Shown here: piece by piece, positions 1 to 64,000 of the stretch
Layout of the letters: each line of letters starts with the position of its first letter
Numbering within the stretch: position 1 is the stretch's first letter
NCBI GenBank assembly: GCA_902363145.1
Contig: CABIZB010000002.1
Span: 310,001 to 374,000, forward strand
Source: Oscillospiraceae bacterium
Lineage (GTDB): Bacteria > Bacillota > Clostridia > Oscillospirales > Ruminococcaceae
Direction: 5' to 3'
DNA length: 64,000 bases
The notes under the pieces: model-generated
Seen by the model: the letters and a program-made list of their open reading frames with translations, nothing else
Told to the model about the DNA's origin: nothing
Database searches by the model: none
Program-made: the position numbers and the translations under genes

Positions 1-408
1 GTGGCAGCCGCCGCAGGTAGAGCAGCTTCCGCCGCAGGTGTGTGGTGCAGTCTCGGGGCAGGTCATGGGGTCATCGCCGTTGGCAGCGCTTGTGACGATG
101 AAGTTGATGCTTTCCAGAATGCCGTCCATCTCAGCCTTTGCAGCCTCGAATGCGATCATCTTGGGATTGCTTACCACCTGAGAATAAAGTGCGTTCAGCT
201 CATTGTTGAGAGCAGTGATGGCATTGGTGTCCTTCTCAGCCTTGCCCATCTCGGTGTTAAGGTCCATTCTCTTTGCGTGGAATTCCATTATCTGCTTCTG
301 AAGCTCCTCGTCCTTGTCGTTTGCGAGCTTAGCAGCAGTGTACTGAATATATCTGGGGTCAGCCTGGAGAGCCTTTCCCAGTTCTCTTGCAGCTTCAATT
401 ACGTTCAT
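1..408 (-). CDS. YlbF/YmcA-family protein, C-terminus beyond window edge
   Basis: Partial gene reading off the left edge (136 codons, no stop reached). The start is the ATG at 408-406, preceded by an AAAGG site. The N-terminus (MNVIEAARELGKAL) and the helical body match the YlbF/YmcA (DUF964) family, whose Bacillus members RicA and RicF work with RicT in mRNA maturation, biofilm and competence control. The visible C-terminal part is cysteine-rich (TCGGSCSTCGGCH). Cysteines near the C-terminus of RicA/RicF bind Fe-S clusters in Bacillus, so metal or cluster binding is a reasonable inference here, but the tail may continue past the window. No RicT partner is in view. Family call is fairly sure; function in this organism is inferred. 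Confidence 0.8.
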   Translation of the reverse strand, partial: MNVIEAARELGKALQADPRYIQYTAAKLANDKDEELQKQIMEFHAKRMDLNTEMGKAEKDTNAITALNNELNALYSQVVSNPKMIAFEAAKAEMDGILESINFIVTSAANGDDPMTCPETAPHTCGGSCSTCGGCH

Positions 409-834
409 TATTTTTTACCAGCCTTTCATTTATAAAGCCATGCCGCCTATGGGCAAAGCTGCTTTTATTTTCTGAGAAATAATATTTATTATACCATAAA
501 CCTCTTTTTTTGTCAATCATAACATTTATAAAAATCGGCGGTATCCGCAGGTGCAGATACCGCCGCAAGTGTTCTATGTTATCCATTGTCAGTCATACCG
601 GTACCTCTTATGCTCCTGTTCATTTTAATATCAGATCAGTTCAAAAGCGATATTATGCCGTTCCTGAACACCCTGATAACAGTTATCAGTCGGCTGTCTC
701 CTCCGCAATTATCTTACCAAACTTTAGTAAAAGCGTTATTATATGTCAATAGCAAAATAAATTTTTGTTATAAATCTCCCCATATTATCAAATAATGTGC
801 TATAATAATATCATCACATCTTGGGAGGAACGCT
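409..834. other. intergenic region between divergent genes
   Basis: 426 bases with no convincing gene. It must hold the leftward promoter of the YlbF-family gene and the rightward promoter of the YwqG-like gene; a TATAAT at 801-806 is a plausible -10 for the latter but has no clear -35. An inverted repeat (GGCGGTAT/ATACCGCC, 537-563) is followed by a T run only on the minus strand, where no gene ends. Short ORFs here have poor starts and were not accepted. Confidence 0.5.
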
Positions 835-1704
835 ATGAATATTTATTCTGCAAGATCAATTATAAATACCATAAAGCAGCTGAAAGCAAAGCACGACGCA
901 GCCACCATTACATCAAGGGACGACATGATAAAAAAATTCATCGCCTTTGCCATTGAAAAGAGGCTTGGAAATTATCATTTGCAGCTCACTCCCGCAGATG
1001 AGCCATGCACTCTTTACAGCTCCAAGCTGGGCGGAATGCCCTATATGCCAAAGGATTTTGATTATCCCACAAACAGCGGCAACAAGCCTCTCAGGCTGCT
1101 GTGCCAGCTGAATTTTGAAAAGCTGCCGCCCATGAAGCCATTTCCCGAAAAGGGCATTTTGCAGATATATCTGTACGATGACGGCAAGCTTGATATGGCA
1201 GATTGTCAGACCACATCTGAGCAGGATAATTTCAGGGTAATATATTTTGAAGATATCCTCAGGCGGGAAAGTCTGCTGAAAAGTGCAGAGGAAATGCCTG
1301 CATTTGATAATACTTTTCCTTTCACGGAAAAGCTGCTTATTGCCAAATCCCCCACACCGACCATAATTTGCTCCTCCGACTACCGCTTTGATGATACAGT
1401 GCTTGAATTTGCCAAGGCATACAAAATGTGCCCCAAATCAGCCAAAAGCACGTACGATATTCCCAATGACGCCGACGAACCGCTGTACAACACATTTACA
1501 TACGAAAACTTCACCTGCACAGGCGGCAGCGGCATATTTACCGAGCGTGACCCACGAAAGGACTGCCCCCAATACCGTGACTGCGATCTTTGCCTGTTTA
1601 CCCTTGCCGACGCAGAAAAAGACGGACGGCTGAATTTTCTCATGCCGTCCGCCAATATGATAAAAAGGGATTTTTCAAAAGTGCTGTTTGATACTAATCT
1701 TTAA
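835..1704 (+). CDS. YwqG/DUF1963-family protein
   Basis: A 289-residue cytoplasmic protein of the YwqG (DUF1963) family. Members share a beta-rich fold with an N-terminal sample like LGGMPYMPKDFDYP (residues about 65-80) and LRLLCQLNFEKLP, both clearly visible. Biochemical function of the family is not established. The start is ATG 835 with a strong GGGAGGA site at 823-829. The last four codons and the TAA stop lie inside the left end of a 154-bp MITE beginning at 1694, so the C-terminus ...FD-TNL is encoded by the repeat and the ancestral ending has been replaced. Single gene, divergent from its left neighbour and convergent with the DUF6062 gene. Confidence 0.85.
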   Translation: MNIYSARSIINTIKQLKAKHDAATITSRDDMIKKFIAFAIEKRLGNYHLQLTPADEPCTLYSSKLGGMPYMPKDFDYPTNSGNKPLRLLCQLNFEKLPPMKPFPEKGILQIYLYDDGKLDMADCQTTSEQDNFRVIYFEDILRRESLLKSAEEMPAFDNTFPFTEKLLIAKSPTPTIICSSDYRFDDTVLEFAKAYKMCPKSAKSTYDIPNDADEPLYNTFTYENFTCTGGSGIFTERDPRKDCPQYRDCDLCLFTLADAEKDGRLNFLMPSANMIKRDFSKVLFDTNL

Positions 1705-1847
1705 TCGTTCTATAGGCAAAGCCGACAGATGAAATAAGACCAGTCTAGGAAAGCGACCGCAGGCGGGCTTGCCGCCCGGCAAGGGAGCTTGACGAAGAAT
1801 GGGCTTATTTCAGCCGAGGATTTGTCTATAGGTTGATTGAGGATTAG
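1694..1847. mobile_element. MITE, long form (154 bp), copy 1
   Basis: Flanked by TA at 1692-1693 and 1848-1849. The termini are imperfect inverted repeats (CTAATCTTTAATCG...CTATAGGCAAA against the complement of TTTGTCTATAGGTTGATTGAGGATTAG). A copy of identical length lies at 27354-27507 and differs at only a few positions. The interior holds a GAAATAAG/CTTATTTC pair around a GC-rich hairpin (CGGGC/GCCCG). There is no coding capacity. TA duplication and terminal inverted repeats are typical of MITEs mobilised by Tc1/mariner-IS630 type transposases; no such enzyme is in this window. Confidence 0.85.
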
Positions 1848-1878
1848 TATTATATGAGCATAGACTGATATTCTATCA

Positions 1879-2565
1879 TTACGGCTTCCTTGATGTAAGG
1901 AAGCCGATCGCCCTTTCAATGCTGTCCTTGGAATTGCCCCAATCAGCGTCCTTGCCTGCGCTGCGGTAATCGTACATGGAGCAGTATTTTGAAACGTCAG
2001 CGTAAAGCTCGGCGATATAGCTTTCGGTAAGTCCGCCGATAAGCTTCATAAAGCCGTCCAGCTCTTTCTTTTGCAGATACTGGGGAGCAACTGAGGCAAG
2101 CAGGTCATAATGGGGCAGGCAGATAAACTCCTGCTCGCTCATGAGCTGCCTTGCCTCGCTGTTTTTGTACATCTCAAAAAATGTCCTAAGCAGGCGTTCC
2201 ATTCCCCAATCCACCTTTTCACACACAAAGCAGCTCTCGTTTATTTCGGAGAGCTTTTTTTGTCTGGCGTTCTTGGGTTCAAAAAGCTTTTTCCTTGAAA
2301 ACAGACTGCCATGCACCTCGTCCAGATGGGTCTGGAGCATAAGGGCAAGGGAAAGCCTGTTCTTGCATTTGAGCATCTGCGCAAAGTGGGCAGAGCAGAA
2401 GCCTGCACGGTTGGTTTCTATCCTCACATCAGACTCCATCATAGCCGCTCCCATGATATACTCCACCGTGCGCTGCTCCAGCATATCCCTCATTCGGCAG
2501 ATAGGGCAGCCCTCTCTCGGTTCAAGTATCTCGCTGATAGGTATGGTAAGAATACTTTCACGCAT
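1879..2565 (-). CDS. DUF6062-family cysteine-motif protein
   Basis: About 228 residues; the start is the ATG at 2565 with AGGAG eight bases upstream rather than the TTG six bases earlier. It carries repeated Cys/His motifs: CPIC near residue 20, FCSAHF near 57, CFVC near 112 and CLPHY near 150, which look like two metal-binding pairs. It resembles the clostridial DUF6062 family, for which no function is established. It sits 14 bases downstream of the class B PBP gene and is the last gene of the zapA-U32-PBP operon, so a link to the envelope is possible only by context. Confidence 0.7.
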   Translation of the reverse strand: MRESILTIPISEILEPREGCPICRMRDMLEQRTVEYIMGAAMMESDVRIETNRAGFCSAHFAQMLKCKNRLSLALMLQTHLDEVHGSLFSRKKLFEPKNARQKKLSEINESCFVCEKVDWGMERLLRTFFEMYKNSEARQLMSEQEFICLPHYDLLASVAPQYLQKKELDGFMKLIGGLTESYIAELYADVSKYCSMYDYRSAGKDADWGNSKDSIERAIGFLTSRKP

Positions 2566-2579
2566 AATCAAAACTCCTG

Positions 2580-4697
2580 TTAATCATAATTTTCATTGTA
2601 ATTATCGCCGTTATCAGCCGTGTCGGCAAGCATTTCGGCAGTCTCGTCCTCGGTCATGCCCTCAAGCTTTTCAATGTGATAGAACTCGTCATAGTAGGCG
2701 GAGATTATCTCACGTATCATAAACTTTGACCATTCACCGTGCTCCACAAAGCCCGAAAAAGCGATCTCGGGGTCATCTGCGGGATAAAAGCCGATAAATG
2801 CCGAGCCTGTGTCGTTCTTGGAGGTCATCTGGGGAGTACCTGTTTTTATGGCTGTCTTTTCGGGCAGATCGGTCAGCAGATAGCTGTCGGTGTAATACTC
2901 GCTGAGAGTGGGGTAGGTATATGCCTCAAACGCCCCCGCTTCGACCATTCCCTTTGTTACAGTGTCAAAGGTGTAGCCTGTCTTGTCCTCGATAACAGCC
3001 GCCTTTACAGGCTTTGTGCGGGAAACAAGCTCTTCCATATTGTAGGTGTAAACGCTGTCCACCATGTAGGTCTCGTATCTCACGCCCTTGTTGGCAATGG
3101 TCATTGCCTGCGCCGCCATTTGCAGGGGGGTGACATATGTGTCCGACTGACCGATAGCCGCCTGGATAACATTTCCTGCCTGCCATTGCAGGCCTCTTTC
3201 CTCAAAGGTCTCGGGGCAGGCGATGTAGCCTTTTTTAACGCCTCTGCCTATTTCCAGTCCCATTTCTCCGCCAAGGCCATAATCGGAGGCATATTGTGCG
3301 ATAAGGTCGATGCCCGTGATACGTCCCACGTCATAGAAGAAGATATTGCAGGATTCTCTCAGTGCCTCCACCACGTTCAGCCTGCCGTGATAGCCCGTAC
3401 ATTCGGGACTCCAGCCCTCCCAGTAGGTGTAATATTTCTTGCAGGTAACGGTGTCCGTGGGAGTGATTATGCCCTCGTTCAGCGCTGCTGTTGCAGTCAC
3501 TGTCTTGAAAGTGGAGCCGGGGCGGTAATATGCGCTGGTGACACGGTTCGTAAGAGGGGCATTCTCACCGTTTGCCACAGCGGAATAGTTGTTTATATAG
3601 TCGTTCAGGTCATAGGTGGGGGCAGTCGCCGCCGCCAGCAGCGCACCGCTTTTTACATCTATCACGGCAATAGCGCCTGCGTCCGCCTCGGTGCCCTTTG
3701 CCTTTGAAGATGTCTGGTGCCGGAGCCAATAAATGTGGTTTTCAAGAATGGTCTGCACCTTTCGCTGATAGTCGCTGTCAACAGTGAGCTTTATGGTATT
3801 TCCCGGCACCGCCTCCTCCGTTACCTTGTCGCTGATAACGGAGCCGCCCATTATCTCAATGGTGCGTGTGCCCTTTTGACCTCTCAGGGTGCTTTCCATG
3901 GCTTTTTCAATGCCGCCCTTGCCTATAACATCGTTGAGGGCATAGCCGCTGTCCCTGTTCTCCTCGTATTCCTCGGCGGATATGGCTCCCACCGTTCCGA
4001 TAAGGTGGGGAACAACATCGCCCACCTTATAAACTCTCACCGCTTCTTCCGAGATATCCACACCGTCAAGGTCATAGGACAGCTCCTTTATCCTGACCAC
4101 CGCCGCCATGGGGATATCCTCCGCAAAGGTGTAGCGGTTGGAAACGGAGAAGTCACGCATCACCATGGTGTAGCGTATCCCTGCGATTATCCTTTTTTGC
4201 CTGTCGGTGTAGCTTTTGTCAATGCCGTAAAGGGTCTCCATGGCTTCCATACATTCCTCGGCAGTGCCATATACCTGCACGCCGATGTTTTTTCTCAGCC
4301 GTGCCACGTCCCCCTCCCTGTCAGCCTCATATTCAAAGGGAGCGTCGGAGGTTATGGGAAGAATGTCCTCCCACTCAACGTTTTCCTCGCCAAGCACCTC
4401 TGCCACCGTAAGGATTATGCGGTTCACCGACTTGTCGTCCGAGGGAAAGAACGCCTTCTCTATAACGGCATTGAAGCCTGATTTGTTGCTCACCAGATAT
4501 TCGCCGTCAGCGTCGGTCATCTCCCCTCTGGGAGCGCTTATCACCTGTGTGGCGATACCCGAGCTTCTGGACTTTTCCAGGTAGCTGCTGCCGTCAACAA
4601 GCTGTATTTTCATCAGCTGAACAGCCCCCAATGACATAATGCCAAGGGTGGCTGCCATCAGGAAAACAAAACGGAAATTATCCGCAGCCTTGTTCAT
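2580..4697 (-). CDS. class B penicillin-binding protein (PBP2/FtsI type transpeptidase)
   Basis: A 705-residue membrane-anchored transpeptidase that cross-links peptidoglycan outside the cell. One N-terminal transmembrane segment lies at residues 9-29, followed by a PBP dimerisation domain and the transpeptidase domain. All three active-site motifs are present: STFK with Ser395, SCN at 449-451, and KTGTP at 618-622. The size fits MrdA/SpoVD/PBP2-type proteins; no PASTA domains are seen. The C-terminus is very acidic and Asn/Asp-rich. ATG 4697 has an AAAGGCGG site. It follows the U32 gene by about 40 bases, in the same direction as zapA, which suggests co-expression of division and wall-synthesis functions. 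Confidence 0.93.
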   Translation of the reverse strand: MNKAADNFRFVFLMAATLGIMSLGAVQLMKIQLVDGSSYLEKSRSSGIATQVISAPRGEMTDADGEYLVSNKSGFNAVIEKAFFPSDDKSVNRIILTVAEVLGEENVEWEDILPITSDAPFEYEADREGDVARLRKNIGVQVYGTAEECMEAMETLYGIDKSYTDRQKRIIAGIRYTMVMRDFSVSNRYTFAEDIPMAAVVRIKELSYDLDGVDISEEAVRVYKVGDVVPHLIGTVGAISAEEYEENRDSGYALNDVIGKGGIEKAMESTLRGQKGTRTIEIMGGSVISDKVTEEAVPGNTIKLTVDSDYQRKVQTILENHIYWLRHQTSSKAKGTEADAGAIAVIDVKSGALLAAATAPTYDLNDYINNYSAVANGENAPLTNRVTSAYYRPGSTFKTVTATAALNEGIITPTDTVTCKKYYTYWEGWSPECTGYHGRLNVVEALRESCNIFFYDVGRITGIDLIAQYASDYGLGGEMGLEIGRGVKKGYIACPETFEERGLQWQAGNVIQAAIGQSDTYVTPLQMAAQAMTIANKGVRYETYMVDSVYTYNMEELVSRTKPVKAAVIEDKTGYTFDTVTKGMVEAGAFEAYTYPTLSEYYTDSYLLTDLPEKTAIKTGTPQMTSKNDTGSAFIGFYPADDPEIAFSGFVEHGEWSKFMIREIISAYYDEFYHIEKLEGMTEDETAEMLADTADNGDNYNENYD

Positions 4698-4727
4698 AGA
4701 TACCGCCTTTCTGTACCGGAGTTGGAA

Positions 4728-4742
4728 GATTAAGATTAGTAT
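4728..4742 (-). repeat. remnant of MITE terminus forming a stop codon
   Basis: Read on the minus strand this is ATACTAATCTTAATC, one T short of the 17-bp start of the long MITE (ATACTAATCTTTAATCG). It supplies the TAA stop of the U32 gene at 4736. No second end is recognisable nearby, so it could be a deletion remnant. With only 15 bases, chance similarity is possible. Confidence 0.45.
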
Positions 4743-6805
4743 ATACCTCTGTAATAAAGTCCTCTTGTAAATGTGCCGTGGGGCTTGCCGCCTGTGAAAA
4801 AGCGCTTTGTCACCCCGAGAGCCTCATCAGCCGAAAGCCCCTGCATATCAAGATATGCAAAGTCCGCACCCGAAAAGCCCTCCAGCTTGTCGGAGATATC
4901 AAGGATATCGCTGTTGTAGATAACGGAATATTCCCTGTTGTCGCACTTTACGGGGAAGCTCCTGCCTGTTCTGTCGGTAAGGCAGCCAGTGCATTTGCCG
5001 CAGCCCGTCACCGCTCTCACAGGGCAGTTGCGCACTACCATAAGAGGCAGCCTGCCGTATGCGAAAACGCCCACGGGGATATTGCTTTTAAGTCCGTTTA
5101 TCTGGGCTTCTTTAAGCTCAAAGGAAGCTGTAATGTCCGCAAAGCCCATATTTTCGCACTGCTTCACCGAGTAGGAGTTTGTGATGTTCATACCCGTTCC
5201 GCCGTGAAGCTTTATGCCCTCCAGCTGAGAAAGCACGCCCATATGAGTAAGGTTTCCGCACATAAAATGCACAAATCCCTTTTCACGGAGCATTTTCAGC
5301 TGCGAAAGCAGCCTTCCCTCGTCCGAAACAAAATCGGGCAGGCGGACTATCGCCTTGTCAATGTAACGTTCTTCAAGCTCCTCGCATAATTTTATGGGCA
5401 CCACGAACATGGAAACGCTGCCCTCCAGCGTCCTCAGCACGCTTATATCCGATACCGCCGCACGGAAATCTATCCTGCCGAAGCGTTTGGGTGCATTTAT
5501 CTTTTCAAGTTCATTTTCGCTGATATGATAAGCGTGGGTATTTTTGCGGAGGATAGCTTCGTCCCCCATGCTTACAGCTTCTCTTCTCATGCGGTTAAGC
5601 TCGGAGGCAGGCAGCATAACGCCCCCGTCAATATGACATTCCACGCTGTTAAGATAAAATCTTGTGTCACCCAGCTTCGAAAGCTGCTTTGTTACATCTT
5701 CTTCGGAAAGGCTTCTGTTCTTTGCCTCTTCGGGTATCCTGCCCTCGATCTTTCCTACTGCATTGCCATTATCAAAGGAAAATTCCAGCACAGACGGCTC
5801 ATTTCTGCGGGCCGTGAAAACAAAATCAGCCGCCGATGTCTTTTTCTCCTTGGCGTAAAGTGCGGCAAGCTCGCTCAGAACTCCGTCCGCAGAAACAACG
5901 TCCTCTTTCCTGCGGTAGCCGAACATATCCGCCCCACGCCTGTTCATAAGATATCCGTCAGTAAAGCCGCTGCGGGAAAATACCGCTTCAAGCCGCTTCA
6001 TATCAGCATCGGTGTCACCTGTGCCGTCAACAGCGTTCCTGAGAGCCGTCACCGCCGCCGCCACATATTCGGGGCGCTTCATTCGTCCCTCTATTTTAAA
6101 GGAAGCGCAGCCGATATCGCAAAGCTCGTCAACATGCCGCACAAGGGACATATCCTTCAGCGACAGTGCATATTCCTCCGCAGGCTTTCCGACAGCCGAA
6201 AAAGGCAGCCTGCACGCCTGTGCGCACTGTCCCCTGTTGGCGCTTCTGGAGCCGATAACTGCGGACATATAGCACTGCCCCGACAGGCACATACACTGCG
6301 CTCCGTGAACAAATACCTCTGTTTCCATGCCCGTTTCGCATATTTTTCTTATCTCGTCCAGCGTCAGCTCACGGGCAGGAACTATCCGACAGATGCCAAG
6401 CTTTTTTGCAAATTCCGCTCCCAAAGGTGTGTGGACGGTCATCTGAGTGGAGCCGTGGAGAGGCATATCGGGCACAGCCGCCCTTGCTATGAGCAGACCG
6501 CCCAGGTCTTGAACGATAAGCCCGTCAATGCCCACTTCCGCCGACCTTTTTACCTCGTCATAAAACTCCTCTGCCTCGCTGTCAAGCACCGCAACGTTCA
6601 TGGCACGGTACAGCTTTACGCCGTGGATATGGCAGTATTCCGCCGCCGCTTTAAGCTCATCATAGGAAAAATTGACGGCATTTGCTCTGGCGGAGAAGCT
6701 TTTCCCTCCGACGTAAATGCCGTCTGCGCCGCATCTTACAGCGGCATATATGCTTTCAGTACCGCCTGCGGGCGCAAGCACCTCAGGCTTGTTATTCTCT
6801 TTCAT
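4736..6805 (-). CDS. U32-family protein with DUF3656 domain
   Basis: A 689-residue protein annotated by homology as a peptidase U32 family member. The N-terminal half has the U32 TIM-barrel hallmarks: EVLAPAGGTESIYAAV at the start, YVGGKSFSARA, EVFVHGAQCMCLSGQCYMSA, RGQCAQACR and FKIEGRMKRPEYV. The Cys cluster (CMCLSGQCYM...RGQCAQAC) probably binds an Fe-S cluster, as in RlhA/TrhP, members that hydroxylate rRNA or tRNA. The remainder matches the DUF3656 and second-barrel layout of RlhA, so an RNA hydroxylation role is more likely than proteolysis. The start is taken as ATG 6805, just after the zapA stop; a GTG at 6811 would overlap zapA. The stop codon lies in a MITE-end-like sequence. Confidence 0.85.
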   Translation of the reverse strand: MKENNKPEVLAPAGGTESIYAAVRCGADGIYVGGKSFSARANAVNFSYDELKAAAEYCHIHGVKLYRAMNVAVLDSEAEEFYDEVKRSAEVGIDGLIVQDLGGLLIARAAVPDMPLHGSTQMTVHTPLGAEFAKKLGICRIVPARELTLDEIRKICETGMETEVFVHGAQCMCLSGQCYMSAVIGSRSANRGQCAQACRLPFSAVGKPAEEYALSLKDMSLVRHVDELCDIGCASFKIEGRMKRPEYVAAAVTALRNAVDGTGDTDADMKRLEAVFSRSGFTDGYLMNRRGADMFGYRRKEDVVSADGVLSELAALYAKEKKTSAADFVFTARRNEPSVLEFSFDNGNAVGKIEGRIPEEAKNRSLSEEDVTKQLSKLGDTRFYLNSVECHIDGGVMLPASELNRMRREAVSMGDEAILRKNTHAYHISENELEKINAPKRFGRIDFRAAVSDISVLRTLEGSVSMFVVPIKLCEELEERYIDKAIVRLPDFVSDEGRLLSQLKMLREKGFVHFMCGNLTHMGVLSQLEGIKLHGGTGMNITNSYSVKQCENMGFADITASFELKEAQINGLKSNIPVGVFAYGRLPLMVVRNCPVRAVTGCGKCTGCLTDRTGRSFPVKCDNREYSVIYNSDILDISDKLEGFSGADFAYLDMQGLSADEALGVTKRFFTGGKPHGTFTRGLYYRGIY

Positions 6806-6807
6806 TA

Positions 6808-7563
6808 TCACCGTTTTTTCTTTCTTCCCCTGCGTGACTGCTGCGCAGGCTTTTCGGGGGCGGTCAGGTTATCAGATTGTGTATCGCCGCCATTACCCTG
6901 AGCTTCTGCATTTCCTTCTGGGCTTCCGCCAACGACTTCTCCTCTTTCTTCCTGCTTTGCTTCTTCTGTCGCTTTGCCGCAACTGGCACCTTCGCCGTCA
7001 GCGGCAGGTTCTTTTTTGTCATTCTTTTCTTTGGTCTCATTAGGCTTGACAGGTTCGTCAGCCGCATCGGCAGGCTTTTCGGGCTTTTCCTCAGCCTTCT
7101 GAGCATTCTGCTGTGCCTCAGTGTCAAGCTCATGTGCATAAATGGTCACAGAGGGAGTAACGGTATTTTCAAGCACCAGCTGTTCGCAGTCATAAAGTGC
7201 AGGGCGCTTTTTAAGCTCCTTGTTTTCCTTTTCAAGGTCAGCTATCTTCTGCTCCAGCTCCTTTACCTTGGCGGTAAGCTTTTCATTTGCGCTTCTTGCC
7301 TTGCCTGCTTCGTTCACATAGGTCTTTATCTGACCCCTGATATTTTCAATGCTCTCCTGAGCCTTTGCGGCCTCGTCAAGAGACGTAAGGGCAACAAACA
7401 CCGCCGCATTCTGTATGCCGAAATTGGGCTTTGCCTTTACCATATCACCTATCTCTTTATCTATTCTGTCGGCAAGGCCTTTGATATATTCGGGCTTTTC
7501 GTCGGTCCTGAGGTTATATTCCTTACCGCAGATAACGACCTTAACTTTATTTTCAATATTCAT
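6808..7563 (-). CDS. zapA: ZapA-family cell division protein with long disordered tail
   Basis: A 251-residue protein. Residues 1-100 are a ZapA domain (KVKVVICGKEYNLRTDE, AALTSLDEA region), which binds FtsZ and stabilises the Z-ring in the cytoplasm. It is followed by a coiled coil (about 85-120, heptads in KVKELEQKIADLEKENKEL) and a low-complexity tail of about 110 residues rich in Glu, Lys, Ala, Pro and Gly, ending in the basic stretch RRGRKKKR. Typical ZapA is about 85-130 residues, so the tail is unusual. ATG 7563 has a GAAAGGATC site. It is the first gene of the operon with the U32 gene, a pairing conserved in Firmicutes. Confidence 0.88.
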   Translation of the reverse strand: MNIENKVKVVICGKEYNLRTDEKPEYIKGLADRIDKEIGDMVKAKPNFGIQNAAVFVALTSLDEAAKAQESIENIRGQIKTYVNEAGKARSANEKLTAKVKELEQKIADLEKENKELKKRPALYDCEQLVLENTVTPSVTIYAHELDTEAQQNAQKAEEKPEKPADAADEPVKPNETKEKNDKKEPAADGEGASCGKATEEAKQEERGEVVGGSPEGNAEAQGNGGDTQSDNLTAPEKPAQQSRRGRKKKR

Positions 7564-7597
7564 CTGTCCGATCCTTTCCGAAATGTATTCAAATATA

Positions 7598-7626
7598 ATT
7601 ATACATCATTATCCGACAGATTTCAA
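7598..7626 (-). promoter_or_regulatory. sigma-A-type promoter of zapA operon
   Basis: On the minus strand: TTGAAA (7626-7621), a 17-bp spacer, then TATAAT (7603-7598), about 30 bp upstream of the zapA ATG. Confidence 0.8.
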
Positions 7627-7698
7627 GAGATATTATATTCTATTATCGATATGATTTTTACAAAATTATTTATTTGGGTATGTGTATTTTGCGTAAAC

Positions 7699-7887
7699 TT
7701 ATCGGGTGAGCATTTTATTCATCTTATCGACCTTTATCCTGACAGTGATATATACCGTCAGCCATATTGCCGCAAATATTATTGTGAATATCCAATACAT
7801 CACAGAAAGAGGCTTGTCATGTTTTTTCGGTATTCGGTGGGTTTTGAAAGGTGAAAGGCAAATTATCATATTGTATTGGCACGGCAT
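7699..7887 (-). CDS. possible small membrane peptide (weak)
   Basis: A 62-codon ORF between zapA and glyQS. The last third encodes a convincing single transmembrane helix (YWIFTIIFAAIWLTVYITV) with a basic end (RIKVDKMNKMLTR), using codons like the neighbours. No good ribosome site precedes the ATG at 7887 or an internal ATG at 7800. It could be a genuine tiny membrane protein, a gene remnant, or chance. Confidence 0.3.
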   Translation of the reverse strand: MPCQYNMIICLSPFKTHRIPKKHDKPLSVMYWIFTIIFAAIWLTVYITVRIKVDKMNKMLTR

Positions 7888-7943
7888 TAAAAATCAACCG
7901 ATACGCAAAGCGCACTGATATTCAATTTTTGCCCTCAAACACC

Positions 7944-7972
7944 TTGACAACACCCCCGATATGGAATATAAT
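7944..7972 (+). promoter_or_regulatory. strong sigma-A-type promoter of glyQS
   Basis: TTGACA (7944-7949), a 17-bp spacer and TATAAT (7967-7972): a consensus promoter. The predicted leader of about 65 bases is too short for a T-box, so this glycyl-tRNA synthetase gene appears not to be under T-box control. Confidence 0.9.
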
Positions 7973-8042
7973 TAAAAGTAACTGTTAATATACCCCATTG
8001 TGGGAAGAAATTTGCCTGCGGGCATAAAAGGTGGTTATTATT

Positions 8043-9425
8043 ATGGCAGCAGAAAAAACTATGGACAAGATCGTAGCGCTCTGTAAAGGCAGAGGCTTTG
8101 TATATCCCGGAAGTGAAATCTACGGCGGCCTCGCCAACACATGGGACTACGGTCCCCTCGGCGTTGAGCTGAAGAACAACATCAAAAGAGCCTGGCAGAA
8201 GAAGTTCGTTCAGGAGTGCCCCTACAACGTAGGCCTTGACTCCGCTATTCTTATGAACCCCCAGACATGGGTGGCTTCCGGTCACATCGGCGGCTTCTCC
8301 GACCCCCTCATGGACTGCAAGGAGTGCAAGACCCGTCACCGTGCAGATAAGCTCATCGAGGATTTTGACGGCACAAACGTTGCAGGCTGGACAAATCAGC
8401 AGATGCTCGACTATATCAACGAGCATGATATCAAGTGCCCTCAGTGCGGCAAGAAGAATTTCACCGATATCCGCCAGTTCAACCTTATGTTCAAGACCTT
8501 CCAGGGCGTAACCGAGGATTCCAAGTCTGAGCTTTACCTCCGTCCCGAAACTGCTCAGGGTATTTTCGTAAACTTCAACAACATTCAGAGAACCACACGT
8601 AAAAAGGTTCCTTTCGGCGTTGGTCAGGTAGGTAAGTCTTTCAGAAATGAGATCACTCCCGGCAACTTCATCTTCCGTGTAAGAGAGTTCGAGCAGATGG
8701 AGCTTGAGTTCTTCTGCAAGCCCGGCACCGACCTTGAGTGGTTCCAGTACTGGAGAAGCTACTGCCGTGACTTCCTGCTGGGCCTCGGCGTAAACGAGGA
8801 GCATCTCAGACTCCGTGACCATTCCCCCGAGGAGCTTTGCTTCTATTCCAAGGCAACCACCGACTTCGAGTACCTCTTCCCCTTCGGCTGGGGCGAGCTT
8901 TGGGGCATTGCGGACAGAACCGACTATGACCTTACACAGCACATGAAGACCAGCGGCAAGAGCATGGAATACTTCGACCCCGAGACCAACGAGAAGTACA
9001 TTCCTTACGTTATCGAGCCTTCTCTCGGTGTTGAGAGACTGTTCCTTGCTATCGTATGCGAGGCATATGACGAGGAAGAGATCGGCGACGGCGAAAAGTC
9101 CGACGTAAGAACAGTAATGCACCTCCACCCCGCACTCGCTCCCGTAAAGGCAGCTATCCTTCCTCTTACAAAGAAGCTCAAGGAACCCGCTACCGACCTT
9201 TACATGAAGCTTGCAAAGAAGTTCAATGTTGAGTATGACGAGGCAGGTCAGATCGGTAAGAGATACCGCAGACAGGACGAGATCGGTACTCCCTTCTGCA
9301 TCACCTTTGACTTTGATTCTCTCGAGGACAACTGCGTAACAGTCCGTGACAGAGACACCATGGCTCAGGAAAGAGTTAACATGGACGAGCTTGTTGCTTA
9401 CCTTGAAAAGAAGCTTGAATACTGA
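8043..9425 (+). CDS. glyQS: glycine--tRNA ligase (homodimeric type)
   Basis: A 460-residue class II aminoacyl-tRNA synthetase that charges tRNA-Gly. It is the alpha2 (eukaryote/archaea-like) form. Motifs seen: [20 protein letters not shown] near the start, motif 2 region [20 protein letters not shown], motif 3 region [13 protein letters not shown], and the anticodon-binding domain from about residue 360 ([15 protein letters not shown]). The zinc-site cysteines CKECKTRH and CPQCG are present. Start is ATG 8043, preceded by AAAGGTGG at 8026-8033; an in-frame GTG at 8031 overlaps that site and is rejected. Codon use is strongly biased, as expected for high expression. Monocistronic, with its own promoter and terminator. 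Confidence 0.97.
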
Positions 9426-9444
9426 TATCATATAGCTTGATTAT

Positions 9445-9478
9445 GCTCCGATATCCTTATGGGTATCGGAGCTTTTTT
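9445..9478 (+). terminator. terminator of glyQS
   Basis: Perfect stem GCTCCGATA / TATCGGAGC with a loop of about ten bases followed by TTTTTT. Confidence 0.9.
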
Positions 9479-9493
9479 GTGTCCTGACACCGC

Positions 9494-9554
9494 TCACCAA
9501 TAAAGCTATATACAAAAAGTGCCACACACGTTAAATCCGTGTATGGCACTTTTT
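9494..9554 (-). terminator. terminator of aminopeptidase operon, with MITE-like flank
   Basis: Stem AAAAAGTGCCA.ACACG / CGTGT.TGGCACTTTTT at 9514-9554 makes a good terminator for the leftward gene ending at 9571 and could act both ways. The adjoining bases 9494-9513 (CACCAATAAAGCTATATACA) resemble the inner terminal repeat of the short MITEs (CACCAATAAAACTATAGACA), so the terminator may sit in a decayed element; that part is tentative. Confidence 0.75.
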
Positions 9555-9570
9555 ATTTGACTATTCAATC

Positions 9571-10977
9571 TTATTCATAAAGGAAGCAATAGAAAGCCTT
9601 GTAGGTCATGTAAACATCGACCTTTGAAACGATCTCAAAGGGAGCGTGCATGCAAAGAACGGGAACACCCACATCAATGGTGTCAACATTCAGGTTTGCA
9701 ATGTATGCCGCAACGGTTCCGCCGCCGCCAAGGTCAACCTTGCCAAGCTCGCCTGTCTGCCAGATAACGTTGTTGTCGTCAAGCAGCTTTCTTACTCTGC
9801 CCACAAACTCTGCGGAAGCATCGGAGGTGCCCGACTTTCCTCTTGCGCCTGTGAACTTTGTTACGCACACGCCGTAGTTGATGAAAGAGGAGTTTCTCTT
9901 CTCCAGAACATCGGGGAATGTGGGATCAAATGCTGCGTTAACGTCTGCGGAAAGGCACTCGGACTTGCTGAGGACTGCTCTGCCCTCTTCGCCGAAGCAC
10001 TCTGCCAGGTCGTGGATAAAATACTTGAGATATGCGGATTTAAGACCTGTGTTGCCGTCGGAGCCTGTCTCCTCCTTGTCGGTGAGAACAACAACGGCTG
10101 TCTTTTCGGGAACGGTATTGCCGTCCATAAGAGCGGCAAATGCAGTGTATGCGCAAACCTTGTCATCATGACCGTATGCACCGATCATGCTGCGGTCAAA
10201 GCCGATATCCTTTGCCTTGAATGCGGGAACTGCTTCCAGCTCTGCGGAAACGAAATCGTCCTCGGTGATGCCGTACTTTTCGTTAAGGATAGCCATGATA
10301 TTGAGCTTTACCTTTTCGCTTACATCATCATCTCTGAAAGGACGGGAACCGATGAGAATGTTCAGCTCTTCACCCTTGAGTATCTCGCCGGCACTTCTCT
10401 TCATCTGGTCCTGAGCAAGGTGGGGGAGAAGGTCGGTAACGCAGAATACAGGGTCGCTTTCGTCCTCGCCGATGTTTACCTTTACGGAGCTGCCGTCAGC
10501 ACGGATAATTACGCCGTGAAGTGCAAGAGGGATAGTGCCCCACTGATACTTCTTGATTCCGCCGTAGTAATGGGTCTTGAAGTAAGCGGTCTCCTCGTTT
10601 TCAAAGAGAGGGTGCTGCTTCATATCAAGACGGGGAGAGTCAATGTGAGCGGCTGCAATATGAACGCCCTTTTCCACAGGCTCCCTGCCTATGACCGCAA
10701 GGATAACTGCCTTGCCTCTGTTGTTGTAATAAACCTTGTCGCCGGGTTCAAGGCGCATATTTCTCTCAAATTCCTTGTAGCCTGCCTTCTTGGCAGCGGA
10801 AACTGTGAAATCCGCAACCTCTCTCTCGATCTTTGAGCAGTTCATAAAGTCCTTGTACTTTTCGCAGAAAGCGTCGCAGTCCTTTATCTGCTCCTCGGTC
10901 ATTCTGAGAACGCCGTTCTTTCTCTGGGAGCAGAGCTTTTCCTGTAAAAGCTTTGCTTCGGATTTTTCGTTTGCCAT
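9571..10977 (-). CDS. M18-family aspartyl/leucyl aminopeptidase
   Basis: A 468-residue cytoplasmic zinc aminopeptidase of family M18, removing N-terminal (often acidic) residues from peptides. Metal and catalytic motifs in order: AHIDSPRLD (first metal His/Asp), GAYGHDDKVCAY, DKEETGSDG (catalytic Glu pair), SADVNAAFDP, and a C-terminal MHAPFE histidine. The length matches the family. ATG 10977 has an AAAGGAAG site. It is the last gene of the operon that begins at DUF951; 34 bases separate it from the transglycosylase gene upstream. Confidence 0.93.
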   Translation of the reverse strand: MANEKSEAKLLQEKLCSQRKNGVLRMTEEQIKDCDAFCEKYKDFMNCSKIEREVADFTVSAAKKAGYKEFERNMRLEPGDKVYYNNRGKAVILAVIGREPVEKGVHIAAAHIDSPRLDMKQHPLFENEETAYFKTHYYGGIKKYQWGTIPLALHGVIIRADGSSVKVNIGEDESDPVFCVTDLLPHLAQDQMKRSAGEILKGEELNILIGSRPFRDDDVSEKVKLNIMAILNEKYGITEDDFVSAELEAVPAFKAKDIGFDRSMIGAYGHDDKVCAYTAFAALMDGNTVPEKTAVVVLTDKEETGSDGNTGLKSAYLKYFIHDLAECFGEEGRAVLSKSECLSADVNAAFDPTFPDVLEKRNSSFINYGVCVTKFTGARGKSGTSDASAEFVGRVRKLLDDNNVIWQTGELGKVDLGGGGTVAAYIANLNVDTIDVGVPVLCMHAPFEIVSKVDVYMTYKAFYCFLYE

Positions 10978-11011
10978 AATATAAACTTCCTTTCAAAAGT
11001 GGATTTGCCTG

Positions 11012-11590
11012 TCAATACAGATTATTATATGCGTCATACGCCTGCATAACCTTTTTGACATAATGTTTTGTTACCGATGACGGGATATCGTCCAGCACCT
11101 GACCGTCCGAGCTGAGGGAGCTGTCCTCCAGCCATTTGTTCACATTGCCTCTGCCCGAATGATAGGCAGCCAGAGCCGTTTCCTCGTCGCCGTATTCGTT
11201 GTACAGCAGCATAAGCAGATATGTGCCGTACTGGATATTGTATTCGGGGACATACATGGAGTCGTAATCCAGCTCCCGTCCGTCCCCCATTCGGTAGCCC
11301 ACCCAGTCGTAAGCGTCCTCCATGAGCTGCATAAGTCCTCTTGCGCCCACTTCCGACTCGGCTGAGGGGTTGAAATTGCTTTCGGTCTTGATGACGGCGA
11401 ACACGAGATTTTCGTCCACGCCGTATTCTTTCGAGTATTTTTCCACAAGGTCAGCATATTTCCGTGGATAAACACAGTCCTTGCTGAGCTCGGGCAGCTT
11501 GTAGCAGCCTATGACCAGCAGAACGATGATGAGCAGCGGCAGAGCGATGTTCTTACGTCTGCGCACCCGCTTCGCCGTATTTTTTGGCAT
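11012..11590 (-). CDS. membrane-anchored lytic transglycosylase (SLT domain)
   Basis: A 192-residue protein starting at ATG 11590, which has AAGGAG seven bases upstream; this start lies inside the 3' end of coaE (38-bp overlap). A basic N-terminus (KRVRRRKN) leads into one transmembrane helix (IALPLLIIVLLVIGCY), so the enzyme is tethered outside the cell. The SLT fold is clear: LVFAVIKTESNFNPSAES with the catalytic Glu, GARGLMQLM, and the AYHSGRGNV motif close to AYNAGxGxV. It cleaves the glycan strand of peptidoglycan. Translation is likely coupled to coaE. Confidence 0.92.
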   Translation of the reverse strand: MPKNTAKRVRRRKNIALPLLIIVLLVIGCYKLPELSKDCVYPRKYADLVEKYSKEYGVDENLVFAVIKTESNFNPSAESEVGARGLMQLMEDAYDWVGYRMGDGRELDYDSMYVPEYNIQYGTYLLMLLYNEYGDEETALAAYHSGRGNVNKWLEDSSLSSDGQVLDDIPSSVTKHYVKKVMQAYDAYNNLY

Positions 11591-12206
11591 TGTAGTACTC
11601 CTTGATCTTGTCTGCCGCTTCCTCCGCCTTGGCGACCAGTATTTCGGGAGTTTTGTTGTTCTTGATAACAAAATCCGAATGGCTTACAAAGAAATGCTCC
11701 GAATACTGTGAATTGAAGCGCTTCCTTGCCGCCTCAGGGGAGATATGATCCCGTGCGGTTATTCTCTCTTCTCTAAGCTTTTCATCGGCGGTGACGCTGA
11801 TGATAAGGTCGCACAGGTCGTCTGCGTTTGATTCAAAAAGGGTGGGAGCGTCAAGGATTATCAGCTTGCTTCCGCTTGCCGAAAGCTCCTCGATGCACCT
11901 TATTATCCTGAAAATGATGTATGGATAGCAGATGCCGTCCAGCTGACGCAGCCGCTCGCTGTCAGAAAAGACGATGCTGCCCAGCTTTTTCCTGTCAAGT
12001 GAGCCGTCGGGGAGAAGTATGCCGCTGCCGAATGCCTCGGCAAGCTCGTTCAGGCACGGCTCACCCTTTCGGGTGACTTCCCTTGAAATAAGGTCGGCAT
12101 CGATAACGTCAAACCCCTCTCTGCGGAAAACTCCGCATACCGTGGTTTTTCCTGCGCCGCTCTGCCCTGTCAGACCGATAACATATGCACGTCCGCATGG
12201 GTTCAC
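11553..12206 (-). CDS. coaE: dephospho-CoA kinase
   Basis: A 217-residue kinase catalysing the last step of coenzyme A synthesis. Walker A is GQSGAGKTT near residue 15. The DADLISREV substrate motif follows at about 37-45, where the usual sequence is D-x-D/ADxxxR. The lid and CoA-binding parts are present (RITARDHISPEAARKRF). The C-terminus extends past the transglycosylase start. The start codon overlaps the tsaC stop by four bases (ATGA), showing tight operon structure. Confidence 0.93.
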   Translation of the reverse strand: MNPCGRAYVIGLTGQSGAGKTTVCGVFRREGFDVIDADLISREVTRKGEPCLNELAEAFGSGILLPDGSLDRKKLGSIVFSDSERLRQLDGICYPYIIFRIIRCIEELSASGSKLIILDAPTLFESNADDLCDLIISVTADEKLREERITARDHISPEAARKRFNSQYSEHFFVSHSDFVIKNNKTPEILVAKAEEAADKIKEYYNAKKYGEAGAQT

Positions 12207-13228
12207 AGCCTGATCACCTCAAATCCCGCAGCCCGCAGCAGACGATTATAGACTGCAAGCCCAACTCCTGTTTTTTCGGGGCATCTTGCATATACCTGCT
12301 CCATGCCCATATCGTCAAGGCTTCTCAGCACGCCGAAAAGCTCCCTTGCCTGCTCCTCGGAGGTGTCTCCGTAGGTAACATGTGGATAGGGATATTCTGC
12401 GGCATCGGAGCCAAACATCATGGCGCACACCTTGTCACCCTGATGCTCCTTCATAAAGCCGATAAACTGCTCCGCACTGCCCTCCACAATGGTCACATTT
12501 GCCTTGGGAGAATAATGCTTGTACTTCATTCCGGGAGAAAGCACCCTTTCGCCGTCGGATATCTTTTCGGTAACGCCCTTGGCGCAGCTTACATTTTCGC
12601 TGCCCACAACGCCTGCCAGCTCCTCAAGGGACACAAAGCCCGGGCGGAGAAGCTTCACCTTTCCGTCCTTTTCAAAGGAGATGACCGTGGATTCAACACC
12701 CACATGGCACTCGCCGCCGTCAACAATGGCGGATATTCTGCCCCTCATGTCGTCCATAACGTGCTTTGCAGTGGTTGGACTGGGGCTGCCCGACAGGTTT
12801 GCGGAGGGAGCCGCAAGAGGACATCCGCTTGCCTTTATTATCGCCCTCGCAACAGGGTGAACCGGGAAGCGTATGCCCACCGTGTCAAGTCCGCCGCTGG
12901 TAACAAGGGGTATTATATCTTTCTTTGGAAGCACCATGGTCATAGGGCCGGGCCAGAAAGCCTTTGCAAGCTTCAGTGCGTTTTCGGGAACTTCCGTTAC
13001 ATATTTATATATGTCCTCAAACTCCGCAATATGTACGATAAGCGGATTATCCTGAGGTCTGCCCTTGGCTTTGAATATGTCCGACACGGCAGCGGGGTCA
13101 AGAGCATTTGCAGCCAGACCGTAAACAGTCTCGGTGGGAATGCCCACAACCTTGCCCTCCGCCAGCAGCCTGCCTGCAAGCTTTATATCATCGTCGGAAG
13201 CCGACAGCATTTTTGTTTCAAACTCCAT
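12203..13228 (-). CDS. tsaC: threonylcarbamoyl-AMP synthase (Sua5/YwlC type)
   Basis: A 341-residue enzyme that makes threonylcarbamoyl-AMP for the t6A37 modification of ANN-decoding tRNAs. The YrdC domain covers about 1-205: VVGIPTETVYGLAANA, KGRPQDNPLIVH, PLAAPSANLSGSPSPTTA. A Sua5 C-terminal domain follows the linker SPGMKYKHYSPKA, making this the longer YwlC form. The start chosen is ATG 13228, about eight bases after GAAAGATGG; the ATG at 13237 has no space for a ribosome site. It lies between prfA and coaE. Confidence 0.93.
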   Translation of the reverse strand: MEFETKMLSASDDDIKLAGRLLAEGKVVGIPTETVYGLAANALDPAAVSDIFKAKGRPQDNPLIVHIAEFEDIYKYVTEVPENALKLAKAFWPGPMTMVLPKKDIIPLVTSGGLDTVGIRFPVHPVARAIIKASGCPLAAPSANLSGSPSPTTAKHVMDDMRGRISAIVDGGECHVGVESTVISFEKDGKVKLLRPGFVSLEELAGVVGSENVSCAKGVTEKISDGERVLSPGMKYKHYSPKANVTIVEGSAEQFIGFMKEHQGDKVCAMMFGSDAAEYPYPHVTYGDTSEEQARELFGVLRSLDDMGMEQVYARCPEKTGVGLAVYNRLLRAAGFEVIRL

Positions 13229-13254
13229 AAAAACCATCTTTCACAGCAGCGCAG

Positions 13255-14331
13255 TTATTCGTCACCCTGCGCCGATAATTTTGCCGCCTGATCGGCAGTT
13301 GCCAGAGCGTCTATCACCTCGTCGATATTGCCGTTGAGCAGATATTCAAGGCGGTATATAGTAAGCCCTATCCTGTGGTCGGTAAGACGACCCTCGGGGA
13401 AATTGTATGTCCTTATGCGCTCGGAGCGGCTGCCTGTGCCTACCTGAGAGCGCCTGTCAGATGCTATTTTGTCGTTTCTCTCCTGCTCCAGCATATCATA
13501 AAGGCGGGAACGGAGTATCTTCATTGCCTTGTCCTTGTTTTTGTGCTGGCTGCGCTCGTCCTGACATTCAACCACAAGACCCGTGGGCAGATGAGTTATT
13601 CTCACCGCTGATTCGGTCTTGTTGATGTGCTGTCCGCCTGCGCCCGACGCACGGAAAACATCTATTTTAAGCTCTGTGGGATTTATTTCCAGCTCCACAT
13701 CGTCCGCTTCGGGAAGCACCGCAACGGTAACGGTGGAGGTGTGGATACGTCCCTGGGACTCGGTCTCGGGAACTCGCTGAACACGGTGAACGCCGCTTTC
13801 GTATTTGAGACGTGAATATGCACCCTCACCCTCGATGCTGAAAGATATTTCCTTGAAGCCGCCAAGCTCCGTGGGATTGGCGTTCAGCACATCTATCTTC
13901 CAGCCCCTTGCCTCAGCGTACATGGAGTACATTCTGAAAAGGGAGTTGGCAAAGAGCGAAGCCTCATCGCCGCCTGCGCCGCCTCTTATCTCAACGATAA
14001 CGTTCCTGTCGTCGTTGGGGTCCTTGGGGATAAGCAGTATCTTCAGCTCCTCGGAAACGGAAGCGATGTTCTCCCTCGCCTCGTCAAGCTCAGCACGGGC
14101 AAGGTCTTTAAGCTCCCTGTCAGCGCCGCTCTCGTCAAGCATTTCCTGAGCTTCCTGCTCCGTTTTCACATAAGAGCAGTACTCACGGTACTTTTCAACA
14201 ATAGGGGACAAGCTTTTATATTCTTTCATCAGCTTGGCATAAAGCCCGTTGTCGCCGATGACCTCAGGGTCAGTCAGGCGATTGCTGATGTCCTCAAATT
14301 TTTCCTCTGTGGCTTTCAGTTTTTCAAACAT
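13255..14331 (-). CDS. prfA: peptide chain release factor 1
   Basis: A 358-residue RF1 that recognises UAA and UAG and releases the peptide. The catalytic GGQ is in [15 protein letters not shown], and the codon-recognition loop carries the PxT-type sequence ([14 protein letters not shown] region). Length and ending are typical. ATG 14331 has ACGGAG upstream. The usual prmC methyltransferase gene is not next to it in this window. Confidence 0.97.
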
Positions 14332-14363
14332 GAAACAAACTCCGTAACAAAAAGAATGAACGG

Positions 14364-14561
14364 TTACTGTTCGGGCTCTTCCCGTTTAACCGCCTTGATA
14401 TTTTTTTCAATTTTACTGCGGGGGACCATAAATTCATGGCCGCAGCCTGAACATCTGAGCTTGAAATCCATACCCGACCGCAGCACTACCATTTCCTTTG
14501 AGCCGCAGGGATGAGTTTTTTTCATAGTCAGCACATCGCCCACACGGATATCCACAAGCAT
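14364..14561 (-). CDS. DUF951-family small protein
   Basis: A 65-residue protein ([22 protein letters not shown]...) of the DUF951 family, found widely in Firmicutes next to translation genes. It has a Cys pair ([13 protein letters not shown]) and an upstream HPCGS that together could bind zinc. Its function is unknown; a nucleic-acid role is only suggested by context. The start at 14561 is supported by AAAGGAC upstream and by a promoter at 14614-14643; the longer frame upstream is not coding. First gene of the prfA operon. Confidence 0.85.
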
Positions 14562-14574
14562 CGTCCTTTCGCAG

Positions 14575-14597
14575 CAATGGAGCCTGCAGCTCCATTT
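14575..14597 (-). promoter_or_regulatory. leader hairpin of the DUF951-prfA operon
   Basis: An AATGGAGC / GCTCCATT stem with a five-base loop in the untranslated leader. No T run follows, so it is not a simple terminator. Next to it (14598-14611, minus strand TTACTAATCTTTAA) is a sequence matching the end of the MITE family. Role unknown. Confidence 0.4.
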
Positions 14598-14613
14598 AAA
14601 GATTAGTAATTTT

Positions 14614-14643
14614 ATTATACCACACAGAGGAATAAAAGTACAA
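14614..14643 (-). promoter_or_regulatory. promoter of DUF951-prfA operon
   Basis: On the minus strand: TTGTAC (14643-14638), an 18-bp spacer and TATAAT (14619-14614). Confidence 0.75.
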
Positions 14644-14725
14644 TATTTTTGCGTCACTTTTTTGAAAATACAGTATAGCACATAAAAACTCACGTTATTT
14701 TTGGTAATTCTGACCACTTTAAAAG

Positions 14726-14756
14726 CGAAAAGCGGCAGGAAAAGCTTCCTGCCGCC
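14726..14756 (-). terminator. terminator of the FN3 transglutaminase gene
   Basis: Perfect ten-base stem GCGGCAGGAA / TTCCTGCCGC followed on the minus strand by TTTTCGCTTTT, just after the stop codon at 14762. Confidence 0.85.
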
Positions 14757-14761
14757 AAATA

Positions 14762-17758
14762 TTATGCCGCCTCTGCCGCAGGCTTTGCATAAACAATATC
14801 GGCAGATGTTACAGCCGTCCAAGAGCCGTTAACATACGCCTTTACCGCAAAGCCGTACTTTATTCCGTTGGCAAGATCTTCAATGTTGATTCCTATGGCA
14901 TCGGTATAGCACTGAAATGTCCATGTGCCGTTGATGTAGCTATAGACTGCATATCGGTCAGCACCCTCAACCGCAGTCCATTCCAGATAAACACAGCCGT
15001 CGCCCGCTTCCGCCTTGGTTATCACGGGCTTGTCGCTTGTGACCGTGCTGCCCGCAGGCTGAGCATACACCATGTCGGCGCTTGTAACTGCCGTCCATGC
15101 GCCGTTTACATATGCCTTTACCGCAAAGCTGTACCTCGAACCGTTTGCCAGACCGCTGACCTCATATGTAAGCTCAGTCGTGTAACCAGCAAAGCTCCAC
15201 TTGCCGCCGATGTAATAATATACGCCATATCTTTCTGCACTGTCAACGCCGCTCCATGTGAGCTTTACGCTCCTGTCTCCGGCTTCCGCAGATGTGATAA
15301 AAGGCTTGTCCGCTCCCTTGGGGGATACATACACGATGTCGGAGGAAGCAACGCCTGTCCATGCGCCGTTCACATACGCCTTGACTGCAAATCCGTAGCT
15401 TGAACCGTTGGTCAGTCCCGTAACGTTCATTGCGAGATCTGTTGTGTAGCCATAGCAAGTCCACTTGCCGTCAAGCTTGTAATACACCGCATATTTTTCT
15501 GCGGTATCAACGCCGTCCCATGTGAGCTTTACGCTCCTGTCTCCCGCTTCCGCAGATGTGATAACGGGCTTGTCCGCTCCCTCGGGGGATACATACACGA
15601 TGTCGGAGGATGCAACGCCTGTCCATGCGCCGTTTACATACGCCTTCACCGCAAAACCGTAGCTTGAACCGTTTGTCAGCCCCGTTACATTCATTGTGAG
15701 ATCTGTTGTATAGTCATAGCAGGTCCACCTGCCGTCAAGCTTGTAATACACCGCATATTTTTCTGCGGTATCAACACCGTCCCATGTGAGCTTTACGCTC
15801 TTGTCTCCCGCTTCCGCAGATGTGATAACGGGCTTGTCCGCTCCCTCGGGGGATACATACACGATGTCGGAGGGTGCAACGCCTGTCCATGCGCCGTTTA
15901 CATACGCCTTCACCGCAAAACCGTAGCTTGAACCGTTTGTCAGCCCCGTAACGTTCATTGTGAGATCTGTTGTATAGCCATAGCAGGTCCACCTGCCGTC
16001 AAGCTTGTAATACACCGCATATTTTTCTGCGGTATCAACGCCGTCCCATGTGAGCTTTACGCTCTTGTCTCCCGCTTCCGCAGATGTGATAACGGGCTTG
16101 TCCGCTCCCTCGGGGGAAGCATACACCATATCGGAGGAGGTAACGTCAGTCCATGCGCCGTTTACATACGCCTTCACCGCAAAGCCATATCTTGAGCCGT
16201 TGGTCAGCCCCGTAACGTTCATGTAAAGGTTGGAAGTATATCCTGCGCAGGTCCACTTGCCGTTTATGTAATAATACACGCCGTATCTTGAAGCACCGTC
16301 AACGGAAGTCCAGTTGACTGTCATCGACCTGTCGCCTGCAATAAGTCCGGTTATCTGCGGCTTCTGAACGATATTTTCAACGTAAGCCACCGCCGACTGC
16401 GAAAAGCTTGTAAGCACATTCTGATATGTCACAGGGTCCCACATCTGCGCCCTTACCACAAATCCGTCGGAATTCTGCAGGTCAGCCACAGTGCAGCCCG
16501 TATTTGCCGATGAAAACTCGCTTACCTGAGAATATGCGCCGCTGCGGTATCTGTAAAGGGAATAGCCCTGGCAGCCGTTTATAGCCTCCCAGTTAAGGGT
16601 TGCGGAGCCGCTTGCATTCCTCTCAGCGTCAAGGGTGATGAACAGAGGGTTCGAGTGGCTTGCATCGGGAAGAGTGATGTTTGTATATCTGCTCTCCTTG
16701 GGGTTGTGGTATCCCGAGCTGTCGAGAGCCATAAAAACTCCGCTGCCCCTGTTGCAGAACGGGTAATAATATCTGCCCGTGACCTCGTACCTGTCCATCC
16801 AGGTAACGTCCAGGTCATACCAGCTGCCGCCCAGGTTTATGCTGTTCCAAGCGTGGTTGTTGCCCACTATTCCAACGCAGTCGATACCGATAAGGTGGCT
16901 GAAATATGTAACTGTCATGGCATATCCGTTGCAGACGCACCTGCCGTTCAGCAGCGCACCTGCAATGGTCTGGTTGGAGCCTGCGCTTATGGCGCCGTTC
17001 TCGTCCTTGTTGTATATAACGCTGTCGCACAGCTTTTTGTAGATGATAGATTCTTTTTCAAGGTCGTCCCTGCCCTGATTTATCTCAGCCAGCCACTGAG
17101 AAGTCGCAATATCTATCTGATTTGCCGCAGCCATACGTGCGGCACCGTTTTCATATCCGTCATAGGTGATAAGATAGATATTATCGCTGTTCCAAGCCAG
17201 CTGTGAAACGAAGAAATACTGGGGATTGGAGTAGAAAAACGCCGTCGCAACGGCAAGTGCCTCGTCCTGGGTGAACCGACCCGTAAAGGGCACCTTTGCA
17301 ATAACGTAGTGTGATCTCTTTGTACCGTCCGCACTGGTGGTGCTTACCCTGCCCGTGTAGTTCACGGAGTAATTTGCCGCCTGTTCGCAGGCAGCCGCAA
17401 ACTGCTGATAATACGCCCTTGCCTCTGCGGAAAGCTGGGAGTAAAAGAAGTCCGACTGGAAATTGTAGGAAGCGTTCCGATACTCGGTGTATGCCGCCTC
17501 CTCCGACTCGCATTCCTCCCGTGCAAGCTCAAGGGAGCTGTCGATAAGTCCGTCCTCTTCCTCGGTAACATCGGCCTCCAGCACCTCAACGGAATAAGGG
17601 GAGATACGCTCCTCCAGCACTGCCATATCCTGAGCTGATATAACATCTTCTGCCGAAAGATCGGCAGTTTTATTATCCTCTGCCATAACGGGAACGCCCC
17701 CAAGGGCAAGAGTTCCCGCTGTAAGCACGGAAACTATTTTTATAAAGCTTTTTTTCAA
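14762..17758 (-). CDS. secreted transglutaminase-like protein with seven FN3-type repeats
   Basis: About 998 residues. The TTG at 17758 is preferred: AAAGGAGG lies seven bases upstream, whereas the ATG at 17788 would place that site inside the gene. A signal peptide (KKSFIKIVSVLTAGTLALG...VMA) precedes an N-terminal region and a transglutaminase-like core with Cys276 (GRCVCNGYA), His302 (NNHAWN) and Asp317 (WYDLDVTW). Then come seven fibronectin III-like modules of about 88 residues ending in phrases like YGFAVKAYVNGAWT; modules 3-5 are almost identical, also in DNA. No anchor motif is seen, so it is probably released or wall-associated through the repeats. Homologous to the lipoproteins at 49.6-56.6 kb. 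The catalytic activity (protease, cross-linker or other) cannot be told from sequence. Confidence 0.85.
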   Translation of the reverse strand: MKKSFIKIVSVLTAGTLALGGVPVMAEDNKTADLSAEDVISAQDMAVLEERISPYSVEVLEADVTEEEDGLIDSSLELAREECESEEAAYTEYRNASYNFQSDFFYSQLSAEARAYYQQFAAACEQAANYSVNYTGRVSTTSADGTKRSHYVIAKVPFTGRFTQDEALAVATAFFYSNPQYFFVSQLAWNSDNIYLITYDGYENGAARMAAANQIDIATSQWLAEINQGRDDLEKESIIYKKLCDSVIYNKDENGAISAGSNQTIAGALLNGRCVCNGYAMTVTYFSHLIGIDCVGIVGNNHAWNSINLGGSWYDLDVTWMDRYEVTGRYYYPFCNRGSGVFMALDSSGYHNPKESRYTNITLPDASHSNPLFITLDAERNASGSATLNWEAINGCQGYSLYRYRSGAYSQVSEFSSANTGCTVADLQNSDGFVVRAQMWDPVTYQNVLTSFSQSAVAYVENIVQKPQITGLIAGDRSMTVNWTSVDGASRYGVYYYINGKWTCAGYTSNLYMNVTGLTNGSRYGFAVKAYVNGAWTDVTSSDMVYASPEGADKPVITSAEAGDKSVKLTWDGVDTAEKYAVYYKLDGRWTCYGYTTDLTMNVTGLTNGSSYGFAVKAYVNGAWTGVAPSDIVYVSPEGADKPVITSAEAGDKSVKLTWDGVDTAEKYAVYYKLDGRWTCYDYTTDLTMNVTGLTNGSSYGFAVKAYVNGAWTGVASSDIVYVSPEGADKPVITSAEAGDRSVKLTWDGVDTAEKYAVYYKLDGKWTCYGYTTDLAMNVTGLTNGSSYGFAVKAYVNGAWTGVASSDIVYVSPKGADKPFITSAEAGDRSVKLTWSGVDSAERYGVYYYIGGKWSFAGYTTELTYEVSGLANGSRYSFAVKAYVNGAWTAVTSADMVYAQPAGSTVTSDKPVITKAEAGDGCVYLEWTAVEGADRYAVYSYINGTWTFQCYTDAIGINIEDLANGIKYGFAVKAYVNGSWTAVTSADIVYAKPAAEAA
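15300..16105 (-). repeat. tandem 264-bp repeats inside the FN3 gene
   Basis: Units of 264 bp (88 codons) begin near 15308, 15572 and 15836 and differ by only a few bases; more diverged units flank both sides. Such identity points to recent duplication or ongoing gene conversion. Confidence 0.9.
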
Positions 17759-17806
17759 AGCAAGTCCTCCTTTTTCGGGAATATTCATATTGTCATATTA
17801 TAAATA

Positions 17807-17835
17807 ATTATATCCCAACATATCGTTTTAATCAA
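17807..17835 (-). promoter_or_regulatory. promoter of the FN3 transglutaminase gene
   Basis: On the minus strand: TTGATT (17835-17830), a 17-bp spacer and TATAAT (17812-17807). The predicted start of transcription near 17800 leaves room for the ribosome site before the TTG start. Confidence 0.8.
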
Positions 17836-17911
17836 GTTACAAAATGGACAAAATTGCAAAGGCAGACAATTATGTGAACGGAAATTATTAAATTTTGTTA
17901 TTATCAGCCTA

Positions 17912-17945
17912 TAAAAAAAGTCGGCAAATCACCGCTTTGCCGACT
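17912..17945 (-). terminator. terminator overlapping the xre stop codon
   Basis: Perfect stem AGTCGGCAAA / TTTGCCGACT followed on the minus strand by seven T. The stem contains the last codons and the TGA stop (17929-17931) of the regulator gene. Confidence 0.9.
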
Positions 17946-18171
17946 GTCTTGGATATTTTTGTTTTACGTCTGTAAGACCAAGGATATAATCAACGCTCAC
18001 GTCATAAAAATCCGAAAGTTTGATAAGAAACTCCAGAGGTATATCCCGCCTGCCTATTTCATAATGAGAATAGCTCACCTGCGAGCAGTTAAGTACAGCT
18101 GCGATCTCCCTTTGAGTAAGGTCATTGTCCTCCCTGAGCGCTCTCAGTCTGTTTCCGGGAATGGAGTTCAT
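17929..18171 (-). CDS. Xre-family HTH regulator
   Basis: An 80-residue single-domain DNA-binding protein. The HTH_3 fold is clear: RLRALREDNDLTQREIAAVL, then NCSQVSYSHYEIGRRDIP (recognition helix) and LIKLSDFYDVSVDYILGL. It has no sensor domain. ATG 18171 has AAAGGGCG upstream. It lies immediately downstream of the phage holin gene on the same strand but has its own promoter at 18210-18215, with a perfect inverted repeat beside it, so it is probably autoregulated and may control the phage cassette. It could instead be an unrelated host gene. Confidence 0.85.
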   Translation of the reverse strand: MNSIPGNRLRALREDNDLTQREIAAVLNCSQVSYSHYEIGRRDIPLEFLIKLSDFYDVSVDYILGLTDVKQKYPRQSAKR

Positions 18172-18209
18172 TTGCTTCGCCCTTTCACGTTAAGATTCCT
18201 TTATATATC

Positions 18210-18255
18210 ATTATACCCTGTTTTTTCCACAATTTGTGAATATATAACAAATTGT
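18210..18255 (-). promoter_or_regulatory. xre promoter with candidate operator
   Basis: On the minus strand a TATAAT -10 lies at 18215-18210. Just upstream is a perfect inverted repeat, ACAATTTGT (18229-18237) and ACAAATTGT (18247-18255), nine bases apart, overlapping where the -35 should be. This is a plausible binding site for the Xre dimer. Confidence 0.5.
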
Positions 18256-18288
18256 AATAAAAAAGCTTTTATCCGCCGAAAAACAATA

Positions 18289-18723
18289 CTATTTTATCTT
18301 TTCCTCCGCCTTTCCCTTGATATTTCCCGCAATGGTCATAAGGAACGGCGGCAGAGGCGTTCCTATATCACGTATATTCTCCAGTATGGATATGACCTCG
18401 TTTGCGATCAGCCACACCGCCGCCAGCGAGCCTGCAATATACTCCCCTCCAAGCGATATCCCCACATTTTTCGCCGCATATTCCAGCAGTATATCAAGCA
18501 TTGCCCCCACCGCAATAAGCAGCCACATACATATTTTCCTTGCTATCCCCCGAAACGACCTGTAGGAGCTTACGTTCTCTTTCCTGTACCCTGCCGCACA
18601 TATGCCCGTTACATAGTCAATGATATTGCAGGCAAAAAGTATCATTGCAGGCACGTAAAGTATCCCCAGCCACGCAGAAAGCGCCGTTCCGATAACGATA
18701 AAAAGCTCTTTTATCCTCTTCAA
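18289..18723 (-). CDS. phage holin (toxin secretion/phage lysis holin family)
   Basis: A 144-residue membrane protein of the Phage_holin_4_1 type, with three to four hydrophobic segments (LSAWLGILYVPAMILFACNI, MWLLIAVGAMLDILLEY, GEYIAGSLAAVWLIANEVIS) and the family phrase DYVTGICAA. Holins form pores that release lysins or other cargo. The start is TTG 18723 with AGGTGGG six bases upstream. It is the last gene of the phage operon, yet no endolysin gene follows it. Confidence 0.88.
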   Translation of the reverse strand: MKRIKELFIVIGTALSAWLGILYVPAMILFACNIIDYVTGICAAGYRKENVSSYRSFRGIARKICMWLLIAVGAMLDILLEYAAKNVGISLGGEYIAGSLAAVWLIANEVISILENIRDIGTPLPPFLMTIAGNIKGKAEEKIK

Positions 18724-18740
18724 ACAAATCCCACCTTATA

Positions 18741-19490
18741 TTATTGCGATATTATCCAGCTGTCGGTGTAATTTCCCGCACCCACGCTGTTGTGGTCAAA
18801 ATCACGCCTGTTTCCTGCGGTGTCACGCTCCGAGCCGTCCTCCCAGTATCTTGTAAGGGAGTAATATATCTTCACCACGCCGCTGCCGTATTCTATCCTT
18901 GTTATTTTAAAAAGCGGCTGCTTTGTGGTAGCCTTGTTCCAGCCGTAATTTACCGAAAAGCAGCTGCCTGTTTTGCTCTCCCCCGTCAGCAGGTCTTCCA
19001 TTTTCCAGTGATAGCTCAGAGTATAATAATCCGCCTGAACAGGGTGAGGCGTCATTTCCGTATAAAAGGATATCCGCACCGAATTTCCGTGGTTTGTTAC
19101 ATCCGGCGGCTCTGTTCCCTTAAATGACAGCAGATAGCCATTTGTATTGTCGGTGCTGCCCGATGCAACCGAGTTCGATAACTCCGCCCCGCCCTCGGTG
19201 GAGTTATTCCCGCCGCTGCCTGTGGCAAGGTCATACAGATCCTTGTACTTGCTGCTCACGTTCACCGGGTCAAAGCCGTCACAGCCGTAGTCAGATGCTA
19301 TATACGCCCCCGGTTCGGAAACGATCAGCTCATTTATCGCCGCCTGAGAGCTGACATTCACCGTCACCTTTCCAAAGCCGTCATACCCCTCAGGCGGGAG
19401 ATACTCGCCGTTTTCCGCAACGGAAATATCCGTAAGAACAGGCTCTCTGCTGTCTGCCAGACCCAGCATATACCCCGCCATGAAGCTCAT
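18741..19490 (-). CDS. phage-associated protein, tail fibre-like N-terminus
   Basis: 249 residues, not recognised over most of its length. The N-terminal 50 residues (PPEGYDGFGKVTVNVSS) resemble short modules often seen in appendage or fibre proteins of Firmicutes phages; a Gly/Ser/Asn-rich linker near 85-100 separates this from a beta-rich C-terminal part. By position, after the baseplate-like gene and before the holin, it could be a fibre or adhesion protein. Its ATG overlaps the stop of the gene before it (ATGA). Function uncertain. Confidence 0.6.
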   Translation of the reverse strand: MSFMAGYMLGLADSREPVLTDISVAENGEYLPPEGYDGFGKVTVNVSSQAAINELIVSEPGAYIASDYGCDGFDPVNVSSKYKDLYDLATGSGGNNSTEGGAELSNSVASGSTDNTNGYLLSFKGTEPPDVTNHGNSVRISFYTEMTPHPVQADYYTLSYHWKMEDLLTGESKTGSCFSVNYGWNKATTKQPLFKITRIEYGSGVVKIYYSLTRYWEDGSERDTAGNRRDFDHNSVGAGNYTDSWIISQ

Positions 19491-20770
19491 GAGCTTTCCT
19501 CCTTTGCAAATGTGATGTCCGTCTTTTTGCCGCCCTCCGACTTAAAGCTCAGCACATACACGCTGCCGCCGTACTTTATCTTTTTCACCGTGTCCGATAC
19601 TGACTGCACATATTCGGGCATAATGCCGTCAAACATCACCCCGTCAAATTGGGTTATCCTGTCCGAAAGCGCCGAAAAGAACCTGCCGCTGCCTGCCCTA
19701 AGCTCATCGCCCTCTTCCACAAAGCCGATACCACGCTCGGTCATCACCGTGCAGCCGTATTTTCTTCCCTCTTCTATCCTTTTGCGCAGCTCATAGCCCG
19801 TAAGGTCGGTGTAGTCCGACTCGTCCTCGCAGATATCCGCAGCCCTTGCCTCGGCATAAGCCCCCTTGCCCGTAAAATGCACCACTGTCCTTGCGGATAT
19901 AAGCCCGCTTTCATGCCCCGTGAATATGAACTCTGTAAGCCCTTCCGGAGCGCCTGTTATAGCTATCCTTCCGCATGAAAAGGAGCGGTAGCTTTTCTGA
20001 GCCACAGCGCCGAGAACTGCCGTAACACGAGCTTTGTCCATAAGCCTGCCGCTTATTTTCAGCACATTTCGGAAGCTGTCGCTCTGACCCGCACCGTAAA
20101 CCTCATTTGTGGCGGTGTTTTTGCAATACACCGCCGTGAAAGGGCCTTTTTCCGAATGAAGATACATTTTTTCGCTCCTGCTGTCCTCCATTCCGATGCT
20201 GCACGAGGCGGAAAGAAAAGGCGTGAATTTAAGCCTGTTGTCGTTGGAGCAGTAAAAAGCACCCACTGTATTTTCCGCAATGTGCGCCAGAATTTCACGG
20301 CATTTCTTTCCGTGAAGCTCCTCAAAATATATCTTGTCCGTGCAGAAGTTACCGCCGCCGAAGCCCGCAAAGCCGCACTGGGAAGCCAGATCGGCAAGCA
20401 CAAGTGAAAGCACATACGGCTCGTTTGAGCGGTTGTAAAGGCTGTCGTCAAAGTCATTTTCCGTCACTCTCATTCTGTCCATGGCATGGATCTCCAGCAG
20501 TCCCCCTCTGCGGCTTATGCGACTGATAAAATGCTCCGAAAACTCCAGCGGGTCTTCTCCCCCTGTTTTTACCGTCACAAGGGCGTTTGGCTCAAAGGTA
20601 AGGTCGGTTTTGAGCGCAACTATAAGCTCCGACTGCACAATGCCCTTTATCGGCATATTTTCTGCCGTCCTTATAAGCCTTGCGGACTGTATCCTGTCAG
20701 CCGTGATAACATTGCCGCCGATGGTTATAACAGGCGGTCTAAAGACCGTCCTCAGGCACAAAAGCCGCAT
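19487..20770 (-). CDS. phage tail/baseplate hub-like protein
   Basis: 427 residues. Beta-rich sequence with an early stretch TIGGNVITADRIQSARLIRT and later segments FISRISRRGGLLEIHAMDRM and YELRKRIEEGRKYGCT. Its size and place suggest a baseplate hub or tail protein of the late-control/gp27-like group, but no diagnostic motif allows a firm call. ATG 20770 overlaps the previous gene by 32 bp. It is the largest gene of the tail-like section; nothing resembling a tape measure (long coiled coil) is present. Confidence 0.5.
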   Translation of the reverse strand: MRLLCLRTVFRPPVITIGGNVITADRIQSARLIRTAENMPIKGIVQSELIVALKTDLTFEPNALVTVKTGGEDPLEFSEHFISRISRRGGLLEIHAMDRMRVTENDFDDSLYNRSNEPYVLSLVLADLASQCGFAGFGGGNFCTDKIYFEELHGKKCREILAHIAENTVGAFYCSNDNRLKFTPFLSASCSIGMEDSRSEKMYLHSEKGPFTAVYCKNTATNEVYGAGQSDSFRNVLKISGRLMDKARVTAVLGAVAQKSYRSFSCGRIAITGAPEGLTEFIFTGHESGLISARTVVHFTGKGAYAEARAADICEDESDYTDLTGYELRKRIEEGRKYGCTVMTERGIGFVEEGDELRAGSGRFFSALSDRITQFDGVMFDGIMPEYVQSVSDTVKKIKYGGSVYVLSFKSEGGKKTDITFAKEESS

Positions 20771-21119
20771 GGAGCTTTACCTGAGCCGTCCAGAACTTTT
20801 CTCCCCTGTAAACACGGTCAAGGGAAAGCGAAAAGCCCGAGCACTGAAATTCCCCTGTTTTCTCCGTGGGAGCAGAATATGATACGCTGCATTTCTCCCC
20901 CGAAAGAGCTGCTGACAGCGTCGCCGCAGATGTGTCGTCCACGTCCGAAAGCTCAGCGGATATATCCACCTCATAGCCCGTCTTTTCCCTGACCTTTGCG
21001 CCGTAAATGTTCACAAACTCGCCGCCGTTGTCATACACTGACGATACGGAAATGCTGTACTTGTTTTCGGTGATGAACCTGCTCACATCGGTGCTGCCTA
21101 TTTTCAGATATATTCCCAT
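20739..21119 (-). CDS. small phage structural protein, unrecognised
   Basis: 126 residues beginning MGIYLKIGSTDVSRFI, with alternating beta-type sequence (EKTGYEVDISAELSDV) typical of small tail proteins. It could be a distal tail or tube-related protein. The start ATG 21119 has AAGGAGGGG upstream. Located between another small structural gene and the hub-like gene. Function not established. Confidence 0.55.
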   Translation of the reverse strand: MGIYLKIGSTDVSRFITENKYSISVSSVYDNGGEFVNIYGAKVREKTGYEVDISAELSDVDDTSAATLSAALSGEKCSVSYSAPTEKTGEFQCSGFSLSLDRVYRGEKFWTAQVKLHAAFVPEDGL

Positions 21120-21128
21120 AGCCCCTCC

Positions 21129-21551
21129 TTACATCGAAAGCGTAACATCTATAACGTGTCCGAACAGCTCGCCGTCCGATACTGAGATATCCGTAACACT
21201 CATGCCGCATATCATAGGCTCCTGACCGTGCCCCGCATATACACAGCGGAGCTTTGAGCCGTTTTCCGCAGCCTTGACCACCGCTTTCTGCACTGCATTT
21301 TCCGAGCAGGCAGCAAATTTTATGCGCACCTTCAGGAAATCCGATACCGCCCGACTGCTCCACCCGTCAACAAAGGTGATGAGCTTTGTTTTTCGTGAAA
21401 GGTCGGCGCTTATGCCGTAAACCTTTTCCCTTACCGCCGTAAAATCCGAATATTCGGCGGTCTGCCCCTCAGAAAGGTCAATGCCGAAAACAAAGTCCTC
21501 CCCCGCAGAAAATCCGCCGCCTGTCAGTGCCATAGCCTGTCCGACCGTCAT
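21129..21551 (-). CDS. small phage protein, unrecognised
   Basis: 140 residues (MTVGQAMALTGGGF...). The second ATG at 21551 is preferred because GGGGAGGA sits six bases before it, and that ATG overlaps the previous stop (ATGA). The sequence is mixed alpha/beta with a repeated pattern of short strands near the C-terminus (GMSVTDISVSDGEL). By position it lies where a tail tube or tail-associated protein is expected. No family recognised. Confidence 0.55.
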   Translation of the reverse strand: MTVGQAMALTGGGFSAGEDFVFGIDLSEGQTAEYSDFTAVREKVYGISADLSRKTKLITFVDGWSSRAVSDFLKVRIKFAACSENAVQKAVVKAAENGSKLRCVYAGHGQEPMICGMSVTDISVSDGELFGHVIDVTLSM

Positions 21552-21883
21552 TCCCATTCCTCCCCTGCAATAATAATTATCTCTCTTTCAAAACGGAAGC
21601 TCCCGTTAAAGTAAAGCACCCCCGGCGACGGCGCAGATATCCTGTAAATTCCGTCTCCACGATATCCGCAAAGCACATCTGCCGCCGTGTCAAGAGCTTC
21701 AAGAGCGGCTTTCCTGTCATCGCCTGCGGAGCAAAGCACCCCACGCATCTCGCAGAGCTGTCCCGCCGCCATTTTCTGCGCCTTGCCGCTTTTAAGCTCA
21801 AAGGAAAGCCCCTTGCCCGCCGCCGAGCCGCATACCGCTCCGCTTGCGGCGCATATTGCCGAAATTATATTTTCTGTTTTCAC
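21548..21883 (-). CDS. phage minor structural protein (connector/tail terminator position)
   Basis: 111 residues starting at GTG 21883, with GGAGGGG four bases upstream; the stop of the preceding gene overlaps this start (GTGTGA). Central helix KAALEALDTAADVLCGY and C-terminal strands. Its position after the minor-capsid-like gene is where small connector or tail-terminator genes lie in siphophage maps. No firm family call. Confidence 0.55.
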   Translation of the reverse strand: MKTENIISAICAASGAVCGSAAGKGLSFELKSGKAQKMAAGQLCEMRGVLCSAGDDRKAALEALDTAADVLCGYRGDGIYRISAPSPGVLYFNGSFRFEREIIIIAGEEWE

Positions 21884-22230
21884 ACAGCCCCTCCAAGTCC
21901 CACTTCAAGATGATGAAGCTCATCGCCGCCGTAAAAATATTTCACCGAGGTTATCTCATATTCTGTGCCGTTGAAAACAACAGTGCCGATAAAATCTTCC
22001 CCTATGAACTCAGCGTCCTCTGGGGAGCTGTTGCGGCAGTCATAATAAAGCACACCGCACTTTTTCACATTCCTGCTGTGAATATCCCTCTGAGCCTTGC
22101 CGTAAACGCATATCCGCACATTGGAAAGCACCGTCTGCGAAATAAGCTTTCGCTCCCCGAACGTCCCCTCCTCGGAGTAGTTTTTCAGCACGCAGGAATG
22201 TATGAGCACCTCTTTTGGAATAGGATACAT
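21880..22230 (-). CDS. putative minor capsid/head-closure protein
   Basis: 116 residues from ATG 22230, which has GGAGGTG just upstream; an in-frame start 14 codons earlier would overlap the neighbour and lacks a site. The opening MYPIPKEVLIHSCVL resembles the putative minor capsid protein family of Firmicutes phages, which follows the connector gene in A118-like gene orders. It probably closes the head vertex or joins the tail. Confidence 0.6.
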   Translation of the reverse strand: MYPIPKEVLIHSCVLKNYSEEGTFGERKLISQTVLSNVRICVYGKAQRDIHSRNVKKCGVLYYDCRNSSPEDAEFIGEDFIGTVVFNGTEYEITSVKYFYGGDELHHLEVGLGGAV

Positions 22231-22231
22231 C

Positions 22232-22561
22232 TTACACCTCCATTCCCCTGTAAAAAAGCCCCGCACTGTCAAGCACAGCCTCCGCCTCGCCGCAGAGAGG
22301 TGCGGAAAATCTGTCTCCCCGAGATCCGCCGCTCACAGAAAAGCTGCCTATCTTCACCGAGGAATATCCCCCGCAGTCCTCTGCCCTGTCAAGGAAATCC
22401 GCCTGAACGCATACCGCAGTCCTGAAAGCTTCATCGGCTTCCGATACATCGACCACACACCCTCTCACGACCCTCTCCGCACTTGCAAGAAGCGGAGAAA
22501 TTTCGCTTTCATCGCCCTTTCCCCCGTAAATATCCCTGTAATACGCAAAATCTACCGCCAT
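22232..22561 (-). CDS. putative phage head-tail connector
   Basis: 109 residues from ATG 22561 (AAAGGAG eight bases upstream). The helical sequence DFAYYRDIYGG...ERVVRGCVVDV and the C-terminal strand region fit the small connector proteins found between capsid and minor-capsid genes. It is separated from the capsid gene by 85 bases that include a hairpin. Call rests on position and size more than on motif. Confidence 0.55.
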   Translation of the reverse strand: MAVDFAYYRDIYGGKGDESEISPLLASAERVVRGCVVDVSEADEAFRTAVCVQADFLDRAEDCGGYSSVKIGSFSVSGGSRGDRFSAPLCGEAEAVLDSAGLFYRGMEV

Positions 22562-22575
22562 AAACACTCCTTTCC

Positions 22576-22595
22576 AAGGGAGCATAAGCCCCCTT
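22576..22595 (-). promoter_or_regulatory. intercistronic hairpin after the capsid gene
   Basis: Stem AAGGGGGC / GCTCCCTT with a TTAT loop on the minus strand, not followed by a T run. It may stabilise the capsid transcript or partly stop transcription into the connector genes. Confidence 0.45.
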
Positions 22596-22646
22596 GATGT
22601 TTCGAAATATCACCCATAAGCAGCTTTGGCAACATGCCGCAGCCAA

Positions 22647-23519
22647 TCATGTAGAGGAGTAGTGGCAGTAAATGCCCACAGCCTTGGAGGGATAAACACT
22701 GCACAGACCATAGCTGCGATAGCCGTATTTCCAGCTGTCCGCATCGGGATTTGCCGCAGGGGAAATGATCTTGGGCACAGCGTGCTTGGTGAACTGGAGC
22801 ACCGCTCCCTTGTGAACTATCATAAAGTTGATGTTCTTGCCATCAGTGTCCTTGGCATAGCCGCCGTCAGTCTCCCCCGATGTGGTGCCGTCATTGAGCT
22901 TTATCTTGGTGTAAAATCTGGACTGGGGAACAGTCACTATCTTGTCAAAGGAAGCAAGCACCGCACGGGATTTTGTGGTGTCCATGTCGTCGATAAGTCC
23001 TTTGAGCACAGGAGTGATGAACAGCACTCTGTCCTCGGAGGGAACTTCCGCCGCATCAAGAGCAGATACCGCAGTTCTCACCGCAGCCACAGCGTCCGCA
23101 CCTGTGGAAAGCGCCGCAGATTCGGAGCCGATGCCCGTTGTGCCCGCAAAGGAAGCAAAGCGGAAGGCATCAAGCTCAGGCACAGCCTTTGTGCGCACAA
23201 ACTCCCCCGCAAGGGAACCGAAAGCAATGCTCTGGCTCTCCTCGTTGTCCATAGCATCAACGCTGAACATACGTCCTCTCTCGTAGTTGAACTGAACAGT
23301 CTGCCACGAAAGGGAAACATCGCCAGCCACATATCCGCTTGAACGGGAGTAGTCTGCAAGCCCGTCCATGGTAAGCTTGGGAATAACTATCTCGTTGGCA
23401 TTTGCCCCCTCTCTTGCAAGGGAAGCGTCCGACTCAAGAACAGCAGTTCTCGCATTTTCCTTGTACGCCTCATCAAGAAGCGCAGCGTATTTCTTAGCAA
23501 GTGTAATTGTGTTAGCCAT
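22647..23519 (-). CDS. phage major capsid protein
   Basis: 290 residues, start ATG 23519 with GAAAGG upstream. The sequence has the composition and layout of coat proteins in Firmicutes phages: N-terminal helix (AKKYAALLDEAYKENAR), VPKLTMDG-type strand segment (IVIPKLTMDGLADYSR), an E-loop-like region, and a C-terminal section with FMIVHKGAVLQFTKH and a run of aromatic residues near the end. Preceded by a scaffold-like gene and followed by connectors, the expected order. It forms the icosahedral shell. Confidence 0.82.
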   Translation of the reverse strand: MANTITLAKKYAALLDEAYKENARTAVLESDASLAREGANANEIVIPKLTMDGLADYSRSSGYVAGDVSLSWQTVQFNYERGRMFSVDAMDNEESQSIAFGSLAGEFVRTKAVPELDAFRFASFAGTTGIGSESAALSTGADAVAAVRTAVSALDAAEVPSEDRVLFITPVLKGLIDDMDTTKSRAVLASFDKIVTVPQSRFYTKIKLNDGTTSGETDGGYAKDTDGKNINFMIVHKGAVLQFTKHAVPKIISPAANPDADSWKYGYRSYGLCSVYPSKAVGIYCHYSST

Positions 23520-23564
23520 AATTTTTACCTTTCCTTTCAAATTTCATTTTGATTTGTCAGTGAA

Positions 23565-23975
23565 TTACTTCAGTCCGAAAGCCCTGCGCAGTACATCATC
23601 ACCGTTTCCTTCCCTGCGTGACCTTACTCCCGTGGATATCTTCTGACCCGAGCCGCCGAATTTAGATATCCTGCCGAATATATCTCTCGCCGCCTCTTCA
23701 AAGCTCACTCCCCCCACAGCACGGGCGGAAGCCGCACAGATAATGTCCTCCGTCAGCTCACGGGGAATGCCCTCCCTCTCGCAGAAAAGCTGATTGCGAA
23801 GCTTTGCATTTTCAGCCGTCAGAGCCGCCACCTGCTCTTCAAGGGCATGGATATCAGCTGCGTTAGCAACGTCAGCAACGTCAGCAACGTCAGCATCTCC
23901 ATTGCCCTCATCGGGAGAGATATCCCCACCCATATCTGTAATTTCATTTACAGACTTCTCGTTTTCTTCATTCAT
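23565..23975 (-). CDS. phage scaffolding-like protein
   Basis: 136 residues, acidic, with a central coiled coil (DIHALEEQVAALTAENAKLR) and Gly/Arg-rich end, typical of short scaffold proteins that guide capsid assembly. A 9-base DNA repeat (GTCAGCAAC, three units near 23865-23890) encodes ADVADVADV. The gene overlaps the portal stop by four bases and lies between portal and capsid genes, as expected for a scaffold. Confidence 0.7.
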   Translation of the reverse strand: MNEENEKSVNEITDMGGDISPDEGNGDADVADVADVANAADIHALEEQVAALTAENAKLRNQLFCEREGIPRELTEDIICAASARAVGGVSFEEAARDIFGRISKFGGSGQKISTGVRSRREGNGDDVLRRAFGLK

Positions 23976-25354
23976 ACCTTTTCCTCCTTTTTGATCCTTT
24001 CTATCTCAGCCAGTGCGTCCTCCTCCGAGCAGTCCAGCACAGCCATGACCGCCGAAAGCCTGCTTTTAAGCCCCGCCGATACAAGTCTTACGTTCTGGTC
24101 GATTATCTCGCCCTTATCCACCGTCTGCCTGTCGGAGAAAGCCACCCTGACGGAAATATCACCCTTTGGTATCTCGCCGCACAGCATTCCGCAGCGGATA
24201 ATGCTCTTCACCGTGCTTTCGATAAGCTCCGCCGCAAGGCACCTGTTCTGCTGCATTGTGATCTCCGTGCGTGTCTCCATGCTCTTGACCTCCGCCGCCG
24301 TTTTAAGTCCGCCCGAGGTGCTGAACGAAAGCGTTCCCGATGAAAGCCCCGTCTGGAAGCAGAGAATATCAAGCAGCGCATTTATAGCGTCAACGTGCTC
24401 CGAAACTCTCAGCTCGCAGGTGTTGTCGGATATTTTCAGGTCCTTTTCCTCGTCGCATTTAAGTGCCTGATACACTTCATCGTCCGTGTCGAAATACCTG
24501 CTTATCCTGCCCGTGTCGGGATCAACCACCGTCCTGATGCAAGATGAAGGCACGATTATCCTCTTGCGCCCCAGCACAAACTCCCGTGAGAAGCTGTCAA
24601 ATGCGATGTCGAGAGCTTTCAGAGTGTCGGTGCAGTTTGCAAAGCAGCTCAGCCCCAGCATGGTCTCATCGGAGAGATTGTTCGCCCCCGCAGGTCGGAA
24701 GTACCCGAAAAGCGGCTCGCAGATGTCATACTCCGAATGTTCCGAAAGCCCATCAAACATCGTCTCCACAGGTATCTGCTCCCCAAGATATCCGTCACGG
24801 GAGGAAAACAGCGCCCTGTCCGTGAAAATGCCGCTGCCGTCTGCGCCCTGCCGCTCAAAAAGAGTAAACGCCTCGCCGCCTTTGTAAAATCTGCTGCGAA
24901 ATATGCCCTCCTTTATGCTGCCGCAGAAGCCGCCCACAGGAATAAAGCTGTCCGCCGATATGTAGTCGATGCCAATGTCCCCGTCAATGAAAACCTTGAG
25001 CGCACCTCCGCCCAGCGCATAAGCACGGCTGAAAAACGAGGGCATATTTTCCCAGAAGCCGTTGTCCTGGAGCACCCTTTCAACCAGCTCCTGCTGGCGG
25101 TGGTCGGCGCAGTAAATATCCGCCTGACTGCTGAACGTAAGCGCCGCCAGACTGTCGCACAGCACCTTTGCGCCGCCAAGCATGCTCATACGCCGCTCGC
25201 CCTTGCCGTAAAGCCCCGAGCGCTTCACATACGCCCAAGGCGGCTCACCCTTGTAAATATCGGCGCAGGCAGCTATCACCGTGCGGTAATATTCCTCTTC
25301 ATGGGGAATTTTCGCCTGGGGGAACGCCCTCTGCGCCTCCGAAATTATGCCCAA
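23972..25354 (-). CDS. phage portal protein
   Basis: 460 residues. Portal hallmarks: early aromatic-rich segment (YKGEPPWAYV), LGGAKVLCDSLAALTF, PSFFSRAYALGGGALKVF, and a C-terminal stretch (TAAEVKSMETRTEITMQQNR) like the A118/SPP1-type portal family. It forms the ring through which DNA enters the capsid. The start is TTG 25354, nine bases after GAAAGGA. It follows the terminase large subunit by 15 bases. Confidence 0.88.
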   Translation of the reverse strand: MGIISEAQRAFPQAKIPHEEEYYRTVIAACADIYKGEPPWAYVKRSGLYGKGERRMSMLGGAKVLCDSLAALTFSSQADIYCADHRQQELVERVLQDNGFWENMPSFFSRAYALGGGALKVFIDGDIGIDYISADSFIPVGGFCGSIKEGIFRSRFYKGGEAFTLFERQGADGSGIFTDRALFSSRDGYLGEQIPVETMFDGLSEHSEYDICEPLFGYFRPAGANNLSDETMLGLSCFANCTDTLKALDIAFDSFSREFVLGRKRIIVPSSCIRTVVDPDTGRISRYFDTDDEVYQALKCDEEKDLKISDNTCELRVSEHVDAINALLDILCFQTGLSSGTLSFSTSGGLKTAAEVKSMETRTEITMQQNRCLAAELIESTVKSIIRCGMLCGEIPKGDISVRVAFSDRQTVDKGEIIDQNVRLVSAGLKSRLSAVMAVLDCSEEDALAEIERIKKEEKV

Positions 25355-25369
25355 TCACATCATTCCTTT

Positions 25370-26602
25370 CTATCTCATAACATCAAGGATATCCTTCATT
25401 CTCCGCTCCGTGGAATACTCCTGAGCGTCAAGGCTGTCAATGTTCACACTACCGTCGTCCAGCCGCCTGTCAAGGCTTCCGCCCTCCCACACCGCCTGAG
25501 AAAATGCGGCAATAGTGTTCTTGCACTGTGCAAGAATTTTGTAGCGGCCGTCGCTTAAAACAGCATTGTAAAACCTTATTCTCTGGCTTATCTCGCCCTT
25601 TCGGGCGTTGTGTATCTCCACAGGCAGCCTTTCACGTATCGCAGCATTCTGCAGTCCTCTTATAAGCACCTGCTCCGCACTGTCGCAGTAAATATCCCTG
25701 AGCATGGGATATTTTTTCCTGACCCTTTTAACAAAATCCGCAAAATCCCGCTCCAGCTCCGCAGGGGACATTATCCCCTTTCGGTAATACTCCTCCAGAG
25801 TGTATATCTGCCTGTACCCCGCCGTGTAGCCCGTCACGTTGAACGCCGTGGCAGAACCGTTTCCGCCGAAATCCACACCCATATCCGCCATGATGATGTT
25901 CTTTGCCATTTTGCAGATGAATTTCTCAGGGCAGTCCGCAAACTGCCTGTAAATGACCCCCTCAGCATTTTTCCAAAGCCCCAGGATAAAGCGGTCGTAA
26001 TAAACCGTCCCCGCATATTCCCTTTTCAGTGCCTGAGCAAATCCCTTGGGCAGAGCCGGATTATCGTCAATGGTGAAGCCCGATACCCTTACGCTGCCGC
26101 CCGGCACCCCTTTGTCAAGAAATTTCTTGAACCAGTGGGAGGGAGACGCAGGATTGCAGCTGCCGTCAAAAACCGAAGTCTCCCTGTCAAGCCTTGAACC
26201 TATCATTCTGAAAACGCCCTCGCTCCAAGTGGTTATCTCATCGCCGTAGCAGTAGGAAAGGCTTGACCCCTGGAGCTTGTCCGCATTGCCGCTGCGCCCC
26301 GCACCGATAACAAAGCAGTCCCTGCCGAAAAGCCGCACATATCCGCCGCCCTTGACACGCCCCACAAGCTTCTCGCCGTATATCCCACGCATGGGCGAAA
26401 GGATATTCCGCTCAACGCTTGCCACCGTGTTGCCCACTATGGCGATCCCGCCCCGAGGGTCGCTGATAAATATTCGCCGGGGAATGCGGTAGTAGTCAAG
26501 ATACGTTTTTCCCGACCGCACTGCCCCCACCGAGATGTTCCAGCGGCAAGGCTCCCTTATGGTAACGCTCAGCACGCTTTTCTGTTTTTCAGTCAGTCCC
26601 AA
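25370..26602 (-). CDS. terminase large subunit
   Basis: A 410-residue DNA packaging motor of the PBSX/Terminase_3 type. Walker A-like GAVRSGKT is at about residues 26-33, Walker B is LSYCYGDEIT near 115, and C-terminal nuclease acidic residues are seen in MADMGVDFGG and DIYCDSAEQ. It cuts and pumps DNA into the head. The start is TTG 26602, after GGGAGGA, overlapping the small subunit gene by 14 bp. The length is typical, so packaging function appears intact. Confidence 0.93.
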   Translation of the reverse strand: MGLTEKQKSVLSVTIREPCRWNISVGAVRSGKTYLDYYRIPRRIFISDPRGGIAIVGNTVASVERNILSPMRGIYGEKLVGRVKGGGYVRLFGRDCFVIGAGRSGNADKLQGSSLSYCYGDEITTWSEGVFRMIGSRLDRETSVFDGSCNPASPSHWFKKFLDKGVPGGSVRVSGFTIDDNPALPKGFAQALKREYAGTVYYDRFILGLWKNAEGVIYRQFADCPEKFICKMAKNIIMADMGVDFGGNGSATAFNVTGYTAGYRQIYTLEEYYRKGIMSPAELERDFADFVKRVRKKYPMLRDIYCDSAEQVLIRGLQNAAIRERLPVEIHNARKGEISQRIRFYNAVLSDGRYKILAQCKNTIAAFSQAVWEGGSLDRRLDDGSVNIDSLDAQEYSTERRMKDILDVMR

Positions 26603-26918
26603 AGCCGTCCTCCCCGAAAAATTTTTTCAGATTTTCCACCGCTTCCTCCTCAGAGATATCGCCGCCGAACACGCCATAGATCTTGCCCAGAAGCTCCAGC
26701 GCACGGAGCTTGTCATAAAGCTTCACCTCAATGCCCTTTGTGCCTGCCTTTATGGAAGCCACAGCCTTTGCCGACTGCCTGTTGAGCAGAGCCGTGTCCG
26801 TCACCGTCATGACCTGTCCCCTTTCGGGCAGCGTTTCAAGGGAAACGAACTTGGTGAAGTCGGAAAAAGCCACAGCCGCAATCTCCCCGATTATTTTGTC
26901 CTTTGATATTTTCCTCAA
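26589..26918 (-). CDS. terminase small subunit
   Basis: About 109 residues. The TTG at 26918 is preferred since AGGAGG lies six bases upstream; an ATG at 26942 would place that site within the gene. The helical N-terminus and segment QVMTVTDTALLNRQSAKAVASIK fit small terminase subunits that recognise the packaging site. It directly precedes the large subunit, as in most phages. Confidence 0.7.
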   Translation of the reverse strand: MRKISKDKIIGEIAAVAFSDFTKFVSLETLPERGQVMTVTDTALLNRQSAKAVASIKAGTKGIEVKLYDKLRALELLGKIYGVFGGDISEEEAVENLKKFFGEDGFGTD

Positions 26919-26957
26919 CAGCGCCCTCCTTTCTTGTTGCACTACGCAAATCAGAAC

Positions 26958-27146
26958 TTAAAAATAATTCTCCCATATGTACTCCCTGAGCAAATGTCCG
27001 TACTCCGCAAGGAAATCCCTTATGATATTGTCACGCACATTTTCAACAAGCTCTTCAATAAAGCAGTCCAGACACATTCCGAAGCGCTCGCACTCCTCAC
27101 GCTCCGTACTTTCCTCGCACACAGGGCAGTACAAAACCTTTTCCAT
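26958..27146 (-). CDS. 62-residue Cys-rich phage protein
   Basis: Starts at ATG 27146 with AAGGAGGTG upstream. Two Cys pairs (CPVC at 7-10 and MCLDC at 23-27) form a probable zinc ribbon, followed by an amphipathic acidic helix (EELVENVRDNIIRDFLAEY). It is the first gene of the phage operon, 70-100 bases after the promoter. No family recognised; position suggests a regulatory or packaging accessory role. Confidence 0.7.
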   Translation of the reverse strand: MEKVLYCPVCEESTEREECERFGMCLDCFIEELVENVRDNIIRDFLAEYGHLLREYIWENYF

Positions 27147-27218
27147 ACGCCTCACCTCCTTACAATTTAGCACTATGCAATTTTAAACTTGCAGTTCTTA
27201 TTTGCATCTTGCAAAATT

Positions 27219-27247
27219 ATAATACCACACTATCTTGCGATTGTCAA
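27219..27247 (-). promoter_or_regulatory. promoter of phage cassette, embedded in repeated GCAA motifs
   Basis: On the minus strand: TTGACA (27247-27242), a 17-bp spacer, then TATTAT (27224-27219). The motif GCAAGAT occurs inside the spacer (27237-27231) and again just after the -10 (27213-27207). Related words (GCATTGCGCAA 27250-27260, GCATTACGCAA 27321-27331, GCACTATGCAA 27171-27181, GCACTACGCAA near 26939-26949) crowd the region. These look like operator sites. Confidence 0.7.
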
Positions 27248-27353
27248 TAGCATTGCGCAAAATTTCTACCGTTTTTTGCAGATTTGTGGAATATATGCAA
27301 AAAATGCCGGTACACTTATTGCATTACGCAATTATATTTGCATAATACTAATA

Positions 27354-27507
27354 CTAATCTTTAATCGTTCTATAGACAAAGCCGACAGATGAAATAAGAC
27401 CAGTCTAGGAAAGCGACTGCAGGCGGGCTTGTCGCCCGGCAAGGGAGCTTGACGAAGAATGGGCTTATTTCAGCCGAGGATTTGTCTATAGGTTGATTGA
27501 GGATTAG
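27354..27507. mobile_element. MITE, long form (154 bp), copy 2
   Basis: Same length as copy 1 at 1694-1847 and nearly the same sequence, flanked by TA at 27352-27353 and 27508-27509. The left flank carries a doubled ATACTA, suggesting insertion beside an older end. Located between the phage operon promoter region and the terminator of the U32 gene. Confidence 0.88.
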
Positions 27508-27518
27508 TATAAGCAAAA

Positions 27519-27550
27519 CAAAAAAAGCCGAGCTTCCGCCCGACTTTTTT
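27519..27550 (-). terminator. terminator of the mltG-U32 operon
   Basis: AAAAAAG(T)CGGGC / GCTCGGCTTTTTT stem on the minus strand with two G-T pairs and a GGAA loop. It lies 100 bp beyond the U32 stop because a short MITE has inserted between them. Confidence 0.75.
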
Positions 27551-27553
27551 ATA

Positions 27554-27649
27554 CTAATCCCCAATAAAACTATAGACAAAAAAATCATCGCATAATCCTT
27601 ATACGCAAGATCATGCTTGATTTTTGTATAGCTTTTAATTGGTTCTTAG
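27554..27649. mobile_element. MITE, short form (96 bp), copy 1
   Basis: TA-flanked (27552-27553, 27650-27651), with ends CTAATCCCCAATAAAACTATAG and the complement of CTATACAAAA...; the interior repeats the ATAATC...TTGCGTAT/ATACGCAA segment shared with the other short copies. The right TA is directly followed by the TAA stop of the U32 gene. Confidence 0.85.
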
Positions 27650-27651
27650 TA

Positions 27652-28881
27652 TTAACTTCTTTTTCTGATAATGGTATGGCAGGGAAAATCAATTCCCGTT
27701 GTGTTGGGCATGGAAAACTTCATCGCCGCATGGCAGGTGTTTTCGACCTGATTGCCCTCAGCGTCGGTTATCTCGGTTACTGTGTATTCCACAGGTCTGC
27801 ACGAGGGAGCAAGTATCTCCAGCTTGTCGCCCAGCAGGAACTTGTTCCTTTGCTCCGCATATATGCGGCCGTTTTCGCACTTATCCACCACAGCGCACAC
27901 ATCATAGGAGCGGATATATCCGCTGTCCTCATAATACTGTCTGCACTCTGAGGGGTGTCCGAAGAAAAATCCTGTGCAGTAGTCACGGTGGCTCACCTTG
28001 AATACCTCGTCCCTGATATAATCGGGGAGCTTGTAGTCATCGGGATGCTCTTTGTACCAGTCAACCGCCATTCTGTAAGCATTTGTTATCACCGAAACAT
28101 AGTAGGCGGACTTTGCACGTCCCTCTATTTTCAGTGAGGTAACTCCCGCCTTTACCAGCTTGTCGATGTGGTCTATCATGCACATATCCTTGGAATTGAG
28201 AATGTAAGTGCCCTTTTCGTCCTCGAAAATTGGGAAATACTGCCCCTCTCGCTTTTCTTCCATGAGATGATATCCCCATCTGCACGGCTGAGCGCACTGA
28301 CCCCTGTTTGCGTCACGGTTCACAAGGTAAGAGGAAAGCAGGCATCTGCCAGAGAATGACACGCACATAGCACCGTGAACGAATACCTCTATCTCCATAT
28401 CCGCAGGGGATTTTGCACGTATCTCCGCCACTTCGTCAAGGCTCAGCTCACGGGCAAGCACCACACGCTTTGCGCCCATGTTGTAAAGCTCATTGGCAGT
28501 GACATAATTCACAATGCCCGTCTGAGTGGACATATGGATCTCCATATCGGGAGTGTATTTCTTTATCAGGGATAAAAGTCCCAGATCCGCAACGATGGCA
28601 GCGTCAACGCCAACCTCGTATGCGTATTTGATGAACCCCTCAAAATAAGGTATCTCATCATTTCTCGGCAGAGTGTTGCAGGTAAGATAGACCTTAACGC
28701 CCCGTGCATGGCACTTTTCAACGGCACTTTTCAGCGCCGATTCGTCAAAATTTTTCGGACCTGCCCTCATGCCGAAGGAGGTGCCGCCCAGATAAACAGC
28801 GTCGGCACCGAAATCAACAGCAGCTTCAAGCCGTTCCATATCGCCCGCAGGCGCAAGAACTTCGGGAATGAACAAAGACAT
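27652..28881 (-). CDS. U32-family protein (TrhP-like tRNA hydroxylation protein)
   Basis: 409 residues. U32 hallmarks: PEVLAPAGDMERLEAA, YLGGTSFGMRA, EVFVHGAMCVSFSGRCLLSS, NRGQCAQPCRWGY and LKIEGRAKSAYYV; the cysteines of the last motifs probably hold an Fe-S cluster. Length and the C-terminal domain fit TrhP/YrrO, which with prephenate-derived donor hydroxylates U34 of some tRNAs. The position just downstream of mltG mirrors the Bacillus yrrL-yrrMNO order, supporting this. Proteolysis is less likely. The last gene of its operon; a MITE abuts its stop codon. Confidence 0.85.
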   Translation of the reverse strand: MSLFIPEVLAPAGDMERLEAAVDFGADAVYLGGTSFGMRAGPKNFDESALKSAVEKCHARGVKVYLTCNTLPRNDEIPYFEGFIKYAYEVGVDAAIVADLGLLSLIKKYTPDMEIHMSTQTGIVNYVTANELYNMGAKRVVLARELSLDEVAEIRAKSPADMEIEVFVHGAMCVSFSGRCLLSSYLVNRDANRGQCAQPCRWGYHLMEEKREGQYFPIFEDEKGTYILNSKDMCMIDHIDKLVKAGVTSLKIEGRAKSAYYVSVITNAYRMAVDWYKEHPDDYKLPDYIRDEVFKVSHRDYCTGFFFGHPSECRQYYEDSGYIRSYDVCAVVDKCENGRIYAEQRNKFLLGDKLEILAPSCRPVEYTVTEITDAEGNQVENTCHAAMKFSMPNTTGIDFPCHTIIRKRS

Positions 28882-28898
28882 AATTTCAACCTTTCAAG

Positions 28899-30266
28899 TT
28901 ATTCATCGGAATCTGCCACAAGATGAGCCTTTACAAGATTTGCCTCATGCTCATCAAGAGTGGTGGCAAAGAAGAACTCGCCTGTGTCAAGGTCGGAGCA
29001 GAAATAGTAGTAGTCCGTCTCTCTGGGATAAAGCACAGCCTGGATAGCCTCGATGCCCGGGTTGCAGATAGCTCCGGGAGGCAGTCCGCCGCCCTTGTAA
29101 GTGTCGTAAGCGTCACACATGGACTGGGAATATATCTCCAGATTGGGCTTGATGACCTCTTCCACATAGTTTGTGGTTGGGTCGGACTGGAGCAGCGGGA
29201 ACTGGTCGGGATTATTAAGTCTGTTGTGGAAAACAGAGGAAACAAGCTTCATATCAATAGAGCTGGAAGCCTCCGCCTGAACTATGGAAGCAAGGGTGAT
29301 AGTCTCGTCCAGGGTCATGCCCAGGTCTTCCATACGTCCGTACATATCGGGAGTTACCTTGTATTCAAAGTTCTTGCAGACCTTTTTTGCCACGTTCTTG
29401 GGATCCTCTTCAAGATAGAACTGGTAGGTGTCGGGGAAGAAATAGCCCTCCATCTTGTAGAACTTTTTGGAGCTGGATTTTACCTGCTTTTCAAAATCAA
29501 AGCCAAAGGTGGTGGAGTTGAACACACGGATAAATTCGTCCGCATCGCAGACACCTGCGTCCTCCAGCTTTTGGGCAGCGTCAATTAGCCTTATGCCCTC
29601 GGGGAACGTGATGTTCACAAACTCTCTGGGGTTGATAGCGTCCTTCTGCAGCGCCTCGATGATGTCGCCGTAGGTCATGTTGGGGTTGAGCTTGTGGCTG
29701 CCCGCTATGTAAGTGCCGTCCGCACCCTTGAGCTTGGAATATATGCGGAAGATAACAGGTCTTTCAATGATGCCCTCGCTCTGCAGAATGTTCGCAATAG
29801 CTTCCGTGCCTGAGTTTTCGGGTATCTCAACGGAAAATTCCGTGTCGGAGCGGCCCATTCCCAGTATCTCGGAGGAAACAGTGATGACCGCCACCGCACC
29901 CAGTACCGCCAGCGAAATTACCAGCGTTACCATGATAAGCGCAAAAATAAGCCTGCCGTGGGTCTTTTTCTTACGCTTGTCCTTTCTGCGCTTTTCCTTT
30001 ATTTCAAGGCGTTCAGCCTCAGCTTCTTCGTCCTCTTCACCGTCACCCTCTTCGTCGTCATATATATCCTCGTCATCTTCCGCCACGCTGTCGTCTGTCT
30101 CATTGTCAGGGGCAGATTTATTGTCAGCTGATGTATCAGCAACTGATGTATCGGCAGCTGATGTATCAGCACTTGACCTGTCAGCAACTTCGGAAGTCTT
30201 TTCGGTTTTCTTATCTTCTTCGGGAGTATCGGCAAATTCTGTAACATTGTCCTTTTTTTCGTCCAT
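28899..30266 (-). CDS. mltG: endolytic transglycosylase MltG
   Basis: 455 residues. The first 100 residues are cytoplasmic, acidic and repetitive (ADTS units, from tandem repeats near 30120-30180), then a basic patch (KRRKDKRKKKTHGR), one transmembrane helix (LIFALIMVTLVISLAVLGAV) and the YceG/MltG domain outside: EIPENSGTEAIANIL (LysM-like part), catalytic Glu in LASIVQAEAS, LQSDPTTNY, and YDTYKGGGLPPGAICNPG. It cuts nascent glycan strands and sets their length. The N-terminal acidic extension is longer than in Bacillus. ATG 30266 has GAAAGGAAG upstream. Confidence 0.93.
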   Translation of the reverse strand: MDEKKDNVTEFADTPEEDKKTEKTSEVADRSSADTSAADTSVADTSADNKSAPDNETDDSVAEDDEDIYDDEEGDGEEDEEAEAERLEIKEKRRKDKRKKKTHGRLIFALIMVTLVISLAVLGAVAVITVSSEILGMGRSDTEFSVEIPENSGTEAIANILQSEGIIERPVIFRIYSKLKGADGTYIAGSHKLNPNMTYGDIIEALQKDAINPREFVNITFPEGIRLIDAAQKLEDAGVCDADEFIRVFNSTTFGFDFEKQVKSSSKKFYKMEGYFFPDTYQFYLEEDPKNVAKKVCKNFEYKVTPDMYGRMEDLGMTLDETITLASIVQAEASSSIDMKLVSSVFHNRLNNPDQFPLLQSDPTTNYVEEVIKPNLEIYSQSMCDAYDTYKGGGLPPGAICNPGIEAIQAVLYPRETDYYYFCSDLDTGEFFFATTLDEHEANLVKAHLVADSDE

Positions 30267-30269
30267 TTA

Positions 30270-30929
30270 TCATCTTCCTTTCTTCCCGTCTGTTTTATCA
30301 GTCCTGCCCTGTTCAGTTTTGCTCTGATCGGAGCATTTTCTCAGATATTTTTCAGTAGCCAGCATATCCGCACAGACATCGAACCTGCCGTGGATAAGCT
30401 CGTTGCATGTGCATGAGCAGTAGCACAGCCCCATTTTTACAAGCCTTGGGTGAGCGGAAAGAAACCTGTCATAATATCCCTTACCGTAGCCCAGCCTGTA
30501 GCCCTTCATATCAAAGGAAAGCCCTGGGACAATGCACAAAGCCTTTTCAAAGGCATATGCCTTTACGCACTTTTCGGGAGCAGGCTCCAGCACGCCGAAG
30601 GTGCCTTTTTCCAGGTCGTCCATGCTTTTGATGAAGTAAAATTCCATGTCCCTTGTGCCGTCAATGCAGCGTGGAACAGCCACACGCTTTTTGTCAGCAA
30701 AAGCCTGTTCTATGATCGCCATAGTATCCACTTCAATGGCAGTGGAAACGTAGGTGAGTACAATGTCCGTGTCCCTGTACGCTCCCGATGATACCACGCG
30801 CTCAAATATTTTTCTGTCCTTGTCCGCCTTGACCTCGGCTGACATTCCTGTCCTCAGCTGCTTGCATTTGCTGCGCAGTTCGTTTTTGTATTCACGTATG
30901 TCTCCCACAGGAGCCGTTACTTTTTCCAT
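30270..30929 (-). CDS. 5-formyltetrahydrofolate cyclo-ligase
   Basis: 219 residues. Converts 5-formyl-THF to 5,10-methenyl-THF with ATP. The family signature GYRLGYGKGYYDRFL is at about 150-165, with YKNELRSKCKQLR near the start and VPGLSFDMKG before the signature. A hydrophilic tail of about 25 residues is unusual (SDQSKTEQGRTDKTDGKKGR). The start overlaps the DJ-1 gene by 13 bp; mltG follows after three bases. Confidence 0.93.
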   Translation of the reverse strand: MEKVTAPVGDIREYKNELRSKCKQLRTGMSAEVKADKDRKIFERVVSSGAYRDTDIVLTYVSTAIEVDTMAIIEQAFADKKRVAVPRCIDGTRDMEFYFIKSMDDLEKGTFGVLEPAPEKCVKAYAFEKALCIVPGLSFDMKGYRLGYGKGYYDRFLSAHPRLVKMGLCYCSCTCNELIHGRFDVCADMLATEKYLRKCSDQSKTEQGRTDKTDGKKGR

Positions 30930-31459
30930 ATGATATCCCCCGCCAGTTTTTTTGCGGCATTCACGCCGATAAGTGCGCTGATAAGCTCATAGGAAAATTC
31001 CAGAGCAGCGCCCGCACCTCTTGCGGTGATGATGTTGCCGTCCCTTACAGCGGGAACACTGAGCACCTGCGCACCTGTAAGAGCGCTCTCAAAGCCGGGG
31101 TAGCAAACAACCTTTTTACCGTTAAGAACACCTATGGAGCCAAGCACCGAGGGAGCAGCGCAGATAGCGCCCATAAATATTTTGTTGTTGGTGCAGTATG
31201 CGATTATCTGAGCAAGCTTTTTGCTGGCAGCAAGGTTCTTTGTGCCCGGCATTCCGCCCGGGAGAACTATCATCTCCAGACCGCCCACACCAGCCTCGTC
31301 AATGGTGATATCGCACTCAACGGGAATGTTGTGTGCGCCTCTTACCACTTTGCCCGTAACGCCTACAGTAAGCACTTCCTTACCGCAGCGTCTGAGCATA
31401 TCAATAGGGGTTATAGCTTCTGTCTCTTCAAAGCCTTCAGCAAGAAATACATATATCAT
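30917..31459 (-). CDS. DJ-1/PfpI-family protein (YajL-like)
   Basis: 180 residues. DJ-1 fold with the nucleophile elbow AICAAPSVLG (Cys about 100), acidic partner in FLAEGFEETEAITPIDMLRR, and GGMPGTKNL. Bacterial members such as YajL act as chaperones or in repair of glyoxal damage; the exact role cannot be set from sequence. ATG 31459 has AAAGGA upstream. Confidence 0.9.
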   Translation of the reverse strand: MIYVFLAEGFEETEAITPIDMLRRCGKEVLTVGVTGKVVRGAHNIPVECDITIDEAGVGGLEMIVLPGGMPGTKNLAASKKLAQIIAYCTNNKIFMGAICAAPSVLGSIGVLNGKKVVCYPGFESALTGAQVLSVPAVRDGNIITARGAGAALEFSYELISALIGVNAAKKLAGDIIWKK

Positions 31460-31486
31460 GATCCATTATCCTTTCATTTAAAGATT

Positions 31487-31530
31487 TATTTGAATATAAC
31501 AGTTAAAGATTTATTTGAATATAACAGTGT
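31487..31530. repeat. tandem duplication of about 24 bp at a gene end
   Basis: The phrase AAAGATTTATTTGAATATAA occurs twice in a row. The right-hand copy contains the stop codon of the DUF2156 gene, so the last codons and stop have been duplicated into the spacer. Confidence 0.8.
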
Positions 31531-32395
31531 GTTTTTCGATCATAAACGCAGGGTGATAGGAGCGCTTCGCCTTTCTCAGCCCCTCGATGCCCAGATCTTC
31601 CTCACGGTTGATGTAGGAAAATCCCACCGATGCGGAACGGGCAAACAAATAGTTTATTGCGGGATATGCTCCCTCAACGGAAGCCTCCGCCTTTTCAATG
31701 TGAACGCCCAGTGTGTCCGAGTTTATCCGCTCGCCGATGGTAAAGGCAGCCACATTTCCGCCGACCCTCAGCACGCCGCCCGAAAGCCCCAGCGCATGGA
31801 AATTCTCAAAATAGGTGTTTATGGCAAACTGCTCGCAGACCTTCGACCTGTCATCGTAAGCGTCGCTGCGGTTGTATGTGCCCACAGCATAGGTGATGCA
31901 GTCGTCAAAGTCCTTTTCTGTCAGCGGTTCGTAGGAATATTCACCATCCAGCAGCTTTTTCAGATGATTTCGCTTGCCGTGGTATTTCTTTCCTTTAAGC
32001 TCCGCAAGGTCGGAAGCGTTGTAAACATAGTCCCAGTCGCCCTCGTCGCAGGTTATCTCATAGCTGCCCTCGGGGAAATTTTCTTTGAACACAGGGAACA
32101 GGTCGGGAGTTACCGAATCTATCACAAGAGGAGAACCGTTTGCCTCCGCAAACCTCTTCATCTCCCCCAGCACCTCGGCATAATCGCCGCCGCCCGCAGG
32201 GAACGTGAAATATATGCCGCCGTCAAATGAGCATGAAATGTAAAAGTCCTTAAATCTTGTTATCCTTGTGTCGTGCATTCTCCGCCACGCCATGTTGTTT
32301 GCAAAGCAGTATTCGCAGCCCCGAAAGTCGGATATTTTCAGCAAACTGTCTATCCACGGCTTGTCGGAAAGCTCAATAACCTTAAATTCAAGCAT
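31511..32395 (-). CDS. DUF2156/LPG-synthase C-terminal-like protein
   Basis: 294 residues from ATG 32395; an upstream in-frame ATG would run deep into tmk and is rejected. It resembles the DUF2156 family, the GNAT-like aminoacyl-transferase domain of phosphatidylglycerol lysyltransferase: GKKYHGKRNHLKKLL, FTIGERINSDTLGVHIEKA, AINYLFARSA, INREEDLGIEGLRKAK. It has no membrane part, so it is a stand-alone cytoplasmic version that may transfer an amino acid to an unknown acceptor. It overlaps the tmk stop by eight bases. Confidence 0.85.
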   Translation of the reverse strand: MLEFKVIELSDKPWIDSLLKISDFRGCEYCFANNMAWRRMHDTRITRFKDFYISCSFDGGIYFTFPAGGGDYAEVLGEMKRFAEANGSPLVIDSVTPDLFPVFKENFPEGSYEITCDEGDWDYVYNASDLAELKGKKYHGKRNHLKKLLDGEYSYEPLTEKDFDDCITYAVGTYNRSDAYDDRSKVCEQFAINTYFENFHALGLSGGVLRVGGNVAAFTIGERINSDTLGVHIEKAEASVEGAYPAINYLFARSASVGFSYINREEDLGIEGLRKAKRSYHPAFMIEKHTVIFK

Positions 32396-33077
32396 CTGAA
32401 CCGATAACCTCGCCAATAATATTGAGGAGCATCTGAGTGACTTCCTCCTGAGAATAAATATGTCCGTCCTCACCGCAGCAGCTTATAATGTCCCAGCCGC
32501 ATTTTTTTGCAGCATAAAGAGCGCTTTTGCGGCAGGCAGTCATGTAAGCAATGTTGCTCTCGTGAATATCCTTCTTTGACTCATCGCCGTGATAACGCTC
32601 CGAAAGGCGCTTCTGAGAAAGCTCCACAGGGATATCAAGGATAATAGTCCTGTCAGGACGGGGAAGCCCCAGCTTGTCATACTCATAGTCCTCCAGCCAT
32701 TCAAGAAAGCCGTCCCATTCATTTTCGGGCAGCTTTGACATCTGGTGGATAGCGTTGGAGCAGACATATCTGCTGGCAAGGATAAGGTCGCCGTTCAGAT
32801 AATTTTTCTCCCAGCAAAGCTTGTAGCTGGCATATCTGTCGGCAGCGTAGAAAGTAGAAGCGGCATAAGCATTAACGTCCGCAGCGTTCTTGGAAAAATC
32901 ACCTCTCAAGTACATTTTAACAAGTGTGGCGGAGGGCATATCATAATCGGGGAAGCTGATGCCCTTAACGCTGAGCTTGGGGGAAAGGATCCCCAGCAGG
33001 CGGTCAAACTGAGTAGATTTGCCGCTGCCGTCCAGCCCGTCGATAACGATAAGCCTGCCGTGTGTGTTGTGATCCAT
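32388..33077 (-). CDS. tmk: thymidylate kinase-like protein
   Basis: 229 residues. Walker A GLDGSGKST near residues 14-22, DRYAS motif after FYAADR (about 80), and LDIPVEL, consistent with dTMP kinase, which phosphorylates dTMP to dTDP. The inserts after the P-loop (SPKLSVKGISFPDYDMPSA) follow the family. ATG 33077 has AAAGGAT upstream. It heads the operon tmk-DUF2156-DJ-1-cycloligase-mltG-U32. Confidence 0.88.
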   Translation of the reverse strand: MDHNTHGRLIVIDGLDGSGKSTQFDRLLGILSPKLSVKGISFPDYDMPSATLVKMYLRGDFSKNAADVNAYAASTFYAADRYASYKLCWEKNYLNGDLILASRYVCSNAIHQMSKLPENEWDGFLEWLEDYEYDKLGLPRPDRTIILDIPVELSQKRLSERYHGDESKKDIHESNIAYMTACRKSALYAAKKCGWDIISCCGEDGHIYSQEEVTQMLLNIIGEVIGSDA

Positions 33078-33121
33078 TATAAAAGCATCCTTTACTAAAT
33101 AAGCGATAATAACATAAAGGT

Positions 33122-33150
33122 ATTATATCACATTTTTCGGATAAGTACAA
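33122..33150 (-). promoter_or_regulatory. promoter of tmk operon
   Basis: On the minus strand: TTGTAC (33150-33145), a 17-bp spacer, TATAAT (33127-33122). Confidence 0.8.
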
Positions 33151-33288
33151 CACATTCGGACAATTTTCTCACGGAATTTCGGAAGCATGAGCTAAGTGAA
33201 AAAAAGCAGAGCCAAAAAGGCGCAGGTACGAACAAATCAACATTTCTATTTTATAAATTCTCACCAAACGCTCTCCCCTCATAAATCA

Positions 33289-33317
33289 TTGACGTAATGC
33301 CAACAATATGTTATAAT
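33289..33317 (+). promoter_or_regulatory. promoter of the EpsG-like gene
   Basis: TTGACG (33289-33294), a 17-bp spacer and TATAAT (33312-33317). It drives the membrane protein gene at 33350. Confidence 0.85.
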
Positions 33318-33349
33318 CAAAGCACTGAACATTGAAAGGACAGAGTAAA

Positions 33350-35023
33350 ATGGCTGTTTATTATATCCTGATGGCGCTTATACTGGGACTGGCTTATCCC
33401 ATGTGCATAAGAAAGCCGTCAAAAAAGAAAAATATCATCTACATCGCCGTGGTTTTCGGATATATGTTCGTTATGTCCTCGCTGAGATACGGGCTGGGAA
33501 ACGACTACTTCAACTACCGCACATATCTCCATAACGTTATGGATAACGGACTTTCCGTAATTGATACTGTCCGCACCACAGGCATAGAACCCGGGTATGT
33601 GCTGCTGCTGAAGCTTACGGGTCTGCTGGGCGGAGACTACCTTATTCTCAACACCCTTACCGCCCTGCTCATACTGGTGCCAACCGCATATATCATCATA
33701 AAATACAGCAAAATGCCATGGATATCCGCATGGCTGTACCTGACCGTAACATTCTTCTATAACTCACTGAATTTTACCAGACAAAGCCTTTCCGTGGCGG
33801 TCATATTCCTGGGGTGGCGGTTCTTCCGTGACCGAAAGCATATCCCCGCTGTGCTGATAATACTTGCGGCGGCAATGTTCCATGTGTCGGCGCTGATATT
33901 GCTTCCCGTGTATTTCCTGTCGCTCATAAAGCCTTCCGCCAAAAGCCTCGGCATAATCGGCGGAGCGGGCGTGCTGGCGTTTATCTTTTCAAGGCAGATA
34001 CTTTCTTTTGTCACCACCTATATCCTGCCCCGATACGCAAAATACATGGACACCATCTACCTGAGAGTGGGTCTGTCATGGGTGTTCCTGCTTATCCCGG
34101 CACTGATGATGATACTCACCCTCGCCGCATATTTCACAGGCTGGAAGGACAAGGCTCCCGAAGCGCAGATGCTTGCAAATTTCAGCTTCTATAACTTCTT
34201 TATCTGGCTTTTTATCGTGAAGCATTTCATCATCGAGCGCTTTACAATGCCCATATACATCTTTATCCTGCTGGCGATCCCCGAAATTCTGGACTGCTGG
34301 AAGAGCTGCCGACTTGCACCCGATAAGAAAGTGAGCGGCATAAAGGACACGATCTACACGCTCAGCAAGGGCGGAAAGCGCATCGCTCCTGCAGCAGCGG
34401 CACTGGTGATAGTATCCACGCTTGCCTATAATCAGTTCTGCGTTGGCGAGGGTGTTCACGGCGTTTTCCCATACAGGTCGATCTTTGTGCCCGTAAGCGG
34501 ACTTACCGACAAAATGCTGGAGACCGATTACCGTGCGCTTTACAACAACGCCGACTTTATGCAGTTTCTGGGGCTTGCTAACAAAGGCAATTACACAATA
34601 GTCGCCAGCGTCAACGGCGATACAGGCGATATGCTGGAATTTCAGTACAGGCATCTGCTGAAAAAGCTGGGCTTTGAAACTGATTTCCGCACCCTTGACA
34701 GAAAGAGCTACATCGGCGTGGTCAGCGGAGGAAAAGCAGTTTTCGAGAAAACAGGCGATGAACAGCTTACCGAAAATCTCAGCCTTTACGGAGGAAAAAT
34801 ATCCGTCACCATAACCAGCGGCGGAGCTGTCACAGGTCAGCCTGTGGCAAGGATAATCGCAGACGGAAAAGAATATGCCCCCAACGGCAGCGGCATAAAC
34901 TTTGCGGTGTTTGACAACAAGCTTCAGAAGATAGTGGCGGCGCAGTCCTATGATACATCGGTATATACCTACACTTACAAGGGCACTGACGCTTTTTATG
35001 GGGAGATACTGATCGAGGAGTAA
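33350..35023 (+). CDS. EpsG-family polytopic membrane protein with C-terminal soluble domain
   Basis: 557 residues from ATG 33350, ten bases after AAAGGA; the TTG at 33332 is part of that site. About ten transmembrane segments fill residues 1-365 (YYILMALILGLAYPM, IIYIAVVFGYMFVMSS, and others). The family phrase SLRYGLGNDYFNYR is at about 45-58 and NFTRQSLSVA near 140. EpsG-like proteins are thought to polymerise exopolysaccharide. The last 190 residues form an extracytoplasmic beta-rich domain not usual in EpsG. No other polysaccharide genes are adjacent except the deacetylase lipoprotein, so it may be an orphan polymerase. Confidence 0.8.
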   Translation: MAVYYILMALILGLAYPMCIRKPSKKKNIIYIAVVFGYMFVMSSLRYGLGNDYFNYRTYLHNVMDNGLSVIDTVRTTGIEPGYVLLLKLTGLLGGDYLILNTLTALLILVPTAYIIIKYSKMPWISAWLYLTVTFFYNSLNFTRQSLSVAVIFLGWRFFRDRKHIPAVLIILAAAMFHVSALILLPVYFLSLIKPSAKSLGIIGGAGVLAFIFSRQILSFVTTYILPRYAKYMDTIYLRVGLSWVFLLIPALMMILTLAAYFTGWKDKAPEAQMLANFSFYNFFIWLFIVKHFIIERFTMPIYIFILLAIPEILDCWKSCRLAPDKKVSGIKDTIYTLSKGGKRIAPAAAALVIVSTLAYNQFCVGEGVHGVFPYRSIFVPVSGLTDKMLETDYRALYNNADFMQFLGLANKGNYTIVASVNGDTGDMLEFQYRHLLKKLGFETDFRTLDRKSYIGVVSGGKAVFEKTGDEQLTENLSLYGGKISVTITSGGAVTGQPVARIIADGKEYAPNGSGINFAVFDNKLQKIVAAQSYDTSVYTYTYKGTDAFYGEILIEE

Positions 35024-35238
35024 GGAAAATATGTGCCATAGTGGCACAGGAGAATGTCGGCTTGCAAAGGGATTTTGCAGATAAACATTTTTTACCACTG
35101 AGGCTACAGCGCCCAAATGGCTCTGTCCTCAGTGGACTTTCTAAACTCTTTACCTCGCTTTTTCTTTTTGCCCTTTGTGGTCGTTTTTAGTCTGATTTTG
35201 TCTTATGACTTTTCTATTTTTACCAACATCTTCTTATA
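35024..35238. other. intergenic region with degraded dispersed repeat
   Basis: No gene. It holds a hairpin CCACTGAGG / CCTCAGTGG (35095-35135) and, at about 35106-35160, a diverged copy of the 3' end of the dispersed element seen at 37.1 and 57.4 kb (shared words ATGGCTCTG, CTCAGTGGAC, CTAAAC.CTTTACC). Confidence 0.6.
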
Positions 35239-35334
35239 CTAAGCACCAATTAAAAACTATACAAAAAATTGAGCATAATCTTGCGTATATGGATTATGCG
35301 ATGATTTTTTGTCTATAGTTTTATTGGTGATTAG
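35239..35334. mobile_element. MITE, short form (96 bp), copy 2
   Basis: TA-flanked (35237-35238, 35335-35336). Ends CTAAGCACCAATTAAAAACT and the complement of CTATAGTTTTATTGGTGATTAG; nearly the whole element can fold into one hairpin. Its right end lies four bases before the -35 of the deacetylase gene. Confidence 0.88.
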
Positions 35335-35339
35335 TATTA

Positions 35340-35368
35340 TTGACTGCTTTAGGAAAATCCCCTATAAT
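35340..35368 (+). promoter_or_regulatory. promoter of the deacetylase lipoprotein gene
   Basis: TTGACT (35340-35345), a 17-bp spacer and TATAAT (35363-35368), directly beside a MITE whose AT-rich end occupies the UP-element position. Confidence 0.8.
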
Positions 35369-35391
35369 TATTATCGGAAGGAAGGATATGC

Positions 35392-36762
35392 TTGAATAAA
35401 AAAATAACAGCTGCTGTGCTTGCGGCAGCCATGCTCACCGCCTGCGGTGCAAAGGATGAAGCCGTTCCCGCAGCAAATTACATTGCGGTCTATGAGGAAG
35501 CTACTCAGCCTACCGAAACTTCCGAGGCCTCCGAAACCATTCCCGAGATCGAGATAACTCCTCTGACCCCCGAAAACGGCTTCACATATCTGCAAAACAC
35601 TCTTTTTATCGGCGACGGCGTTTGCAGCATCATATCCGAAAGCGGACTTCTTCCCGAAGAACAGGTGATATCCTTTGACGGTGCCTTTGCGGACGGGCTT
35701 CCCGATCTGTCGGAACAGCTCTCATCGCCAAAGCCTTACATATATCTTTGGTTCGGCGACAAGTCTGTTGCCGATGAAAAAACTCCCGAGGAATACGGCG
35801 CTGCCATTCTGGCGCTGGCGGAAAATATCCGCACTGTATGCCCCGAAAGCATGGTGCTTGCCATGAGCTATCCCCCTTTGCCTGAGGAATACGGCGGCAA
35901 GTCGGACGAGCTGAACGAAATGCTCCATATGTACATACGCTCCACTCCCGATGAATATGTTATATACCGCAATTTTTCCTATGCTGCCGAAAATGCGGAC
36001 GGATATCTTGCTCCCGAATACGGCACGGAAGAGATAAACGCTGCGGGAATTTCCGCCATGCTGAACGCTGTTGAGCATGACCGTTTTTACAGCGATATGA
36101 CCTCTGACAGCGACGAAAAATACGAGGATATAACCGCTTCACGCCCCGAATACACCGTCACTGACGGCAAGGTGGCATATCTCACCTTTGATGACGGCCC
36201 CTCAAAATATACTCCGCAGATACTTGATATCCTCCGTGAAAATGACATTAAGGCGACGTTTTTTATCACAGGCTGGTGCATTGACGGCAAAGAGCACATC
36301 TTAAAGCAGGTGGCAGATGAAGGCCACACCATCGCACTCCACAGCTATTCCCATGATTATGACAAGATATACGCCTCGAGACGTGCATGGCTGGACGATT
36401 TTGCCAAGGTTTACGGCAAGGTATATGCGGTAACGGGGCAGAAGCCGTGGGCATTCCGCTTCCCGGGCGGCAGCTATAATTCCTACAACCGTGACACCGC
36501 CGACGGCATAATTGCCGAGATGCAGAAGCGTGGCTTTGCCTATTACGACTGGAACGCAGCCACTGCCGATGCTTCAAGCTCCGCCACCTATGACAGCTGC
36601 ATGGATTATCTGCAAAACAGCATTGATTCCGACCATGAGGTTGTTCTTATGCACGACTCGCTGGAGCTGACCCCTCAGTATCTTCAGGACGTTATTGACT
36701 ACATCAAAGGCGAGGGATATTCTTTCGAGACCATTGATGCAGCCGATGAAGTACATTTTTGA
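35392..36762 (+). CDS. polysaccharide deacetylase lipoprotein with degenerate SGNH domain
   Basis: 456 residues. The start is TTG 35392, seven bases after GGAAGGA; the ATG at 35388 is out of frame and stops at once. Lipobox LTAC-G with Cys18. Residues about 65-225 look like an SGNH hydrolase domain (FIGDGVC, IYLWFGDKS, EINAAG), but Ser76 is Gly and the Asp and His of the last block are replaced. Residues 258-456 form a NodB deacetylase with TFDDGPS (Asp267, Asp268), HSYSHDY (His317, His321), RFPGG and LMHDS (His421), an intact metal and catalytic set. It likely deacetylates a wall or surface glycan outside the membrane, with the dead domain acting in binding. Confidence 0.88.
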   Translation: MNKKITAAVLAAAMLTACGAKDEAVPAANYIAVYEEATQPTETSEASETIPEIEITPLTPENGFTYLQNTLFIGDGVCSIISESGLLPEEQVISFDGAFADGLPDLSEQLSSPKPYIYLWFGDKSVADEKTPEEYGAAILALAENIRTVCPESMVLAMSYPPLPEEYGGKSDELNEMLHMYIRSTPDEYVIYRNFSYAAENADGYLAPEYGTEEINAAGISAMLNAVEHDRFYSDMTSDSDEKYEDITASRPEYTVTDGKVAYLTFDDGPSKYTPQILDILRENDIKATFFITGWCIDGKEHILKQVADEGHTIALHSYSHDYDKIYASRRAWLDDFAKVYGKVYAVTGQKPWAFRFPGGSYNSYNRDTADGIIAEMQKRGFAYYDWNAATADASSSATYDSCMDYLQNSIDSDHEVVLMHDSLELTPQYLQDVIDYIKGEGYSFETIDAADEVHF

Positions 36763-36775
36763 TTTTTATATTGGT

Positions 36776-36817
36776 ACAAGCCATTGTCTGAAAAATCGGC
36801 AATGGCTTGTGTTTTTT
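36776..36817 (+). terminator. terminator of the deacetylase gene
   Basis: Perfect 11-bp stem ACAAGCCATTG / CAATGGCTTGT followed by GTTTTTT. Confidence 0.9.
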
Positions 36818-36887
36818 ATTATGGGCTGAAAAAGGAGTAAAAAAGCGGTTTGTTTGTATTGAGTATATGCTTATCAAAATTAAAAAG

Positions 36888-37190
36888 TTAATTTGTCCGT
36901 GCCTGCGCCTTACGGCGGAAACCAAATTCGACGTTCCTGACGGAACATCTCTTGGTTTCAAGCCGCCTGCATGATATAGTTTTAAGATGATTTGAGAAGT
37001 TAAGTTTATATGCAAGGTTTTGAATTCACTGTGCAGGCGGCTTTAGGACTTTTAAATTTGTCGGCTGTTGTTTTAAGTGCTTTTGCCGTCGGCAAAAAGA
37101 TTTCGCTGCTTGCGAGCAGCGACCAGAAGGCTCTGCCCTCCTGTGGACTTCCTAAACCCTTTACCTTGTTCTTATTTGTGCTGACCCCTT
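36888..37190 (+). repeat. dispersed structured repeat, copy B
   Basis: About 300 bp without coding potential, matching 57131-57437. It contains a nested hairpin (GGCGG / CCGCC 36914-36967, GAAACCAA / TTGGTTTC, inner GTTCC-TGAC-GGAAC 36933-36946). A second pairing is possible between GCCGCCTGCA (36962) and TGCAGGCGGC (37032). The 3' part carries the GACCAGAAGGCTCTGCCCTC block. The inner stem pair differs from the other copy by a compensating change. Confidence 0.75.
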
Positions 37191-37216
37191 CTTTTGTCTT
37201 TCGCTCTCTTATATGT

Positions 37217-37251
37217 AAAAAGCCATTGTCCGTTTTTGGACAATGGCTTTT
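37217..37251 (-). terminator. terminator of the PfkB kinase gene
   Basis: Perfect 14-bp stem AAAAGCCATTGTCC / GGACAATGGCTTTT; works leftward for the kinase (stop at 37264). The core AAGCCATTG is shared with the terminator at 36776. Confidence 0.85.
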
Positions 37252-37263
37252 ATAATGCTTATA

Positions 37264-38238
37264 TCATTCATCTTTTAAAGGCTGAGCTTTGATAAGCGCC
37301 TCAATATCGCTCTTTTCCGGCATTGCGGGAATAGCCCCCTGCTTTGATGCGCAAAGCGCTCCGCAGGCGTTGGAGAACATCGCCATTTCCTTTATATCGT
37401 CGCTGTCAAGCTCTTCAATGCTCTTTCCCGTTTCAAGGAACTTATAAAGGAACGCTCCGAAAAATCCGTCTCCCGAGCCCAGTGTATCGACCGTCTTTGT
37501 CTTATAAGCGGGGAACCTGTTTATTCCCTTTGGCGTTGCGATTATGCAGCCCTTTGCTCCCTGTGTTACGCATATTATCTTAACGCCCATCTGCAAAAGC
37601 TTTGCCACTCCCGGGATAAGCGCTCCGCTGTCGCTGAGCAGCTGAAGCTCCAGCTCCGACACCTTTACTATATCCGCATACTGTGCTGCGCTGCGCATAG
37701 TGCGTATGGCAGATTCCTTATTTTCCCAGAGGTGCGGTCTCCAGTTGGGGTCATAGGTAACTATTTTTTCCTGCATCTTTGCATATTCCACTGCGTTGAC
37801 CGTAGCCGTTCTTGAAGGCTCATCTGTAAGTGAAAGTGAGCCGAAATGGAATATCCTGCAGCTGTCGATAAGCTGCCTGTTCACCTCACCGTACCGCAGA
37901 TTAAGGTCTGCGCTGGTCTGGCTGCTGCGGTAGAAAACAAAGTCACGGTCGCCGTCGGCGCTGTTGCGCACAAATGCAAGTGTAGTGGAATAGTTCGGGT
38001 CAAGGATAAGTCCGCTTGTATCCACCTTGTGCCTTGTAAGCACTTCTTTAAGGTAAAAGCCGAACATATCACGGCCTATTTTTCCTATAAATCCCGTCTT
38101 TGCGCCCAGCTTTGCAGCCATGCACATAACGTTTGCAGGCGCACCGCCTGCGTTCTGCTTGTAAAAAGTGTCCCCGTTCTCGCCGCTGACATAAGTAAAA
38201 TCCACCAGCAGCTCTCCTATACTAACGATATCAGGCAT
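37264..38238 (-). CDS. PfkB-family carbohydrate kinase (fructokinase-like)
   Basis: 324 residues. Ribokinase/PfkB family: GELLVDF near the start, NAGGAPANVMCMAAKLG (sugar-binding region), DPNWRPHLW and the ATP/catalytic motif TVDTLGSGDGFFGAFLY with its base Asp. The usual DTxGAGD is GSGD here. The pattern NWR..LW and GxPANV is typical of bacterial fructokinases, so fructose to fructose 6-phosphate is likely but not certain. ATG 38238 has GGGAGG upstream. Monocistronic. Confidence 0.9.
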   Translation of the reverse strand: MPDIVSIGELLVDFTYVSGENGDTFYKQNAGGAPANVMCMAAKLGAKTGFIGKIGRDMFGFYLKEVLTRHKVDTSGLILDPNYSTTLAFVRNSADGDRDFVFYRSSQTSADLNLRYGEVNRQLIDSCRIFHFGSLSLTDEPSRTATVNAVEYAKMQEKIVTYDPNWRPHLWENKESAIRTMRSAAQYADIVKVSELELQLLSDSGALIPGVAKLLQMGVKIICVTQGAKGCIIATPKGINRFPAYKTKTVDTLGSGDGFFGAFLYKFLETGKSIEELDSDDIKEMAMFSNACGALCASKQGAIPAMPEKSDIEALIKAQPLKDE

Positions 38239-38413
38239 AATTACCTCCCATTATCCGAGAATATATTCATCATTCTTTTTTACTAATTATATCACCTGTC
38301 ACTGCCGTATTTTAACAAAATTTGTTGCCTGATTACTAATTATCTGTTAAGATGAATAAGACAAAATTTCCAAGGAAAAATATAGGTATATTATCTCTTT
38401 GGAGGACGGCAGA

Positions 38414-39937
38414 ATGAAGATACCCAATACCTATGAATTTGAAAATGTTCCCATAGAAAAAAGCCTTGACGCTAACCTTGAAAATATTAAAAGGATACTC
38501 GGCAATACCGCCGACCTGCTCATAAGCCCCATAACCGTTTCGGGCGTGCGTGCGGCGGTCATATGCTTTGAGGGAATGGTCTCGGGCTTCAACACGGCTC
38601 AGGTGGTGGTAAAGCCCCTGATGAGGGTAGATATCCCCGACTGCACCTCCGAAAAGCTTTACAGCCATGTAAAAGAGAATATGATACTCTCCGTTGACAC
38701 CACGGAAACTGACAAATACGGCGATGTTATCCGCACCGTGATGAGCGGCTTTGTTATCCTGCTCATAGACAATATCCCCTCGGCAATGTGCTTCGGCATA
38801 CAGGGCTATTCGGTCAGAGGGATAGACGAGCCCTCCTCCGAGGGAAATATCATGGGCTCCCACGAGGGCTTTGTGGAAACGGTAAGAACAAATATGTCAC
38901 TGGTGCGCAGGCGCATAAAATCCCCCGTCCTGCAGTTCAAGCTTTTCCCCATCTCCCCCCGCAGCAAAACGGACGTTGTTGTGTGCTATATGGCAGACCG
39001 AGTGCCCAAAGCCCTTGTGGACAGCATTTGTCACAAGCTCAAAGATCTTGACCTTGAAACAATACTTGGCAGCGGATATGTCACTCCCTTTCTTGACAGC
39101 GGTGCGCCCTCGGTCTTTTCGGGGCTAAGCACCACCGAGCGCCCCGACGTGATGTGCGCCAAAATACTGGAGGGACGTGTGGGAGTGATGATAGAAGGCA
39201 CGCCCTTTGCAATAGTTATCCCTGCCATGTTCACCGAAAATTTTCAGACACTTGATGACTATAACTTCCGCCCCTATTACGCCACATTCCTGCGATATAT
39301 CAGGTATATCGCATTCTTTCTTGCTGTGTTCTTTCCCGGCATATACGTGGCAGCGGCGCTTTTTCACCCGGAGATGTTCAACAGCCGCCTGCTGATGAAC
39401 CTTGCCGCCGCCGAGGAAGCCGCTCCCCTGAACCTTATGTGGGAAGCACTTATAACCCTGATATTCTACGAGATAATACGTGAAGCGGGAGTCCGCCTGC
39501 CCAAAAGCGTGGGCGGAGCAGTCTCCATAGTCGGCGGACTTATCATAGGCGATGCGGCAGTCTCCGCAGGCATAATCTCCAACCCCATGCTGCTGGTGTG
39601 CGCCATTTCCGTGACCGCCTCATTCGTTATCCCCTCCCTTGACCAGCAGGTAACAGTGTTCAGGCTGGCGGCAGTGGTGCTGGGGGGCTTTGCGGGACTG
39701 TACGGCATCGCTCTCCTGACCGCATTTTTGCTGGCAAACATCTGTGCCGCCGAAAATTACGGCCTGCCCGTAATGGCACCCGTCTCCCCCTTTACACGAA
39801 AAGCAATGGGCGATGTGGCAGTGCGCCTTGGCTTCAGGCGAATGGGCAAGCGTGGCTTTACCGTTGAAAAGCTGAACGGTGCGGATATAAGGTCCGCCGC
39901 AGAACGTGAAGAAAGCGGTGATAAACACAATGGATAA
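38414..39937 (+). CDS. gerAA: spore germination protein GerAA/GerKA type
   Basis: 507 residues from ATG 38414, after TTGGAGG. An N-terminal soluble part of about 290 residues (SLDANLENIKRILGNTADLLI...) precedes four to five membrane helices (YIRYIAFFLAVFFPGIYVAA and following) with LPKSVGGAVSIVGGLIIGDAAV. This is the A subunit of an inner-membrane germinant receptor that assembles into an ion channel. The stop overlaps the B gene by eight bases. A TGAATA at 38353-38358 hints at a forespore sigma-G -35, but no convincing -10 follows. Confidence 0.93.
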   Translation: MKIPNTYEFENVPIEKSLDANLENIKRILGNTADLLISPITVSGVRAAVICFEGMVSGFNTAQVVVKPLMRVDIPDCTSEKLYSHVKENMILSVDTTETDKYGDVIRTVMSGFVILLIDNIPSAMCFGIQGYSVRGIDEPSSEGNIMGSHEGFVETVRTNMSLVRRRIKSPVLQFKLFPISPRSKTDVVVCYMADRVPKALVDSICHKLKDLDLETILGSGYVTPFLDSGAPSVFSGLSTTERPDVMCAKILEGRVGVMIEGTPFAIVIPAMFTENFQTLDDYNFRPYYATFLRYIRYIAFFLAVFFPGIYVAAALFHPEMFNSRLLMNLAAAEEAAPLNLMWEALITLIFYEIIREAGVRLPKSVGGAVSIVGGLIIGDAAVSAGIISNPMLLVCAISVTASFVIPSLDQQVTVFRLAAVVLGGFAGLYGIALLTAFLLANICAAENYGLPVMAPVSPFTRKAMGDVAVRLGFRRMGKRGFTVEKLNGADIRSAAEREESGDKHNG

Positions 39938-40964
39938 CAGATATATCGGAGCAGGTCAGGCAGCGGTGATAATGGCAGCCCTTGGCGTTTTCGGACTGAT
40001 AATATCCGATTTTACGGACACGGGAGCCATGCTCTCAAACGCCGTCTCGGCAGTCATTCTCATCGCCCTTGCCCTTATCCCGCCGGTGATACTCATAAAG
40101 GACGGCAGCGGAAGCGTACCGCAGATAGCTGTAATGCGTACAGGCTTTATCGGCAGGCTCATTTCCGTACTCTACAGCATATTTTTCATTTCCGCAGCGG
40201 CGGATTTTATCGCAAAATACTCCGTTTTCGTCTCCGAAAGATATTTTGAAGCAAGCGCCGCAGTGTGCGCAGTTTTTCTCGGCTTAATATGCGGGTACAT
40301 CTCTCACACAGGGGCGGAAACCGTCAGCCGAATGAGCACCGTCCTTATCTTCATGCTCATATTGACAGGCGCAGCATATGTAATAAGCGGCTTCGGTGAT
40401 ATCATCTCCTACGACTATGCAAAGATAGTTCCCGAAACCATATCCCTCTCAGGAGGACTTGAGGGCATATTCCCCGTCGCCGCAGCAGGAGCGGCAGCCC
40501 TGTGCATACTCAGCGGAGGGCTTGGCAAACGTACCCGGGCAGGCGTTTTCGGCGGAGCAGCGGCAATGCTCATCGCCCTTTCGCTGGTAATAATCGGCGT
40601 GTGGGCAGTGCTGGACGACTTTGTTTTTGCCTCCGACTATCCCATGGCGGACGCAGTTATCTACGCCTCACGCCAAATGAGCTTCCGCCCCGACGGAGCA
40701 TTTTTCATGCTCTGGACAATTATCGCCGCAGCGGTATCCTCCCTTATGTGCGCCTGCGCAGGCCATTCCCTTACCGCCGCCGTGCCAAAGTTCAGGTGGT
40801 GGGGCATACTGACGGCAGCCCTCGCCCTCATCGGCGCCGAAGCGGAGCTGTGGGGAATAAGCGTGAGAAGCATCTACCGCTCCCCCGTCTGCGCATTTAT
40901 CCTTGTGGGAGCGATCCCCTTGGCGCTTATATTCATACCGGAAAAAAGGAGGAAAGCAAGGTGA
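39930..40964 (+). CDS. gerAB: spore germination protein GerAB/GerKB type
   Basis: 344 residues from ATG 39930. Ten hydrophobic segments of the APC-like GerAB permease fold, starting IGAGQAAVIMAALGVFGL, with HTGAETVSRMSTVLIF and APVFxxY-like regions later. B subunits bind germinant in the membrane. A GTG at 39906 is an alternative start but overlaps gerAA more. The stop overlaps the next start (GTGA). Confidence 0.93.
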   Translation: MDNRYIGAGQAAVIMAALGVFGLIISDFTDTGAMLSNAVSAVILIALALIPPVILIKDGSGSVPQIAVMRTGFIGRLISVLYSIFFISAAADFIAKYSVFVSERYFEASAAVCAVFLGLICGYISHTGAETVSRMSTVLIFMLILTGAAYVISGFGDIISYDYAKIVPETISLSGGLEGIFPVAAAGAAALCILSGGLGKRTRAGVFGGAAAMLIALSLVIIGVWAVLDDFVFASDYPMADAVIYASRQMSFRPDGAFFMLWTIIAAAVSSLMCACAGHSLTAAVPKFRWWGILTAALALIGAEAELWGISVRSIYRSPVCAFILVGAIPLALIFIPEKRRKAR

Positions 40965-41899
40965 AAAAGCTATTTTGCGCAGCCGCAGCACTGTTCATGG
41001 CGCTGACCATGACCTCATGCAGCGCAGTTCAGGTAAACGAAAGAATGTTCGTTCAGCTCATGGGCATATCGGAAACAGACGGACTTTACGAGCTGACCGT
41101 TCAGGTATATAACAGCACCGACAGCGAGGATTCAGACCCACAATACAAAGCGCTGAGCGGCAGCGGCAGGAGCATAAGCGAGGCAGCGGACATGATAATG
41201 CGAAACAGCGGCAGGCAACTTTTTTTCGGTCACTGCACCGCCATATACGCAAATGAAAGCATAATTCGTGACAGCGGCAAACTGAAAGCACTGGCAGGCG
41301 AGCGCATATCCGCAGGCTGCCCCGTTTTCTTCACTCATACCCCAAAGGAAGCCGTTTCAGCCGTAAGCGCCGACGAACTGTCAGGCATCGTCAGCCATTA
41401 CCAAAGCGAGGGTCTGGCGGAAAGAGCCGACCTTAAAACCGTCACCGCCGCCGCCAAAAACAATACCATCGCCATAATACCCATGTGGGACGATAAAATA
41501 TGCGGCTCGGCAATAATCATGCCAAACAGCACATCGGAGCTGAATATATCCGAGACCGCCGCCCTTGACCTTATGCGCAGCGCAAAGGGCATACGCCTGA
41601 GCGTGCTGGGAGGCAGCATGACCCTCGGAGAAGCCGAAGGCTCCGTCTATTATCAAAGCAAGGAAAACGGCGGTGAATACGTCATAGATATGTCCCTCAA
41701 ATGCCGTATAGACGAAACCGGCAGCTCTGCCAATGCCGAAGAATACGCCCATGAAGCGGAGCGGATAATCTCTCTTTCCTCGGAAGAAATATGCAGGCGT
41801 GGGCTAAGCGAGGGCTTTCTTTCCGTTATCCTCCCCCAAAGCCACACCTCCGAGGAAAACATCACCTTTGCGGTAAATGTAACGACAGAGGTGTCATAG
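40961..41899 (+). CDS. gerAC: spore germination lipoprotein GerAC/GerKC type
   Basis: 312 residues from GTG 40961 (AAGGAGG upstream). Lipobox TSC with Cys20 after a signal peptide (LFCAAAALFMALTMTSC). The family features VQLMGISETDGLYELTVQVYN, GRSISEAADMIMRNSGRQLFFGH and a Ger(x)C C-terminal part follow, somewhat shorter than in Bacillus (about 370). It is the lipoprotein subunit of the receptor. Its presence with A and B in order indicates a complete germinant receptor operon. Confidence 0.92.
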   Translation: MKKLFCAAAALFMALTMTSCSAVQVNERMFVQLMGISETDGLYELTVQVYNSTDSEDSDPQYKALSGSGRSISEAADMIMRNSGRQLFFGHCTAIYANESIIRDSGKLKALAGERISAGCPVFFTHTPKEAVSAVSADELSGIVSHYQSEGLAERADLKTVTAAAKNNTIAIIPMWDDKICGSAIIMPNSTSELNISETAALDLMRSAKGIRLSVLGGSMTLGEAEGSVYYQSKENGGEYVIDMSLKCRIDETGSSANAEEYAHEAERIISLSSEEICRRGLSEGFLSVILPQSHTSEENITFAVNVTTEVS

Positions 41900-41957
41900 C
41901 ATTCCGCATGAGCTTTCATAAGCAAAGCACACCTCTGCAATTTTTTTCAAAAAAGGC

Positions 41958-41986
41958 TTTACAAACACTGCCCGATATGATATAAT
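41958..41986 (+). promoter_or_regulatory. promoter of tRNA-Pro
   Basis: TTTACA (41958-41963), a 17-bp spacer and TATAAT (41981-41986), 11 bases before the mature 5' end. Confidence 0.9.
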
Positions 41987-41997
41987 ATTCATATTGC

Positions 41998-42074
41998 CGA
42001 GGTGTGGCTCAGTTTGGTAGAGCGCTTCGTTCGGGACGAAGAGGCCGTGGGTTCGAGTCCCGTCACCTCGACCA
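41998..42074 (+). tRNA. tRNA-Pro (anticodon CGG)
   Basis: Full cloverleaf: acceptor CGAGGTG / CACCTCG, D-arm GCTCAGTTTGGTAGAGC, anticodon stem CTTCG / CGAAG around TTCGGGA (CGG, decoding CCG), T-arm GGGTTCGAGTCCC, discriminator A and encoded CCA at 42072-42074. No variable arm. Single gene with its own promoter and terminator. Confidence 0.97.
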
Positions 42075-42076
42075 AT

Positions 42077-42116
42077 AAAAGAGGCTGTTGCAGCAAACGC
42101 TGCGGCAGCCTCTTTT
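42077..42116 (+). terminator. terminator of tRNA-Pro
   Basis: Stem AAAAGAGGCTG / CAGCCTCTTTT with a second GCAGC / GCTGC pairing inside; T-rich tail follows. Confidence 0.9.
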
Positions 42117-42122
42117 ATATTT

Positions 42123-42362
42123 ATGAGCTGTTTTATCGTTGACATTTCACTTAAGAAAATACCGCAGGTAAAAAGAGAAAGGTTACGGTTTATCATTGAG
42201 CTTATGCGTGCAGGATTTACGGAGGACACAAAGGTCAATATGATATCCGCCACCGGCAGTATCCGCACTGCAATGAATGCAATATCCGTCCTGCTCCTGC
42301 GTGACGGTGCGGACGTTGTTTTTATCGCCCCGCCCAGCATTTCGGAAGTTATCTTATACTAA
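42123..42362 (+). pseudogene. gene fragment ended by a MITE
   Basis: A 79-codon frame (MSCFIVDISLKKIPQV...SEVILY) with codon use like real genes, but with no ribosome site since its ATG lies six bases after the tRNA terminator. Its TAC TAA end falls in the left terminus of the short MITE at 42359. The middle (GSIRTAMNAISVLLLRDGADVVFIA) faintly recalls HPr-like proteins around the Ser46 region; this is only an impression. Likely a remnant cut by insertion. Confidence 0.4.
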
Positions 42363-42453
42363 GCACCAATAAAACTATAGACAAAAAATTGAGCATAATC
42401 TTGCGTATATGGATTATGCTCAATTTTTTGTCTATAGAACGATTAAAGATTAG
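42359..42453. mobile_element. MITE, short form (95 bp), copy 3
   Basis: TA-flanked (42357-42358, 42454-42455), ends CTAAGCACCAATAAAACTAT and the complement of CTATAGAACGATTAAAGATTAG. The left end is of the short type while the right end has the ATTAAAG word of the long type, so it looks recombinant. The core hairpin is perfect (AATTGAGCATAATC / GATTATGCTCAATT) and followed by T on both strands, so it could stop transcription of the GGDEF gene. Confidence 0.88.
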
Positions 42454-42593
42454 TATGAATTATACAAATATAATTTGACAGATATGATATTTGAACCTTT
42501 ATGCCCGATACTGCTCAAAGCATTAAATCAAGTTCAGATACAATGATCCACGTCCAAATATACACCTGAACGGGGATTTTGATACTATTATAC

Positions 42594-44483
42594 TCAGTTT
42601 CTGCGCCTGTTTGGTTTCAGGCTCTTCTCAGCATACATTCTTTCATCGGACTGCTTCAGCATGGCATCGAAATCAAAATCAATGCGTGTGCTGCACATTC
42701 CTATGCTGGCAGTTATTGGGTAAGGTTTTACATGATCCTTGTTAAGACAGGCAAGGAAGTTCTCAACGTGCCGCCTTATAATGCCCTCCGCTCCATCGCC
42801 GATATTATCGGCAGCTGCAGTAACGGCGCATACCACAAACTCATCGCCGCCGAAGCGTCCGCATATCTTATTTTCAATAGGGATACTGCGTATAGCATCC
42901 GCCACGGAGCTTATGGCAAAGTCGCCCTCGTCATGGCCGTAATGGTCGTTGATGTTTTTAAGTCCGTCAAGGTCAATGGAGGCAACGGTAAAATTCCTTC
43001 CCGCATTCTTCCTCTGGAGCCACGAAAGCTGCTTATAGAAGCCGTTTCTGTTGTAAATTCCTGTAAGATAATCGTTTTCGGATATCTTTTCAATGCTCTT
43101 GGCCGTGTATTTCAGGTGCATGGCATTTCGGTATCCGCTGAGAGCGTTGTTGAGAGCATACACATACTGGGGTATCATGCAGTAGCCGTTAACATCAGCC
43201 GTGAAATGTACGCACATATATCCCATAGGAATGCCATATGAGCTGATCACATTGAACACAACAGGATTTTTAAGGGTCATAACATAGTCGATGTCAATAA
43301 GAACATCTTTGCGCATGATGTTCATGGGATATTTTTTTGAATCATCATCTGATTTATAGAGAATGCACATCTCATCGTCAAAGCCGTTCCATTTTTCCTC
43401 CAGTGGATTAAGTGCCTCATTCCAGAAGCTCTGATTTACCATAATACAGATGTTGTAGAAATTATATACCTTGAGATCTTCCACAATGCAGTCTGCACTG
43501 TCTCCCGTAACTATTTCCTGTGCCAGTTCGCACAGAAGAGCATTGTCGTCCTGATACTTGCAAAATCTTTCCCGAACAGTTTTAAGAGTGTTGCCCACAT
43601 TATAAGGAGGGCGGTCAGGATCGCAGCCGCAGGAATTATATACATCAAGAACAAAATCCACATAGTTATCATGAAGAACTTTCCCGCCTGCAAACACCTT
43701 TTCAAGAGCGTCGGCAATGGCTTTTGCCGTGTCGGAATAGCTGCACCTGCAGGTGGTTATGGGCGGAGTGCATTGTTTTGCTTCTTCAGTGCCGTCAAAG
43801 CCCACCACAGCCACATCATCAGGAACTTTATATCCATGCCGGTTCAATACCGCACAGGCAGTTATCGCCATCATATCATTGGCGCAGATTATAGCCTTGG
43901 GCACACGGTTCTCGGCGACCATATCCTCAACAGCCTTCTGTGCAGGGCCTGACCAGTAATCGCCGTAGCTCAGCATATTGTCATTAAAGGGCAGACCATT
44001 TTCTGCAAGCACCTTTTTATATACCGCAATACGCTGCTCGGAATGTTCATCGCCTTTAAATCCCGCTATCATCGCCGTATCGGTTATGCCGTGATATTCG
44101 ATGATATGGCGTACTGCCTGTTCAAAGCCCGCCTCATAGTCGAAAATAAAGCTGGTGCATTTCTCTGACCTGTTGCCCAGAATAAAAACAGGCACATTGT
44201 GAGCCTCAGCGTCCATACGCAGTTCATCGACGATGGAAGTGTCCCTGAAAGCCTCGCTGAATATCACCACAGCATCTACAATATTATAATCTATCAGGGA
44301 ATAGACCTTTTTCTCAGCGTTTTCGAACCTGTTGTTGCGATAAAAATCAGTGCAGGCGTTATATACAAAAAGCCGATAATCCTTGGCAACAAGAGCCTTA
44401 TTAAGTTCAGCCACTTTGGCAGTGGTTTCATCATTGCTAAGTCTGGTAAGACATAACGCAATTATTTTCCGCCCTTTGAACAT
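42594..44483 (-). CDS. LacI-type sensor domain fused to GGDEF (putative diguanylate cyclase)
   Basis: 629 residues, no signal peptide and no transmembrane helix. Residues 5-290 are a periplasmic-binding-protein fold of the LacI/PurR type (IALCLTRLSNDE, AIICANDMMAITA, VAVVGFDGTEEAK) without the DNA-binding head. A middle region of about 160 residues is followed by a GGDEF domain with NDYLTGIYNRNGF, SIDLDGLKNIND and an intact GGDEF at 545-549. The inhibitory RxxD site is absent at the usual place (IENK). It probably makes cyclic di-GMP from GTP in response to a cytoplasmic sugar or nucleoside. Monocistronic, leftward. Confidence 0.87.
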   Translation of the reverse strand: MFKGRKIIALCLTRLSNDETTAKVAELNKALVAKDYRLFVYNACTDFYRNNRFENAEKKVYSLIDYNIVDAVVIFSEAFRDTSIVDELRMDAEAHNVPVFILGNRSEKCTSFIFDYEAGFEQAVRHIIEYHGITDTAMIAGFKGDEHSEQRIAVYKKVLAENGLPFNDNMLSYGDYWSGPAQKAVEDMVAENRVPKAIICANDMMAITACAVLNRHGYKVPDDVAVVGFDGTEEAKQCTPPITTCRCSYSDTAKAIADALEKVFAGGKVLHDNYVDFVLDVYNSCGCDPDRPPYNVGNTLKTVRERFCKYQDDNALLCELAQEIVTGDSADCIVEDLKVYNFYNICIMVNQSFWNEALNPLEEKWNGFDDEMCILYKSDDDSKKYPMNIMRKDVLIDIDYVMTLKNPVVFNVISSYGIPMGYMCVHFTADVNGYCMIPQYVYALNNALSGYRNAMHLKYTAKSIEKISENDYLTGIYNRNGFYKQLSWLQRKNAGRNFTVASIDLDGLKNINDHYGHDEGDFAISSVADAIRSIPIENKICGRFGGDEFVVCAVTAAADNIGDGAEGIIRRHVENFLACLNKDHVKPYPITASIGMCSTRIDFDFDAMLKQSDERMYAEKSLKPNRRRN

Positions 44484-44614
44484 CTTACATCAAACCTTTC
44501 GGATATGGTTATATCATTTTATATTTTAACACAAGCCAGCGAAAATTTCAATAGTTTTCCCAAAATTGCAATATCATCGCAAAACATTTTTGTGCGCCAT
44601 GACATACTTTAATA

Positions 44615-44643
44615 TTGACAACCACATTATAAAATGCTATTAT
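44615..44643 (+). promoter_or_regulatory. promoter of lipoprotein gene
   Basis: TTGACA (44615-44620), a 17-bp spacer and TATTAT (44638-44643). Confidence 0.85.
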
Positions 44644-44680
44644 TATCATACCAAAAGATATTAACCAAGGAATGATATAC

Positions 44681-45307
44681 GTGCATATGAAAAAATTACT
44701 GCCGCCCGTAATGGCGGCACTGCTGCTGGCTTCCTGCGGCAATAATACTCTCGGCACTTCCGAAGGTGCGGTTTCCCAGGAAGTAACCGTTACCCTGGGC
44801 ACCTCCGATACCGTGCAGACATCGGAAACCACTACAGTCACGGAGGAAGTCACCGAGCAGACGACAACAATGCCCCAGCTTGAATTTGAGGACACTCCCC
44901 AGAACGCCTACACCCGCCTTACCATGTCCTTCCAATCCACAGGCAAGACTGTTTATCCCGATGATTACGGCGGAGTTTACAGCTACGGCAAAAATCTTTT
45001 TGTTGCCATCACCGAAAAGGAGCCGTCGGAGTATTACACAAGCCTGCTGTCCGAATACACCTGCGTCCGCTACCAGACAGTAGCTCACTCAATGAATGAG
45101 CTTACCGCCATCGGTGAAAAGGCAAAGGAAGTCCTTGACCCGGATTTCGGCGTAAAGGAAGTTTTCATTGATGTTCCCAACAACAGGGCAGCGGTGTCAA
45201 TCACAAACGGCGACCCCCGTTCCGCACAGGATTACATCAAGACACTCGAAGATGTGGGCTTCACCCTCAACGAAGTGGAAATAAGCATGGCCGATACGGA
45301 AGAATAA
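44681..45307 (+). CDS. small lipoprotein, unrecognised
   Basis: About 208 residues. The GTG at 44681 is nine bases from AAGGA; ATG 44687 or ATG 44672 are alternatives with poorer spacing. Signal peptide KKLLPPVMAALLLASC with a lipobox Cys, then a Thr/Glu/Val-rich linker like those of other lipoproteins in this window, and a mixed alpha/beta domain of about 130 residues (DTPQNAYTRLTMSFQ to the end). The domain is not recognised. Flanked by a promoter and a bidirectional terminator, so it is a single-gene unit on the outer face of the membrane. Confidence 0.8.
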   Translation: MHMKKLLPPVMAALLLASCGNNTLGTSEGAVSQEVTVTLGTSDTVQTSETTTVTEEVTEQTTTMPQLEFEDTPQNAYTRLTMSFQSTGKTVYPDDYGGVYSYGKNLFVAITEKEPSEYYTSLLSEYTCVRYQTVAHSMNELTAIGEKAKEVLDPDFGVKEVFIDVPNNRAAVSITNGDPRSAQDYIKTLEDVGFTLNEVEISMADTEE

Positions 45308-45308
45308 A

Positions 45309-45348
45309 AAAACAGCTGCCGCACACAAAGTACGGCAGCTGTTTCATT
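45309..45348 (-). terminator. bidirectional terminator
   Basis: Stem AACAGCTGCCG / CGGCAGCTGTT between two converging genes. The T run is strong on the minus strand (TTTTTTT) and weak on the plus strand. Confidence 0.85.
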
Positions 45349-45366
45349 GTCTGCAAATCCGAAAAA

Positions 45367-45684
45367 TTATTCCTCGGTCTTTTCTTCAGCGGTATCGTCA
45401 GCAGCTTCGGAAGCAGCTGCAACGTCCGCATCATCAGCACCGTCAAGAGCCTCAAGCTCCTCAACGTCGCTGCTTACATCGTCAGCGTCATCGCAGTCGT
45501 CCTTTTCGGAGCATGAGCGGCAGTCACAGCCGTCATCATCGCCGAAATAGATCTCGTCATCATCATCAAAGCTGTAGTCATACTGTTCCAGCTCCTCACG
45601 CTTCTTAACGGCGTAAACAGCGGCAGCAGCACCTGCAGCGGCAGCGATCATAGTAAGCAGAGCAACACCGAATGCACCCTTCAT
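45367..45684 (-). CDS. acidic membrane-anchored small protein
   Basis: 105 residues, ATG 45684 with AAGGAG upstream. One N-terminal helix (FGVALLTMIAAAAGAAAAVYAV), then a short basic turn (KKREEL) and a highly acidic tail with DDDDEIYFGDDD and four cysteines in CDCRSCSEKDDC. The tail faces the cytoplasm by the positive-inside rule. The Cys cluster may bind metal. No family recognised. Confidence 0.7.
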   Translation of the reverse strand: MKGAFGVALLTMIAAAAGAAAAVYAVKKREELEQYDYSFDDDDEIYFGDDDGCDCRSCSEKDDCDDADDVSSDVEELEALDGADDADVAAASEAADDTAEEKTEE

Positions 45685-45952
45685 AAATATCAGCTCCTTA
45701 TTTTTTCACAAAGTTATACGAAGTTTTGACTGATGAAAACTTCCCTGTGACATTATTATAACACACTTAATTATGAATTACAATAGTATAATTCAAATTT
45801 TCTCCAAATTCACACATTTCACAGGACAGATATTTGGAGAATATTTATAGTACGTCATAAGCCAGCCCAAATTTCGAACCGGTTTTCAGACATATTTTAC
45901 GCAGATACTATAATAATTAACACAAAATCTGCCGAATTGTGGCTTTTGCCTC
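45685..45952. other. intergenic region between divergent genes
   Basis: About 270 AT-rich bases with no ORF of note, separating the acidic membrane peptide from the ackA promoter. No repeats of either dispersed family were seen. Confidence 0.5.
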
Positions 45953-45981
45953 TTGATTTTTGGCACAAATGGTGCTAAAAT
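45953..45981 (+). promoter_or_regulatory. likely promoter of ackA
   Basis: TTGATT (45953-45958), a 17-bp spacer and TAAAAT (45976-45981), 50 bases before the ackA start. Confidence 0.65.
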
Positions 45982-46032
45982 ATTATCGGTATCATCGTTA
46001 GATGTAAAAATTGATATAGGTAAGGTGTTATT

Positions 46033-47232
46033 ATGTTAGTTTTAGTAGTTAACGCAGGCAGCTCCTCTCTTAAATACCAGCTCCTGAACATGGACGACGA
46101 AAGCGTTCTTGCAAAGGGCAACTGTGACAGAATCGGTATCGACGGTCACATCTCCCACAAGACTGCTGACGGCAGAAAGGTTGACGAGGACTGCAGCTTC
46201 CCCACACATACAGAGGCTTTTGAAAAGCTGGTCGAGGTTCTTACCTCCGGCGAGGGCAAGGTCATCGACTCCATGAGCGAGATCAAGGCAGTAGGCCACA
46301 GAATCGTGCAGGGCGCTGAGGTATTCAGCGAGACAACTCTCGTTACCGATGAGGTAATCGACAAGATCGACGGTCTGGCAGAGCTGGCTCCCGTTCACAA
46401 CCACCCCCACGCACTTGCTCTGAGAGCCTGCAAGAAGGTAATCCCCGCAGACTGTCCTCAGGTAGTTGTATTCGATACAGCATTCCACCAGACAATGCCC
46501 GAAAAGGCTTATATGTTCGGTCTCCCCTACGAGTGCTATGAAAAGCTCCACGTAAGAAAGTACGGCTTCCACGGTACTTCCCACCGCTTCGTAACAGCAG
46601 CTCTTGCTGAGGCTATGGGCAAGGACCTGAAGGATCTTAAAATAGTTTCCTGCCACCTTGGCAACGGTTCCTCCATCACAGCAGTTCAGGGCGGTAAGTC
46701 CATTGATACCACTATGGGCTTCACTCCTCTTGACGGCGTTCTCATGGGCACAAGAAGCGGCTCCGTTGACCCCTCCGCTGTTGAGTTCGTTCAGAAGAAG
46801 CTTGGCCTCACCGCTGACCAGATGAGCGATTACCTCAACAAGAAGTCCGGCTTCCTCGGCATTTCCGGTATCTCCAGCGATAACAGAGACATTGCCGCTG
46901 CCGCAGCTAAGGGCGATAAGAGAGCTCAGCTTGCAGGTGATATGCTCCGCTACGAGATCAAGAAGTACATCGGCGGATTCGCTGCTGCTATGAACGGTCT
47001 TGACGCTATCATCTTCACAGGCGGTATCGGCGAGAACGCTCCCGAGGTAAGAAGAGACGTTTGCGCAGATATGGACTTCTTCGGAATCAAGCTTGACAAC
47101 GCTAAGAACGACGAGATCAAGGGCAAGCTCTGCAAGATCTCCGCTCCCGATTCCAAGGTAGAGGTTTGGGTAGTTCCCACCAACGAGGAGCTTCTCATTG
47201 CAAGAGATACTCTGGCACTTATCTCCAAGTAA
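46033..47232 (+). CDS. ackA: acetate kinase
   Basis: 399 residues. Interconverts acetyl phosphate + ADP and acetate + ATP, the main ATP-yielding step of mixed-acid fermentation. ASKHA family motifs: VNAGSSSLKYQ at the start, HRIVQGAE, FDTAFHQTMP, YGFHGTSHRF, HLGNGSSITAV, GTRSGSVDP and FTGGIGENA. Codon use is highly biased, fitting high expression. A pta gene is not adjacent in this window. A terminator follows. Confidence 0.97.
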   Translation: MLVLVVNAGSSSLKYQLLNMDDESVLAKGNCDRIGIDGHISHKTADGRKVDEDCSFPTHTEAFEKLVEVLTSGEGKVIDSMSEIKAVGHRIVQGAEVFSETTLVTDEVIDKIDGLAELAPVHNHPHALALRACKKVIPADCPQVVVFDTAFHQTMPEKAYMFGLPYECYEKLHVRKYGFHGTSHRFVTAALAEAMGKDLKDLKIVSCHLGNGSSITAVQGGKSIDTTMGFTPLDGVLMGTRSGSVDPSAVEFVQKKLGLTADQMSDYLNKKSGFLGISGISSDNRDIAAAAAKGDKRAQLAGDMLRYEIKKYIGGFAAAMNGLDAIIFTGGIGENAPEVRRDVCADMDFFGIKLDNAKNDEIKGKLCKISAPDSKVEVWVVPTNEELLIARDTLALISK

Positions 47233-47249
47233 TAAAAGCTTAAAATACG

Positions 47250-47280
47250 AAAAGCCGACAGTATCTGTCGGCTTTTGTTT
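47250..47280 (+). terminator. terminator of ackA
   Basis: Perfect stem AAAAGCCGACAG / CTGTCGGCTTTT with TAT loop, then GTTTT. It lies just before the ribosome site of the HD gene, so read-through may feed that gene. Confidence 0.85.
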
Positions 47281-47295
47281 TAAAAGGAGACAAAA

Positions 47296-47934
47296 ATGGA
47301 TAGCGAAAGACTTAAAAAGCAGCTGGATTTTCTTATCGAAGCCGATAAGATGAAAAGCCTTTACAGGCAGACATATATCATAGGCAACGAGAGCCGAGGT
47401 GCTTCAATGCGTGAGTTTGAGGGCGAGGAGCAGAAGTACAAACGCCGTGAGAACGATGCGGAGCATTCATTTCATCTTGCCCTGTTCGTGATAATGCTTG
47501 CCGAGTACGCAAACGAGCCTATAGACGTGCTTAAAGCTGTGAAAACCGTTCTTATCCACGACATTGTGGAGATAGACGCAGGCGACACATATTTCTTTGA
47601 CGACAAGGGCTATGAGACCAAGCGTGACCGTGAAACAAGAGCCGCCGACCGTCTGTTCGGTCTGCTTCCAAATGAGCAGCGTGACGAATACCGCACCCTG
47701 TGGGAAGAATTTGAAGCGGGCAGCACACCGGAAGCACGCTTTGCCTCCTCCGTTGACCGTATGCAGCCCATGCTGCTGAACTATCTCAAGGACGGCATAA
47801 GCTGGCGTGAGCATAACGTAAGCTATGAGCAGGTCAAGGAGCGTGGAAAGTGCATAAAGGGCGGCTCCGAAAAGCTTTGGGAGCATATGGACGCTCTTTT
47901 TGATGATGTACATAACAAGGGTCTGCTGAAATAA
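47296..47934 (+). CDS. HD-domain hydrolase (YfbR/HDDC2-like)
   Basis: 212 residues from ATG 47296 (AAAAGGAG upstream). HD superfamily metal motifs: ENDAEHSFHLA (His), VLIHDIVEIDAGD (HD pair and Asp) and ASSVDRMQP (final Asp). The layout matches HD_3 proteins such as YfbR and HDDC2, which dephosphorylate deoxynucleoside monophosphates. Substrate is inferred from the family only. Separated from ackA by its terminator. Confidence 0.88.
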   Translation: MDSERLKKQLDFLIEADKMKSLYRQTYIIGNESRGASMREFEGEEQKYKRRENDAEHSFHLALFVIMLAEYANEPIDVLKAVKTVLIHDIVEIDAGDTYFFDDKGYETKRDRETRAADRLFGLLPNEQRDEYRTLWEEFEAGSTPEARFASSVDRMQPMLLNYLKDGISWREHNVSYEQVKERGKCIKGGSEKLWEHMDALFDDVHNKGLLK

Positions 47935-47960
47935 TATACTATATAAATGTGATATATGCC

Positions 47961-47992
47961 AAATCCCGACAGCACACCTGTCGGGATTTTCC
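47961..47992 (+). terminator. terminator of the HD gene
   Basis: Perfect stem AAATCCCGACAG / CTGTCGGGATTT with CACAC loop, then TTCC. Confidence 0.8.
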
Positions 47993-48121
47993 GTTTCAAT
48001 TCGGACAAAATTTGATTACAAATAGTTACACTTATAACGCCTGTTTGCAAAACCACGTATTTTCGGGCATTTTCACCATATCGGTGCTTTTATAATTTAC
48101 AGAGATTATCTTATTGTCACG

Positions 48122-48150
48122 TTGACAGGAAAAAAGTTTTGTTGTATAAT
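48122..48150 (+). promoter_or_regulatory. promoter of CorC and transglutaminase gene array
   Basis: TTGACA (48122-48127), a 17-bp spacer and TATAAT (48145-48150). Since transcription would begin near 48157, the CorC gene must start downstream, at 48206. No other clear promoter was seen before the five transglutaminase genes. Confidence 0.9.
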
Positions 48151-48205
48151 TTACAGTGTATCATCATCGGCTGGTGTACAGCCGTGTTCTGAAAGGAAGT
48201 CGGTT

Positions 48206-49615
48206 ATGGATTCTGACGGGTGTAATATTATATCCGCTGTTGTGAACAGCACTGCCAATGGCAGCAGTCTTACCGCAGGTATCATCATCTGCATTGTGCT
48301 TATTCTTATAAGGGCGTTCTTCACCTGCTGTGAAACCGCCTGCACCGAGATAAGCGACGGAAAGGTAAAAAGCTTTGAAAACGAAAAGGGCGGCAAGGGT
48401 CTGCTTTACAGGCTCCTTTCTCACCCAAGCGAGCTTATCTCCGCTTTCTCCGCACACCGCATACTTAATGCAGCAGTTCTCACCATAGCTGCCGAATGGA
48501 CACTTTTTGCGCCGTTTTACAGCTGCTTTGCAGGTCTTTTCCCTGCTGAGGAAATGTCTCTCCCCGCATTCATCATCACCGAGCTGCTTATAATCTTCTG
48601 CACGGTGCTTGCCGCCGAAGTTCTTGGCGGAAGCGTTCCTAAGAAGCTTATCAAGGATCCCGACAGCTTTGCAGTCCGCTGCACTCCTGCCGTTAAGCTC
48701 ATATATGTGCTGATGAAGCCCTTTACCCTGATAAGCAGCCTTGCAGCCAAAATAGCGGCTGCCGCATCCGGCAACCCCTCCGAGGACGCTGACGCAGTTA
48801 CCGAGGAAGAAATACGCCTTATGGTGGATGCAGGCAATGAAACAGGCTCTATCGAGTCCTCCGAGCGTGAGATGATAAACAACGTTTTTGAGTTTCATGA
48901 GCTGTCGGTCAGCGATGTTATGACCCACAGAACGGATATCGTTGCGGTGGATATAGATGCCGAGATATCGGAAGCGGTATATACAGCCATAAACAGCGGC
49001 TTTTCACGCATTCCCGTCTATAGAGACAATATAGATCACATAGAAGGCGTGATATACGTCAAGGATCTTCTGTGCCTTATAGGTACTCATTCATCTGAAA
49101 GCATGACACTGAAAAGCTTTCTGAGAGATGCGGCTTTCGTTCCCGAAAGCTGTATGTGCGGCGAGCTGTTCAAGCGCTTCACCGCCAAAAAGCTCCAGAT
49201 GGCTGTTGCCGTTGACGAATACGGCGGCACCGCAGGTCTTGTCACCATGGAGGACTTGGTCGAGTCCATTGTGGGCAATATCCAGGACGAGTACGACAAT
49301 GAGGCTGAGGAGATAACCAAAATATCCGACAATACCTATACCATAAGCGGCACCGCTGACGCTGCCGACGTTATGGAAACTCTGGGCGCTCCCCTGCCCG
49401 ATGACAGCGAATACGACACAATGAGCGGATTTATCACCGACCTGCTGGGTCGTATCCCCGAGGACGGCGAGACTCCCTCTGTCATCTACAAAAACATCAC
49501 CTTTACAGTGCTTCTGGCGGAAGATATGAGAATCGTCAGAATAAAAGCGGTAATAAATAAAGAAGAAAAGGAGATAGAAAAAAATGATGAGATCAGCAAA
49601 GAGCAGAAAGATTAG
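48206..49615 (+). CDS. CNNM/CorC-HlyC family membrane protein
   Basis: 469 residues from ATG 48206, after AAAGGAAG. The N-terminal DUF21/CNNM domain has about four membrane segments (LTAGIIICIVLILIRAFFTCCETA carries the family ETA motif). Next come a CBS pair with the linker VSDVMTHRTDIVAVD, GFSRIPVYRDNIDHIEGVIYVKDLL and VDEYGGTAGLVTMEDLVESIVG, and a CorC_HlyC domain at the end. Relatives export or sense Mg2+; some are labelled hemolysins. Its last 32 bases overlap the first transglutaminase gene, so the two are translated together. Confidence 0.9.
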   Translation: MDSDGCNIISAVVNSTANGSSLTAGIIICIVLILIRAFFTCCETACTEISDGKVKSFENEKGGKGLLYRLLSHPSELISAFSAHRILNAAVLTIAAEWTLFAPFYSCFAGLFPAEEMSLPAFIITELLIIFCTVLAAEVLGGSVPKKLIKDPDSFAVRCTPAVKLIYVLMKPFTLISSLAAKIAAAASGNPSEDADAVTEEEIRLMVDAGNETGSIESSEREMINNVFEFHELSVSDVMTHRTDIVAVDIDAEISEAVYTAINSGFSRIPVYRDNIDHIEGVIYVKDLLCLIGTHSSESMTLKSFLRDAAFVPESCMCGELFKRFTAKKLQMAVAVDEYGGTAGLVTMEDLVESIVGNIQDEYDNEAEEITKISDNTYTISGTADAADVMETLGAPLPDDSEYDTMSGFITDLLGRIPEDGETPSVIYKNITFTVLLAEDMRIVRIKAVINKEEKEIEKNDEISKEQKD

Positions 49616-51281
49616 TGCGGTAATGGCATTCGTAATGTCTCTTTCCGTGCTGGCTACAGGCTGCCAGAAAACCAGTGAGGATACAGGCAAGCTCCCCTCT
49701 CTCGATGAGGTAAGCATAACCACCACCGAGACCGAGGAAACAGACGTTCCCGAGGTAACTACCGTTCCCACCGAGACTACCACTGAAGCCACCACTACCA
49801 CAGAAGTGACCACAGAGGAGACTGAGGAGACCACCGCCCCCACAGAGACCACTCCCGCCGAGACCTCCGCAGCAGAGACCTCCGAAACCAGTGCACAGAC
49901 TTGGAGCGAGACCGAGATGTCCGCCACAATGTACGTTACCGAAAACTGCTACTCCAGGGAAAAGGCAATAATCGGCTCCACACCTATCTCCCAGCATTAC
50001 GCAGGCGACACCGTTGAGGTCGTAGCCATCACCGACACCGAATACTATAAGCTTGCCGAGGGCGGATTTATCCACTCCGACTATCTTTCCGATACAAAGC
50101 CTGTTGTTACCACAGCAGCTACCACCGAGGCTCCCGCAGAGACCACAAAGTCCGACAGCGGAAACTCCGGTTCCGACAGCTCTTCTGACAGCGGTTCTTC
50201 CGAGAACTTCAACGCCGGCGGCGATCTTGATGATGCAAACTACAAGGTAAAGTCCTCCTCCAGATACGCTTATAAGCAGCTCAATGCTACCGAGCAGAAG
50301 CTCTATAACAACATCATTTCTTCCGTAAAGAGCCTGAACAGCGTCGTTGACGTTCCCTCCGGTCTTACCACCGATGATGTTGTAAGAGTATATACTATCG
50401 TTTACAACAATGAGCCTCAGCTCTTCTGGATGGGCGGAAGCCTTTCCGCAGGCACATCAAGCGCCATCATCTCCTTCAAGACCTCCGACAAGAACGAGAT
50501 AAAGGCAATGCAGAAGGAGATCGATTCCGCAGCTGCAAGCATCATCTCCAAGGCAAACAACTACAGCGGAACAGTTTCCAAGCTCAAGGTATTCTATGAT
50601 TCAATCGTCCTCAAGAACGAGTTCAGCAAGTCCGATTCGGGATACAACTGCTCCATCTACAACGGCCTTACCGGCAACGGCGCTCTCCAGTGCGCAGGTT
50701 ATGCAAAGAGCATACAGTACCTCTGCGACCTGGCAGGCATTGAAAGCACAGTTGTAGTGGGAACCGACAAGAACGACAACTCCCACGCATGGAACGTTGT
50801 TTACTGCGAGAACGGCTACTACAACCTGGACGCTACATGGGGCGACCCCATCAACCACTTTGATTCCAGCTACGTTCAGTACGAGTTCTTCCTTGTTCCC
50901 GATGCTTGGATACATAACATCACCCACTACAATGTAAATACCATGGTAAGAGGAAACGGCAACAAGATCCACCTTTTTGACCCTCCTGCCTGCACCAAGG
51001 AAGCATGCAACTACTTTGCAGCTTACAACAAGCTCTACAGCACCAAGTCCGAGGCTGAGTCCGCAATGTACGCAGCTATTGACGATGCAGCAGCCAACGG
51101 CAAGAACGTAGCCGAAATAAGAGTTACCGACAAGTCCATCTATGACACACTTATGAGCGACGATTACTTCAGAACATTCCAGAAGTACGCAAAGAAAAAC
51201 TACTCCAACGTTACAAAGCTTATGAGACAAAGCTCCTTCACAGGCGGCGTTTACGTTGTACACTATGACCTGGTATATTAA
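49584..51281 (+). CDS. transglutaminase-like lipoprotein 1 (with SH3-like domain)
   Basis: 565 residues. Signal peptide and lipobox LATGC (Cys27). A Thr/Glu-rich spacer runs from about 45 to 110, then an SH3b-like segment (TMYVTENCYSREKAII...GFIHSDYL, about 113-170), then a Ser/Gly/Asp linker. The transglutaminase-like core from about 225 has Cys370 (LQCAGYAKS), His401 (SHAWN) and Asp416 (YYNLDATW). Cys-His-Asp is the catalytic set of papain-fold transglutaminases and related proteases. It is the longest and the first of five tandem paralogues; its start overlaps the CorC gene. Lipid-anchored on the outer membrane face. Activity is not known. Confidence 0.87.
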   Translation: MMRSAKSRKISAVMAFVMSLSVLATGCQKTSEDTGKLPSLDEVSITTTETEETDVPEVTTVPTETTTEATTTTEVTTEETEETTAPTETTPAETSAAETSETSAQTWSETEMSATMYVTENCYSREKAIIGSTPISQHYAGDTVEVVAITDTEYYKLAEGGFIHSDYLSDTKPVVTTAATTEAPAETTKSDSGNSGSDSSSDSGSSENFNAGGDLDDANYKVKSSSRYAYKQLNATEQKLYNNIISSVKSLNSVVDVPSGLTTDDVVRVYTIVYNNEPQLFWMGGSLSAGTSSAIISFKTSDKNEIKAMQKEIDSAAASIISKANNYSGTVSKLKVFYDSIVLKNEFSKSDSGYNCSIYNGLTGNGALQCAGYAKSIQYLCDLAGIESTVVVGTDKNDNSHAWNVVYCENGYYNLDATWGDPINHFDSSYVQYEFFLVPDAWIHNITHYNVNTMVRGNGNKIHLFDPPACTKEACNYFAAYNKLYSTKSEAESAMYAAIDDAAANGKNVAEIRVTDKSIYDTLMSDDYFRTFQKYAKKNYSNVTKLMRQSSFTGGVYVVHYDLVY

Positions 51282-51319
51282 AAGAGAAAAAGAACAATAA
51301 AAAGGAAGGTAATTTCAGA

Positions 51320-52666
51320 ATGACTAAAAGAATAATGGCATTTGCAGCAGCTGTACTCATGGCAGCTTCCGTGTTCACAGGCTGCGGCAGCAAGACTGAG
51401 GACGATGCTCAGGCGCAGACCTCCGTCAACGTTATCGAAAATGGCACCACCGCTCCCAGCGGCGAGGAAGTGACCACAGCCGAGGGCGGTTTCTCCGACC
51501 CCGCAGCTCAGCTGGGCGTTGAGACACAACCCGGCGATGTTCCTCCCGAGGACGCCGAAAATCAGGAGACCACTCTCCCCCCCAACCATGAAGAGATCGT
51601 AAATATGATTGAAAACGGCGGCGGAACAGTCACCACCAAGGCTCCCATTCTCAAGGAGTACAACGTTGACTGCACTACCCGCTACGGCTATAATCAGCTG
51701 AACGATGCCGAAAAGGAGCTTTACAAGCAGATACTCGAAGCTGCAAACTCCATCAGAACAAGCCTGAGAGTTGACGACAGCGTTACCGATGAAATGTGGA
51801 TAAAGGTTTACGGCTGCGTATATATGCAGGAGCCTCAGCTTTTCTGGCTCTCCTCCAAGAAGGTATCAAAGGGCAAGCTCTGGTACTGGGAGATAGACCC
51901 CGAGCTTATCGCATCCATGCAGAAGGAGATCGACGCCACAGTCGGCAAGATACTTGCAGAGGCTGAAGGAAAGTCCGATTACGAAAAGCTCAAGGTATTC
52001 CACGATTACATCGCACTCAACAACAACTTCGTCAAGGAGTCGGGCTACAACCAGACTATCTACGGCGGATTTGTAAACGGCGAGATACAGTGTGAAGGCT
52101 ACGCAAAGAGCATTCAGTACCTCTGCGACCTTACAGGCATCGAGAGCACCGTTGTTGTAGGCACAAACGAGTCTGGAGACTCCCACGCATGGAACGTTGT
52201 AAAGGTTGACGGCAAGTGGTACAACCTGGACACCACCTGGGACGACCCCATTCTCTCCAACGTTGTCAAGACCAATATCAGATACAGATACTTCCTCGTT
52301 CCCGACGAGTGGATACACAACAAGTCCCACTTCAATGTAAACAAGAAGACCACAGGAACTCAGGTGACTTATTTCACTCCTCCCGCCTGCACATCTGACG
52401 ATATGAACTACTTTAAGGTAACAAAGCAGCTCTATTCAGATGAAGCTTCCGCAGACACCGCTCTCAGAGCAAAGCTTAAGGAATGCGCTGCAAGCAACAC
52501 AAGAGCTGTTGAGATAAGAGTCACAAGCCAGGCTGTATATGACGCTGTTACCAAGAACCTGAAGGATTACGCTTCATGGATAAAGAGCGAAAACTCTGCG
52601 GTAACATCCGTTTCCTCCAACTGCGACCCCAACACACTGGTGATCGAGCTTGACCTGAGCTTCTGA
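51320..52666 (+). CDS. transglutaminase-like lipoprotein 2
   Basis: 448 residues. Lipobox FTGC with Cys22; linker rich in Glu, Thr and Pro to about residue 110. The core has YGYNQLNDAEKELYKQ, FHDYIALNN, Cys258 (IQCEGYAKS), His289 (SHAWN) and Asp304 (WYNLDTTW). Closest to paralogue 1: both share the block YAKSIQYLCDL.GIESTVVVGT and a C-terminal domain of about 140 residues (DEWIHN..H.NVN). The start has AAGGAAG upstream. A 38-base gap from gene 1 holds no terminator. Confidence 0.87.
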   Translation: MTKRIMAFAAAVLMAASVFTGCGSKTEDDAQAQTSVNVIENGTTAPSGEEVTTAEGGFSDPAAQLGVETQPGDVPPEDAENQETTLPPNHEEIVNMIENGGGTVTTKAPILKEYNVDCTTRYGYNQLNDAEKELYKQILEAANSIRTSLRVDDSVTDEMWIKVYGCVYMQEPQLFWLSSKKVSKGKLWYWEIDPELIASMQKEIDATVGKILAEAEGKSDYEKLKVFHDYIALNNNFVKESGYNQTIYGGFVNGEIQCEGYAKSIQYLCDLTGIESTVVVGTNESGDSHAWNVVKVDGKWYNLDTTWDDPILSNVVKTNIRYRYFLVPDEWIHNKSHFNVNKKTTGTQVTYFTPPACTSDDMNYFKVTKQLYSDEASADTALRAKLKECAASNTRAVEIRVTSQAVYDAVTKNLKDYASWIKSENSAVTSVSSNCDPNTLVIELDLSF

Positions 52667-52689
52667 TAGCTGAAAATTACGGAGACGGC

Positions 52690-53871
52690 ATGAAAACACA
52701 CCAACGAATTGTTATCGGCGCACTGCTGTTTGTGCTGACGCTCCCGAATCTGTCAGGCTGCTCAAGAATTAACGAGGACTATTCATTGTCCGAGACCGTT
52801 ACTTCTGCGGGCAGCCTGTCTGCTATTACGGGCAATGACCGGCGGTATATCTACTACAGCTCACTTTCACCAAAGGAGCAGCAGATGTATGATATCCTGC
52901 AAAATGCAGTGGAGAATTTTCAGCCTCAGGCGGTGTTCCCCGAAAAGCTCCCGCCTGAAACGCTGAAAAAGCTGTTTCTGGCAGTGTATTATCAGGAGAA
53001 TATCTTCTGGCTCACCAGTAAGTTCTACCGCCCCGACAGTGACAGCGACACTCTGCGGCTCACCTATCGGTATGACGAGGAGACCACTCATCAGATGCAG
53101 GCGGATATCGGTAAAACATCGTGGAAAATTTCCTCAGTCTTTGATGAAAGCACATCTGACTACGAAAAGCTGAAAGCCTTTCATGACTACATTGTCCTGA
53201 ACTGCACCTTTTCCGATGATGAAAATACGGATACCACCCTGTACGGCGCTCTCTGCGGCGGATATTCCATGTGCGAGGGCTATGCAGCAGCATTCAATCT
53301 CCTTTGCCAAAAGTCGGATATCCCCTGCGTCACCGTAACGGGAACAGGCTCGGACGGCGCTTCCCACGCATGGAACAAGGTAATGCTGGATGGCGAGTGG
53401 TACAACGTTGACTGCACATGGGACGACCCCATACTCGACCCGCCCGACGAAAATTTTATCCGTCACTACTATTTTCTGGTAAGCGACAAGGATATTGAGG
53501 GCATTACCCATTTCCCCGACAATACGTACTTTTCATATCCGGAATGCAGTTCCGACAACAACTATTTCAGGCGTGAGGGACTGTATGCAGATTCTGCCGA
53601 CAGCGGCATAGCACTGCTGTCATCAGCTGCGGCAGATGCAATTTCAGCAGGGCTTACCGATGCGGAAGCAAGATTTGCCGATGAAAAAGCGTATTATTCC
53701 GCCAAGACAGCACTTTTTGACAGAAAAAAGATACGGCAGGTACTGGAATATGCGGACAGCCGGGCAGATAAGCCTGCCGGCAAAACGGTGATGACCAACA
53801 AATACGTCCGCTACTGCAATGACAGCCTGCTGATAATCCATATAACGATGATCTGCGAAGATACAAGGTAA
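52690..53871 (+). CDS. transglutaminase-like lipoprotein 3
   Basis: 393 residues, the shortest. Lipobox LSGC with Cys24, and almost no Thr/Glu linker. Core motifs: YSSLSPKEQQMYDIL, FHDYIVLNC, Cys195 (SMCEGYAAA), His226 (SHAWN), Asp241 (WYNVDCTWDDP). The C-terminal region is shorter and diverged. Only 23 bases after gene 2 and five before gene 4, so co-transcribed. Less biased codon use than genes 1 and 2, suggesting lower expression. Confidence 0.86.
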   Translation: MKTHQRIVIGALLFVLTLPNLSGCSRINEDYSLSETVTSAGSLSAITGNDRRYIYYSSLSPKEQQMYDILQNAVENFQPQAVFPEKLPPETLKKLFLAVYYQENIFWLTSKFYRPDSDSDTLRLTYRYDEETTHQMQADIGKTSWKISSVFDESTSDYEKLKAFHDYIVLNCTFSDDENTDTTLYGALCGGYSMCEGYAAAFNLLCQKSDIPCVTVTGTGSDGASHAWNKVMLDGEWYNVDCTWDDPILDPPDENFIRHYYFLVSDKDIEGITHFPDNTYFSYPECSSDNNYFRREGLYADSADSGIALLSSAAADAISAGLTDAEARFADEKAYYSAKTALFDRKKIRQVLEYADSRADKPAGKTVMTNKYVRYCNDSLLIIHITMICEDTR

Positions 53872-53876
53872 ATGCA

Positions 53877-55367
53877 ATGATAAAAAGAAAAAGAAATGCC
53901 GCTGTCATAGCCGCTGCACTTATGGCGGCAACGATGCTGGGCGGCTGCGACACAAACGATAACACTCCGCTTCCCACCGATACCGTAACCGAAACTCAGG
54001 CGGAAACATCTGTAACAACTGCAACAACAGTCAGTGAAAAGCCGCAGGAGACCGCTGTTTCCGATAGTACCGAGACTGTGGCAGAGACCACTGTGCCGGA
54101 AAGCACCGCCGCTAACGAAACACCCGAAACAACAGTTTCGGAAAGCGAAGCTCAGGAAGAAACATCTGAAACTACCACTGTAAGCATCGCCGTTGAATCG
54201 GAGACCGTTTCGGAAGAATCAACGGAAAAAGATATGGACTGGTCAAGCTCAGCCATAGCCTTTTCCGCTGCGGGCAATCCCGTATATTTCCCCGCAAACG
54301 GCGAAAAAAGCCCCTACACAGGCAGAAAGACCATCGACCACCCCTACAGCTATTACACCCTGAACGACAGGCATCAGAAAATATACGACGAGCTTGTAAC
54401 AGCCCTGCTTGAATGCGAAAGCAGCATAAAGTTCAGCTATTACGACGAAGTAACCTTCGATGACCTTTTCAGCATTTATCAGCTTATCTACAACGATGAA
54501 TACAGGCTTTTCTACATCTCTCCCACCATCGAATACACACAGGACAAGACCACAGGCTTTGTGACCCAGATGCGCCTGCTCTACAATTATGACGCCGATG
54601 TTATCGCCGACATGAAAGCGGAGGTCGAGGAGGAAGCTGAAAAGATACTTTCCCAAATAACCCCCGACATGAGCGATTATGAGATAGTAAAGCTTTTCCA
54701 CGACTCTGTTATAATCTCCTGCAAATATTCGGGCGAGGCTGAAAATCCCAACACCATTTATGGCTGCCTTGTGGATAAGGAAGCCCTTTGCCAGGCGTAT
54801 TCCCAGACATTTACCTATCTGTGCCACCGTGCAGGCATAAAAACGCTGGTGGTGCTGGGCGTTGCCAACGAGCCGCATATGTGGAACATCGTGGAGATGG
54901 GCGGCGATTATTATCACATCGACCTTACCTGGGACGACCCCGACAGATCACGCAATCCCGACTCGGTGCGCTATGATTATTTCGGACTTACCGACGAGCG
55001 CATAAGAGAGCTTCGTCAGGTAGATGACTATGAGTATGAAGTTCCCGCCGCAAACGGCACAAAATATCAGTATTACAGCTACAATGACCTTGTTGCCGCC
55101 GATACGGAGGAAGCCAAGGCGATAATCACCCGTGAAGCCCTCAAAGCCGCAGAAAACGGCAGCTCAACAGTTCAGTTCATGTGCGCAGACAGCGAAGCAT
55201 TTGACGAAATAACCTCAGCCCTTTTCAGCAATGCGCAGGGCAACGTCATAACCGTTCTGGAAGCGGCAAAGAAGCAGGCTGCAAGGCTTTTCAACACCGA
55301 ATCAGTTTACCACAACAGCAACGAAAATACCCTCACCGTAAAAATATTCCTTGATTACCTTGATTGA
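53877..55367 (+). CDS. transglutaminase-like lipoprotein 4
   Basis: 496 residues. Lipobox LGGC with Cys24, followed by about 95 residues of Thr/Glu/Ser/Val repeat-like spacer. Core: YTLNDRHQKIYDELV, LFHDSVIIS, Cys305 (ALCQAYSQT), His334 in PHMWN where other members have HAWN, and Asp349 (YYHIDLTWDDP). The CQAY in place of CEGY and HMWN mark a subgroup with gene 5. Its stop overlaps the upstream region of gene 5; no terminator between. Confidence 0.86.
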   Translation: MIKRKRNAAVIAAALMAATMLGGCDTNDNTPLPTDTVTETQAETSVTTATTVSEKPQETAVSDSTETVAETTVPESTAANETPETTVSESEAQEETSETTTVSIAVESETVSEESTEKDMDWSSSAIAFSAAGNPVYFPANGEKSPYTGRKTIDHPYSYYTLNDRHQKIYDELVTALLECESSIKFSYYDEVTFDDLFSIYQLIYNDEYRLFYISPTIEYTQDKTTGFVTQMRLLYNYDADVIADMKAEVEEEAEKILSQITPDMSDYEIVKLFHDSVIISCKYSGEAENPNTIYGCLVDKEALCQAYSQTFTYLCHRAGIKTLVVLGVANEPHMWNIVEMGGDYYHIDLTWDDPDRSRNPDSVRYDYFGLTDERIRELRQVDDYEYEVPAANGTKYQYYSYNDLVAADTEEAKAIITREALKAAENGSSTVQFMCADSEAFDEITSALFSNAQGNVITVLEAAKKQAARLFNTESVYHNSNENTLTVKIFLDYLD

Positions 55368-55384
55368 CCACGGAGGCTCCCGAG

Positions 55385-56617
55385 ATGCAAAGCAGCGGTA
55401 TCTACAACAGAATAAAGCTGATACTGGCAGCGGGCATTGCCATTGTTCTGTCTGCCTGCTCCCGGGAAGAAGTCCCCGACACAGGCGACGTGAGCTACAC
55501 TATCATCTCAGGCGGAACCGCTGTGACCACGGAAGCTCCCACCGAGACCGAGGATATCTACGCCGATGTTTCCGATACGAAGCTGTATATCCCCGAACAC
55601 ATGGTCACAAAATACGCTTCCCTCGATTACGACAAGCGTATGCAGGACGTTTACGATGACGTGGTGGATACCATGCAGAATTTCCGCACCAAATCCTACG
55701 TCCCCCTGACCATAAGCACCGAGGACTACGTTAAGGTGCTGGAAACAGTCCGCTGCGAACAGCTGATGCTATTCTATCTCCAGAACCGCTACGCAGGGGA
55801 TTTTGACAGCACGGTGCAGACCTATGAGATGAACTTCTCGTATAAGTACAGCATAAAAGAAGTAAACATCATGCTTATGGAAACGGAAAAGGCGGCAAAG
55901 GAGATAATGACCCTCACCGACCCGTCCATGTCCGATTATGAAAAGCTGAAAATTTTCCACGATTACCTTGTGCTCAACGTGGAAAGCTCCACCGATGACC
56001 CCACTGCCGATTCTATCTACGGCGCTCTGGTAAATAAAAAAGCCCTCTGCGAGGGATATGCAAAGGCTTTTTCCTACCTGTGCAATCTGGCAGGGATAGA
56101 AAATATGATAGTCACAGGCTATACGGACGTTGACCATATGTGGAACATGGTAAAGCTGGAGGGCAAGTGGTATCACATAGACGTGGGCTGGGACAAGCCC
56201 TCGGCGGCGCTGTCGGAAAGATATCCCGACATGGTTCTGTACCAGTATTTCCTCTCGGAAGACTCGATAATGGAAAACAACCGCATCATAAGCAATATGC
56301 TCTGCGACCCGCCTGTGGCGGACAGCTCCGATATGTACTACTTCAACGTGGAAAACAAGTATGCCGAGACCTACGATCAGGCGCTGAAGATAATAGAGCA
56401 GTCCTGCCGCCGCTGCATAGATTCGGGAGAAAAGTATTTCATGATAAAGCTTGACTCCTCAAATCTGTATCTGCAAACCACCTCCGACCTGATAAAGCCC
56501 GACAGCGAGGGCGTGACGGACATTGACAGGATAGTCCGCTCCCTTAATTTCAAGGGGCAGATAAGCTATATTGACTATTACAAGGCTTATCGGATAATCA
56601 TATTTGTATTGGAATAA
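55385..56617 (+). CDS. transglutaminase-like lipoprotein 5
   Basis: 410 residues from ATG 55385, eight bases after CGGAGG; an in-frame TTG at 55364 overlaps gene 4 and is rejected. Lipobox LSAC with Cys25. Core: YDKRMQDVYDDVV, IFHDYLVLN, Cys222 (ALCEGYAKA), His251 (DHMWN), Asp266 (WYHIDVGWDKP). Short linker. Last of the array; a strong terminator begins right after its stop. Confidence 0.86.
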   Translation: MQSSGIYNRIKLILAAGIAIVLSACSREEVPDTGDVSYTIISGGTAVTTEAPTETEDIYADVSDTKLYIPEHMVTKYASLDYDKRMQDVYDDVVDTMQNFRTKSYVPLTISTEDYVKVLETVRCEQLMLFYLQNRYAGDFDSTVQTYEMNFSYKYSIKEVNIMLMETEKAAKEIMTLTDPSMSDYEKLKIFHDYLVLNVESSTDDPTADSIYGALVNKKALCEGYAKAFSYLCNLAGIENMIVTGYTDVDHMWNMVKLEGKWYHIDVGWDKPSAALSERYPDMVLYQYFLSEDSIMENNRIISNMLCDPPVADSSDMYYFNVENKYAETYDQALKIIEQSCRRCIDSGEKYFMIKLDSSNLYLQTTSDLIKPDSEGVTDIDRIVRSLNFKGQISYIDYYKAYRIIIFVLE

Positions 56618-56618
56618 G

Positions 56619-56647
56619 CGCTCTATGGGTCTCATAGAGCGTTTTTT
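56619..56647 (+). terminator. terminator of the transglutaminase array
   Basis: Stem CGCTCTATG / CATAGAGCG with a five-base loop followed by TTTTTT. Confidence 0.9.
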
Positions 56648-56664
56648 ATAATCTTATAAGAAAA

Positions 56665-56757
56665 GTAAGAAAAGCGCACAAATTAAAAAATCAGCACAAA
56701 TGAGAGCAAGGCAAAGGTCAACTGGGGACGGAGCCATCTGGTCGTCCTCCGCAGAGG
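56665..56757 (-). repeat. inverted partial copy of the dispersed repeat
   Basis: On the minus strand this matches the 3' end of the repeat ending at 57437: shared CACAAATGAGAGCAAGG, AAAGG, GAGCCATCTGGTCG and TCCGCAGA read on the plus strand, with a gap of about ten bases and a small duplication of GCACAAAT. Confidence 0.7.
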
Positions 56758-57130
56758 TAAACTACGTTTACCTGCTAAATCCGTTTGATGGCGGACAAAA
56801 TAATCAAGTTGGTGACGCAATTTAATGCACATTCTTACAAATTTGCTCACTAATTAGCTAAAGAACGCCAGATAAAAAAACGGAGCGAAGCCCAAACCCA
56901 TAAACATAGCTATAGAAAAGAGTGCAAATAAACGAAAGGGGTTCGGTCTCCGGTGGCAAGCAAAATGTAGGGGGATAAAAAACGGTAGGGAATAGGGGTT
57001 CAAGGAAGAGGTGTGCAGAGGAGAAACCATCAGGGGGAAGGGGAATGCCGTTTTTTGCCCTGGCTTTAGTTTCCTCTTCCCCCTGGTGGTGTCTCCTTTG
57101 CATTCGGTACGGACATATTAAATTAAAACG
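56758..57130. other. non-coding region with a long hairpin
   Basis: No gene seen. A 31-bp inverted repeat (57015-57045 with 57071-57101, 27 of 31 matching, core CAGGGGGAAG / CTTCCCCCTG) encloses a 25-base loop containing GTTTTTTG. The whole stretch is bounded by inverted copies of the dispersed repeat. Confidence 0.6.
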
Positions 57131-57437
57131 ATAATTTGACCGTACCTACGCCTATCGGCGGAAACCAAAATCGCCATTCCTGACGGAATGTCTCTTGGTT
57201 TCAAGCCGCCTGCATTTAATAGTTTTTTGTTTATATTGAGAAATAATATTTATTTTCATGGCTTTGAACTCACTGTGCAGTCGGCTTTTAGGATTTTTTT
57301 AGTCAGTCGGCTAACGTTTTAATTATTCATACAGCAAGTGAAAGGATTTCGCTGTCTGCGGACAGCGACCAGATGGCTCTGCCCTCAGTGGACCCCCTAA
57401 ACCCTTTACCTTGCTCTCATTTGTGCGGCTTTTCTTA
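57131..57437 (+). repeat. dispersed structured repeat, copy C
   Basis: Matches 36888-37190 over its length with interruptions. Shows GGCGGAAACCAAAA...TTGGTTTCAAGCCGCC and the inner hairpin ATTCC-TGAC-GGAAT, which is GTTCC-TGAC-GGAAC in copy B: a two-sided change keeping the pair. The 3' block ends CCCTTTACCTTGCTCTCATT. No open frame is shared between the copies. Confidence 0.75.
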
Positions 57438-57450
57438 TTTGCCCCACACC

Positions 57451-57490
57451 TAAAAAAATCGCTCTCTGAAACGTAAATCCAGAGAGCGAT
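57451..57490 (-). terminator. terminator of the GspF-like gene
   Basis: Perfect stem ATCGCTCTCTG / CAGAGAGCGAT followed on the minus strand by TTTTTTTA. Confidence 0.9.
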
Positions 57491-57492
57491 CT

Positions 57493-58542
57493 TTATATAT
57501 TCGACATTATATTCATCATAGGTATCAGAACCGTAAGCATCATGATACCCGCCGCTGCGGTGAGTATCACCGTCAATATAGGCTCTGCCGAGTTGATGAT
57601 CCTATTGATTCGTGCGTCCGCTTCTTCCGTAAGTCGGGCGCTTATTTTCTGCCATGCTGAGTCAAAAGAGCCTGAGCCGTATGATATCCGCAGTGTCCGT
57701 GAATAAAATACAGGCAGCAGCTCCGTCTGCTCCAATGCGTCCGAAAACGGAACGTCATTCATTACCAGCTCTGCGCATTTTTCTATCTGCTCGTTCACCC
57801 ACTTGTCCGATGATATCCCCTTTACGCTGCAAAGTGCCTCCGCAGGGGCAATGCCGCTGTTTATCATCATGCTGACGGCGTTTGCGAACTGCGCCGATGC
57901 TATGGTCCGTGAGGCAGTTTTGGTAAATGGCATCATTGAGATAAAGCCCGATGAAAAGCTTTCCTTTTTCGCTTTCCAGATAATGAACATCACTCCCGCC
58001 GCAAGCAAAAGCACCGCACATATAATAAGCATCACTGTGCCTGCCGCCGATGATATCCTTACGCTCCTGCCGATAACACGGTATATCTCAGGGTCAAAGT
58101 CGGAGAATATCTGTGCAAACATTGGCAGCACTTTAAGGGTAAGCACCGCAATGACAACTGCCGTCACTGCCAGCATTATAAGGGGCGAGACCACTGCACT
58201 GCGCATTTTCTCTCCCAGCTGAGCTTCACGCTCGTAATATTCGGACAGTTCTTTCAGCGCCTCGTCCAGCTTGCCAGACATTTCCCCTGCCATGACCGCC
58301 TTTATGCAGTAGCGTGGAAATGCTCCCGTTTCTTCAAGAGCGGCATAAAAGGGCCTTTCCATTGAAAGGGAATTTGTCACCGCCTTGAGCAGCTCTATTG
58401 CCTCGGGAGAGCTGTCCTTCATCTCCGATGTGATAACGGTAAGCCCGTCATATATGGGAACGCCCGAATCCAGTATCACCGCCGCCTGATAGCAGAAGTA
58501 TGACACCTCATCGGCAGTCAGCGGACGTATTTTTTTTGACAT
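57493..58542 (-). CDS. type II secretion/type IV pilus inner-membrane protein (GspF/PilC-like)
   Basis: 349 residues with two T2SSF domains (about 10-130 and 215-340) and three membrane helices (SPLIMLAVTAVVIAVLTLKVL, TVMLIICAVLLLAAGVMFIIW, LTVILTAAAGIMMLTVLIPM). Typical phrases: YCIKAVMAGEMSGKLDEAL and LPVFYSRTLRISYGSGSFDSA. Such proteins are the platform of type IV pili or competence pseudopili. No ATPase, pilin or peptidase gene is adjacent in this window; the only same-strand neighbour upstream is a transglutaminase lipoprotein 20 bases away. Confidence 0.88.
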   Translation of the reverse strand: MSKKIRPLTADEVSYFCYQAAVILDSGVPIYDGLTVITSEMKDSSPEAIELLKAVTNSLSMERPFYAALEETGAFPRYCIKAVMAGEMSGKLDEALKELSEYYEREAQLGEKMRSAVVSPLIMLAVTAVVIAVLTLKVLPMFAQIFSDFDPEIYRVIGRSVRISSAAGTVMLIICAVLLLAAGVMFIIWKAKKESFSSGFISMMPFTKTASRTIASAQFANAVSMMINSGIAPAEALCSVKGISSDKWVNEQIEKCAELVMNDVPFSDALEQTELLPVFYSRTLRISYGSGSFDSAWQKISARLTEEADARINRIINSAEPILTVILTAAAGIMMLTVLIPMMNIMSNI

Positions 58543-58562
58543 ATTATTCCCCCTTTCGCATA

Positions 58563-59750
58563 TCAGTAATAGTAAACAGCGGAATAGCCGTCCTTGTCGG
58601 ACATATATTCAGCTGCATCGCTCTTGTTGTCGGCGCTGGCGTAGAATGTGGGGTCAAGCAGATTCCACTTGTTTTTCTCGATGAACAAGTCCAGCGTGAC
58701 CCAGCCTGTTTCCTTTGTATAGACCTCGTTCCATGCGTGGTACATATTTCCCTGAACGTAGCCCATGACCAGCTTTGTGGGTATGGACTGCGAGCGGCAC
58801 ATCGCCGCAAAAAGGGACGCATAGTCAAAGCAGATGCCAGTGCCCTTGGCAAGAGTGCTGTCTGGGTCGGGGATATATCCGCTCTTTACCGATGCCGCCA
58901 GCTGCTTATCATACGAGATGTTGTCGGTGACATATTTAAATATGGCGGCAATCTTTTCAGCATCACTGTCACAGCCTGCGCAAAGCTCCGCAGCCTTTTT
59001 AACGCAGTTATCCGACTGGCTGAAGCTGATGTACTGGGAGGGCAGAAGATATGGGCTGAAATCGGAAACCTCTGCCGAAAAGCTTTCGTCAAGGGCAATG
59101 GCATAGGTCTTGCCCGATATATTTTCCAGCACCTTTACGTTATATTCGCCGCTGCCCGACTGCAGTGGATATACTGCGCTGCCTGAAAGTCCGTAGTCAT
59201 AAACATTATCCCCCATAGTTATTCTTACCTTAACGTTGCTGCACGAGCCTTTGTAGCTCACCTGCACAACACCGCTGGCGGCATCGGATATATCCACGGA
59301 AGCAATGTCATTTTCCAGGGTTTTTGCCCCTGTAAAGTTGCCTGTGGCAATTTTGGGAACGGTCACTTTTACAGGCTTCTCCTCAGCGCTGCTTGTCTTG
59401 GCGGAGGAAAATGTGACAGTCTCGCTGCGGATATCATATGCCGCAGTTTCACTGCTTTCGGCAGTGGTTTGTGTTTCGGGCGGAGACGTGGTTTCGGAAG
59501 TCTCTTCGGAAATTTCTGTGGAAACCTCAGAAGAGATTTCTGACATAACCTCACTTTCCGATATGCTTTCTTCCGAAACGGGATATTCCTCCGTAAGTAT
59601 CTCACGGGCAGTAGTTTCGTCAATTATCTCCGTGGCAGATGCTTCTGCAGAAGTTAAAGCTGCCTCCGATAAGACATCGCTGTTATCAGCTTCGCCGCAT
59701 GAGCATAAAAGAAGCGCAGCCGCAAGCACGGCAATTTTCTTTACATGCAT
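58563..59750 (-). CDS. transglutaminase-domain lipoprotein (classical core)
   Basis: 395 residues. Lipobox LCSC with Cys18; a long Ser/Glu/Thr spacer to about residue 120; a beta-rich region (130-235); then a classical transglutaminase core with Cys307 (GTGICFDYASLFAAMCRS), His338 (YHAWNEVY) and Asp366 (LLDPTF). This core is closer to the general bacterial transglutaminase domain than to the five-gene array, where the motif is C.GY. It is followed by the GspF-like gene, probably co-transcribed. Confidence 0.87.
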   Translation of the reverse strand: MHVKKIAVLAAALLLCSCGEADNSDVLSEAALTSAEASATEIIDETTAREILTEEYPVSEESISESEVMSEISSEVSTEISEETSETTSPPETQTTAESSETAAYDIRSETVTFSSAKTSSAEEKPVKVTVPKIATGNFTGAKTLENDIASVDISDAASGVVQVSYKGSCSNVKVRITMGDNVYDYGLSGSAVYPLQSGSGEYNVKVLENISGKTYAIALDESFSAEVSDFSPYLLPSQYISFSQSDNCVKKAAELCAGCDSDAEKIAAIFKYVTDNISYDKQLAASVKSGYIPDPDSTLAKGTGICFDYASLFAAMCRSQSIPTKLVMGYVQGNMYHAWNEVYTKETGWVTLDLFIEKNKWNLLDPTFYASADNKSDAAEYMSDKDGYSAVYYY

Positions 59751-59765
59751 ATTGACTGCGCCTCC

Positions 59766-59802
59766 TTTAAAAAGCAGTGATACTGCATAAATGCAGTATC
59801 AC
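59766..59802 (-). terminator. terminator of the GH13 gene
   Basis: Perfect stem GTGATACTGCAT / ATGCAGTATCAC with a two-base loop followed on the minus strand by CTGCTTTTT, between the GH13 stop (59812) and the next gene. Confidence 0.85.
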
Positions 59803-59811
59803 CTGTTTGTA

Positions 59812-61554
59812 TTATTCCATCTTATCAATAAATTCAAATCTGGGCTTGATGTTGCCGTGGTCATTTACGTCCTCAAGGAACATTTTGAGGGGGCGTACCC
59901 AGACCTTGGGCTTGTCGTATATCTGCATATACACTACCTGCTCTTCATAGGTCTCATGGTCATGAGCCACGTTCAGAACAACATAGTCGCCGCCCTTGAA
60001 ATGCTTGTAATGGCCGCCGATAACGATCTTCCTGCCCTCGGGTATTCCTGCGGAGGGTGTGCCCTTGGGAGCTTCCTCCTTTACAGGCGCAGGCTCTGCC
60101 TTTACCTGTTCAACAGGCTTTTCCTCAGCCTTGGGAGCCCGGATCGCAACAGGTGCGGGCTTTGCTTCCTCAGCCTTTGCAGCTTCTTCCTTTACGGGAG
60201 CGGGAGTATTTGCGTCAACAAGGATAACGGAATGGTTCTTGGGAACAGTTACCCTTGCGCAGCCGCCGCTTACATCGTAGTGCTTGCCTGTAAGGCGGTC
60301 TGCCAGACGGGCATAGTGAGTGCCAACGTTAAAGGTATAGTCTCCGTCGCTGATGTTAAGTCCGATATAGACCACCTGACCGTCCAGCTCACGCTGATAA
60401 AGGAAGGTCTGGTTTTTCAGCTCCAGCTTCTTGTAAGAGCCTGACTGTAGTGCGGGGAACTGGCTCCTGATAGCGCCCAGCTCGCAGATATGCTCGAAAA
60501 GGGTATCATCTCTGCCGGGGATATCGTCCAGCTCCAGGCAGGGACGGATAGCCATATCCGCATCTGCGCCATTGCCCTTTGCACCCTTGATGCCGAACTC
60601 ACTTCCGTAATAAACAGAGGGCACGCCGTACATGGTGTAAAGCAGAGTATAGCAGCAGTATATCCTGTCGTAATCTCTCAGATTGCTTGCCAGGCGGGCA
60701 ACGTCGTGGTTATCCACAAAGTTGTACATATAGATATTGCCGTACTGACCAAGCTGATATTCGATAGAATGTGCGATCTCAAAGTAGTTGCGGTCGTTGT
60801 GGGAGGAATAAATTCCCTTGTAGCACTGGTAATTGGTAACGCAGTCAAACATTTCGGGATTTGCCCAGCGGCGGTAGTCGCCGTGGATTATCTCGCCCAT
60901 GAGCCAGAAATCGGGCTTCATGCTTCTTGTAAAGCTATGTATGCGCTTGATAAAGTCATTGTCAAGGCAATCTGCGGCATCAAAGCGAATACCGTCGATA
61001 TCCCATGTTTCTATCCACATTTTGACAGCGTTCAGCAGATATTCAACGACCTCGTTGTTTCTCAGGTTCAGCTTTACCAGGTCATAGCAGTTGTTCCAGC
61101 CCTCGTACCAGAAGCCGTCGTTATAAGCGGTGTTGCCGCCGAAATTAAGGTTGCAGAACCAGCCACAATATCTTGAACGCTCACGGTTGAGCTTAACGTC
61201 CTTAAAAGCAAAATGCTCTCTTCCTACGTGGTTGAAAACGCCGTCAAGGATTATCTTTATGCCGTTTTCGTGGAGAGCCTTGCAGACTTCTGTGAAATCC
61301 TCGTTTGTGCCCAAACGTGCATCTATCTTGGTGTAGTCGGAGGTATCATAGCCATGAGCCGCAGACTCGAAAACAGGGCCGAGATAAACGGCATTTATGC
61401 TCATTGCCTTAAGGTGGGGTATCCACTCTATTATCTTCTTTATCCTGTGTACCTCGCCCGAGAACTCGTCACGGGTGCGCTCGCAGCCGCAGAAGCCCAG
61501 AGGGTAGATGTGATAAATAGCAGACTTTTTGATCCATTCGGGAGAATTTGACAT
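59812..61554 (-). CDS. GH13 alpha-amylase-family enzyme fused to DUF1653
   Basis: 580 residues from ATG 61554 (GAAAGGA upstream); the upstream in-frame ATG at 61635 lies inside the promoter. No signal peptide, so intracellular. GH13 barrel: DGVFNHVG (104-111), GIRFDAAD with nucleophile Asp192, LMGEIIHGD with acid/base Glu221 and NFVDNHD with Asp284. Residues about 445-510 are a Pro/Ala/Glu/Lys linker, and the last 70 form a DUF1653 domain (YKHFKGGDYVVLNVAHDHET, VWVRPLKMFLEDV, PRFEFI). It likely acts on maltodextrin or glycogen; the purpose of the DUF1653 end is unknown. Confidence 0.9.
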   Translation of the reverse strand: MSNSPEWIKKSAIYHIYPLGFCGCERTRDEFSGEVHRIKKIIEWIPHLKAMSINAVYLGPVFESAAHGYDTSDYTKIDARLGTNEDFTEVCKALHENGIKIILDGVFNHVGREHFAFKDVKLNRERSRYCGWFCNLNFGGNTAYNDGFWYEGWNNCYDLVKLNLRNNEVVEYLLNAVKMWIETWDIDGIRFDAADCLDNDFIKRIHSFTRSMKPDFWLMGEIIHGDYRRWANPEMFDCVTNYQCYKGIYSSHNDRNYFEIAHSIEYQLGQYGNIYMYNFVDNHDVARLASNLRDYDRIYCCYTLLYTMYGVPSVYYGSEFGIKGAKGNGADADMAIRPCLELDDIPGRDDTLFEHICELGAIRSQFPALQSGSYKKLELKNQTFLYQRELDGQVVYIGLNISDGDYTFNVGTHYARLADRLTGKHYDVSGGCARVTVPKNHSVILVDANTPAPVKEEAAKAEEAKPAPVAIRAPKAEEKPVEQVKAEPAPVKEEAPKGTPSAGIPEGRKIVIGGHYKHFKGGDYVVLNVAHDHETYEEQVVYMQIYDKPKVWVRPLKMFLEDVNDHGNIKPRFEFIDKME

Positions 61555-61621
61555 GATAATATCAGTCCTTTCAAATATAGGCTTGAAAGGAGACAGCCCG
61601 TCTCCTTTCTCATTCTTATAC

Positions 61622-61650
61622 ATTATATCACACAATCGTCATTTTGGCAA
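61622..61650 (-). promoter_or_regulatory. promoter of the GH13 gene
   Basis: On the minus strand: TTGCCA (61650-61645), a 17-bp spacer and TATAAT (61627-61622). Confidence 0.75.
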
Positions 61651-61790
61651 TAGCATATTTATACAAACTGCATAATGCACAACAATGTCAAAAAAATTTT
61701 GTTACCGCACATCCCCATTTCTGCGATTATAAGGCAGCATATGGGAAAATATAATAATTATGATAATACATTCTATGAAAGGAGATCTCC

Positions 61791-62864
61791 TTGAAACAGA
61801 ATATAAAAAAGTATTTTTTTCCCTGCCTGCTGCTGTTCCTTGCCCTGTGCCTGCTGCTGCGGCCCGAGCTGCTGTTGTCGCTGTGGCATAAGCTGTGGGG
61901 AGCGGCAGTGCCTGTTGTTCTGGGGATAATATTTGCGGCGGTCATTGACCCTGCCGTATGCACATTTGAAAAAGCGCTGGGCAGGCTGCTCAAAAAACCG
62001 TTAAAGGGCAATGGGGGGCGTTTTCTTTCCATAGCCCTTGTATATCTGCTGATAGCTGCGGTGTTCTCGGCGGTGGTGTGGATAGTCATTCCCCGCCTTA
62101 TAGACAGCGCCGCCCTTTTTGCAGGCAGCATTGACGGCTATTACCGTGACCTGCGGCTGCGGTATAACAGCTCTCAGGAAGCATCATGGCTCATAACATG
62201 GCTCGACAAGCTGCTGGACTATGCCTCCGACAAGCTCCCCGACCTTTTCGGCAGAACATTCAGCGCCACTGCCGATTTCCTGAAAAGTGCGGCAAATGTG
62301 CTGCTGGGGCTGGTGCTTTCCGTCTATTTTCTTGCAGGGAAAGAGCATATACTTGATTTTATCCGCAGCGGGGCAAGGTCGGCAATGTCCCCCAAAAGCT
62401 TCAGGAAAGCAGCACGGGTAATATCCGCCGTCAACTGCTCACTGGTGAACTTCATCAGCGGTCAGCTGACGGAAGCAGTGGTGCTGGGAACGCTCTGCTT
62501 CTGCGGAATGGTGGTGCTGGGCTTTGAATATCCCCTGCTCATAAGCACAATAATCGGCGTAACGGCGCTTATCCCCGTGGCAGGAGCGTTTATCGGAGCG
62601 ATACCCTCAGCTCTGGTGCTGTTTCTGGTAAAGCCCTCATCTGCACTGTGGTTCATCGTGTTCATAATCGTGCTCCAGCAGCTTGAAAATAACCTTATCT
62701 ATCCAAAAGTCGTGGGAAAAAGCGTGGGAATGCCATCGGTGCTCATACTCATCGCCATAATCGCAGGGGCGGAGCTGGGCGGTGCGGCAGGCATAATGCT
62801 GGGAATCCCTCTGCTATCGGCAGTGTATATGCTCATTAAGGAGAGCATTGAGGAAAAGGCTTAA
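61791..62864 (+). CDS. AI-2E/PerM-family membrane protein
   Basis: 357 residues from TTG 61791 (AAAGGAG eight bases upstream). Seven to eight membrane segments with a hydrophilic helical insert (YYRDLRLRYNSSQEASW...KLPDLFG, about 120-155), and the family tail LENNLIYPKVVGKSVGMPSVLILIAI near 300. Members were first linked with AI-2 export but many are Na+/H+ antiporters or permeases of unknown substrate; YtvI-like members occur in spore formers. Substrate cannot be named here. Confidence 0.88.
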   Translation: MKQNIKKYFFPCLLLFLALCLLLRPELLLSLWHKLWGAAVPVVLGIIFAAVIDPAVCTFEKALGRLLKKPLKGNGGRFLSIALVYLLIAAVFSAVVWIVIPRLIDSAALFAGSIDGYYRDLRLRYNSSQEASWLITWLDKLLDYASDKLPDLFGRTFSATADFLKSAANVLLGLVLSVYFLAGKEHILDFIRSGARSAMSPKSFRKAARVISAVNCSLVNFISGQLTEAVVLGTLCFCGMVVLGFEYPLLISTIIGVTALIPVAGAFIGAIPSALVLFLVKPSSALWFIVFIIVLQQLENNLIYPKVVGKSVGMPSVLILIAIIAGAELGGAAGIMLGIPLLSAVYMLIKESIEEKA

Positions 62865-62889
62865 CCGTGCTTTATCTTCTGCGGGATAA

Positions 62890-62918
62890 TTGACATTGCA
62901 AATCATAAATGTTATAAT
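62890..62918 (+). promoter_or_regulatory. promoter of the last lipoprotein gene
   Basis: TTGACA (62890-62895), a 17-bp spacer and TATAAT (62913-62918): full consensus. Confidence 0.9.
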
Positions 62919-62952
62919 ATTAAAAACAGCGTTTTCAAAAGGAGGCTGCCAT

Positions 62953-64000
62953 ATGAAAATAAAAACATCAATTATCACCGCACTGTGCCTTGCCCTCATG
63001 CTATCGGGCTGCGCAGGCAATAACGATTCCCCTGACGAAACATCAGAGACAACGGCAGCGGAAACAACCGTGCAGACATCTGACGAAACAGCGTCCGAAA
63101 CTGCCGTTTCGGAGGAAACCACCGCACCCGAAACAAAGTTCACCACAAGCAATAAACCAAGCGAAAACACTTGCCCAATCGAAGGTCAGTGGGTAATGAG
63201 CGGCGCAGAAGACGGCGCACATTTTACAGTTGACAGCAAATGGAACTACACCGCATATTATGACGGCGGCGCTGTGGAGTCACAGGGAACAGTGGCTTTT
63301 GACGGCAATACCTACACATTTTCCGATGAAAACGGCGAGTTTGCGTCATTCTTCCTCAGTTCCCCCACACGCCTGAGCATGAACAGCCGCCTGAATATAT
63401 CCTACCTGCGCATGGACAACGTTATGATGGGCATTCGTGACATCTGCGGCACATGGTACGAGGACGGAAACGCCGAAAACAATACCCTTACGCTTTACTC
63501 CAACGGCGACTGGGAATACACCGCCCCCGACGGAACCGTCACCGCAGAGGGAACATTCAACATCATAAGCGGCGATCCCTCGGATATTGCCGTTGAGCTT
63601 ACCGCAGACAATATCGCCGCAGACGTGTATCTGAACGATAGCGTTTTATCCGCAAGCATATTTGACGATACCCTCGGCGGGAAGCGTGAAGCACAGTTCA
63701 CCCGTGAATTTGACGAAAGCTCCGTTGATGTACCCGTGCTTATGAACGGCGTGCGCTACACAGGAATGACCCCGGAACGGAACGATTCGGGCTACAAGGG
63801 CGGATATTTCTACGCTGACAAGACCCAGGACGGGGCAACCGTTATATCAAACGTGTGCATCAATACTGCCGAACTTACGGGCGACAATGACGATGAGCTT
63901 ATGCTTGCCGCCGCAAAGGATATCAGCGGAAGCGAGTGCGAGGGCTATACAGCAGCGCTTGACGATACGCTTACCGCACATTTCGGCTATGATACATATA
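62953..64000 (+). CDS. lipoprotein, runs off right edge
   Basis: 349 codons open to the window end with no stop. ATG 62953 has AAAAGGAGG upstream. Lipobox LSGC with Cys21 after LCLALMLSG, then a Glu/Thr/Ser spacer to about residue 65. Two tandem beta-rich modules of about 70 residues follow, each starting with a GxW phrase (IEGQWVMSGAEDG and ICGTWYEDGNAEN) and containing DxxWxYTA (SKWNYTAYYDG, GDWEYTAPDG), like lipocalin-type small domains found in clostridial lipoproteins. The C-terminal part (SECEGYTAALDDT) is not recognised. Function unknown. Confidence 0.8.
   Translation, partial: MKIKTSIITALCLALMLSGCAGNNDSPDETSETTAAETTVQTSDETASETAVSEETTAPETKFTTSNKPSENTCPIEGQWVMSGAEDGAHFTVDSKWNYTAYYDGGAVESQGTVAFDGNTYTFSDENGEFASFFLSSPTRLSMNSRLNISYLRMDNVMMGIRDICGTWYEDGNAENNTLTLYSNGDWEYTAPDGTVTAEGTFNIISGDPSDIAVELTADNIAADVYLNDSVLSASIFDDTLGGKREAQFTREFDESSVDVPVLMNGVRYTGMTPERNDSGYKGGYFYADKTQDGATVISNVCINTAELTGDNDDELMLAAAKDISGSECEGYTAALDDTLTAHFGYDTY

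Follow-up and report, generated by a model that had tools for sequence, protein, structure and literature searches.

A conserved array of five TglA-like lipoproteins with position-specific tether lengths, linked to an altered CorC protein

Genes, signals and folds at the locus

We analyzed a 64-kb window (the whole stretch of DNA considered here), in which six consecutive genes, corC-g1-g2-g3-g4-g5, encode a CorC-like protein followed by five TglA-like lipoproteins (Table 1). The five open reading frames (ORFs) that a preliminary description had placed in this array were all found. It had also claimed a lipobox on each gene, a Cys-His-Asp triad in the same order in all five, and a motif split between HAWN (genes 1-3) and HMWN (genes 4-5). 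Lipobox-like motifs are indeed present when the window genes are read directly, and an alignment of the five proteins shows the triad invariant and ordered in 5/5, with the two motifs distributed as described. In this alignment, genes 2-5 have 25-39% identity to gene 1. All five proteins exceed the gathering score of 23 for Transglut_core (PF01841), with 25.3, 32.2, 52.2, 28.3, and 51.2 bits from g1 to g5 and E values from 1.9e-5 to 8.6e-14.

Two start codons differ from those of the listed ORFs. The TTG listed for corC, at 48122, lies inside the promoter. Hence, we took the ATG at 48206, which is likely the start. The listed ORF of g5 (55364-56617) begins with a TTG 7 codons before the ATG at 55385, and we consider the ATG more likely; counted from the TTG, its triad would be C229/H258/D273. 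The CorC protein scores above the Pfam cut-offs for PF01595 (77.3 bits), PF00571 (52.7), and PF03471 (72.2), and below the NCBIfam cut-offs for CorC (162.1 vs 379 bits) and GldE (221 vs 376).

Table 1. Coordinates of the genes and signals of the array in the window
Feature	Position	Strand	Description
Sigma-A promoter	48122..48150	+	TTGACA-N17-TATAAT, 12/12 consensus
corC	48206..49615	+	CNNM (DUF21), CBS pair, and CorC_HlyC with degenerate Mg2+ site; Pfam matches and signature residues
g1	49584..51281	+	TglA-like lipoprotein; tether ~200 aa including SH3-like domain; Cys370-His401-Asp416
SH3-like domain in g1 tether	49896..50099	+	Bacterial SH3-like beta domain, ~residues 105-172
g2	51320..52666	+	TglA-like lipoprotein; tether ~93 aa; Cys258-His289-Asp304
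g3	52690..53871	+	TglA-like lipoprotein; tether ~28 aa; Cys195-His226-Asp241
g4	53877..55367	+	TglA-like lipoprotein; tether ~138 aa; Cys305-His334-Asp349
g5	55385..56617	+	TglA-like lipoprotein; tether ~54 aa; Cys222-His251-Asp266 from ATG 55385
Terminator-like hairpin	56616..56644	+	13 pairs, T-rich tail; begins at g5 stop codon

The six genes are apparently one operon, as proposed before from a single promoter ahead of corC: the sigma-A site is perfect, corC and g1 overlap, and the remaining intergenic gaps are of at most 38 nt. Exact TTGACA-N17-TATAAT sites occur 4 times in the window, vs 0.05 expected from shuffles. The signal recurs in relatives: when the 291 nt surrounding the corC ORF start were scanned, 35 of 36 related loci gave a match of at least 11/12, vs 2 of 180 control stretches taken within corC itself. 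Every row with a score of at least 10 (36 rows, window included) has a spacer of 17. Downstream of g5, a hairpin (stem of at least 6 and a T-run) was found in 9 of 53 related loci, vs 1 of 159 control stretches; termination is thus not uniform.

The nearest solved structure that we found is TglA of Streptococcus pyogenes (PDB 9crn), whose architecture comprises an N-terminal helical part, a core, and a C-terminal alpha/beta part in one chain. In its predicted structure, g2 has this fold. Hence, the C-terminal domain that had gone unrecognized is of known fold, i.e., that of the C-terminal part of TglA. The question of whether the array belongs to an already characterized family has a split answer, since its close relative has a solved structure and the literature search returned no paper on TglA function; preprints aside, it also returned none on a CNNM-transglutaminase system or on the array. 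The best NCBIfam match of all five proteins is NF045980, the MAG6410 family transglutaminase-related lipoprotein (E 1.5e-15 to 1.6e-25). We rejected membership, because scores of 56.6-89.6 bits fall below the 450-bit cut-off and make them relatives only. Weak structure matches to menin, LapG, and human transglutaminases, and to Smr for the C-terminal part, were given no weight. TglA-like proteins are common in the class, being present in 133 of 291 sampled genomes; the only close solved structure that we found is that of TglA, for which our literature search gave no function paper.

The tether of g1 contains an additional domain, an SH3-like fold of six strands modeled with a pLDDT of ~90. In the corresponding alignment of 41 members, 36 of which are g1 rows, PF08239 reaches E<=0.5 for 11 members, with a best value of 4.3e-6; it gave no match in the window g1 protein itself. 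The SH3-like fold binds wall peptides in other wall enzymes.

The window holds other genes of interest. At 58563-59750 (-), 2 kb downstream of the array and outside the one described before, lies one more Transglut_core protein, which belongs to a different subtype (PF01841 E 2.6e-26, also PF04473) and has an N-terminus that looks by eye like a lipoprotein signal. It adjoins a T2SSF gene (57493-58542) and an alpha-amylase/DUF1653 gene. A 1008-aa protein with fibronectin type III matches (14762-17788, -) is possibly a large surface protein, and only its type would make it a candidate substrate. A prophage or its remnant is indicated by genes for an SPP1-type portal and a terminase large subunit (23972-26602, -), and a GGDEF protein with a periplasmic-binding-protein-like domain is encoded at 42594-44483 (-).

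Gene order in relatives and history of the array

A profile search of the genome collection for g5 orthologs returned 555 relatives, of which the best 80 were kept. Among the 54 loci L001-L054, 35 hold corC-g1-g2-g3-g4-g5 in order and on one strand, which provides the five-gene synteny that the preliminary description had proposed to look for. Loci cut by a contig end retain g1-g5 (4 loci), g2-g5 (2), g3-g5 (2), or g4-g5 (1). The other departures are few: two g2-type genes and no g1-type (L052, L053), g1 doubled and g4 absent (L015), g2 absent (L028, L032), and g5 alone in 5 of the 54 loci, including one true solitary gene that lacks corC (L022). These loci are found in Oscillospiraceae, Ruminococcus, and uncultured Clostridia, and protein matches include Huintestinicola. 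In four array genomes (G001-G004), we counted 11 Transglut_core matches each in 2.1-3.0 Mb, five per genome in the array.

The gene corC lies directly before the array in 36 of the 37 loci with more than 1.5 kb of upstream sequence. Given this count and the lineage-specific linkage described below, we rejected the idea that it is a chance neighbor. It is also the only widely common one: the next gene families of the flanks occur in at most 6 loci, and no co-conserved substrate genes were found there.

The active sites are kept. The triad is present in 247 of 248 rows (relatives and window), and the exception is a 150-aa fragment at a contig edge that lacks those columns. The earlier view of a functional rather than decaying expansion thus holds, and loss of catalytic residues in close relatives, named as the observation that would speak against it, was looked for and not seen. 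Lipobox-like motifs, searched with a simple pattern, occur in 40/41, 43/47, 43/48, 48/50, and 48/51 untruncated rows of g1 to g5. Together with the gene order in relatives, they support the idea of a probably surface-anchored set of several enzymes. In one subclade (L008, L012-L016), g4 is short, fast-evolving or missing (L015) and its triad columns stay, as if one rung were being lost.

Are the five positions old? In a first tree, built from 101 rows (the window plus 16 array, 4 single, and 12 distant loci), a single branch sets off each of g1, g2 (support 73), g3, and g5 from all other rows; for g4, two changes are required, and a single origin remains compatible. A second tree (91 rows, fewer array loci) sets off every one of the five positions in this way. 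By these trees, the positions are old, separate orthologous lineages. Orthology by position and the kept triads led us to reject recent duplication or decay. The two sub-types proposed before survive as a motif split and not as a grouping: g1, g2, and g3 form one clade (98), and g4 and g5 are not grouped together.

To place the array in its family, we used 148 sampled genomes from the family of one array genome, 65 of which have a relative at E<=1e-25. Directly upstream and on the same strand, corC was found for at least 20 of 95 runs of transglutaminase-like (TG) genes, in 20 genomes. Among the matches listed, the linked runs comprise 9 of five genes, 3 of four, and 8 single ones, and 75 of the 95 runs have no corC directly upstream. 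A corC followed by one TG gene is exemplified by L083, L085-L088, and L171-L173, and by four TG genes in L081. In a class-wide control, corC was adjacent in 0 of 40 TglA-like loci. Upstream sequence falls short of 700 nt in three of these (L140, L142, L160), and the 40 include at least one locus (L131, genome G067) of the family to which the arrays belong. The idea that CorC and transglutaminases are partners throughout the class is thus not supported. The linked runs in the family, combined with this 0/40, indicate that the pair of corC and one TG gene is lineage-specific here. Among the genomes examined, it is found only in the array lineage, and the array looks like an expansion of this pair. 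Linked and unlinked genes require 7 changes of state on the second tree. Hence, the linkage was gained or lost more than once. Of the four L081 genes, two group beside g1 and g2 and the other two beside g5 (moderate support), pointing to an expansion that was in part parallel.

Tether lengths and the linked CorC

Two observations go beyond the preliminary description, namely, position-specific tether lengths and an altered CorC. We defined the tether as the segment from the lipid Cys to the start of the fold, taken 143 residues before the catalytic Cys. It was measured in 219 of 233 untruncated rows, the other 14 having no recognizable lipobox or Cys column under a stricter pattern. The medians are 197.5 aa for g1 (quartiles 191-210), 101.5 for g2 (96-111), 28 for g3 (27-30), 162 for g4 (151-172), and 47.5 for g5 (45-49). 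The order g1>g4>g2>g5>g3 is found in 26 of the 28 loci where all five could be measured, window included, and broken in two; these loci are related and do not represent 28 independent events.

We compared clade A (window and L001-L018) with clade B (L019-L054). From g1 to g5, the A/B values are 212/195.5, 97/105, 28/28, 177/160.5, and 48.5/47. Identity between clades is 31, 23, and 34% for the tethers of g2, g3, and g4, vs 26, 21, and 29% after shuffling, and 35-48% for the fold. The tethers of g1 and g5 keep more sequence (44 and 33% vs 26 and 21% shuffled). The baseline here is shuffled identity, not a neutral indel model. The tethers of g1 and g4 are the richest in Thr. We infer that tether length is probably under selection. 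The g4 tether is short (10-55 aa) in four clade A loci; since g4 is left with little of its tether in this subclade, g4 is absent in L015, and g2 is absent in L028 and L032, not every rung is essential.

Outside the array, unlinked TG lipoproteins have tethers of 23-197 aa. Among six unlinked tandems examined, only two have a lipobox on both genes, and each pairs a short tether with a long one: 49 and 186 aa (L082), 58 and 197 aa (L096). In the other four (L090, L093, L094, L095), one gene or both have no lipobox, and these tandems thus have no bearing on the question. In the four-gene array of L081, the tethers are weakly graded (99, 74, 128, and 73 aa).

Turning to CorC, passages of PMC8242095 describe the Mg2+ of CorB as held by Ser21, Ser25, Ser71 (Asn in bacteria), Gly110, and Glu111, and Glu111, Ile112, and Pro114 as invariant from archaea to humans. 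We took S26, S30, N76, and E118 of TtCorB as the equivalents of these ligands. In the same passages, Mg2+ transport by TtCorB goes up in S26A, S30A, and N76A and down in S117A, E118A, P121G, and K122A. Hence, losing the former residues alone is no proof of lost transport. The array gave 40 CorC rows, two of them identical (L052 and L190), i.e., 39 distinct ones.

As judged from these alignments, the linked CorC lacks the Mg2+-site signature. The GE..P motif of TM3 is found in 0 of 39 distinct array rows and 0 of the 9 single-TG rows with these columns, and in 22 of 22 distinct canonical CNNM copies. These copies come from 21 of the 22 TG-linked genomes searched (two from G110) and show that genomes of the family keep a separate canonical CNNM. 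Among 15 unlinked close relatives, 8 keep the motif and 7 do not; the signature has therefore also been lost with no TG gene next door. Position 26 is Lys or Arg in 35/39 distinct array, 5/9 single-TG, 3/15 unlinked, and 0/22 canonical rows, and position 76 is basic in 35/37, 8/9, 3/15, and 0/22, respectively. Both are basic in two unlinked relatives, L175 and L178, the latter on a contig that ends 437 nt after corC. Position 30 is Ser in 1 of the 39 array rows. Other features are mostly kept: position 118 is acidic in 30/39 (11 Glu, 19 Asp; the window protein has no acid there and reads GGSVPK) and Pro121 is present in 37/39. The CBS motif DE[YFH]GG..G..T.ED occurs in 38/40 array rows (two identical), 8/9 single-TG, 15/15 unlinked, and 3/22 canonical rows; given the last count, this pattern marks this subfamily and not all CNNMs.

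Proposed function, alternatives and known systems

The presence of this six-gene unit in a gut bacterium and in dozens of relatives suggests a surface machine. Our main reading, to which we give a probability of roughly 40%, is that of a promoted operon encoding an altered CNNM/CorC protein and five TglA-like thiol enzymes, placed on the outer leaflet by tethers of five set lengths. It starts from what can be established on sequences and the g2 model: gene order, promoter, old orthology, kept triads, TglA fold, position-specific tethers, and a linked CorC whose Mg2+-site signature is gone. Judging from promoter, gaps, and order, the genes would be co-expressed from a single strong promoter. 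The lipoboxes point to lipid anchoring outside the membrane, on mostly disordered tethers. The invariance of Cys-His-Asp is consistent with catalysis by this triad, in which case a single chemistry would act on proteins located in the wall or passing through it: acyl transfer leading to isopeptide links, deamidation, or limited proteolysis. The measured tethers suggest that their length would set the reach above the membrane, such that one substrate or substrate set may be handled at successive depths. The longest-reaching enzyme would be g1, with its SH3-like domain holding it against peptidoglycan. Lastly, the genetic linkage and the residue changes are compatible with a CNNM that no longer transports and connects the enzymes with the cell interior. 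Its canonical Mg2+ route may be lost, Lys or Arg at the Ser26 and Asn76 sites may pair with the mostly kept acid 118, and the cytosolic CBS pair is kept; the protein could then link the surface enzymes to the Mg2+-ATP state of the cell, as a sensor or scaffold in the membrane.

One can go further and picture a Gram-positive "depth ladder", in which one enzyme type is placed at five evolutionarily fixed distances from the membrane and is run by a former Mg2+ transporter. In this protein, positive charges of its own, Lys or Arg opposite the mostly kept acid, would have taken the place of the ion site and made it a fixed-charge sensor, coupling cytosolic Mg2+-ATP to the covalent processing of wall or surface proteins. 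This extended version is doubtful. A CNNM protein partnered with transglutaminase-like enzymes was not found in a narrow literature search.

The genes might instead be ordinary paralogs, each a cross-linking transglutaminase (or LapG-like protease) with a substrate of its own, whose inherited tether lengths have no job. We hold this as a genuine possibility, at less than even odds: all five score as Transglut_core, the lineages of the five positions are old and distinct and differ in what surrounds the active site, which is what different substrates would predict, and unlinked TG lipoproteins also have many tether lengths. However, tether length stays narrow over two clades while the tether sequence of g2, g3, and g4 is near background, and a separate two-gene tandem also pairs a short tether with a long one. 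A random recent amplification, for dosage or antigen variation and with no conserved roles, would also give tandem paralogs whose tether sequences drift, but it is already contradicted by the common gene order, the tree grouping by position, and the triads kept in all scorable rows, which makes it very improbable.

Other alternatives concern the partner and the substrate. The linked CorC might still export cations, with altered selectivity, and supply the enzymes outside with a divalent ion. CNNM/CorC proteins move Mg2+, according to passages of PMC8242095 and PMC6711546, the acid 118, Pro121, and CBS motif are largely retained, and LapG, with one entry titled calcium-bound, is among the weaker structure matches. 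Yet nearly every array-linked copy has Lys or Arg at two positions that coordinate the ion, which is hard to reconcile with a divalent cation site, GE..P is missing throughout the linked rows, and the genomes of the family retain a separate canonical CNNM. We thus find this explanation unlikely. We think it just as improbable that the enzymes act on peptidoglycan or stem peptides rather than proteins, in a form of wall remodeling: the SH3-like domain of g1 and the strong promoter conserved in the relatives examined would fit, whereas no wall-hydrolase family matched (Pfam E up to 1, NCBIfam up to 0.1) and g2-g5 have no wall-binding domain detectable by Pfam.

Under the main reading of an anchored enzyme set with five tether lengths, the operon offers a five-way natural comparison that is old and widely conserved in its lineage, with separable tether and catalytic domain and a partner fixed by linkage. 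Two questions thereby become directly open to experiment: whether the place in the Gram-positive wall at which a lipoprotein enzyme acts depends on the length of its tether, and whether a CNNM protein can be a sensor that does not transport.

Several known systems resemble parts of this one. PDB 4xz7, described as "a TGase" of Streptococcus and, in passages of PMC10318531, as a transglutaminase important for virulence, aligns only to the g2 core (196-356) and leaves the N- and C-terminal parts unaligned. The LapG-type Ca2+-dependent surface protease (4fgq, 4fgo) is a weaker structural match. TglA (9crn), compared by structure only, shares the architecture, whereas in the window there are five copies in tandem, their tethers differ by position, and an altered CorC is linked to them. 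Finally, the Mg2+ transporters of the CNNM/CorB/CorC type (MtCorB, TtCorB, and MpfA of S. aureus) have the same CNNM, CBS, and CorC_HlyC domains as the linked CorC, in which the Mg2+-site signature is gone and two ion ligands are replaced by Lys or Arg.
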